Assembly: GCA_022822085.1 (NCBI GenBank)
Contig: JAJECK010000143.1
Span: forward strand, 1-32,918
DNA from: Candidatus Poribacteria bacterium
GTDB lineage: Bacteria > Poribacteria > WGA-4E > WGA-3G
DNA length: 32,918 bases
Reading direction: 5' to 3'
Below the pieces are notes generated by a model that ran no database searches, was not told where the DNA came from, and was given only the letters and a program-made list of their open reading frames with translations. This document shows positions 1 through 32,918 of this stretch, in pieces. The stretch's first letter is position 1, and the number at the start of each line of letters is the position of its first letter. The position numbers and the translations under genes were made by a program.

Positions 1-34
1 TGATTTCACAACGATCTAATGTTATACTAATCAT
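1..34 (-). CDS. N-terminal start of an unidentified gene, cut by the window edge
   Basis: Eleven codons (MISITLDRCEI) run off the left end of the window. The start is supported by a strong Shine-Dalgarno-like AGGAGAGG placed 6 nt upstream of the ATG. It lies on the same strand as the defence island and could be its next gene. Too little sequence is present to name a family. Confidence 0.5.
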   Translation of the reverse strand, partial: MISITLDRCEI

Positions 35-359
35 TGGTATCCTCTCCTATTCTAATAGATTATTTGGAAAGGATACCATTTTTCTATGTACATCGCAACA
101 AATACCTAAATTTAGATTTGTGCAAAAACTTTACACACCCAAATATAATCGCCAAACACTTGATCAGATTAGACGATTCTATAATGAAGTGTCAAACTAA
201 TTGGATCAACATGTTACAATTCCCGATAATCCCTTTTATAGTAAAATCCAAAAATATATGTACACTTTTGGTCCTTGGAACTTAAACTGCCTTATTGGAC
301 TGTGATGTCCCATAAACTTCCTAGTTTGTGCAGTCCCGTACGCCAACTAAAAATTTGCA
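35..359. other. Intergenic stretch with one short repeat
   Basis: No convincing gene is visible here. An open plus-strand frame at 34-285 has no ribosome binding site, starts opposite the start codon of the minus-strand gene, and has no recognisable protein features. The only structure seen is a 20-bp exact repeat at 214-233. Confidence 0.5.
214..233. repeat. 20-bp exact direct repeat, copy 1
   Basis: The 20 bases at 214-233 recur exactly at 2503-2522. Each copy lies at the 3' side of one of two related micro-ORFs (360-512 and 2503-2640), so this may be part of a larger duplication that has decayed. Confidence 0.7.
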
Positions 360-512
360 CTATAATTGTGTGCAGGTAATTATGGTTTCCACTATAAACA
401 CTTCTCTGACGTGCCAACCGATAAATTCTTCTTCTGGATAATAGGATAGCAGGGCGAAGTCATCTGCGAACCGATCCATCAGATGCTTCACGATTTCATC
501 ATATTGTGCCAT
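360..512 (-). CDS. 50-aa micro-ORF, copy 1 of a duplicated pair
   Basis: A 50-residue protein starting MAQYDEIVKHLMDRF and containing FALLSYYPEEE and HVREVF. It lies 38 nt downstream of the consensus-like promoter at 550-579. A second version, 45 residues long, is at 2503-2640 and shares IVKHLMDR, LSYYPEE and HVREVF. The N-terminus recalls Rpn/PD-(D/E)XK transposase-like proteins of mobile elements, which are much longer, so both may be truncated fragments. That family link is from memory and weak. The shared reading frame and conserved residues suggest that it was, or still is, translated. Confidence 0.45.
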   Translation of the reverse strand: MAQYDEIVKHLMDRFADDFALLSYYPEEEFIGWHVREVFIVETIITCTQL

Positions 513-540
513 ACTAAGTGTTACGCCTTTCGGACAAATT

Positions 541-588
541 CTTTTATTGATTATACTTGATGGGGGGTGGGGTTGTCAAGGGAAGTTT
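541..588. repeat. Left copy of the 48-bp promoter-bearing direct repeat
   Basis: The sequence at 541-588 is nearly identical to 5605-5651, differing by a few bases and one base of length. Both copies point the same way. They enclose the OLD, micro-ORF, DGQHR and GIY-YIG genes as well as an sspD remnant. Each repeat contains a full promoter. Confidence 0.8.
550..579 (-). promoter_or_regulatory. Consensus-like promoter for micro-ORF 360-512
   Basis: On the minus strand, a -35 TTGACA (574-579) and a -10 TATAAT (550-555) are separated by 18 bp. Both hexamers are perfect sigma-70-type consensus. The micro-ORF start at 512 lies 38 nt beyond the -10. Confidence 0.7.
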
Positions 589-634
589 TTGGGTGATTAG
601 AAATGTCGTAGGGTCGTTATAGTTATTTCGTAGG

Positions 635-2461
635 TCAGTTAACAAGCAATTTATTTAGGGCATCAAAGGCTTCTTGGAAACGATCAAGCTGTGGATCAGT
701 TAAATCGTTCTCAAGTGATTGAATGTTTTTGCTTAAATAATAAGCGGGTCGGTAATGGTTAAACTTTACACCTTTTGGAAGTGGATTATTTTCAAAGTAG
801 TCCTCAATTCGACGAATAATGCGTGGCGGATCCTTTGGTAAATCACCTATTTTTACAGAAACTCCAAATTCTCTGTTAACCAATTTTAAATAAAAGGAAG
901 GATTGAACATATCTTCAATATCTGCTTCTTTACCGTTCAAAAAGTCGGCATAGGTAAGAACTTGATTCTGTTTGAGCAATTTCGTCTTGTAGAGGTTTTC
1001 AATCTTCTGCTGATTTTTCTTTTGGTAATCAATGAGAACGGCGATATTCAAATCCGTCTGAGCACCAATCAGTGAGACGAATGTAGAAACCTTGTCAGAA
1101 CCTCCTACAGGAGTAATAGTCCAATCGGAACTCAAACCATCTTTACCTTGTGCCTGAAGAAGGGTGGAAATAGTTTGGATGTACAGCAGGTCCGACACCC
1201 CTTCAACAACGAGACTGTTAGGACCAATGAAAAGTGTCTGAGAAATTTCGTAACCGAGAGCACCTTGGAGAGGAAAAAGGCTGTCCGGAATAGCATCAAG
1301 GACTTCAGTAATAACTTTTGTTCCTTGCAGTTCATCTGGAAGGTTGTCAGGATTCGGCGCGCTGCTCAAATTTTGAACAATTCTTATACGATCAAAACGC
1401 GTAGGATCAACCATAAAAGGCGAATGAGTAGTGTAGATAAGTTGGTGGTGTGGGATGAGTTCTTCTTCAAAGTACCGAAGAAGGTCACCTTGGGCTTTTG
1501 CATGAAGAAAAAGACCCGGTTCATCCAAGAGCAATATGAGATTGTCGTTTTCCTCGCGAAGTTTTTGGTACCAGGCAAGAAAGGAGAAAAACCAGACAAA
1601 ACCTCGAGAACGGGTTCCTAACGCAGTACTCACCATGTCTTTCGTGTTTTGTACACGGCCCCAAATGTTCATTCCAGACCTCATTTCCTCAGGGTCTTCT
1701 GGCTGTGCAGATCGAATGTCAAATGACATACGAAGGTGTGGGTTTTGAGACCAATAAGGGAGCACTTTTTGAGTAAGAGAGTTTCCTGCATCTTCTAACT
1801 TGGCCATTAGGGTTTCTGTCTGTCCGGGATTTATTATTTGGTCCAGATCAAGACCAGCAAGTTGAATTAACCCAAGTAATGGATAGTCTGGATCTTCGAG
1901 AGTATTGTGTGTAACACGCTGCATAAGTTCTTCAATATTCTCTTGTCCTTTCATTTGGTAGTACTCGTCGAAATAAAGGAATTTAGGAAGCAGCTTAATA
2001 AAGTACATTCCAAGATCGTGATAGTGTTCACCAAAATATTCCTTCGTTAAATTTTGTCCCGTATCTATACTAGAGAAACTGAAAAAACGGGTGTTCGAGT
2101 ATCTTTTACTAAGAGTAATTGTTAGTGCTTTCTTCTTAGGAAATTCAAACTCATATATTTCTTTAGCATTTTCTATGGTTTCAGGGTCAATCCTAAATGT
2201 TCCTGTGACAACATTTGCTGGTTTTTGGTCACCAGTTTTAACATTTTTTTCGTAGTCAACTAATGTTTAGCGTGGATAGTCTTCTGTTGGATCAAAATCT
2301 CCATCACCTTCGTTGATGGGATTCAAACGGTAAAGTGCTTTTAATAAAGCAGTTTTACCTGCCTCATTCTTCCCCACCAAACAAGTCGCATCATCAATAT
2401 TAAACTCGGTTGAGTCTTGAATGCTCCGAAAATTTGTGATATGTACTTTTGTAAGTTTCAT
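635..2461 (-). pseudogene. OLD-family ATPase/Toprim nuclease, interrupted by one in-frame TAA
   Basis: One frame runs from the ATG at 2461 to the stop at 635, 608 codons, broken only by a TAA at 2267-2269 (codon 65). Translation between that stop and the downstream ATG at 2008 is in the same frame with no other stop, so this is one gene with a single nonsense change. The N-terminal piece opens with MKLTKVHITNFRSIQD and a Walker A GKNEAGKT at residues 30-37. The rest has a Walker B LLLLDEPG, an H-loop TTHSPF, and a Toprim-like half with LVVEGVSDLLY and VLIDYQ. OLD nucleases of this layout cleave DNA with ATPase control and are common in phage defence. The break separates Walker A from Walker B, so activity would be lost unless the stop is a sequencing error or is read through. 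It lies at the end of the GIY-YIG/DGQHR run. Confidence 0.8.
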
Positions 2462-2502
2462 GTCTTTTTACCAAATTTATCTGAAATTATTTTATTAGAC
2501 GA

Positions 2503-2640
2503 TTACAATTCCCGATAATCCCATTGAAACACTTCTCTGACATGCCCAACTACTACTTCTTCTGGATAATAGGATAGCATGGCGAAGTAAGCGGCGTAAC
2601 GGTCCATCAGATGCTTCACGATTTTGTCATGTTTAATCAT
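2503..2640 (-). CDS. 45-aa micro-ORF, copy 2 of a duplicated pair
   Basis: A 45-residue protein, MIKHDKIVKHLMDRY at its N-terminus, related to the micro-ORF at 360-512. Its ATG overlaps the end of the DGQHR gene in an ATGATTAA arrangement, which suggests translational coupling. The last codons cover the 20-bp repeat at 2503-2522. Both copies end soon after HVREVF but with different tails. No function can be assigned. It may be a fragment of a mobile-element gene or a small conserved protein. Confidence 0.45.
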   Translation of the reverse strand: MIKHDKIVKHLMDRYAAYFAMLSYYPEEVVVGHVREVFQWDYREL

Positions 2641-4810
2641 CGGTCTCATCTACCTCATCATCTTCAATTTCAGATACAGATTGCCCTTTTATTTTTCTGA
2701 TTTCTTCCAAATCATTCTTTATATCATTTTCATCAATTTCAAGTGAATTCTTAAATGCATCTACAATATCCTTGACTGTTCTCTCATCAAGATCCTTTTG
2801 AAAATTTGCCTTTTCACTTTCGTTAAGAGGAAGAGGTTCAATTTCCTCCTTATAAGCGTATCGAATTCTGTAAAGTTTTTGCCGCCATTTCCTTTGGACT
2901 GTTTCAATGCTGGCTGCTTCTTCATCTCCATAACTGCTCAATAGTTCTAGAATAAGATATCTGCAAAAATGACCGTCAGACGGTATTAAACCACCTCGCG
3001 GTTTAAAAATAGATCTCAGACTGCTTGGATCCAAATGATTAAACATTACGGATCTAATTCCTTCAGAGTCCTGGAATCTTTCATTAATGTAAGATATCCA
3101 TTTATCTACTGTTTGAATAAATTCTTGTCGATCTTCAATTCCTATTTTCGCTTTCAGATAGGCAAAGGCCATAAATAATCCTGTTTGGAAAGCATTTGAG
3201 CAAAAACAATCAAAAATTGAGTTTACCTTTTTGAATTGCTCATCAGTAGGATCTGAACTAAGTTCTAGATAAAATTTAGCTCTATGTATTTTAGCCTTTT
3301 CCTCCATTGCTCGTAGAACTTCCCATGCTCTTTGTACATTTGATTTTTCACCGTTTCCTTCAGAACTACTATTACTATTATCATTTTGTTGTTTTTCATT
3401 TTGTTGTTTTTCACTTTGTTGTTTTTCACTAAGTGTATGTCGTAGCCCTTGCCCCTGAACTAGTGCGGTATGAGCGATTTGGCTTTCTCTATAGTAAGGT
3501 CCGCTTTTTTCTAAAACGGTGTCAACTGCTTCAATATGCTTTGCAAAAGGGTAGAATTTGCTCAGTGAGCTCAGAATCACTTGACCCCATCCATCCTGGA
3601 AACATTGACGAAATATATCTTCACCATGCCTAGGATAATTGTACTGTTCAATATTCGCTATTCCAATACCAAGAGATTCTTTGTCTTCTTCTGTTAGGAC
3701 ATTATCCAAATCTAATTCTCTTCGAAGACGTTGATTATTCACAGCAGGCCTGCCGCTATAATACCGTGTCATAGGGTCAAGTATAGCGTTATCACTTGAT
3801 AGAAGAACAAACCTGATGATGTCAAAAATGGTGAATACGTTTGTTAGAGCAAAAGGACGAGTAGTAGGCACTTTATCGTGTGGATTATCGTATTCCGTAT
3901 GATATAATTTAAGCATGTCAGTTGCAGTATTTTTCTTCACCATATTAAATAAATGACGAGTAAAACATGCTACTAAATCCGTGTCATCCAACAGAATTTC
4001 TCGTGCTTTTGATGGTTGACGAGCATTTCGGTTTACATCAAGAAAAAGCCTTCGGCAAGCAACAGTCAGGTTCCTTTCCGCTTCGTTTTCAACTCCGGTT
4101 GTTAATTCAGGGAAGTAGGCAATACAAACAGGAAGGTGAATTTGATGCAGAACGGGCATATCTAAGTTTCTTTCCTCATAAAAGTACTGGAATTCACTTC
4201 CATTTCCACTCCACTTGTTTGACGAAGCACTTCGATACGCTGCTAACACTGCCATAGCGCGATGTTGTCCATCTACTATAACAAGTTTTGCCTGCGTAGG
4301 ATGAATACAGAGATCGGTTGGAGATTGTGCTAATTGATCATTTTCTTTCACTTCACGTTTTACTGAAAAGACGTTCCCATATTTGAAAACTTTTAATGGA
4401 ACTCCTTGATCCTCGTCATTATCTAAAGTACGTCCAGGATAAAGTTCATCCATGTTATTTCCATTCATGGGAACAATGATAGCAAGTATAGGTGGGAAAA
4501 ATCTAGGTGAAAAAGTTGTTTCTTCAGAAAGGGTTTCTCCAAGTAAATAGGGCACCATTTTCTCTGAAACGCGATAATCGTCAAGGTCACGTTGAAGTAA
4601 ATGATCGAAATCTAGGTCTTCTATGTTAAAGACTTCTCGAACAGGTACAAGAAGGTCAAGTAGTTGACCATTTGGAGTGTCCCCCCCATCAAGCGAAGCG
4701 TATGTTAAAATATACTCAACTGTTAAATTAGCATTTGGAACCTTGAAAGTCCCTAAAACACCCTGCACATCAATAGTGGAAACTTCGACTTTGTTGGATC
4801 TTCTTGGCAT
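2633..4810 (-). CDS. DGQHR-domain protein (DndB/ParB-like superfamily), large version
   Basis: 725 residues with the signature LVIVDGQHRAMAVLAAYR, DGQHR at residues 180-184. DGQHR proteins include DndB, a regulator in Dnd phosphorothioation systems, and DpdB-like proteins of deazapurine DNA modification. The motif belongs to a wider ParB/DUF262-related group that binds nucleotides or DNA. The region after residue 460 is rich in S, E, K, Q and N and carries a tandem EKQQ repeat, probably a flexible linker. The C-terminus is very acidic. A GGGGAGGAG ribosome site lies within the end of the upstream GIY-YIG gene, only 2 nt separate stop and start, and the two are surely co-translated. Role inferred: regulator or modification sensor. 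A direct catalytic role is also possible. Confidence 0.75.
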   Translation of the reverse strand: MPRRSNKVEVSTIDVQGVLGTFKVPNANLTVEYILTYASLDGGDTPNGQLLDLLVPVREVFNIEDLDFDHLLQRDLDDYRVSEKMVPYLLGETLSEETTFSPRFFPPILAIIVPMNGNNMDELYPGRTLDNDEDQGVPLKVFKYGNVFSVKREVKENDQLAQSPTDLCIHPTQAKLVIVDGQHRAMAVLAAYRSASSNKWSGNGSEFQYFYEERNLDMPVLHQIHLPVCIAYFPELTTGVENEAERNLTVACRRLFLDVNRNARQPSKAREILLDDTDLVACFTRHLFNMVKKNTATDMLKLYHTEYDNPHDKVPTTRPFALTNVFTIFDIIRFVLLSSDNAILDPMTRYYSGRPAVNNQRLRRELDLDNVLTEEDKESLGIGIANIEQYNYPRHGEDIFRQCFQDGWGQVILSSLSKFYPFAKHIEAVDTVLEKSGPYYRESQIAHTALVQGQGLRHTLSEKQQSEKQQNEKQQNDNSNSSSEGNGEKSNVQRAWEVLRAMEEKAKIHRAKFYLELSSDPTDEQFKKVNSIFDCFCSNAFQTGLFMAFAYLKAKIGIEDRQEFIQTVDKWISYINERFQDSEGIRSVMFNHLDPSSLRSIFKPRGGLIPSDGHFCRYLILELLSSYGDEEAASIETVQRKWRQKLYRIRYAYKEEIEPLPLNESEKANFQKDLDERTVKDIVDAFKNSLEIDENDIKNDLEEIRKIKGQSVSEIEDDEVDETDD
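3382..3426. repeat. 15-bp tandem repeat, three units, in coding sequence
   Basis: Three 15-bp units at 3382-3396, 3397-3411 and 3412-3426 encode the repeated pentapeptide (S/N)EKQQ in the linker of the DGQHR protein. A unit of 15 bp changes length without shifting the frame. Confidence 0.85.
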
Positions 4811-4812
4811 AA

Positions 4813-5478
4813 TTATCTCCTCCCCAAAATAGGGTAAAACATTCTGTTTAATAGGGTTTCAGCGGTTTCAACAGTTTTACGAATTCTCTCCAATGAAAGA
4901 TTGGGTTGGTGTACATAAGTGACACCAACCATCAGTTCATTAGGATCTATTTTTCTTTCTACGATACGTTCAGCAAAATTCCTATCATTTTGCAAAGAAT
5001 CTTTACTGTCAATAGGGTCTTCAGGTATGGCATCTTCTTGTAATTTTTTATTATATTTTTCGATGAGTCGCGTATGTGCCTGTAAACGTTGTTTTAGATT
5101 TTTCGACACTCCGATATACAAGGGACCGGTGAGTAGCGGTACAGCTAAGTCCAATATTTTGCTAATTAATTCCCTTTCCTCAAGATCCTCAAGCATTTCT
5201 TGAAAATTAGGGGCAAATGGTTGTTTGTTATGTCCGTACCACAAATGGTTCAAGTCTCCTTCCATTTTCAGGTTGAAATGCCCTCCTACCTGCATAGCTA
5301 AAGTTGGGTAGCAGATTTGCTCTGCAATCCTCTTAAGTACTTTAGAAAAATTTTGGGCTGATTCTATATTGCTCCTACCGGGCCTAATTCGAAGGTACCA
5401 AGCATAGAGTCCTGGTTTTGCCTCCGCATCAGACACTGTTTCAAAGGAAAGTAAATTACTCAACATTTCAGACTTCAT
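4813..5478 (-). CDS. GIY-YIG nuclease-domain protein
   Basis: 221 residues. The GIY half reads PGLYAWYLR near residue 23, and the YIG half reads GPLYIGVSKNLKQRLQAH, with the expected Arg after YIG. The C-terminal AETLLNRMFYPILGRR supplies the conserved Glu and Asn of the fold. An insertion of about 85 residues separates the two halves, longer than in compact GIY-YIG domains. The key residues appear present, so nuclease activity is plausible. It lies immediately upstream of the large DGQHR gene and probably shares its transcript from the promoter at 5614-5642. No clear ribosome site precedes the ATG. In this setting it may be a restriction nuclease of the accessory module, which is inference. 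Confidence 0.75.
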   Translation of the reverse strand: MKSEMLSNLLSFETVSDAEAKPGLYAWYLRIRPGRSNIESAQNFSKVLKRIAEQICYPTLAMQVGGHFNLKMEGDLNHLWYGHNKQPFAPNFQEMLEDLEERELISKILDLAVPLLTGPLYIGVSKNLKQRLQAHTRLIEKYNKKLQEDAIPEDPIDSKDSLQNDRNFAERIVERKIDPNELMVGVTYVHQPNLSLERIRKTVETAETLLNRMFYPILGRR

Positions 5479-5510
5479 AAATCATCGTATTAGTAGTATT
5501 CGAAATTAAG

Positions 5511-5596
5511 ATTACTTATGACAAATCAGACAAGGTTCCTCATCATCGGTAAGAATTTCTATCAATCACCGATTCGGTTTTGCCTATCCTTTTTCT
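5511..5596 (-). pseudogene. Remnant of an sspD 3' end
   Basis: Read on the minus strand, this stretch matches the last codons of sspD (9574-9665). It keeps the EIL-TD segment, then lacks six codons in frame, and ends EEPCLICHK followed by TAA. The genuine sspD ends EEPCLVCHK with TGA. Differences include a synonymous Leu codon and a Val-to-Ile change. Upstream of the match a 5-base length difference breaks the frame. It sits between a consensus promoter and the GIY-YIG gene, and appears to be the tail of a second, lost sspD allele. Confidence 0.75.
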
Positions 5597-5604
5597 TAAA
5601 GGTG

Positions 5605-5651
5605 CTTTTATTGATTATACTTGATGGGTAGTGGGTTGTCAAGGGAAGTTT
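5605..5651. repeat. Right copy of the promoter-bearing direct repeat
   Basis: A 47-bp counterpart of 541-588 in the same orientation. Together the two copies bracket about 5 kb with the GIY-YIG, DGQHR, micro-ORF and OLD genes, a layout that would allow loss of the segment by homologous recombination. No terminal inverted repeats or transposase accompany it. Confidence 0.8.
5614..5642 (-). promoter_or_regulatory. Perfect consensus promoter upstream of the GIY-YIG gene
   Basis: The -35 TTGACA (5637-5642) and the -10 TATAAT (5614-5619) are 17 bp apart on the minus strand, matching the sigma-70 ideal. The transcript would pass through the sspD remnant as a leader of about 130 nt before reaching the GIY-YIG start. 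Nothing else is seen in the gap at 5652-5751. Confidence 0.7.
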
Positions 5652-5751
5652 CAACTGATACAACGTAAAATGCCACTCCTATTAGAAAGGGCAAATCTAA
5701 TCGTAAGTAAAAGATACGTTAATAGTTCTTACGTTTAGATAGAGAATTGAA

Positions 5752-7179
5752 TTATCCAGAAATGTCTTTTTTCATCTGTACAATCTGATCCCACATTTCA
5801 TCAACTTTTTCATCAGGTTGTGATGGTGTTAGAAAATGTTTCCATAAACTTTTAAGATTGTCAACATACTTACTATCATTTGGTTCTAAACCTAACACCC
5901 ATAGTTGAAGTCTGCGACCAGTCCTGACAGCCCAAGTACGCTCTTCGTTTCGCATTGTCCATTTAAGCTCATTTGTATCTTCAATTATGGAACCAACTAA
6001 CAGAAAATACTTCCAAGGAACTTGGTGAAGCTCCCACTCTAACTTATTAAGTCCTTTTAAAGCATCTCTTACAGTTTCTGTAGTAGGTTTTTCTGGATCT
6101 GAAATTCTTCTGTTTAGCATTTGTCTCACTATTTCGGCTAACATTTGTTGACCTATAGGCCAAAACAGGAGATGGTCTGTTCCTTCATTATCTTCTATAT
6201 TTGTCATATCATGAAATCGCATTTTTGTTGGGGCACTGTGTAGTACTGGAAGTTCTGCAAGTAATCCCTCCCAATACATTGATAATTCTTCATATAGTCT
6301 GTCTATGTATCCATCTGCTGGACGAAATCTTTTGAAATTCTTCAGGTCTGACTTTTCATTACTACTCGGATCCCATCCATCAGAAAGTCTTTTTGGTGAA
6401 CTCAATAATTCGATATTCATCTCATAAAAGGTTTCAATACTGGTAAAGAATGAATCTCCGGTTTTTAGATTTTTACCTTTTGTAGTCTTGATCTTTTCCG
6501 AGTCGCGTTGTTTTTCTGCATCCGATTGGAAGAAAGGTTTTTCTGTAATCAGTCGACGTGTGAGAATTGCGAATGTATCATCTTCGTCCATAATTATGTT
6601 TGTCGCTTGATCGGTTGGTTTAGCATAGCGATTAAGATTCGAAAATAGTCTGCGATACTTCTGCATAAAAGATTCGTCAGTTTCTTCCAAATTGGGAACG
6701 ACAACTATAACAGATAACTCATCGTCTTCAATGTTTTCTGGTTTACCATCATACTCAGAATTATTTCGATCGAGAAGTGTTTTAATCGCCGAGAGTCGGT
6801 GCTGTCCATCTAAAGCATAATATTTTTGTGATCCATCAAACTGTAATATTCCAAACGATTTATTTAACCGTTGATCATTATGCAATAGTGTAAAACGCGG
6901 ATCGTCAGTAACTTTCACTCTATGGAAGATTGGATTCCCCTTAATTGCAGCAATTACAACAGAAGAAAAGAAACGATCTGGTTGTCGTTTCAAATATTCT
7001 ACGATATCTTTCTTAACACGACTTTCATCCAAGATTCTCTGAATGGCAGTATCTAGGGTTTTGTCATCATGAACTTCATAAGCAAACATCACATTTTGGC
7101 TTAGTTCGCTTGCACTCATTTTTACAATATAATAATCCCACGTTCCCATTTTCGAACGAAGGGCTGGATATATGTTCAT
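5752..7179 (-). CDS. DGQHR-domain protein (DndB-like), small version
   Basis: 475 residues with KYYALDGQHRLSAIKTLL, DGQHR at residues 124-128. The overall layout fits DGQHR proteins of the DndB-like group. DndB represses dnd operons and binds DNA, and the motif also occurs in other DNA-modification clusters. The start at 7179 is supported by AGGA about 9 nt upstream. It follows sspE by 74 bp on the same strand with no strong promoter between, so it is likely the last gene of the sspD-sspE transcript. It shares little with the 725-residue protein outside the motif region, so the two are not recent duplicates. Proposed role: regulator or sensor for the phosphorothioation genes. This is inferred. 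Confidence 0.75.
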   Translation of the reverse strand: MNIYPALRSKMGTWDYYIVKMSASELSQNVMFAYEVHDDKTLDTAIQRILDESRVKKDIVEYLKRQPDRFFSSVVIAAIKGNPIFHRVKVTDDPRFTLLHNDQRLNKSFGILQFDGSQKYYALDGQHRLSAIKTLLDRNNSEYDGKPENIEDDELSVIVVVPNLEETDESFMQKYRRLFSNLNRYAKPTDQATNIIMDEDDTFAILTRRLITEKPFFQSDAEKQRDSEKIKTTKGKNLKTGDSFFTSIETFYEMNIELLSSPKRLSDGWDPSSNEKSDLKNFKRFRPADGYIDRLYEELSMYWEGLLAELPVLHSAPTKMRFHDMTNIEDNEGTDHLLFWPIGQQMLAEIVRQMLNRRISDPEKPTTETVRDALKGLNKLEWELHQVPWKYFLLVGSIIEDTNELKWTMRNEERTWAVRTGRRLQLWVLGLEPNDSKYVDNLKSLWKHFLTPSQPDEKVDEMWDQIVQMKKDISG

Positions 7180-7253
7180 AGGTAATTCCTAAAATCTGAA
7201 TAGTTTTAATGTTATAGTCATTAGAAAAAGTTTAATAATTGCGTATTAAAGTC

Positions 7254-9539
7254 TTAGTAACCGAGCCAAGGTGCTATTTCATCCCAAGCGAGTTCAAGAA
7301 TGTTTTTCGTCCGTTTTTGGATAATCTCCTTTGTCCACTCAGTTACGTTGGCAATAGAATCCAGCATATCAAGTCGTCCTTGGTCTTTGAGTAAATCTAT
7401 GGTTTGCTTTCTGAAGGTTAGGCCTTCATTCTTGGCTTGTTCAATTTGACTGTCTCTATCATCCTCAGTTTTTGCTACTAAGGCTCGGTAAAATAATATT
7501 TTCTTATTCCAAGGGGCGTTACCAACACTAGAATTTTCCTTTTGTGGAAGCAGAATGATGTTTCCGATCATATGACAAGTACGCGACATCTGATAGATTC
7601 CCGAGTCCCAACCGCCAGAGCTTGAAACCGGGGCAACATGTTCAACAGTTGCATATTTGTCATCTAACCACTTACTATAGTTAAGAAATGTTAATTGGTC
7701 ACTAGGTATCACATTTTCACGTTTAAGAAGACCAGGATTCTCCCCATCCTGCAAAGCGTTATGGGAAGCCGCAAAAAGCAAGAACCGGCACAAAGGTCGA
7801 GAGCGTTCAGCTAAAGGCACTTCCCACACTCGCGAAACCCAAGTTTCCTTGCTTTCCACTCTAATACGTGAAGCAGCCAAATAATTTTGTAATATTCCCA
7901 CAAGTTCTTCCAAACTGAGAAGCGCATTTGAATCATTTAATTCTGCACAGAGCGTTCCCATCGTTTTTCTAAAGTCGGAATCAATTCCACTAGTACTGCC
8001 AGTAATTGAGCGTCTTAAAACAAGAAAAGCAGTTAGTGCTTTAACGGCATCTACGAAGGTATCCTCGACTTTATCTTGCCTATATTGTTCCCAATATCTT
8101 GCTATTATTGGAAGTGCCAAACTTGTTCTCATCTCAGATATGAAAGTGCAACAGAGTTTAAGCCAATTGCTATTATCGTTGTGATGAATGCTGTCAAGAG
8201 TTCGGATCGAATCACGGTTCCAATAAGTTTGTCGAAATTCTGCAATATCCGCTAACGATTGAACCATTTGATGTTTGTGGCTCGGATTCGTAATTTCTTC
8301 AAATTTTGTTCGCAAATAAGCACGCTGAGAAGCAAGGTTCAGAGGCAACTTATGTCCTTCAAGATATAAAGCAAATGTGACAAGTAAATCTTTAGTTTCC
8401 TTCTGTCGTTTATCGGTATCAGGATAAATCTGATTTAAATTTTCTTCAAGTCTTTCAAACTGTCTGGCACTTTCAGTTCCACTAAAACTCATATTTCCGT
8501 TTTCCCGTTCAAAACTCATCACACGAGGTTTGAAAGTTTCAATAGCCGTCAAAGGTTCACCAGTTGTATTGAGAGAATCAAATATATCAAAGGCTGCATC
8601 TTCATCGTCCGTCTCTACACGTGTTAAAATAACTGATTTCAACACGTAGTGAGAAAATAATATAATTCGGATAAGTCCGCTTGATTCTGGGTTGTTAGCA
8701 ATATCACTAATGGCACGGTTTATTGTTGATTGGCCAGACAGCGTATCAAGTTTTCCAAACAGATTGCGTAATCCTGTCTTCTGAAAATCCTTGTGACTAA
8801 TTTGATTGTGCTCAAGCTCACTTTTATCTTCAGTTTCTTGAATATCATCCCCCTTATATATGCCTAGATTAACTTGATTTTTTATGTATTCATAGTTCTG
8901 AAAAAAACGATGTATGTCAGCTTCTTCTGTTTGAACGGGCGTGAAAGCTGAAGTGTCTTGTAAATAGTATTTGCTAAAATCACTCAAGAATTTAGCGATT
9001 CCAGAACGATATTCTGCCTCGGAGTAACTAAACGCACGGTTATCCTCAGGAAAACGAACTACACGAGGGAATCCTGCTGTTTGACCTCGACTGTGGAGTT
9101 GACCTATGACACAGTTATATAATCTTTCTAGAATAAACTCAACTTCCTTTTTTATCCAGCTAATCGTAGATTCTTGAAGACTGCTAGTGTCGTCTTCTCG
9201 TATGGACAATTCTTCAATTAATACACAGCAAAGAAGGATTAATGTTGTTAATCTCTGTTGTCCATCAACTACAGAAAGTGAAGTTCCATCAAACGATGGT
9301 TCCGATCTTTCCGACACTAGGATTATCGTCCCAAGGAATGTATACGATTCTCTGCTAGGATTGGTAAGATAGTAGAATCCATTTAAGCAATCTTCTAGAA
9401 GTCGTTTAATATTTTCTTTATTCCAATCATAAGTTCTTTGGTATTCAGGGATACGAAAACCGACGTTTCCGTTATGGCAATTCATTGTGTTCTCAAAATT
9501 ATCAGCAATTGCGTCAAAAATATCTGAGTCTAATGGCAT
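7254..9539 (-). CDS. sspE: SspE-like effector: DUF262 NTPase plus DUF1524 HNH nuclease
   Basis: 761 residues. The N-terminal DUF262 part has FRIPEYQRTYDWN (residues 28-40) and VVDGQQRLTTLILL with DGQQR at 92-96. The C-terminal DUF1524 part has the HNH motif VEHVAP (His634), HMIGNIILLP with Asn660, and NAPWNKK. The same domain order is found in GmrSD fused proteins and in SspE of the SspABCD-SspE system. There the DGQQR motif supports NTP hydrolysis stimulated by phosphorothioate DNA, and the HNH end damages invading DNA. Gene order next to sspB, sspC and sspD homologs favours SspE over a stand-alone type IV GmrSD enzyme. AAGGAG lies 8 nt before the start. Both motifs look intact. Confidence 0.8.
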   Translation of the reverse strand: MPLDSDIFDAIADNFENTMNCHNGNVGFRIPEYQRTYDWNKENIKRLLEDCLNGFYYLTNPSRESYTFLGTIILVSERSEPSFDGTSLSVVDGQQRLTTLILLCCVLIEELSIREDDTSSLQESTISWIKKEVEFILERLYNCVIGQLHSRGQTAGFPRVVRFPEDNRAFSYSEAEYRSGIAKFLSDFSKYYLQDTSAFTPVQTEEADIHRFFQNYEYIKNQVNLGIYKGDDIQETEDKSELEHNQISHKDFQKTGLRNLFGKLDTLSGQSTINRAISDIANNPESSGLIRIILFSHYVLKSVILTRVETDDEDAAFDIFDSLNTTGEPLTAIETFKPRVMSFERENGNMSFSGTESARQFERLEENLNQIYPDTDKRQKETKDLLVTFALYLEGHKLPLNLASQRAYLRTKFEEITNPSHKHQMVQSLADIAEFRQTYWNRDSIRTLDSIHHNDNSNWLKLCCTFISEMRTSLALPIIARYWEQYRQDKVEDTFVDAVKALTAFLVLRRSITGSTSGIDSDFRKTMGTLCAELNDSNALLSLEELVGILQNYLAASRIRVESKETWVSRVWEVPLAERSRPLCRFLLFAASHNALQDGENPGLLKRENVIPSDQLTFLNYSKWLDDKYATVEHVAPVSSSGGWDSGIYQMSRTCHMIGNIILLPQKENSSVGNAPWNKKILFYRALVAKTEDDRDSQIEQAKNEGLTFRKQTIDLLKDQGRLDMLDSIANVTEWTKEIIQKRTKNILELAWDEIAPWLGY

Positions 9540-9573
9540 ATAGAAATCTCCTTAAGATTCAATACAAAAAGAA

Positions 9574-10392
9574 TCACTTATGACAAACCAAACAAGGTTC
9601 CTCGTCATCCTCATCATCGTGAACATCGGTAAGAATTTCTATCAGTCGACGGTTTGGCTTTTCCTTTTTCTTGGATGCCTTCGCCTTTTCTGTGTTAGCC
9701 TTGATTTGTGCAATCCGTTCAGGATTCGCCAGTTCCTCAAGACTTTCACCCTGACTCCACGTGAACCGTTCCCCCGTATCCGAATTAAACTTCTCGTATT
9801 CTTTAGCAAGTTCAAAGAGGTCGGGGTGTTGTTCTAAGAGTCCTACCCATTCGGATTTACGTTGGAAGAAGCAGAAGTAGCACCCGGAACGTGTGCGCCA
9901 CTTGTAATAGTCGGGCAGACCGAGTCCGCTCTCCTCAAGGATTCGATAAACGTCCTCTTTGGTAATACCATCATCCTTGAATGGGTATTTGGGAATAATG
10001 TTTTGGAGGTTACTTGTTTTTAGCGGTTTGTAACCCACACGGTCTTCGTCAGCACGGATACCAATGTAGTGGAATGCTTTATCTTCGCCAACGTATTCTT
10101 CAAAAGGTTTTATTTTGAGTTTGATAGTACACCAACGGACTTGAGACGAAGGCAGTAAGCCACCGTGAAGTGTCAACCAGTGGTCAAAATCGCGTTCCAC
10201 GTTGAGGCGTGCAATCGGTTTACCGAGGAATGCCTCTAACCTGTCTAAAAAGTCGTACGTCTCTGGCAATTCCTTACCGGTATCTGTAAAGAAGTATTCC
10301 ATCTCTGGCACTCTGTCGCGCATATATACGGCAAGTGCTGAGCTGTCTTTTCCACCCGAGAGTCCGAGAAGATGACGTGTTTTATCTGCCAT
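9574..10392 (-). CDS. sspD: SspD/DndC-like PP-loop ATP pyrophosphatase (PAPS reductase family)
   Basis: 272 residues. The PP-loop SGGKDSS is at residues 12-18. RWCTIKLKIKP gives Cys88, and SGCYFCFFQRK gives Cys171 and Cys174. An extra CxxC (Cys267, Cys270) sits in the last six residues after an acidic stretch. DndC and SspD activate DNA with ATP for sulfur insertion and use cysteines, in DndC with an iron-sulfur cluster. Context with a DUF4007 gene and a large ATPase points to SspD rather than a CysH sulfate-assimilation enzyme. GGGGAG precedes the ATG by about 5 nt. sspE follows after 34 bp, and the small basic ORF ends 23 bp upstream. A diverged copy of this gene's tail is at 5511-5596. Confidence 0.8.
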   Translation of the reverse strand: MADKTRHLLGLSGGKDSSALAVYMRDRVPEMEYFFTDTGKELPETYDFLDRLEAFLGKPIARLNVERDFDHWLTLHGGLLPSSQVRWCTIKLKIKPFEEYVGEDKAFHYIGIRADEDRVGYKPLKTSNLQNIIPKYPFKDDGITKEDVYRILEESGLGLPDYYKWRTRSGCYFCFFQRKSEWVGLLEQHPDLFELAKEYEKFNSDTGERFTWSQGESLEELANPERIAQIKANTEKAKASKKKEKPNRRLIEILTDVHDDEDDEEPCLVCHK

Positions 10393-10415
10393 GTTGCTCC
10401 CCTAATATATGTTTT

Positions 10416-10571
10416 TTAACTGCTGCGTTGTTTTCTTTGAACGACAAGTTTACCTGCAAAGTATTTGCGTTTGGGCCCTACCCCTCGGACCCTTAACTTT
10501 TTTAAATCATATTCGGGTAAAAGTTCGTCTTGTCCTGCTGTTTTATCCTTTTTGACATTCTTCTTTTTCAT
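10416..10571 (-). CDS. Small basic protein upstream of sspD
   Basis: 51 residues with a Lys-rich start (MKKKNVKKDK), then DELLPEYDLKKLRVRG and a basic tail. The LLPEYD segment recalls small antitoxin-like proteins common in bacteria with many toxin-antitoxin loci, but the C-terminal part does not match them well and no toxin partner is adjacent. The ATG at 10571 is chosen because it sits 7 nt below a strong -10 box. An earlier ATG at 10607 would lie inside the promoter. There is no ribosome site, so translation would be leaderless. It is probably the first gene of the sspD-sspE transcript. Function unknown. Confidence 0.55.
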   Translation of the reverse strand: MKKKNVKKDKTAGQDELLPEYDLKKLRVRGVGPKRKYFAGKLVVQRKQRSS

Positions 10572-10578
10572 ACACTTT

Positions 10579-10607
10579 ATTATACCATAAGTACCAGAAA
10601 AAATCAA
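10579..10607 (-). promoter_or_regulatory. Promoter of the small ORF-sspD-sspE transcript
   Basis: The -35 TTGATT (10602-10607) and -10 TATAAT (10579-10584) are 17 bp apart on the minus strand. The expected transcription start nearly coincides with the ATG at 10571, implying a leaderless or near-leaderless mRNA. The sspB promoter has the same layout. Confidence 0.65.
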
Positions 10608-10613
10608 TGAAAG

Positions 10614-10643
10614 TTATTTTTCCGACTCTTGCATCAGTTTTCG
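10614..10643 (-). pseudogene. Remnant of an sspC C-terminus
   Basis: Ten codons encode RKLMQESEK followed by TAA. The intact sspC ends KKLMQEAEK followed by TAG. The two differ at six of 30 bases, mostly without changing amino acids. The remnant stops next to the left inverted repeat of the element at 10647-11003. It is either the tail of another sspC allele or a decayed target duplication of that element. Confidence 0.65.
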
Positions 10644-10646
10644 TGG

Positions 10647-11003
10647 ATTGTCTGAATCACGGATTGGCACTGATTTCACGGATTACGCGGATTTTGGGTT
10701 CCTGTGTGACAGCGTTTTGTTAGCTGTCGTGTGCCTGCACCTTCTAATACCATTTCTATATGATAGCATGATATTATTTCGTAGGTCGGGTAGAAGCGGT
10801 AGCGAAACCCGACTTCTTATAGCGTCATGTCGGGTTTCGTTCCTCAACCCGACCTACAATATATTATGATAATTCGTCAATTAGAAATGCTATAATATCT
10901 CTAATCACACAAGAAACATCACCACATTCAGATTGGGCTGGATGAGCGTTGTTTAAAATCTGCGCAATCTGTGTAATCTGTGAAAATCCGCGATTCAGAC
11001 AAT
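10647..11003. mobile_element. MITE-like element with ~49-bp imperfect inverted repeats
   Basis: Imperfect inverted repeats of about 49 bp lie at 10647-10695 and 10955-11003. Each begins at its outer end with ATTGTCTGAATC. The interior carries no gene but includes the palindrome at 10781-10857. Flanking it are the sspC remnant on one side and the intact sspC end on the other. No transposase is present. It splits the sspB-sspC and sspD-sspE transcripts and fills most of the 451 bp between sspC and the small ORF. Confidence 0.65.
10745..10857. repeat. REP-like palindromic repeat, copy 1
   Basis: The lead TAATACCATTTCTATATGA (10745-10763) is followed by a palindrome at 10781-10857 whose arms are GTAGGTCGGGT and ACCCGACCTAC, with inner arms GAAACCCGAC and GTCGGGTTTC. 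Related copies start at about 22444, 25611 and 32820. A hairpin could act as a transcription barrier after sspC. Confidence 0.75.
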
Positions 11004-11022
11004 TGGCAAAATCTTCACATCC

Positions 11023-14000
11023 CTATTTTTCCGCCTCCTGCATCAATTTTTTTGAGATCCGAGCTAAAACTGCCAGGCGAAGTTCCAGATTTTCATCTAA
11101 ATCATATTCCTTAAATACTTTGATAATTGCTTCTTCGATTTGTTCTGCTTGCTTTTCATCATTCAGTTTAACGACCCGTTCCTGTTCGTTTTCGTTAGGA
11201 GTTGTAATACCTATACGCATGGTTTCTGTATCAGATTGATCATGTTGTAGTTTTTCATAAGAAACTGCCTCAAAATGCCTAAATTTCCTTGCAAGTTGAG
11301 AAAGGTTTATCTCAAATTGTGCTGTGTCGGTGTCAATCCAGGAAGCAGGTGGTTTTTTAGCCAGAAATGTTGCAAGTGCCTCAATCCAACCTGTGAAATC
11401 ATGTCCTTCGTTGCATAGATTGATTAAAAAACCTTTGAGTTGCGTTTCAATTGTGATCGCTAATAACGGTTCTGCCCTTTTTGCCAATTCATTTCGAAGT
11501 TCATCTTTTGAGACTTCCAACATGAAGGCATCTGCAAGCATCCTTTCAAGTGAGTTGAGTAGTTTGCTGTATGCACCCCCTAATTCGGAAAGGACATTCT
11601 GTAATGTATTGAAAAAATTAGCAAGTGCCTTTGAATCTGCTGATTCTGTAGTAAATGCAGAAAAACCGAGTGCCTCAGGTATCTGCTTAAAGAGAAGTTC
11701 GTCTGGTTCGCTTGCTTTGTTCACTACTTCTCGTAGATTTTTTGCTTCAACACTCAATTCCTGTGTTTTTTGTGTATAGTTTGGGAGTTGTGCAATGAAT
11801 CGCATCAGCGGTGCAACGATTGTCAACAAATCGGCATCTTCTGAGTATATAGGTTGATTCAGCAAATCTAAAAAATGTGAAAACAACTCTGTACGTATAC
11901 CTGTTAACCGAAAACGTTTCAGTTCAAAGTTTTCAGGAGCTTTTAACAATCTTTCAAAGACAGGCATTGAGAGATCGGCAACAAAGGAACCGTTTTCGTA
12001 AAGTGCGATTTCAGTTCTGTAGTGGAGTATTACTGCACACAACAGAATTGGCAGTGGTCCCTTTCGTACCCCGAGCGGTGGTTGTGTAAGATGATTGTAT
12101 AGATTTTCAACTGGTTGTCTCGACTCTTCACATTTGTCAAGAAAAGTCTCAATTGCATTCCACGTGTGTTTTATTCTATTTTTATCATCTTCTTTTGGTG
12201 GGTGGAATCCCCAGACTCCTGATTCTTGGCGATGTATACCTGTATCCCATAAGAGAGAACGGTAGATACTCATTTCAGGTGGGTATCCGTTAATATCGAG
12301 ATTTTCCTTATCACCATTTTCAAGCATGGCTTGAATTAGTTTTTTACGTGCAGAGGTTGCAGCACCAGAGATTTTACGACGGTTGATTAGTTCATTTCGT
12401 ATAAACGGTGTTTCGTAGAACACCTCATCACATATTTTCGAGAGGTATTCGTTTCTTGTGCGTTCAGAGTCAATTTCTGTTTGTTTACCTTTATGATACC
12501 AGGGACATAGTTCCTTATTTTCAACTTTGAAAATTTCTGACAACCTATCGGAGACTTCACGTTCAACTTCTGTGAGTCGTTTTTCAAGTTCACGTCTTGC
12601 AACAGAATCACCGTCAAGTTCAGGTGTGTTTTCTGAAACCCAATGTAAATATGCAAGTTGTGTAACAGCATCACTAAGAAAACCGATGGAATGTGGTATT
12701 GCAATTAGCACTTCTTTGCGTTTTGCGATGTCACCGTTTGTGGCTTTTTCTATGAGTTGATTTGCCTCAAAGTCATTTGCTGGTAAAGCATATAGAATAA
12801 GTCCATCTGCATCCCCAATAGGTTCGTTGAGGTCTGCATCAAAGTTATCAAAATCGGTGTAACGAATGGTGAAATATCGTAGTGTGCCAGTTTGGTGTAG
12901 ATGTCGCCTTGCGACAAGTGGACGTGTTGGCATGTAGCGTGAAAGATCAGTCACAAGTGCTGCTCTTGTGTCAACATGTGTTTCAGCTTCACGTAATTTT
13001 TCCTCAATGTCAACGTTACTTCCTTCCCATATCACGTAAACATTGTTGTGTCTACGGAAAGTAACTATAGAACGAGTCTTTAATGTTGTTATCGCATTAA
13101 AAAAATCGTTTTCAAATTCCTTTTCTCCGTTGTCTAATGCGTAACGGAGCAATTCCTCTGATGCTTTCAGGTTAGGAACGGTATCACGGACGATTCCGAG
13201 TAAACCGATAGTTTTAATTAATTTGACAGTCAGTTCAGATGGATTTTGTATTTGCATTAATGCAGATTCAATTTCTACCCACTTTTTGCCGTTACTTGAC
13301 GTAAAAAGTTCATTCCCTTGTGTAGCATCAAGATAATCGTATAGATCAGCAATTGTGTACTTCGGAAGTCCGGAACCGTCATAATCTCGTTGCGTAAGGA
13401 AATCCTGTAATCCGTAGGGTTCACTGGAATTGAGAAAAGCAAATAGTGATCGTTCGTTCTGTGCGAATCGTTTGAAAAGAGGACCAATGAGCAGGGCAAC
13501 TGTAGGATGTAGCGGTAGACACTCTTGTAATAGGTGTGAGAATTCATTTTCATTAAGCCGTTGTGGAATTAAACCTAACTCGGTTGCAGTGCTTAGATTT
13601 TCTTTAGAGATTATATCAGAAGGTTTCTTAAGTGCTGCACCCACTAAACGTAGTACCTGTTCGGTGGGTTCTGTAAAAACCACATCTTCAAATCTACCTT
13701 GCACCTTTGTCCACTCTTCACGTTGGGATTGTGCTGTCCGCTGTGCATAAGCCTCAAAAGCTTGATGCAGAATAGTCATCATAAACAGCGGCGTTTGTTG
13801 GCTTCGATCTGCTAATTCAGCAAGACTTTGAAGGATAAACATATCCCCCTGTGACGGATGCTGCGCGGCAAACTCAAGAAATTTACCAAGTTCATCAATT
13901 ATGAGCAACAAACCGGATCCACCTGAATCACAAATCTGGTGAGTTGCTGCATCAAAAAGGTGTGTAACTTCAGTGGCAGATGGGAGAGCATCTTTATTTG

Positions 14001-14505
14001 CTGAGTCCAAGAGTTCGTTAATTTCTTGGCAAAGCAAATTAGGTGTATGTGAACCGTTAGAATTAGATAGGCCACGGTCTAATCCACGCAATAAAGCAGG
14101 TGCAAGTGGTGCACGTTCTCCAGTAATGAGTATAGGACAGAATCCAGAATGTGTGTCTTCACCATTTCCGTTTGTGTTTATGAAACGTTCATACAGTGAT
14201 GTATCACCACGTTCTAAGAGTTCTAATGCTTGTTGTGCTGTCGGTGATTCTGAATTTCCTAATAATTTTGCAACAAATAGGGCAAAGGCTGATTTTCCTG
14301 ACCCGTAGGGACCGGTAAGTGACCACGCTTTAGAGGTTGACCCATTCTCAAGCGTTGAAATTACACGCGACAACATTTCACGTGCTGTAGCAGTTAGAAC
14401 ATAACCGTCTATAGCATTTTCTCTATAAAAGTCTCGTTCAAGATGCACTGAACGACGAAAACGACCCTGGACATGAAATAAATCAGACAGTGGAACGTTA
14501 GCCAT
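11023..14505 (-). CDS. sspC: SspC-like large P-loop ATPase
   Basis: 1160 residues. Walker A GPYGSGKS is at residues 65-72 and Walker B LLLIIDELGKF near 199-209 (Asp204, Glu205). After the ATPase domain comes a long, mostly helical region with no motif that I recognise. Large ATPases encoded between DUF4007 and PP-loop proteins are the C component of SspBCD, thought to supply energy for DNA sulfur modification. The start overlaps the end of sspB by 8 bp, with GAAGAGG as ribosome site inside sspB, so the two are translationally coupled. The end is intact (KKLMQEAEK), and a variant of this tail recurs at 10614-10643. The call rests mainly on neighbours and ATPase motifs. A BREX-type ATPase is a less likely alternative. 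Confidence 0.7.
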   Translation of the reverse strand: MANVPLSDLFHVQGRFRRSVHLERDFYRENAIDGYVLTATAREMLSRVISTLENGSTSKAWSLTGPYGSGKSAFALFVAKLLGNSESPTAQQALELLERGDTSLYERFINTNGNGEDTHSGFCPILITGERAPLAPALLRGLDRGLSNSNGSHTPNLLCQEINELLDSANKDALPSATEVTHLFDAATHQICDSGGSGLLLIIDELGKFLEFAAQHPSQGDMFILQSLAELADRSQQTPLFMMTILHQAFEAYAQRTAQSQREEWTKVQGRFEDVVFTEPTEQVLRLVGAALKKPSDIISKENLSTATELGLIPQRLNENEFSHLLQECLPLHPTVALLIGPLFKRFAQNERSLFAFLNSSEPYGLQDFLTQRDYDGSGLPKYTIADLYDYLDATQGNELFTSSNGKKWVEIESALMQIQNPSELTVKLIKTIGLLGIVRDTVPNLKASEELLRYALDNGEKEFENDFFNAITTLKTRSIVTFRRHNNVYVIWEGSNVDIEEKLREAETHVDTRAALVTDLSRYMPTRPLVARRHLHQTGTLRYFTIRYTDFDNFDADLNEPIGDADGLILYALPANDFEANQLIEKATNGDIAKRKEVLIAIPHSIGFLSDAVTQLAYLHWVSENTPELDGDSVARRELEKRLTEVEREVSDRLSEIFKVENKELCPWYHKGKQTEIDSERTRNEYLSKICDEVFYETPFIRNELINRRKISGAATSARKKLIQAMLENGDKENLDINGYPPEMSIYRSLLWDTGIHRQESGVWGFHPPKEDDKNRIKHTWNAIETFLDKCEESRQPVENLYNHLTQPPLGVRKGPLPILLCAVILHYRTEIALYENGSFVADLSMPVFERLLKAPENFELKRFRLTGIRTELFSHFLDLLNQPIYSEDADLLTIVAPLMRFIAQLPNYTQKTQELSVEAKNLREVVNKASEPDELLFKQIPEALGFSAFTTESADSKALANFFNTLQNVLSELGGAYSKLLNSLERMLADAFMLEVSKDELRNELAKRAEPLLAITIETQLKGFLINLCNEGHDFTGWIEALATFLAKKPPASWIDTDTAQFEINLSQLARKFRHFEAVSYEKLQHDQSDTETMRIGITTPNENEQERVVKLNDEKQAEQIEEAIIKVFKEYDLDENLELRLAVLARISKKLMQEAEK

Positions 14506-15433
14506 AATACCTCTTCAATAGATGCATCGGATCTACGTCTCTATGTCTATAGACCTGTTTTAATTCTGCAGTTTCATCGTACCGCATAGCACCATCTGTC
14601 AGTCCTTCAAGTTTTTCAAGATAAGTAGTCAATGTATCTTCATCTAATCTGAAAATACGTCCGGGACTTAATGGAGCAGATAGAATATCTGTAAATGTGA
14701 GAGAATCCCGTTCAGTGAAACGATTAACCCAAAATGCAATAAGTGTTGCCGAGAAGACTTCAATTGGCAATGTTACCTTTTCTCCCCGCTGGAATTCATA
14801 TCCGTCATCATCATGCAATTCAGAAATAAGGTTGAGTTCAACGAGTGGACAATCGAAGGACTCTTCCATGACAGCAGTAGTTTGCCGTGAGTGGCAGTAG
14901 GTTCTGATAAAGCAATTTACATCGCGCTCAAGTGTATTATCGGAGGCAGGTCGCATAGATTCTTTGTTGTTTAATACCCAATCATACATCTGTTGTTTAA
15001 ATGTTTGCCGTAAAAATTGATTATTTTTAAGTATATTAAATGCCCAATACCAAGTAGTTGCTTGGTTCATATTTGTTGAGATTTTCCAGTGAATTAACCA
15101 TAGTGTAGCAGGATCATCAAGGTATGGGTCAAAACCATTTTCTTCAAAAATCACTTTACCCAATTCTGTTGGAACACAACGATGTCGTTGTGAATTATCA
15201 GTATATATTAGTCCTGCAACACTACACCAGTGACGTATTGAATTAACCATATTTTTACCAACCCCTAAAGTCACTGATGCATTCTCAGATGAGAAAACAT
15301 CAGGTTCTTTGGTAACTGCATCAAAACCTTTTTTCAACCAAGTATATCGGAATGGAAAGGTTTGGTGCCCAGAGAATGATGGGTTGATCAGATATGACGT
15401 AGATGAATGTTCTGCAAGAAGAAAATTTTCCAT
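14498..15433 (-). CDS. sspB: SspB-like DUF4007 protein
   Basis: 311 residues from the Met at 15433. DUF4007 features are FSGHQTFPFRYTWLKKG near the N-terminus, LGVGKNMVNSIRHW, and DDPATLWLIHW. SspB, a DUF4007 protein, is reported to act as a DNA nickase in single-strand phosphorothioation and to work with SspC and SspD. An upstream in-frame ATG at 15451 would add six residues but falls within the promoter, so it is rejected. With the start at 15433 the transcript is leaderless, since the -10 ends 6 nt before it. It heads the sspB-sspC operon and diverges from glnD. Confidence 0.75.
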   Translation of the reverse strand: MENFLLAEHSSTSYLINPSFSGHQTFPFRYTWLKKGFDAVTKEPDVFSSENASVTLGVGKNMVNSIRHWCSVAGLIYTDNSQRHRCVPTELGKVIFEENGFDPYLDDPATLWLIHWKISTNMNQATTWYWAFNILKNNQFLRQTFKQQMYDWVLNNKESMRPASDNTLERDVNCFIRTYCHSRQTTAVMEESFDCPLVELNLISELHDDDGYEFQRGEKVTLPIEVFSATLIAFWVNRFTERDSLTFTDILSAPLSPGRIFRLDEDTLTTYLEKLEGLTDGAMRYDETAELKQVYRHRDVDPMHLLKRYYG

Positions 15434-15439
15434 ACAAAA

Positions 15440-15468
15440 ATTATACCACAATCACCCCAAATTATCAA
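15440..15468 (-). promoter_or_regulatory. Promoter of sspB-sspC
   Basis: The -35 TTGATA (15463-15468) and -10 TATAAT (15440-15445) are 17 bp apart. The -10 ends 6 nt upstream of the sspB ATG at 15433, implying leaderless translation. The spacing and hexamers closely match the promoter at 10579-10607. Confidence 0.7.
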
Positions 15469-15501
15469 CACCCGATTTCCCTCAATTCCACATAAAATCA
15501 C

Positions 15502-15530
15502 TTGTATTTAATTTCCCATCAGTGTATAAT
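15502..15530 (+). promoter_or_regulatory. Promoter of the glnD-uvrC run
   Basis: The -35 TTGTAT (15502-15507) and -10 TATAAT (15525-15530) are 17 bp apart on the plus strand. The leader to the glnD start at 15586 would be about 50 nt. It diverges from the sspB promoter, with the two -35 boxes 33 bp apart. Confidence 0.6.
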
Positions 15531-15585
15531 GAACAAAACCAAGATATAAAATCTCACCAACGTTCACCGGACCTAATCTCAATCA

Positions 15586-18294
15586 ATGTCAGTAGATATA
15601 GAAAACCGACTCACACAATATATTCCGAACCTGAATATTTCCCAACAAGTGTTGCAAGAGCAGTTGGGAGCATTTATCAAATCCGAGCGCGAGCTCCTCA
15701 AAGCAGATATCTTGTCTGGAGAGAGTGGCTTTTCTGCGTGTGGGACGCATACACAAATTTGGGATGTGATTATCCAGAAAGTCTATGAAGTCGCTACCTA
15801 TCAAATTCAGACAGAATACAGCAAGCAGATAGAAGAACTTTTGAAGATACCGGGTGTGGATTATAATGACTTTATGGATGATGTGCCGGAAGAATGGACT
15901 CCCGATGTTGCGTTATACGGTGTTGGGAGTTACGGTAGGAATGAGTTGTGCTATTTCTCAGATGTGGATGTTGTCTATACATCATCCGTTGACCTTGAGG
16001 ATGTATACGACGAAGGCACTCTTGAACTTGTCCGATGGTTCTACGACTTTTTTGATAGTCTGCATTCGGCGATCCCCGGTTTTGAGTTTAGTTTCATCTA
16101 TCGTCCGATGTCAGATATTGCGAAGTGGAACTTTATGGATATGACTGCGTTGATTGATATGCGGTTTATCGCTGGTGATTCTACATTGACAGAAAAGTTT
16201 CGCAAAGCCGTGCATTCTGAAAAATCGGATATCTCTCTCGTTCTGGATTTACTTCAGTCCAGAGCGGATTCTTTCAATGTTTCTGAGGATACGATTTATC
16301 TGAATCAACCCGATATAAAGACAGGAAGGGGCGGATTACGAACCCTGCAATATGCCCTATGGATGTGTGGACTTCCAAATTTTACATCTGTTCTGGACCT
16401 ATACGAAAGGTTTGATGACGAACATTTGAAGCCTTCGCTTGATTTTATGTTTAAGGTACGGAATTTACTCCATGTTTTAGCAGGTGCACCCCATGACTCA
16501 CTCTCTTTTCATCCAGAACAGGAGGATACACTCCAATCACAGATTGCTTGTGCACTCGGTTATTCAGATGAATTGGAAGAAGGTCGTTATGACTTTATGG
16601 CGGATTACTATGCCAAAGCGAAGTATTTACACTTTAAGGCGGAGTTGTTGATACGCAAGTTTCTTGCGAATGGAATACCCGTTTCAGATGTGCTTGGCGT
16701 GAGAACTGATGTGCTATATTGTATAGATAATAACTTCGGTGAACTTGATACAGATGAACTCTTTAATTTATTCACATATTTCCAACAATACGATTTTGAG
16801 ATTGACCCGTCGCTTGCGACCTTTATCTTTGCTTATGTAGATGCATTTGATTGGGATCGGTTCAAGCGGAGAATTTCAGAACTTATCAATACCCCTGGAA
16901 ATGTAGAGAAGAGTTTGACACGGCTGCACAGGCTTGGAATATTGTCTCGTCTTGGAGAAGGTGGGGAAAGGTTTGATAAGGCGATGATGACGCGGAGCGA
17001 ACGCAGTCTTGATCCCTATACAGTCGGAAAGCACACATTAACTGCTATTGGACATCTTGATGAGATACGTCGGACAGAATCGAGTAGTCCGTTCGCCGGA
17101 CCTCGTGTTGGACAACCGATGACACCTTCTGCAAATACTGAGTTGGAGGAATTGAATACTGCTTTTAGTTCACTTTCCGATTCTGCACCACTATACATGG
17201 CACTATTTCTACATGATATTGATAAACCAGATCCTACACATCCGAAGACGGGAGCAGAAAAAGCAAAACGCATCGCACCTGAATTTGGTTTTAATCCGCA
17301 ACAGACAGAGGAAATATGCTTTCTGATCCGCGAACATCTTAGAATGATTACGTTGGCGCGCTATCACCAATGGGACGAAGCGACTATTGCAGAGTTTTGT
17401 GAAGAAGTCAATTCATTAGAACGATTAACTGCGTTATATCTGTTAACCTATTGTGATTCAAAAGCGAATGGTGCTCAGAATTTTAGCAATCTTGCTAAAC
17501 ACAATCTTAAACGGTTGTATGAAGTTGTGCGTGTGCGATTTGTCGGACAGGAAGAATCACAATGGGGAGTCTATGCACCGCCAGAGGAATTTCAGCATTT
17601 CCTACATCAGATGCCTGTTACATATCGTATTGCTATTGCACCTGAAGAGATATCCATGCACATGAAGATGATTGCTCAAGCTGAAACGACACCATCAGAA
17701 AACAAAGATTCTGAAGCATCTGCTGTTATCCTTCAATTTGTTGATAAACCCGGTTTTACAGAATTGCATTTATGTGGACATAGCCGTATAGGAAAGTTGC
17801 ACACGGTTAGTGGTCTATTTTTTGCCAATAACATTGATGTACGGGATGCACGCGTCTATCCTAAACAGGATACAAATTTGGAGTTGGAGATATACCGCCT
17901 GGTTCATCAACTATCTCAACAATCTTCTGAACCACTGCCTCTTGACGAAGATTTAAAACGAGATTTAGATTTTGACATACGGAGTTTGATGGCAGGTGAG
18001 GTTACACTTGAAGAGGTATTTGAGAGACGTTATGTTGATACCACTGGAACGTGGCGTGTAGACGATGTCACTGTTGAGACTGCAAGGAATTACACAGAAA
18101 TCGTGGTAACAGGTGAGGAGAAGGTAGGTTTTCTCCACTATTTCAGCGGGATATTGGCTAAATTGGAGTTGAACGTTGAAATGTGTAAGTGTTCTGGATT
18201 GGGTGGACAAGCGACAGATAGGTTTTATGTGCAACCAGTAGCGGATCCTCAGAAAGTGCGAGAAAAGATATTAGCTGAATTGCAACCAGATTAG
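15586..18294 (+). CDS. glnD: PII uridylyltransferase/uridylyl-removing enzyme (GlnD-like)
   Basis: 902 residues, close to the usual GlnD length. The nucleotidyltransferase signature GSYGRNE is at 114-120 with SDVDVV at 125-130. An HD domain follows (FLHDIDKP near 542), then two ACT domains (about 705-775 and 825-900). GlnD uridylylates PII proteins when glutamine is low and removes UMP when it is high, through the HD domain; the ACT domains sense glutamine. All four parts are recognisable, so both activities are plausible. No strong ribosome site precedes the ATG. It is the first gene of a closely packed run ending at uvrC, an unusual set of partners for GlnD. No glnB or glnA is in the window. 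Confidence 0.85.
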   Translation: MSVDIENRLTQYIPNLNISQQVLQEQLGAFIKSERELLKADILSGESGFSACGTHTQIWDVIIQKVYEVATYQIQTEYSKQIEELLKIPGVDYNDFMDDVPEEWTPDVALYGVGSYGRNELCYFSDVDVVYTSSVDLEDVYDEGTLELVRWFYDFFDSLHSAIPGFEFSFIYRPMSDIAKWNFMDMTALIDMRFIAGDSTLTEKFRKAVHSEKSDISLVLDLLQSRADSFNVSEDTIYLNQPDIKTGRGGLRTLQYALWMCGLPNFTSVLDLYERFDDEHLKPSLDFMFKVRNLLHVLAGAPHDSLSFHPEQEDTLQSQIACALGYSDELEEGRYDFMADYYAKAKYLHFKAELLIRKFLANGIPVSDVLGVRTDVLYCIDNNFGELDTDELFNLFTYFQQYDFEIDPSLATFIFAYVDAFDWDRFKRRISELINTPGNVEKSLTRLHRLGILSRLGEGGERFDKAMMTRSERSLDPYTVGKHTLTAIGHLDEIRRTESSSPFAGPRVGQPMTPSANTELEELNTAFSSLSDSAPLYMALFLHDIDKPDPTHPKTGAEKAKRIAPEFGFNPQQTEEICFLIREHLRMITLARYHQWDEATIAEFCEEVNSLERLTALYLLTYCDSKANGAQNFSNLAKHNLKRLYEVVRVRFVGQEESQWGVYAPPEEFQHFLHQMPVTYRIAIAPEEISMHMKMIAQAETTPSENKDSEASAVILQFVDKPGFTELHLCGHSRIGKLHTVSGLFFANNIDVRDARVYPKQDTNLELEIYRLVHQLSQQSSEPLPLDEDLKRDLDFDIRSLMAGEVTLEEVFERRYVDTTGTWRVDDVTVETARNYTEIVVTGEEKVGFLHYFSGILAKLELNVEMCKCSGLGGQATDRFYVQPVADPQKVREKILAELQPD

Positions 18295-18306
18295 GAAAAT
18301 CAGGAC

Positions 18307-19068
18307 ATGAAACAACGCGTGTTAATCACAGGTGCAGCGGGGACGGTAGGGACAACACTCTGGCAGGCATGGGAACAAAAGGACACCTATAAATTAACCT
18401 TAATGGATATCAATCCTATTCAGGGTGCCAGTTCTCGTGTGGTTGAGTCAGATATTCGGAATTACGCTGCAATGAAGGAGCTGTGTCAAGGTCAAGATGT
18501 TTTGGTACATCTTGCTTATGTACGTCAGGATAATCTCGGTATAGAAACGGGGCAAGTTAGCGACATCGGTGCGTCAATGTACCTGTTTGAAGCTGCACGA
18601 GAATGTGGCGTGCAGAAAATTGTCTATGCAAGCACAAACCATGTGTCGGGTTGGAATGAAAAGTTGAGTACCCCACCCCGATTCTCTACTGGTGATCAGT
18701 TCCGTCCTGATGGCTGGTATGGTGCGATGAAAGGTATGGCTGAGATTGCAGGACGATATCTTGTTGATGCACATAATATGCGATTTATCAGTATCCGTAT
18801 CGGAAGTTTCAATGGCACTTATGAACCGAATGGAATCCGACACTGCAGTACGCTTTTGACTCCACGGGATTGTGCCCAACTTTTCGGATTGGCTGTAGAC
18901 TACGACGGTCCTGTCAAATATCTGATAACTTATGGAAGGTCAGCAAATTCTGATGGAATCCAACAGAGTTTCTTGGATATCAGCGGTGCTGTTGAGGTGT
19001 TGGGATATGAACCGCAGGACAATCTAATCAAGACGCATCTACATAAATTTAGTCCTAGTGAGTCATGA
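18307..19068 (+). CDS. NAD-dependent epimerase/dehydrogenase, uronate dehydrogenase-like
   Basis: 253 residues with the Rossmann motif VLITGAAGTVG at the N-terminus, a Ser/Thr region YASTNHVSGW, and YGAMK, the Tyr-x-x-x-Lys catalytic pair of extended SDR enzymes. The segment SIRIGSF followed by LTPRDCAQLFGLAV resembles uronate dehydrogenases and related sugar epimerases. The substrate cannot be read from the sequence. AGGA precedes the ATG closely. glnD ends 12 bp upstream, and the stop codon overlaps the trmB start by 4 bp (ATGA), so the genes are co-transcribed. Confidence 0.75.
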   Translation: MKQRVLITGAAGTVGTTLWQAWEQKDTYKLTLMDINPIQGASSRVVESDIRNYAAMKELCQGQDVLVHLAYVRQDNLGIETGQVSDIGASMYLFEAARECGVQKIVYASTNHVSGWNEKLSTPPRFSTGDQFRPDGWYGAMKGMAEIAGRYLVDAHNMRFISIRIGSFNGTYEPNGIRHCSTLLTPRDCAQLFGLAVDYDGPVKYLITYGRSANSDGIQQSFLDISGAVEVLGYEPQDNLIKTHLHKFSPSES

Positions 19069-19763
19069 ATGCAGAACCACGTTACACCGACCAATATTAT
19101 AAATGTACAACCAGGCAATCACAGATAATTGACGTGGTGCATGGTAAGACTGTTCCGCTAAATGATATACCCTCTCCTATTGACTGGAAAGAACTCTTTT
19201 GTAACACGCATCCAGTAGAAATTGAGATTGGGTTTGGTAAGGGGAGATTTCTATTAGAAGCCGCTAAGGAATTTGCAGATGTGAACTTTATCGGTGTTGA
19301 ACGCGCGCAAAAATATGTTGAACTGACACGTCAACGGTTTCTCAAATATATGCAGCACTATGCAGTGGATAGAGAATCAGGGACGTTTGAAAATGTCCGT
19401 CTCGCTTGGACGGATGCAAATTACTTCTTGTCAAGGTATGTTCGCGATGCATCAGTCAATGCAATTCATATCTATTTTCCCGACCCGTGGCCGAAACCCC
19501 GTCAGCAGAAAAGGAGAATCTTTAGAAATAAAGAGTTTCTGTCGGCTATTTCACGAACGCTTAAATCTAATGTCGGAAGGTTATTTGTCGTCACTGATTT
19601 TGCTGAGTATTTCAATGAAATCCAAGAACGTATAGGGACTCATACCACTTTAAAACCTGTCCCACATAATTCAGATGATTACCAACACATTGCAACAAAC
19701 TTTGAGATTAAGTATCAAATAGAAGGTCGTGAAATTTACCGGGCGGTTTATGAGAAGATGTAA
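19065..19763 (+). CDS. trmB: tRNA (guanine-N7)-methyltransferase TrmB
   Basis: 232 residues. The SAM-binding motif IEIGFGKGRFLLEAA and the family signature IHIYFPDPWPKPRQQKRR are both present, followed by TDFAEYFNEIQE. TrmB methylates G46 in the variable loop of tRNAs with S-adenosylmethionine. The N-terminal extension of about 45 residues before the SAM motif is usual in the family. The ATG overlaps the stop of the preceding gene. All key residues look intact. Confidence 0.9.
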   Translation: MNAEPRYTDQYYKCTTRQSQIIDVVHGKTVPLNDIPSPIDWKELFCNTHPVEIEIGFGKGRFLLEAAKEFADVNFIGVERAQKYVELTRQRFLKYMQHYAVDRESGTFENVRLAWTDANYFLSRYVRDASVNAIHIYFPDPWPKPRQQKRRIFRNKEFLSAISRTLKSNVGRLFVVTDFAEYFNEIQERIGTHTTLKPVPHNSDDYQHIATNFEIKYQIEGREIYRAVYEKM

Positions 19764-19775
19764 GTGGAGTATATT

Positions 19776-20354
19776 ATGTCAACTGTAACAGCAAAAACCT
19801 TATTCACACCCGAAGAATATATTGTCTTAGAACGAGAAGCTGAATTCAAGAGTGAATACCGTGATGGTCAAATTGTAATGATGCCTGGTGCGAGTCGTGA
19901 ACATGTTCTAATTTCAGGCAATATATTTGGACACTTATTCATACAGTTACTTGATAGAACTTGTGAAGTTTATGCTAACGATATGCGTGTAAAAGTCCGT
20001 GATAGTGGTTTATACACTTATCCGGATGTTATCGTTGTGTGTGATGAGCCGCGTTTTGAAGACGGATACTTTGATACGCTGCTAAATCCAACTGTGATTG
20101 TGGAAGTGCTTTCACCTTCAACAGAGGATTATGATAGACGAGGAAAATTCTATGCCTATCAAACACTTGACTCCTTGCAGGAATATATTCTGGTTTCTCA
20201 GTACGATGTCCATGTTGAGCAGTATATTCGACAAGATGAGGTTTGGCAATTAATTGAATACCGTTCTCTTGAGGATGTGATGATAAATGCATCAATTGAG
20301 TGTCAATTGGCAATTCGAGCAATTTATGCCAAAGTCAAATTAATAGGTAGATAG
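19776..20354 (+). CDS. Uma2-family (DUF820) PD-(D/E)XK nuclease-like protein
   Basis: 192 residues from the ATG at 19776. A GTG at 19764 could add four codons, but GGAG at 19766-19769 is well placed as ribosome site for the ATG, so the ATG is preferred. The Uma2 pattern TPEEYIVLE, YPDVIVV and VIVEVLSPSTEDYDRRGKF gives the Asp and Glu of the PD-(D/E)XK fold. These proteins are common as many paralogs in cyanobacteria and some symbionts, with no settled function. It lies between trmB and uvrC with almost no spacing. Confidence 0.85.
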   Translation: MSTVTAKTLFTPEEYIVLEREAEFKSEYRDGQIVMMPGASREHVLISGNIFGHLFIQLLDRTCEVYANDMRVKVRDSGLYTYPDVIVVCDEPRFEDGYFDTLLNPTVIVEVLSPSTEDYDRRGKFYAYQTLDSLQEYILVSQYDVHVEQYIRQDEVWQLIEYRSLEDVMINASIECQLAIRAIYAKVKLIGR

Positions 20355-20359
20355 GTACA

Positions 20360-22231
20360 ATGATGGAAAATCAAGGAAAAATGTGGCAATCTCTACCAAA
20401 CGCGCCAGGCGTTTATCTCATGAAGGCATCGGACGGTTCACCAATCTACATTGGTAAAGCAGTTAATCTACGCAATCGTGTCCGCTCATATTTTCAACAA
20501 AGTGGTTTAACTGATAATCCTCTGACAGCACAGATGATGCGATATGTCACAGAAGTGGACTACATTGTCACAAGTAATGAGATCGAAGCACTTATTCTGG
20601 AAAATAACCTAATTAAGTCGCATCAACCCCGCTACAATGTAAAATTAAAAGACGATAAACGCTATCCATTCCTCCGTGTCACCACAAATGAACCTTTTCC
20701 TCGCATTATGATCACGCGAAAAACAGATAATGATGGAACACGCTATTTTGGTCCCTTTGTCCGAGTTCGTTCAACACGACAAGTGTTAAAACAGTTAACA
20801 AAGTTGTTCCCTATTCGTACCTGTACATTACCACTTGAAGAAGCAAACAATAAATATCGTGCATGTCTTGACTATCACATTGGGAGGTGTCCTGCACCGT
20901 GTGCCAATCTGATAAACGTTCAGGACTATAAGAAGATCGTACGTAAAGTCTGTCAATTTTTGGGTGGTAATACAAATTCAGTTGTAAAAGAATTGCAGCA
21001 GCAAATGAAAGCTGCTGCGAAATCACTTGATTTTGAAGCAGCTGCGAAATATAGAGACATGTTGAACGATGTCCAACAGGCAGTCTCAACACAACAAAGT
21101 CTTGATAATGTGACGACAGTTGATGAGGATGTAATCGGGATAGCCACTGCTTTTCAACACGATCTGCAAAGCCGTTTAGGTGATGTTGCGTGTGTGCAAG
21201 TTTTGCATATCAGAGATGGAAAACTGCTGGAACGAGAACACTATTATCTGAACGATGTACATCCAGAACAGATACCAACTGCTATCAGTGCGTTTGTTTC
21301 TCAGTACTATCAAAATGCAGTGCTTGTCCCGAAAACTATTGTGTTACCAATGCAAATTGAATCGGTAGAACTGATTGAAAAATGGCTCGGCGAAAAACGT
21401 GGTAATAAAGTCTCATTACACGTCCCAAGGGCTGGTAGATTAAGAAGATTACAGACCTTAGCTATGAAAAATGCTGAAGTGTTACTGTTACAACGTGAAC
21501 AGAGTGTGGTGTTAAGTAGTGATGTTGACCCTGCTTTGGTGGAGTTACAGGAATTGCTTGAGATAAGTCATCCATTGAGACGGATTGAAGCTTATGATAT
21601 ATCTAATCTCGGTGATAGGTATGCAGTGGGTTCAATGGTTGTATTGGAGGATGGTAAACCAGCTAACAACGAATATCGCCAGTTTCGGATTAAAAATGTT
21701 ATAGGACAGAACGATTATGCGATGATGCAAGAGGTGATAACACGGCGTTTTCGACGTGCAGAGACAGGCGACAAAAAATTTAGTAAGTTGCCTGATTTAA
21801 TGTTGATTGATGGTGGGAAAGGTCAATTAAATGCTGTTCAAACAGCACTTCAAGCGTTTTCTGATGCAGAAATGGACATTGTACCTACTCAGATACCTTT
21901 GATCGCTTTAGCAAAACGTATTGAAGAAATATTCGTTCCGGGTAATCCAGAGCCTATTGTCCTGAGGGAAGACAATCCAACTCTGCACTTAATTCAGCGG
22001 TTAAGAGATGAAGCGCATCGTTTTGCGATTACTTACCATAGAAAACTAAGACATAAAGCATTGAGCGAATCTGTTCTGGATGAAATACCAAACATCGGTC
22101 CAAAACGAAAACAGTCATTACTTCAACAATTTGGTTCAGTAGATGCGATTCGGAAGGCAAGCTTGGATGAACTTCTTTCTGTGAAAGGAATTCCGAGGAG
22201 CGTTGCTGAAAACATCCGAAAGAATCTCTGA
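20360..22231 (+). CDS. uvrC: UvrABC excinuclease subunit C
   Basis: 623 residues with the standard order. An N-terminal GIY-YIG nuclease (PGVYLMKASDGSPIYIGKA) makes the 3' incision. A UVR domain near 205-240 (LDFEAAAKYRDML) binds UvrB. The RNase H-like C-terminal nuclease (IEAYDISNLGDRYAVGSM, LMLIDGGKGQLNAV) makes the 5' incision, and a helix-hairpin-helix pair ends the protein (IPNIGPKRKQSLLQQFG). It works with UvrA and UvrB in nucleotide excision repair; neither is in this window. Two adjacent ATG codons (20360, 20363) are possible starts. It ends the glnD run. Confidence 0.95.
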   Translation: MMENQGKMWQSLPNAPGVYLMKASDGSPIYIGKAVNLRNRVRSYFQQSGLTDNPLTAQMMRYVTEVDYIVTSNEIEALILENNLIKSHQPRYNVKLKDDKRYPFLRVTTNEPFPRIMITRKTDNDGTRYFGPFVRVRSTRQVLKQLTKLFPIRTCTLPLEEANNKYRACLDYHIGRCPAPCANLINVQDYKKIVRKVCQFLGGNTNSVVKELQQQMKAAAKSLDFEAAAKYRDMLNDVQQAVSTQQSLDNVTTVDEDVIGIATAFQHDLQSRLGDVACVQVLHIRDGKLLEREHYYLNDVHPEQIPTAISAFVSQYYQNAVLVPKTIVLPMQIESVELIEKWLGEKRGNKVSLHVPRAGRLRRLQTLAMKNAEVLLLQREQSVVLSSDVDPALVELQELLEISHPLRRIEAYDISNLGDRYAVGSMVVLEDGKPANNEYRQFRIKNVIGQNDYAMMQEVITRRFRRAETGDKKFSKLPDLMLIDGGKGQLNAVQTALQAFSDAEMDIVPTQIPLIALAKRIEEIFVPGNPEPIVLREDNPTLHLIQRLRDEAHRFAITYHRKLRHKALSESVLDEIPNIGPKRKQSLLQQFGSVDAIRKASLDELLSVKGIPRSVAENIRKNL

Positions 22232-22443
22232 AGATTAATCTACACACCGGACTTTTCTTTCTTAAACTGCCCAAATATGTGCTTCTATAGATCTGTATGC
22301 ACCATTATGTGCAACAAACGTTATAGGAAATGAGTAGAATGCTTGATTAGATTGCATTCCCCGCATGGCACATATATTGCAAGGTTGTGTTTACATTTAA
22401 TTTGTATTGATATTGGACAGATATTATAACGGCTTGTGCTAAA

Positions 22444-22510
22444 TAATACCACTTCTAATTATTTTTGGACCCTTTTTCCGTAGGTCGGGTAGAGGCACGA
22501 AACCCGACAC
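22444..22510. repeat. REP-like palindromic repeat, copy 2 (one arm)
   Basis: A variant of the lead sequence is followed at 22480 by GTAGGTCGGGTAGAGGCACG and the inner arm GAAACCCGAC. The expected closing arm is replaced by a looser GGGTTTCGCTTCGCTCTACCC at about 22568-22588. Confidence 0.65.
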
Positions 22511-22664
22511 GTGATGATTGTGTCTATCATGTCCAAATCAACGCAGAATGCGCGTTTGGCATTCTGCGGGTTTCGCTTCGCTCTACCCATAAGCGTCAAT
22601 TTAGCGGAGATTTAAAGGTAGCAGGCACACGCCGTGGGTCCTCCGTCCGCAAGCGAAAAAATCA

Positions 22665-22738
22665 CGGCACACGGCGTATCCGGACTACTTTCTGAAAACT
22701 ATTATCGTGAACGGCACACGGAGTGTGCGGACTACTTT
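22665..22738. repeat. 27-bp direct duplicate
   Basis: Units at 22665-22691 and 22712-22738 share CGGCACACGG at the start and CGGACTACTTT at the end. The middle bases differ. They are spaced by 20 bp. Confidence 0.7.
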
Positions 22739-22743
22739 GCATG

Positions 22744-22810
22744 CATTTTCTAAAATTGACGCTTATGGGTTTCGCTTCGTTCTACCCATAGGTGTCAATT
22801 TTAGAAAATG
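22744..22810. repeat. Long hairpin: 27-bp inverted repeat with 13-base loop
   Basis: The arms at 22744-22770 and 22784-22810 are complementary apart from two positions. Sequence related to an arm recurs at about 22585-22607 and as the ends of the element at 25665-25890, so this is a dispersed family. Confidence 0.8.
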
Positions 22811-22876
22811 TCTGAGTTATTGTGAATACCTCTAAATACATGTGATTATTGAGATTGTCCATATTTAGTCCCGTCC

Positions 22877-22899
22877 GGACGATATGTTTATAGAAAACG
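22877..22899. repeat. Dispersed GGACGATATG motif, copy 1
   Basis: GGACGATATGTTTATAGAAA recurs nearly exactly at 29868-29891 and in part at 30070-30088, always near hairpin elements. Confidence 0.6.
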
Positions 22900-22975
22900 T
22901 TTGTCTACAGGCTCTATAGCGAGTGAACCACTAAAGACACCAAAACCAATCAATTATGGTGAAGATTGAAATAAT

Positions 22976-25603
22976 ATGCGTGAAACTAATATTAAAATCA
23001 TCTGTATTCTCTTAATTCTGTTCGGTGTGGCTTTCTTACACCTCAAACTCTATAATTATGCTGTAATTACTGAAGAAGGTGCTTTACAGATTCTGGTCTG
23101 TATCGGTCGAGTCACAGAAATTGATACAAGTGAGGAAATTGATCAGATTCTGACTTTTCGTATTTTATCTGGAGAATTTCGCGGTGAAAAAGTTAAGGTT
23201 AATAATATCTGGATAGGACGGCAATTTAGTGATCGTGTATTTAGTAAAGACGATGTTGTATATCTTGATATTCAGATCCGAGATCCGAATAATCCTACCA
23301 TTTATTCAGTGTCCATTGGCGATTATTTCCGTACTCCATTTCTTTTGTATCTTGCAGGTGCATTATGTGTGTTGATGATACTTGTCGCAGGAATGAAGGG
23401 AGTGAGAGCAATTCTAACACTATTTGTTACTGCCATATCCATCATATATATTCTTGTCCCTCTAATGATCCGTGGATATAACCCAATTGTTGTGGCACTA
23501 CTCATTGCATCATTTCTAACATTAGTAACTTTCCTTTTCATTACAGGATTTAGTAATAAAGTAATCTCAGGTGTTCTTGGAACGCTGGGTGGGTTAACTG
23601 CTGTTGGTATTCTTTCAATCGTCAGTCAACATTTGATGGCACTAACCGGATTAGCCCAAGAATTAGGTTATCTTGAACTCGGTCTATCGTTATGGCGAAC
23701 CGAGGGGTCACATTACTGGAATTTTGCTGGAATCCTATCTGCGGGAATAATATTAGGTGCAGTCGGCGCGATGATGGATGTGAGTATGTCTATATCCTCA
23801 AGTGTGCACGAAGTTAAGCAGGTCAACCCGAACATTACTGTGAGGCAATCAATTCAAGCGGGTTTAAATGTTGGTCGTGATATTATGGGAACAATGGCAG
23901 ATACACTTATCTTTGCATATCTTGGTGCACAGATGATTACGATGTTACTGCCTCGGATCGATTTTCCAGAACAAGGTATGTTGTATCCATTTTTGCGTAT
24001 AGTCAACGAAGAAGCCACAGCAGTTGCGATTGTCCAAGCCGTAGTAGGTACTATCGGGTTAGTGCTAACTGTACCGATTGCTGCGACTGCTGCTGGATTC
24101 CTAACAAAATATACTAAAGTCAAAAGAACTGAAATACATGAAAATATCCCAACCGAGGATGAATTAGAAGAGCTATTTGGCAGTGATGAGGAAAAGGGTG
24201 GACATTCTATTTTTTCTAAACGTGCTGCAGTTCCATTTGCTATGATTCTTGTGTTGATTGTTACAACATTTGTTTATTTTCATATTCAAGGACTGACTGC
24301 TACGATTTCAGATGTCCATGACGAACAAGGAGAATTGATATCAAAACAGGAGTATGTGAAGGGAAAAGTTTTACGATTCATTGAATCTACTGGTACATTT
24401 CTGTTTGCTATTGATGTTTCTAATTCAAGTGAATTGGATAGAAAGATCGTTCCATCAGATTTGTTTCAGGCTTTTGAAGACAACGAATTTTCTCTGTCAG
24501 AAAAGTCAACAGTTTCAATCACACCTTGGAAGGACAGTAGATGGTTGATTTCCGATCCAGAATATGAACAGACTTTTAGTATTCGTCATAGTCAAGATGG
24601 TACAAATATGCTCAATGTATATGATTCAGAAACAGAACATCATGTGCTTGAGGTAGAGATACTTGGTGGAATGTATAAAGGGAAGCAAGTGATTTTACGG
24701 AACATTGTCAACCACAGCATGCCATTGTTAAGTATACCTGCAGAACCAGGGGATATAATACTGTGTAAGGTTGGGGGTGATCCTGATCAGATTAGTTTGG
24801 GAAACATTGTGCAGGAATATGGACGTGATAAATATCTGATTTGGTTCGTCGGAGGCATGTTTTTGCTCATCATCCTTGTTGGCAGAATAGAGGGTATCCG
24901 AACCGTATTTGCGATGATAATCTCTGGTGCAGTCATCTATTACTTTATGCTGCCCCTTATTTCACAAGGCATGAATGCAGTGCTTGTTGTTACATTGACA
25001 TCTGGGGTTGTTGCATTTGTTTCTTTGGTGTTTGTTATCGGTCCGAGTCGTAAGACATTTTCTGCTGTACTCGGCACAATGGGTGGTATTTTAGCGGCAG
25101 GTATCATCCTGATTTTTGCCCAAAATCAGCTGCATTTTACTGGATTAGAAACTGCAATAGCAGCAGATATTGTTGAAGCAACACGAAATCCCCCATTCGT
25201 ATTTGTTCAAATTTTGATAGCAGGAATGCTAATGGGGGTATTGGGGGTTGCTGTTGATGGTGCTATTGAGGTCGCATCAAGCATGGAAGAGATACGTAGG
25301 GCAAATCCGAACATGCCAACTTGGCGACTGATAACTTCCGGACTCAATGTAGGGACTGATATTCTTGGAACGATGATAAATACACTTGTGTTTGCATATC
25401 TTGGTGTTGAACTGTTGCTAATAATTACGATAACTACTGAAAGCCATGAATTATTTTTAGCACCTACAGTACAGATGTTAAGTTTAGGGGTTGTATCAGC
25501 AGAGATTGTACGGTTACTTGCAGGGACACTTGGGTTGGTGTTAGCAATTCCGATAACAGCGATAATCTGTGCTTTCTGGAATCCCAGGAAAGTGCGACAT
25601 TAA
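22976..25603 (+). CDS. YibE/F-family membrane protein with two tandem domains
   Basis: 875 residues, about twice the usual YibE/F length. Two homologous halves (roughly 1-390 and 415-875) each hold an extracytoplasmic beta-rich segment followed by several membrane helices. They share GTLGG or GTMGG, GAMMDVSMSISSS versus GVAVDGAIEVASS, and GLNVGRDIMGTMADTL versus GLNVGTDILGTMINTL. YibE/F proteins are multi-helix membrane proteins of uncertain role; a transporter function is often supposed. The two conserved membrane cores probably pack together. A hydrophobic N-terminal helix begins at residue 8. The gene stands alone between two repeat-rich gaps. Confidence 0.85.
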   Translation: MRETNIKIICILLILFGVAFLHLKLYNYAVITEEGALQILVCIGRVTEIDTSEEIDQILTFRILSGEFRGEKVKVNNIWIGRQFSDRVFSKDDVVYLDIQIRDPNNPTIYSVSIGDYFRTPFLLYLAGALCVLMILVAGMKGVRAILTLFVTAISIIYILVPLMIRGYNPIVVALLIASFLTLVTFLFITGFSNKVISGVLGTLGGLTAVGILSIVSQHLMALTGLAQELGYLELGLSLWRTEGSHYWNFAGILSAGIILGAVGAMMDVSMSISSSVHEVKQVNPNITVRQSIQAGLNVGRDIMGTMADTLIFAYLGAQMITMLLPRIDFPEQGMLYPFLRIVNEEATAVAIVQAVVGTIGLVLTVPIAATAAGFLTKYTKVKRTEIHENIPTEDELEELFGSDEEKGGHSIFSKRAAVPFAMILVLIVTTFVYFHIQGLTATISDVHDEQGELISKQEYVKGKVLRFIESTGTFLFAIDVSNSSELDRKIVPSDLFQAFEDNEFSLSEKSTVSITPWKDSRWLISDPEYEQTFSIRHSQDGTNMLNVYDSETEHHVLEVEILGGMYKGKQVILRNIVNHSMPLLSIPAEPGDIILCKVGGDPDQISLGNIVQEYGRDKYLIWFVGGMFLLIILVGRIEGIRTVFAMIISGAVIYYFMLPLISQGMNAVLVVTLTSGVVAFVSLVFVIGPSRKTFSAVLGTMGGILAAGIILIFAQNQLHFTGLETAIAADIVEATRNPPFVFVQILIAGMLMGVLGVAVDGAIEVASSMEEIRRANPNMPTWRLITSGLNVGTDILGTMINTLVFAYLGVELLLIITITTESHELFLAPTVQMLSLGVVSAEIVRLLAGTLGLVLAIPITAIICAFWNPRKVRH

Positions 25604-25664
25604 TTTAATCTAATACCATTTCTACATGATTATGCAGCATTATAGGTTGGGTTGAGTTTGTGAT

Positions 25665-25890
25665 ACCCATAAGCATCAATTTAAGGAATTTTGATTTTGA
25701 ATAATGCTCTTCAGTCCCGTATGAAGATTAAATAATTAATTCGGTAACTTTCTGTTTGCATGAGGCAGGTTCACTACGCTGCTGGCGAGGTTTCCTAACC
25801 TCGCCAAATTACCTAAATGTTTTCTTAAACTTCATTAGGGACTGAAGACACTACCATACGGATTTATCCCTTAAATTGATGCCTATAGGT
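25665..25890. mobile_element. MITE-like element with ~23-bp inverted ends, host of a second element
   Basis: The ends at 25665-25687 and 25867-25890 are imperfect inverted repeats related to the arms of the hairpin at 22744-22810. A hairpin element of a different family lies within at 25709-25847, which indicates nested insertion. Confidence 0.6.
25709..25847. repeat. GGCGAGGTT hairpin element, copy A
   Basis: The outer arms CTTCAGTCCC and GGGACTGAAG enclose ATGAAG/CTTCAT and a central hairpin GGCGAGGTT-TCCT-AACCTCGCC. Related copies are at 29626-29742, 29795-29864 (partial) and 29927-30042. Confidence 0.8.
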
Positions 25891-25961
25891 TTAGGCATGA
25901 AACCCAACGGACGGAGACATTTTGTCGAATTATCAAACTCACGTTACTATTGAATGTCCGC

Positions 25962-27122
25962 CTAACCGCGATATAAAGTTCTCATCTGTTTAATTACCTT
26001 CGGTAATTTTGCAATGACTGTGTCAATTTCTTCTTCTGTCGTGTTTTTACCGAGAGAGAACCGAACCGTACCTTGTGCTAATCTGGGGGGAAGACCGAGT
26101 GCAGCAAGGACGTGTGAAGGTTCCATAGAACCTGAAGTGCAGGCAGAACCTGTTGACACACAAATCCCTTCCATATCTAAACGCAAGATTAGACTTTCAC
26201 CTTCAACAGATTCGAATGAGACGTTAAGCGTTCCCGGGGCACAGTATTCAGGGTGGCCGTTATAGTGTAAGCGATCAATGTGTGCGTCAAGTCCGGCACG
26301 CAATCGTTGTGTTAAATTGCTGAGATGTTGAGCATAGTCAGAACGTTCATGGTTAGCATGATCTGCTGCAACACCAAGACCAACAATAGCCGGAACGTTT
26401 TCTGAACCTGCACGCCTATTCCTTTCATGTGCACCTCCGTGAACAAGATTTGCTAATCTGGTGCCGCGCCGAATATATAGAACACCAATACCTTTTGGAG
26501 CATAGATTTTGTGTCCTGAAAGGGATAACATATCCACCTCAAGTTCCTGAACATTCACATCCAATTTTCCAATAGATTGAACTGCATCGGTATGCACTGG
26601 GATTTCGTGTTCTTTTGCTATCTGACAAATTTCTACCAAAGGTTGGACTGTTCCATTTTCGTTGTTGACGTGCATGATAGAAATTAGAATCGTTGAATCA
26701 CGTATCGCTGAACTGAGTTGCTCTAAATCAATTCTACCATATCGGTCTACAGGAAGGTATGTTACCTCGAAACCACGTTGTTCCAGATATTGACAGGTAT
26801 GTAAAACTGCATGATGTTCAACAGAAGAGGTGATGATATGGTTTCCTTCACCACGACTTTTTTGCAGTTCGGTTAGTCCCTTGATTGCATGGTTATCTGC
26901 TTCAGTGCCACTTCCGGTGAATACAATTTCACTGGGACTCTTTGCACTGATGAGTTCCGCTACCTGTTCACGAGCCGTGTCAATTGCGTTACGTGCTTCA
27001 CGTCCGTAGGCGTGGATGCTGGACCCGTTACCGAACGCCTCTGTAAGAAACGGCATCATTGCATCTCTAACTTCAGGGCGGAGTGGGGTTGTGGCGTTGT
27101 AATCAAGGTAAATCCGTTGCAT
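25962..27122 (-). CDS. Cysteine desulfurase (NifS/IscS type)
   Basis: 386 residues. PLP-binding Lys205 lies in LSGHKIYAPKG, the VEHHAVL His in 103-104, and catalytic Cys328 in STGSACTSGSMEPSHVL. It forms persulfide from cysteine for Fe-S clusters and thiolated tRNA. In phosphorothioation systems the same reaction (DndA or SspA) feeds sulfur to DNA, and IscS can replace a missing DndA. This gene is about 10.5 kb from the ssp cluster with no iscU beside it. I treat it as housekeeping that could serve both roles. No strong ribosome site is visible. Confidence 0.9.
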   Translation of the reverse strand: MQRIYLDYNATTPLRPEVRDAMMPFLTEAFGNGSSIHAYGREARNAIDTAREQVAELISAKSPSEIVFTGSGTEADNHAIKGLTELQKSRGEGNHIITSSVEHHAVLHTCQYLEQRGFEVTYLPVDRYGRIDLEQLSSAIRDSTILISIMHVNNENGTVQPLVEICQIAKEHEIPVHTDAVQSIGKLDVNVQELEVDMLSLSGHKIYAPKGIGVLYIRRGTRLANLVHGGAHERNRRAGSENVPAIVGLGVAADHANHERSDYAQHLSNLTQRLRAGLDAHIDRLHYNGHPEYCAPGTLNVSFESVEGESLILRLDMEGICVSTGSACTSGSMEPSHVLAALGLPPRLAQGTVRFSLGKNTTEEEIDTVIAKLPKVIKQMRTLYRG

Positions 27123-27221
27123 GTTGTTATGTCCGTTAGCTCAGATTATACGATGTTAACTTCCCAAAGAACCTATAACATCTCTATCGCAATGCTGGGT
27201 ATTTCTCGGTTGTTGTGTCAT

Positions 27222-28025
27222 TCAAGGACGGACAAAAAACTCCCGTGTAATGTCGTTGACTTTTAGAATATATATGCCAGCTGCGAACTCCCCGATAGAA
27301 ACCTCATTTTGATATTCATTTAAAATAGCATCCTGAATTGAATGTGATGAACCAGCACGTAAGTAAGTTATATCAGTTAGCAATGGACAGTCAATACCGC
27401 TTGGGATTTCACCAATTATTTGTATGTAGATAGTATTACCTTCTTGTTTTTGATGTGTTTTGACGAATGGTATACACGCTTCCCAAAAGTATCCCTTGAA
27501 ATTAACTGTTACTTGAGCGGGTCTGCTTTTTGAGATCGATATCTCAAAGTTTTTAATGAACGGATTTCTGGTAATCCAAATCTCATCATCTTCAACACGA
27601 AATACTTGTTCAATATCGTTGGCAATTATTTTATACTCACCAGCTGGGAACATTGAAAATGCTCCGATAGAAACTTGTTTTTTAAGTTCCGCTACTATGG
27701 TCGTACAGGTAATACCCGGGCCACCGACCCCCTTTGTTGCCTGAATGTAGATGATATTTCCTTGCCGCTCATGATGAACTTCGTGGACAAATGCACAACC
27801 GTGGCTGTGGGATCCATAAACTGTAACCATAACTTGAGCGGGGCTATCTTCTGAAATTGATATGCCAACGTCTTCAATATACAGGTCTTCAATAACCCAA
27901 CCATCAGGTAGAATTTCTTCGTCTTCAATAAGAATATCCTTAATTCCCAAGTCATCCCTTGAACAACCGACGAAACACACTATACTTGTGGTTAACAAAG
28001 CAATTAATAAAAACAACTTTTGCAT
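27222..28025 (-). CDS. Predicted lipoprotein with two internal repeats
   Basis: 267 residues. The N-terminus is a lipoprotein signal with lipobox CFVGC (Cys21). The mature part is a duplication: about 47-145 and 153-267 share ISIS, PAQV, a Cys pair (Cys77/Cys107 and Cys184/Cys213), IYIQ, VSIG and the ending AGxY...ND. The sheet-forming pattern suggests two beta-sandwich domains, with a possible disulfide in each. GGAG lies 11 nt before the start. I do not recognise a family. A surface or periplasmic position is likely. No functional partner is nearby. Confidence 0.75.
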   Translation of the reverse strand: MQKLFLLIALLTTSIVCFVGCSRDDLGIKDILIEDEEILPDGWVIEDLYIEDVGISISEDSPAQVMVTVYGSHSHGCAFVHEVHHERQGNIIYIQATKGVGGPGITCTTIVAELKKQVSIGAFSMFPAGEYKIIANDIEQVFRVEDDEIWITRNPFIKNFEISISKSRPAQVTVNFKGYFWEACIPFVKTHQKQEGNTIYIQIIGEIPSGIDCPLLTDITYLRAGSSHSIQDAILNEYQNEVSIGEFAAGIYILKVNDITREFFVRP

Positions 28026-28223
28026 AAGTTTTCATCTCCGTTAATTTTTAGATTTTGTATTCTTTCAATGGTAATAAAATTCAGAATGTGTAAATAATTT
28101 GTTAGGTTCAGGTGGACATAGGACATGATGAGATCATGAAAGAAGTATGTAAGTATTTTTAAGTTTACCATAGAGGTCTAAGCCGCGCAAGAGGATCGCG
28201 ACCGGGAGGTCGTTCCTACAGCG
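28026..28223. other. Short intergenic gap
   Basis: No gene. A GC-rich segment near 28180-28220 with a short inverted repeat (ACCGGGAGGT type) differs in composition from its surroundings and may be a dispersed repeat, but no second copy is in this window. Confidence 0.4.
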
Positions 28224-29576
28224 TTAATCGTATGTCCGATAGTTGAGAAAGGTAATCTGATTCGAAGAAATCTTAACATCTGGTATAGACCTATTCCTGC
28301 TGACCTGACCGTTAGCATTTAAAAAAGATAAATTGATATGATGACTGCCAGCGGGAAGTGGCATCCGTACTAAGTAAATCTGATTGGGAAGTGTTTGCCA
28401 AGAACGTGTATCTGCACTTTCTGTGAATACTCCTGCAAGGTTTACGATGACTCCTAAGGCGGTACTCTCTTTTTTTGCTTTTTTAAATATCAAGTATTTT
28501 CCTAAGGCGCGTGCTAATGTGCGAATGAGTATTATTGTGCTCTTAGAATTAAGTGTTTCAATCGCCATATTTTCTACATCTTCTATCAACACACCCTGGG
28601 CAGTTTTATCCTCAACTGTCACTTCAATTCCTGTAAAACGTGGACGGTTTGTCCGTATTGATGGAATGGCAACACGAAGAAGATATTCTAATTTTATCTC
28701 ATCTACTACCATGCCTTCACGTGTTCTGAGTGTACGGGCAAACTTAATACTGTCTCTGTTTTCCTTTTCACCAAATTTATCTGTTGTTAGGATAGGGAAT
28801 GTCAACGACTGTTCAGTTTTTTGAGGGACATAACCTGTTTCATAAAATAGGACCAACTCGCCATGATTTTCAGCTACTGTTTGTGCATCTCCATATTGTT
28901 GTTGATAACGTTCATATTCGTCAGTGAAACCGAGTTTTCGAGAGATCCGTACAAGTGAATGACCGACATCGGCTGGCGGTGAAACACTTGTGTATCTGGC
29001 GGAATTACTATAGTATTCCGCAGCTTGTTTATATGAAATATATGCATTATTCAACTCCCTCGCGTTCTCAAAGACCATTCCACATAAGTGCGCGAGAAGT
29101 CCCGCTGCAAAATAGTTATAGTCTTTTACTTCACCTTTAAAGTATTGGATTAATTCTGTAGCTTGTTTGCATTCAACAATCGCACCCTCAAAACTACCCG
29201 CGTATATATAGTTTAGAATACTATAATAGTGACTCAATAATCTCTCATATTTTGTGCCTACATAAGGCCGTATTTGATCTGAAGTGACTAAGGAAAAAAC
29301 TTCTGTTGAAATACTTTTTGTGTACCGCTCCTCTGCGATATCCTCACCTAAATCAAATGCCGTGCTACTTTCAGTGAACAAATTAGCGTAGTGTCCAGTC
29401 AAAGCTAATTCAAATTGAAATGGAATATCCGGTTTTTTCGGAGAATTCTTCTTTAGGTAATTATATGCATCTGATGGTTTGCCGGATTCTAAACCAATTT
29501 CGACCTTTTCAAAATTGTAACTTGCACACCCGGCTGTGAATAAAACAATTAGTAGTAATGAGAATATTTTTGTCAT
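28224..29576 (-). CDS. COG3014-type lipoprotein with TPR-like helices
   Basis: 450 residues from the Met at 29576. An earlier ATG at 29627 adds 17 polar residues before the signal peptide and lies within a repeat element, so it is rejected. The signal peptide ends in FTAGC (Cys17). The middle has helical repeats with KYERLLSHYYSILNYI, and the C-terminal part has ADTRSWQTLPNQIYLVRM, which is typical of COG3014 lipoproteins. In gammaproteobacteria these are encoded near LpoB, as here. The role is probably in envelope or peptidoglycan synthesis control, which is inferred from context. Confidence 0.75.
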   Translation of the reverse strand: MTKIFSLLLIVLFTAGCASYNFEKVEIGLESGKPSDAYNYLKKNSPKKPDIPFQFELALTGHYANLFTESSTAFDLGEDIAEERYTKSISTEVFSLVTSDQIRPYVGTKYERLLSHYYSILNYIYAGSFEGAIVECKQATELIQYFKGEVKDYNYFAAGLLAHLCGMVFENARELNNAYISYKQAAEYYSNSARYTSVSPPADVGHSLVRISRKLGFTDEYERYQQQYGDAQTVAENHGELVLFYETGYVPQKTEQSLTFPILTTDKFGEKENRDSIKFARTLRTREGMVVDEIKLEYLLRVAIPSIRTNRPRFTGIEVTVEDKTAQGVLIEDVENMAIETLNSKSTIILIRTLARALGKYLIFKKAKKESTALGVIVNLAGVFTESADTRSWQTLPNQIYLVRMPLPAGSHHINLSFLNANGQVSRNRSIPDVKISSNQITFLNYRTYD

Positions 29577-29625
29577 AGAATCTCTGATATTATAATCTAA
29601 GTTGCTACCTTGTAGCACAAACTTC

Positions 29626-29742
29626 ATGAAGATTTAATTTATTAATTCGGTAACTTTTTATCCGTACGAGGCAGGTTTCGCTCCTCCGCTGGCGAGGTTT
29701 CCTAACCTCGCCAAAGGAACGATTTATTTTCTTAATCTTCAT
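29626..29742. repeat. GGCGAGGTT hairpin element, copy B
   Basis: The ends ATGAAGATT and AATCTTCAT are inverted, with the central GGCGAGGTT-TCCT-AACCTCGCC hairpin. It is highly similar to copy D. Confidence 0.8.
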
Positions 29743-29794
29743 CCAGTTTGCGGTATTTGACGCACAGACTGGCAGTTTATGCTATAGACACACA

Positions 29795-29864
29795 AGGTTC
29801 CCCTCTCCTGCTGGCGAGGTTTCCTAACCTCGCCACATTACCCGATTAAATTCTTAATCTTCAT
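29795..29864. repeat. GGCGAGGTT hairpin element, partial copy C
   Basis: Only the central hairpin and the right end (CTTAATCTTCAT) are present; the left end is missing. Confidence 0.7.
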
Positions 29865-29926
29865 TAGGGACGATATGTTTATAGAAAAACGTCCTTAACA
29901 CCTTCTTTAGTCCCGGGGAATGCCTT

Positions 29927-30042
29927 ATGAAGATTAATTTATTAATTCGGTAATTTTTTATTCGGACGAGGCAGGTGTCCCTCCGCCGCTGGCGAGGTTT
30001 CCTAACCTCGCCAAATTACCGATTTATTTTCTTAATCTTCAT
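29927..30042. repeat. GGCGAGGTT hairpin element, copy D
   Basis: A full-length copy. Its flanks GAATGCC and GGCATTC extend the inverted repeat outward, as the CTTCAGTCCC flanks do for copy A. Confidence 0.8.
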
Positions 30043-30156
30043 ATGGCATTCATACCGTTGATTTGGTAGGGACGATATGTTTATATGTTAAATCCATTTT
30101 ATGTGAGTACAATACAAACAAATAGTTAACTGGCACAAGTCGTTAAATAATAAGAT

Positions 30157-30180
30157 AGGGCAGGAATCATTACCCGCCCT
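30157..30180 (-). terminator. Probable terminator after the LpoB-like gene
   Basis: An 8-bp stem AGGGCAGG/CCCGCCCT with one mismatch and an 8-base loop lies 25 bp beyond the stop at 30206. The T-rich tail is better on the plus strand, so its strength on the minus strand is uncertain. Confidence 0.5.
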
Positions 30181-30205
30181 TTATTTACATTTTTAGTAGA
30201 TCATA

Positions 30206-30808
30206 TTACATCTTAAACTTTTTGCGACCAATAAACTTCTTAATTTTTTTGGTGCCGATCCAAACCTTCTCATTGTTTTCAATATGGGTCAGGGTGAGAT
30301 TAGTTTGATAAAACACAATTTGTTTACCACCTTCGCGATCCTCAATAGTGTTTATTTCGCCGGTCATCATGTAATCTGCTCCGTGTTCGCGTCCCATACG
30401 TTTGATGGTTTCAATTGCAGCGTTTTCACTTTGGTCAGCACGTTCTTCTCGTATCTCTTCGCGTTCACTTTTACTGGCTACCGTCCGAACTTTACCAGAG
30501 TTGATAAATGCCTGTTCAATATCAAAAATGAAGGTTTGTGTTGCAATATGTTCATTACTCTTATTACGGATGGCACCGACAATCACAACAGGTTTGCTGC
30601 TGGTCTGAATACCGTGATCGTTAATCCATGTGTGGTTCAAGCAGTCATCAATGATTTGGTCAGCAACCAAACGGGAATCAGTATCGTTCCAACGGCCAGA
30701 TAAGTCAACAGTGGTATCGCTATCTATACGAGAGACTTGTTTGGTTGGTCCACAGCCGACTGAGACAATTAAGCCGAAGAGAAATAGACAAGTCAATAAT
30801 TTATTCAT
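30206..30808 (-). CDS. LpoB-like penicillin-binding protein activator lipoprotein
   Basis: 200 residues. The signal peptide ends in VSVGC (Cys19). VDLSGRWNDTDSRLVADQI and GADYMMTGEINTIEDREGG are characteristic of the LpoB/YcfM family, whose members sit in the outer membrane and activate a class A penicillin-binding protein. AAGGAG lies 8 nt before the ATG. It follows thrS by 40 bp. The COG3014-type lipoprotein comes next on the same strand, as expected for this family. No class A PBP is in the window, so the partner is elsewhere. Confidence 0.8.
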   Translation of the reverse strand: MNKLLTCLFLFGLIVSVGCGPTKQVSRIDSDTTVDLSGRWNDTDSRLVADQIIDDCLNHTWINDHGIQTSSKPVVIVGAIRNKSNEHIATQTFIFDIEQAFINSGKVRTVASKSEREEIREERADQSENAAIETIKRMGREHGADYMMTGEINTIEDREGGKQIVFYQTNLTLTHIENNEKVWIGTKKIKKFIGRKKFKM

Positions 30809-30848
30809 TTAATTTGCTCCTTAGATATTATATGTGTAACGAGTTAAA

Positions 30849-32636
30849 TTAGAAATCTAAATCGTATTCTTTCAGTATTTTGTCAACGAAACTGTCAAGG
30901 TCCATCGCGCCGATGTCGCCTTCATCACGACTTCGAACACTGACAGTTCTGTTTTCCTGTTCACGTTCTCCTATAATTAGCATATATGGAATCCGTTGCA
31001 GACGTGCTTTCCGTATTTTCGCACCTATTTTGTCATCACTATTGTCCAATTCAACACGACAGTTATTCTGTAATAGAAGTTTTTGAACTTCTGTTGCATA
31101 TTGCACAAATTTTTGACTGATTGTCATTACAACACATTGGACAGGGGACAGCCAAGTTGGGAAAGCCCCTGCATAATGTTCAATGAGCATTGCAATGAAT
31201 CTTTCAAAACTACCACATATTGCACGATGTATAACAACAGGTCTCTTTTCAGACCCATCTGGGGCAATATATATTAGTTCGAATCGTTCTGGCAGTTGAA
31301 AGTCGAGTTGGACGGTTGCACATTGGACATCTCTATTTAAGGAATCACGCACTTGAAAATCGAGTTTGGGCCCATAGAATGCCGCTTCACCCGGATCAAC
31401 AGTGTACTCAATCTCGTTGTTTTTTAAGACAGATTCAAGGATATCCTCCGCACGATTCCAAACATCTACATCCCCCATAAATTTTTCAGGATTTCGCGTG
31501 CTGAAATCACATCGGAATGGAAGATCAAAACTACCGTAGATACGCTGGAATAATTCAAGGATACGCTCATATTCATCCGCAATCTGGTCTTCAGTGACGA
31601 AGTTGTGTGCATCATCTTGACATAATTGACGCACACGAGATAAACCGCTTAATGTACCTGTTGCTTCATTTCGATGCAGAACACCTTGATCATAGAGTCT
31701 GTATGGTAAATCACGGTAACTGTGTCGCATGCTTTTGTAAATCAGCATGTGTGCAGGACAGTTCATCGGTTTGAGTGCACTTGTTGGTTCACCGTCCTCG
31801 TTTTCAATCAGAAACATGTCGTCTTTGAAGTGTTCCCAATGTCCTGAAGTTTCCCAGAGGCTGCTGTCATAGATGAGTGGTGTTCGAACTTCTTGGTAAC
31901 CTTCACTAAGGTACAGTTTTCTAACCTTTTCAGATAAATGGTTATATATAAATGCACCTTTTGGAAGCCAAAAAACACTCCCTGGTGATTCAGGATGCAT
32001 TTGAAATAGTTCAAGTTCACGTCCCAATTTACGATGATCACGTTTTGCTGCTTCTTCGCGTTGTTTTATATATTGTTGTAGGTCGTTTTTTGTTTTCCAC
32101 GCTGTTCCATATATTCTTTGTAGCTGCTCTCGATTGCTATCGCCACGCCAATATGCTCCTGAAACACGGAGTAACTTGAAATGTCGGCATTCACCAGTTT
32201 TTTCTATGTGTGGTCCCTTGCATAGATCGGTGAAATCTCCGTTATGATAAATAGAAACCCCTTCGTCTGCAACACCTTCATCAGATGCCATGACTTCTCT
32301 ATCAGAGATTCCTTCTATTAATTCAAGTTTAAATGTTTGGTTGCGTTCAGCAAACCATTCCCGCGCTTCATCATAAGTCCAAGTTTCCTGTACAAAAGGC
32401 ACGTTGTCTTTAATCATTGCCTTCATATGTTTTTCTATTTCAGGAAAATCATCAGGTGTAATTGGACGCGGCACATCCATATCGTAATAAAATTCGTTCT
32501 CTATCGGAGGACCGATCGCTAATTTGACGGTATGTTCACCATCAGGAAACAGTTGTTGCACGGCATACGCCATAATATGCGCAGTAGAATGGCGAAGCCG
32601 CTCTAAATAATCTTCGGGTTGGTTAGATTCTGGCAT
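30849..32636 (-). CDS. thrS: Threonyl-tRNA synthetase lacking the N-terminal TGS domain
   Basis: 595 residues. The protein begins almost directly with the editing domain (RHSTAHIMAYAVQQLF) and continues with FKLLRVSGAYWRGDSN, the catalytic core MNCPAHMLIYKS, GVLHRNEATGTLSGLSRVR and DDAHNF, and a C-terminal anticodon-binding domain (YMLIIGEREQENRTVSVR). The zinc ligands (Cys of NCPAH, His of DDAH and a C-terminal His) seem present. The usual TGS domain of about 60 residues is absent. An in-frame TAA at 32643-32645, three codons before the ATG, shows that no longer version is encoded here. It charges tRNA-Thr and clears Ser-tRNA-Thr. Confidence 0.92.
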   Translation of the reverse strand: MPESNQPEDYLERLRHSTAHIMAYAVQQLFPDGEHTVKLAIGPPIENEFYYDMDVPRPITPDDFPEIEKHMKAMIKDNVPFVQETWTYDEAREWFAERNQTFKLELIEGISDREVMASDEGVADEGVSIYHNGDFTDLCKGPHIEKTGECRHFKLLRVSGAYWRGDSNREQLQRIYGTAWKTKNDLQQYIKQREEAAKRDHRKLGRELELFQMHPESPGSVFWLPKGAFIYNHLSEKVRKLYLSEGYQEVRTPLIYDSSLWETSGHWEHFKDDMFLIENEDGEPTSALKPMNCPAHMLIYKSMRHSYRDLPYRLYDQGVLHRNEATGTLSGLSRVRQLCQDDAHNFVTEDQIADEYERILELFQRIYGSFDLPFRCDFSTRNPEKFMGDVDVWNRAEDILESVLKNNEIEYTVDPGEAAFYGPKLDFQVRDSLNRDVQCATVQLDFQLPERFELIYIAPDGSEKRPVVIHRAICGSFERFIAMLIEHYAGAFPTWLSPVQCVVMTISQKFVQYATEVQKLLLQNNCRVELDNSDDKIGAKIRKARLQRIPYMLIIGEREQENRTVSVRSRDEGDIGAMDLDSFVDKILKEYDLDF

Positions 32637-32918
32637 TGCAGGTTACTCTCATATATGCATCGTATAAGTTTAAGAATTGATCTAATAGATTTAACGTCTT
32701 TTTTCGTAAGTTGTTTACTAAATAATTTTATACGATTTAAAAGAGAAATGCCAATTAAAAGTGGAGAGTCTGCAGAAATCAATGGAATTGTCTATAGTCA
32801 ATGTGTGTTGGGAAAGGTGTAATACCATTTCTAAATGACATATTGCCATAATAAACTGTAGGTCGGGTAGAGGCACGAAACCCGACACGTCTTTGTTCTT
32901 GTCGGGTTTCGTGCCTCT
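32637..32918. other. Upstream region of thrS, no gene seen
   Basis: A plus-strand open frame ending at 32822 overlaps the thrS start and shows no protein family features. The right end is a REP-like repeat. No clear thrS promoter or T-box leader was found. Confidence 0.5.
32820..32918. repeat. REP-like palindromic repeat, copy 4, cut by the window edge
   Basis: The lead TAATACCATTTCTAAATGA (32820-32838) is followed at 32858 by GTAGGTCGGGTAGAGGCACG and the inner arms GAAACCCGAC and GTCGGGTTTC. The last closing arm lies beyond the window. Confidence 0.8.

What the first reader, a model, noticed from the sequence alone, without database searches (positions are those of the whole stretch)
541..5651. 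A 5-kb nuclease/DGQHR cassette bracketed by promoter-bearing direct repeats
The 48-bp repeat at 541-588 and the 47-bp copy at 5605-5651 lie in the same orientation, each with TTGACA and TATAAT at 17-18 bp spacing. The OLD, DGQHR and GIY-YIG genes lie between them. Recombination between the copies would remove the cassette yet leave one promoter, so the cassette could be swapped or lost cleanly.
Basis: partly seen in the sequence, partly recalled or inferred. Interest (0 to 1): 0.6.

Follow-up and report, generated by a model that had tools for sequence, protein, structure and literature searches.

The report
Rpn-promoter repeats bound defence-gene cassette
The two repeats around this defence-gene cassette in a Poribacterium are copies of the promoter of a neighbouring Rpn-like nuclease gene, and across the genus this promoter marks the edge of a chromosomal slot where DNA-phosphorothioation defence modules are added and swapped.

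Summary
The repeats are real. 541-588 and 5605-5651 match at 45 of 48 positions, and they are the only perfect TTGACA-N15..19-TATAAT sites in the window. Both promoters lie on the minus strand, co-directional with the cassette. They are not recombinase sites. The ~50 bp sequence ('REP') is the promoter of an Rpn-like nuclease gene. It occurs in 18 of 18 genus genomes (1-6 loci each), and 25 of 31 copies precede that gene.

The cassette (GIY-YIG, DndB-like DGQHR, and an OLD-like ATPase broken by an in-frame stop) belongs to an SspBCDE phosphorothioation island. In 13 of 18 genomes REP lies downstream of sspD with variable cargo between them (SspE, PbeA/C, DndB-like, HNH, TIR, Dpd-like).

REP-bracketed cassettes recur in G004 and G016. 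A one-repeat allele without the cassette exists: the window's flanks joined across it are 92.6% identical to contiguous G014 DNA. The dndB-REP block is 95% identical to G014, against 77% for uvrC.

Downstream of REP, sequence jumps through short shared stretches into truncated 3' tails of island genes. I infer step-wise accretion by homology-facilitated illegitimate recombination, anchored in REP/rpn. Excision in this strain, and any active role of the nuclease, are untested.

The parts
5605..5651 (-). REP copy 2: promoter of the Rpn-like gene family (TTGACA 5642-5637, N17, TATAAT 5619-5614); now drives the GIY-YIG/DGQHR/OLD genes (inferred)
   Evidence: joined to dndB exactly as in G014 (94.9% over 5585-7182)
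5584..5604 (-). remnant of the Rpn-like 5' leader, ending in the joint to the sspD tail (shared GAAAAAGG-like stretch)
5507..5597 (-). remnant of the 3' end of a second sspD, upstream of GIY-YIG (in relatives GIY-YIG directly follows intact sspD)
   Evidence: self-repeat with 9573-9672; tblastn to SspD residues 245-272
4813..5478 (-). GIY-YIG-like protein, 221 aa (Pfam score just below cut-off)
   Evidence: homologues directly after SspD in L085, L086, L087
2633..4810 (-). DGQHR/DndB-like protein, 725 aa
   Evidence: PF14072 E 1.4e-7; TIGR03187 domain below its cut-off
2503..2642 (-). remnant 1: Rpn-like codons 1-22 fused to the last ~25 codons of an island HNH nuclease gene; no REP
635..2461 (-). 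OLD/AriA-like AAA ATPase (TOPRIM-like C-terminus by inspection), interrupted by in-frame TAA at 2267-2269
   Evidence: unbroken homologues in G003:C29 and G030:C148
541..588 (-). REP copy 1: same promoter, in front of a truncated Rpn-like reading frame
388..512 (-). remnant 2: Rpn-like codons 1-22 (443-512) joined at ATCCT to the HNH gene tail (388-447); tail end continues at 214-238
   Evidence: same fusion in G016:C53
233..379 (.). ~145-bp dispersed MITE-like element inserted in remnant 2
   Evidence: about 30 copies or fragments in own genome
1..141 (.). end of a multicopy IS-like element at which the contig stops
   Evidence: identical ~140 bp at about 11 other places, several of them contig ends
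5752..7179 (-). DndB-like DGQHR protein, 475 aa; module carried with REP copy 2
   Evidence: PF14072 E 4e-33; 96.1% nt and 87% fourfold-site identity to G014
7254..9539 (-). SspE (GmrSD-type nuclease)
   Evidence: PADLOC SspE E 6e-259
9574..10392 (-). SspD (PAPS-reductase-like)
   Evidence: PADLOC SspD E 5e-119
11023..14505 (-). SspC
   Evidence: PADLOC SspC E 0
14498..15451 (-). SspB (DUF4007)
   Evidence: PADLOC SspB E 3e-99

Best explanation
SHOWN: the repeat is the conserved promoter (REP) of an Rpn-like PD-(D/E)XK-type nuclease gene of this Poribacteria genus. REP-rpn, usually followed by a ribokinase gene, forms the downstream edge of a chromosomal slot that holds phosphorothioation (Ssp-type) and other defence modules. 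In the window a GIY-YIG/DGQHR/OLD module sits between two REP copies because modules were added in series. INFERRED: each addition happened by homology-facilitated illegitimate recombination. Incoming island DNA ending in its own REP-rpn pairs with the resident REP-rpn, while the other end joins by a short shared stretch inside the resident rpn leader or 5' coding region. This leaves a truncated rpn, then a truncated 3' tail of an island gene, then intact module genes, then REP again. By-products are that each module keeps or gains a strong promoter at its border, and that a direct repeat is created which could later delete the module (inferred, not observed).
For: REP in 18/18 genus genomes, none reliably in 128 others. 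25/31 copies lie just before the Rpn-like start; upstream sequence unrelated except in module-sharing pairs. SspD lies upstream of REP in 13 genomes, ribokinase downstream in 15. Modules travel with REP: dndB-REP window/G014 94.9%, c30-dndB'-REP in G003/G004, PbeA-PbeC-c33-REP in G003/G004, HEC-01-like pair-REP in own C121. Truncated-gene joints with short shared sequence. In G016 the Rpn|HNH-tail fusion continues colinear with the ordinary G017 island and then ends in REP-rpn and the start of ribokinase. Fourfold-site identity to G014: dndB 87%, sspD 71%, versus uvrC 37%, glnD 37%, thrS 46%. Joined-flank empty site 92.6%.
Against: Only sequence comparison; no strain-level or read evidence of the event itself. 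Shared bases at the joints are 5-9 bp, and chance sharing at AT-rich joints cannot be excluded. Fusion copies in the window are 83% alike, so they are old, and the order of events is not fully resolved. The same mosaic could arise by ordinary homologous exchange plus later deletions. The genome is a draft in 158 contigs, and the window stops 540 bases beyond REP copy 1 at an IS.
Confidence: 0.7

Rival explanations
1. Ordinary homologous recombination between two conserved anchors (sspD on one side, REP-rpn-ribokinase on the other) swaps cargo; the second REP and truncated tails are decay products of later deletions.
For: sspD is 82-90% identical across the genus with fourfold-site identity usually above the housekeeping genes; cargo lies between sspD and REP in 13 genomes.
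Against: Does not by itself create REP | truncated-tail joints or two- and three-REP arrays (window, G004, G016). Probably acts alongside the favoured mechanism.
Confidence: 0.2
2. One reading: a dedicated mobile cassette that is cut out and re-inserted by recombination between the two promoter repeats.
For: Direct repeats in the right orientation; single-repeat allele in G014; RecA-independent excision between short direct repeats is known in E. coli (PMC5426353).
Against: No recombinase in the cassette; REP is a gene promoter found elsewhere; module left ends are truncated genes, not unit ends; GIY-DGQHR is a normal follower of sspD in three relatives.
Confidence: 0.1
3. REP is a short dispersed mobile repeat (MITE-like) that inserted twice and carried a promoter by chance.
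For: Several copies per genome; the genome is rich in MITE-like repeats.
Against: 25 of 31 copies sit at a similar distance before the same gene; no inverted ends or target duplications seen; conservation centred on the -35/-10 boxes and spacer.
Confidence: 0.04
4. The two-REP structure is an assembly chimera.
For: Draft genome; contigs in G016 and the window end near REP or IS copies.
Against: The REP copies differ at 3 of 48 positions with different leaders; the dndB-REP side matches G014 contiguously; the Rpn|HNH fusion occurs independently in G016.
Confidence: 0.05

Closest known systems
SspABCD-SspE phosphorothioation defence (e.g. PMC9646914, PMC8092258)
   Same: sspB, sspC, sspD and sspE in one direction, with strong family matches
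   Different: Followed by two DndB-like DGQHR genes, GIY-YIG and an OLD-like gene; sspA not adjacent (a cysteine desulfurase at 25962-27122 matches SspA and DndA models equally); effectors are exchanged between sspD and REP in relatives
Rpn (YhgA-like) recombination-promoting nucleases (PMC5350276, PMC10327210)
   Same: TIGR01784 hits in 16 of 28 family members; conserved D5, D48, E65, Q67, R79 parallel the RpnA residues D11, D63, E82, Q84, R94; defence-island setting; extra C-terminal copies nearby
   Different: Very divergent: Pfam PF04754 hits 1 of 28 at E 0.044. Here its promoter is the recurrent edge of defence modules, which I did not find described
Vibrio cholerae T6SS effector/immunity arrays proposed to arise by homology-facilitated illegitimate recombination (PMC5361080)
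   Same: Serial addition next to a conserved homology anchor leaving truncated or orphan remnants
   Different: Anchor here is a promoter/5' end of a nuclease gene and the modules are anti-phage defence effectors
Chromosomal defence hotspots and modular islands (e.g. PMC12629846, PMC9122126; titles and abstracts only)
   Same: Fixed location, variable defence content
   Different: No integrase, tRNA or phage genes seen in the window; border is REP-rpn

Membership tests
SspABCD-SspE system | sspB, sspC, sspD adjacent and co-directional | tested here: met
   E 3e-99, 0, 5e-119; coordinates
SspABCD-SspE system | SspE nuclease with GmrSD N and C domains | tested here: met
SspABCD-SspE system | SspA cysteine desulfurase in the operon | tested here: inconclusive
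   only a desulfurase 10 kb away; SspA and DndA models score equally; a housekeeping desulfurase may serve
SspABCD-SspE system | phosphorothioated DNA and phage restriction | not testable with these tools
   needs chemistry and phage assays
Rpn family (gene whose promoter is REP) | profile match to Rpn family model | tested here: inconclusive
   TIGR01784 in 16/28 members, best E 8e-6, but not in the query itself; PF04754 1/28, E 0.044
Rpn family (gene whose promoter is REP) | D...D...ExQ...R active-site set | tested here: met
   alignment A1 columns D5, D48, E65, Q67, R79 against the RpnA residues in PMC5350276; correspondence by order and spacing, no direct alignment to RpnA
Rpn family (gene whose promoter is REP) | PD-(D/E)XK fold | tested here: inconclusive
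   AlphaFold pLDDT 85; Foldseek to PDB weak, best E 0.015, with McrC, BamHI, Kpn2I and MspJI among the hits
Integrative/site-specific element | integrase or recombinase gene | tested here: not met
   cassette genes are GIY-YIG, DGQHR and OLD-like only
Integrative/site-specific element | att site, often in a tRNA gene | tested here: not met
   no tRNA in the window; repeats are gene promoters
Composite transposon | IS copies or inverted repeats flanking the unit | tested here: not met
   REP has no inverted ends and no transposase; an IS end lies at 1-141 only
Homology-facilitated illegitimate recombination product | homologous anchor on one side, short-homology joint on the other | tested here: met
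   comparative evidence only, no event observed

The most novel reading that the evidence does not exclude
The Rpn-like nuclease is not a passive border: it cuts incoming or resident DNA and actively promotes RecA-independent capture of defence modules next to its own gene, so each module arrives with, and is switched on by, the nuclease's own promoter.
Probability: 0.12. Interest if true: 0.85.

Novelty: new variant of a known kind. Interest (0 to 1): 0.52.

Why it matters
It gives a traceable record of how phosphorothioation effectors (SspE, PbeA/C, DndB-like, GIY-YIG, HNH, TIR) are stacked and replaced at one slot, and what the moving unit's edges look like. E. coli Rpn proteins promote RecA-independent recombination by an unsettled natural route. 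A genus in which an Rpn-like gene recurrently borders captured modules offers a natural setting in which to test whether Rpn helps gene acquisition. It also points to GIY-YIG plus a long DndB-like protein as an Ssp-linked module whose function is untested.

Tried and rejected
A site-specific cassette was rejected for lack of a recombinase and because REP is a gene promoter. REP as a MITE was rejected from the alignment. The Pfam scan of the Rpn-like protein alone gave nothing; the family assignment needed NCBIfam over the whole alignment. Foldseek gave no significant match. The genome-contig scan with the 725-aa DGQHR protein gave one other Poribacterium, useful only for naming the phylum. I tried to close the gap between the window contig (C73) and C121 (FRG-TPR, HEC-01-like pair, REP, intact Rpn-like gene, ribokinase). 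Both ends carry the same 24-bp IS terminal repeat facing each other, and in the closed G010 genome glnD and ribokinase flank one slot. The IS is multicopy, so adjacency is likely but unproven.

Full report
CHECK OF THE OBSERVATION. The two repeats exist at the stated places: 541-588 and 5605-5651, direct orientation, 93.75% over 48 columns with one gap. A 30-base pattern from them has two hits in the window and none expected. They contain the only perfect TTGACA-N15..19-TATAAT sites in the window, both on the minus strand with spacers of 17 and 18. The promoter at 5605-5651 points into the cassette and the one at 541-588 points out of it. Between them lie a 221-aa GIY-YIG-like protein, a 725-aa DGQHR/DndB-like protein and an OLD/AriA-like ATPase. 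The ATPase frame is interrupted by a TAA at codon 65.

WHAT THE REPEAT IS. The host is a Poribacterium, judged by the closest named relative. In the same genome a third copy lies at contig C121, 28 bases before an intact 291-aa gene. Over 146 genomes the repeat (here REP) is found in all 18 members of the genus, 1 to 6 times each. The only other hit is one weak match (E 8e-4) in an unrelated genome. Aligned with flanks, 25 of 31 genus copies sit just before the start of that same gene family. Conservation covers the -35 box, the spacer, the -10 box and a few bases either side, while the upstream DNA is unrelated except where two genomes share a module. REP is therefore the gene's promoter. The gene family has the residue set D5, D48, E65, Q67, R79, which parallels the RpnA residues D11, D63, E82, Q84, R94 (PMC5350276). 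The NCBIfam model for Rpn nucleases matches 16 of 28 members. The Pfam Rpn model and the PDB fold search are weak. I call it Rpn-like.

WHERE IT LIES. The window is an Ssp phosphorothioation island: SspB, SspC, SspD and SspE, then a DndB-like protein, then REP, then the cassette, then REP. In the genus, SspD lies upstream of REP in 13 of 18 genomes and a ribokinase gene lies downstream of REP in 15 of 18. The space between SspD and REP is variable: HNH nuclease, SspE, GHKL ATPase, TIR-STAND protein, PbeA and PbeC, GIY-YIG, DndB-like, a PD-(D/E)XK nuclease, a metallo-beta-lactamase protein, and a Dpd-like set. GIY-YIG plus the long DGQHR protein directly follow intact sspD in three relatives, two of them outside the genus. 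The cassette is thus an Ssp-linked module. Consistent with this, the window keeps the tail of a second sspD just upstream of GIY-YIG.

EVIDENCE FOR MOVEMENT. (1) Empty site: the window flanks joined in silico across the cassette align with contiguous G014 sequence (dndB - REP - Rpn-like start) at 226 of 244 positions. In G004 a GIY/DndB-like module lies between two REP copies, and G003:C118 has the same surroundings with one REP and no module. (2) Modules travel with REP: the dndB-REP block is 94.9% identical between window and G014, where uvrC, glnD and thrS are 77-81%. Fourfold-degenerate sites agree at 87% for dndB and 71% for sspD, but 37-46% for the three housekeeping genes. (3) Joints: downstream of REP the sequence switches to truncated 3' tails of island genes. 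In the window the Rpn leader joins the sspD tail across a GAAAAAGG-like stretch near 5584-5597, and Rpn codon 22 joins the tail of the island HNH gene at ATCCT. The second fusion is present twice in the window (443 and 2571) and once in G016. In G016 it continues colinear with the ordinary G017 island and ends in REP-rpn and the start of ribokinase. In G011 and G013 REP is joined directly to ribokinase.

MECHANISM. The pattern (a homologous border at REP/rpn on one side, a short-homology joint on the other, serial stacking with truncated remnants) is what homology-facilitated illegitimate recombination would leave. A similar model was proposed for Vibrio type VI effector arrays (PMC5361080). 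Shown here: REP identity, genus-wide linkage, module-REP linkage, empty alleles, joint sequences. Inferred: the recombination mechanism, the order of events, and that the 5605 promoter now transcribes the cassette. Not shown: present-day excision, and any role of the Rpn-like enzyme, although E. coli Rpn proteins do raise RecA-independent recombination when overexpressed (PMC5350276). Ordinary homologous exchange between sspD and REP probably also operates.

LIMITS. One genome per species, mostly draft; contigs break at IS and REP copies. The window itself ends in a multicopy IS end at 1-141, after a ~145-bp MITE-like insert at 233-379. The intact REP-rpn-ribokinase on C121 probably continues the same slot but this is not proven.

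VERDICT. The repeats do bracket an exchangeable defence module, but as duplicated promoters of an Rpn-like border gene left by stepwise accretion, not as the arms of a dedicated cassette. I found no description of this Rpn-bordered phosphorothioation slot in the papers searched, but those cover open-licence full text only.

Noticed in passing
G000 contigs C153, C36, C38, C54, C26, C102 (L028-L041); G010 L108; G001 L089: Rpn-like genes are followed by one or more extra copies of only their C-terminal part (about residues 205-290), sometimes in tandem. In E. coli the separately made Rpn C-terminus is the antitoxin (PMC10327210), so these could be antitoxin arrays.
   Followed up: no
G003:C118, G005, G008, G009, G010, G015, G017 (L090, L098, L100, L101, L104, L105, L109): SspD (84-95% identical) occurs without SspB or SspC in the stretch fetched, usually followed by the HNH nuclease; some stretches end near a contig edge.
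   Followed up: partly
G010 L101 9346-14655 and G015 L105: Six-gene Dpd-like cargo (TGT-fold protein with weak DpdA match, weak DpdC match, BrxD-like ATPase) in the same slot.
   Followed up: partly
window 1-141; L013 117-141: Multicopy IS-like end with terminal sequence TTTGTGCAAAAACTTTACACACCC, found at many contig ends; C121 begins with the matching opposite end.
   Followed up: partly
window 233-379: About 145-bp MITE-like repeat with about 30 copies or fragments in the genome, inserted in the HNH tail remnant.
   Followed up: partly
window 10828-10857, 22480-22512, 32858-32890: 30-33-bp GTAGGTCGGGTAGAGGCACGAAACCCGACA repeat in both orientations in intergenic DNA.
   Followed up: no
window 25727-25835, 29634-30042: Family of ~109-bp palindromic repeats (4 copies), also downstream of ribokinase on C121.
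   Followed up: no
window 2267-2269: In-frame TAA at codon 65 of the OLD-like ATPase; relatives have unbroken frames.
   Followed up: partly
window 22976-25603: 875-aa YibE/F-like membrane protein made of two tandem halves, with an internal 61-bp repeat at 80% identity.
   Followed up: no
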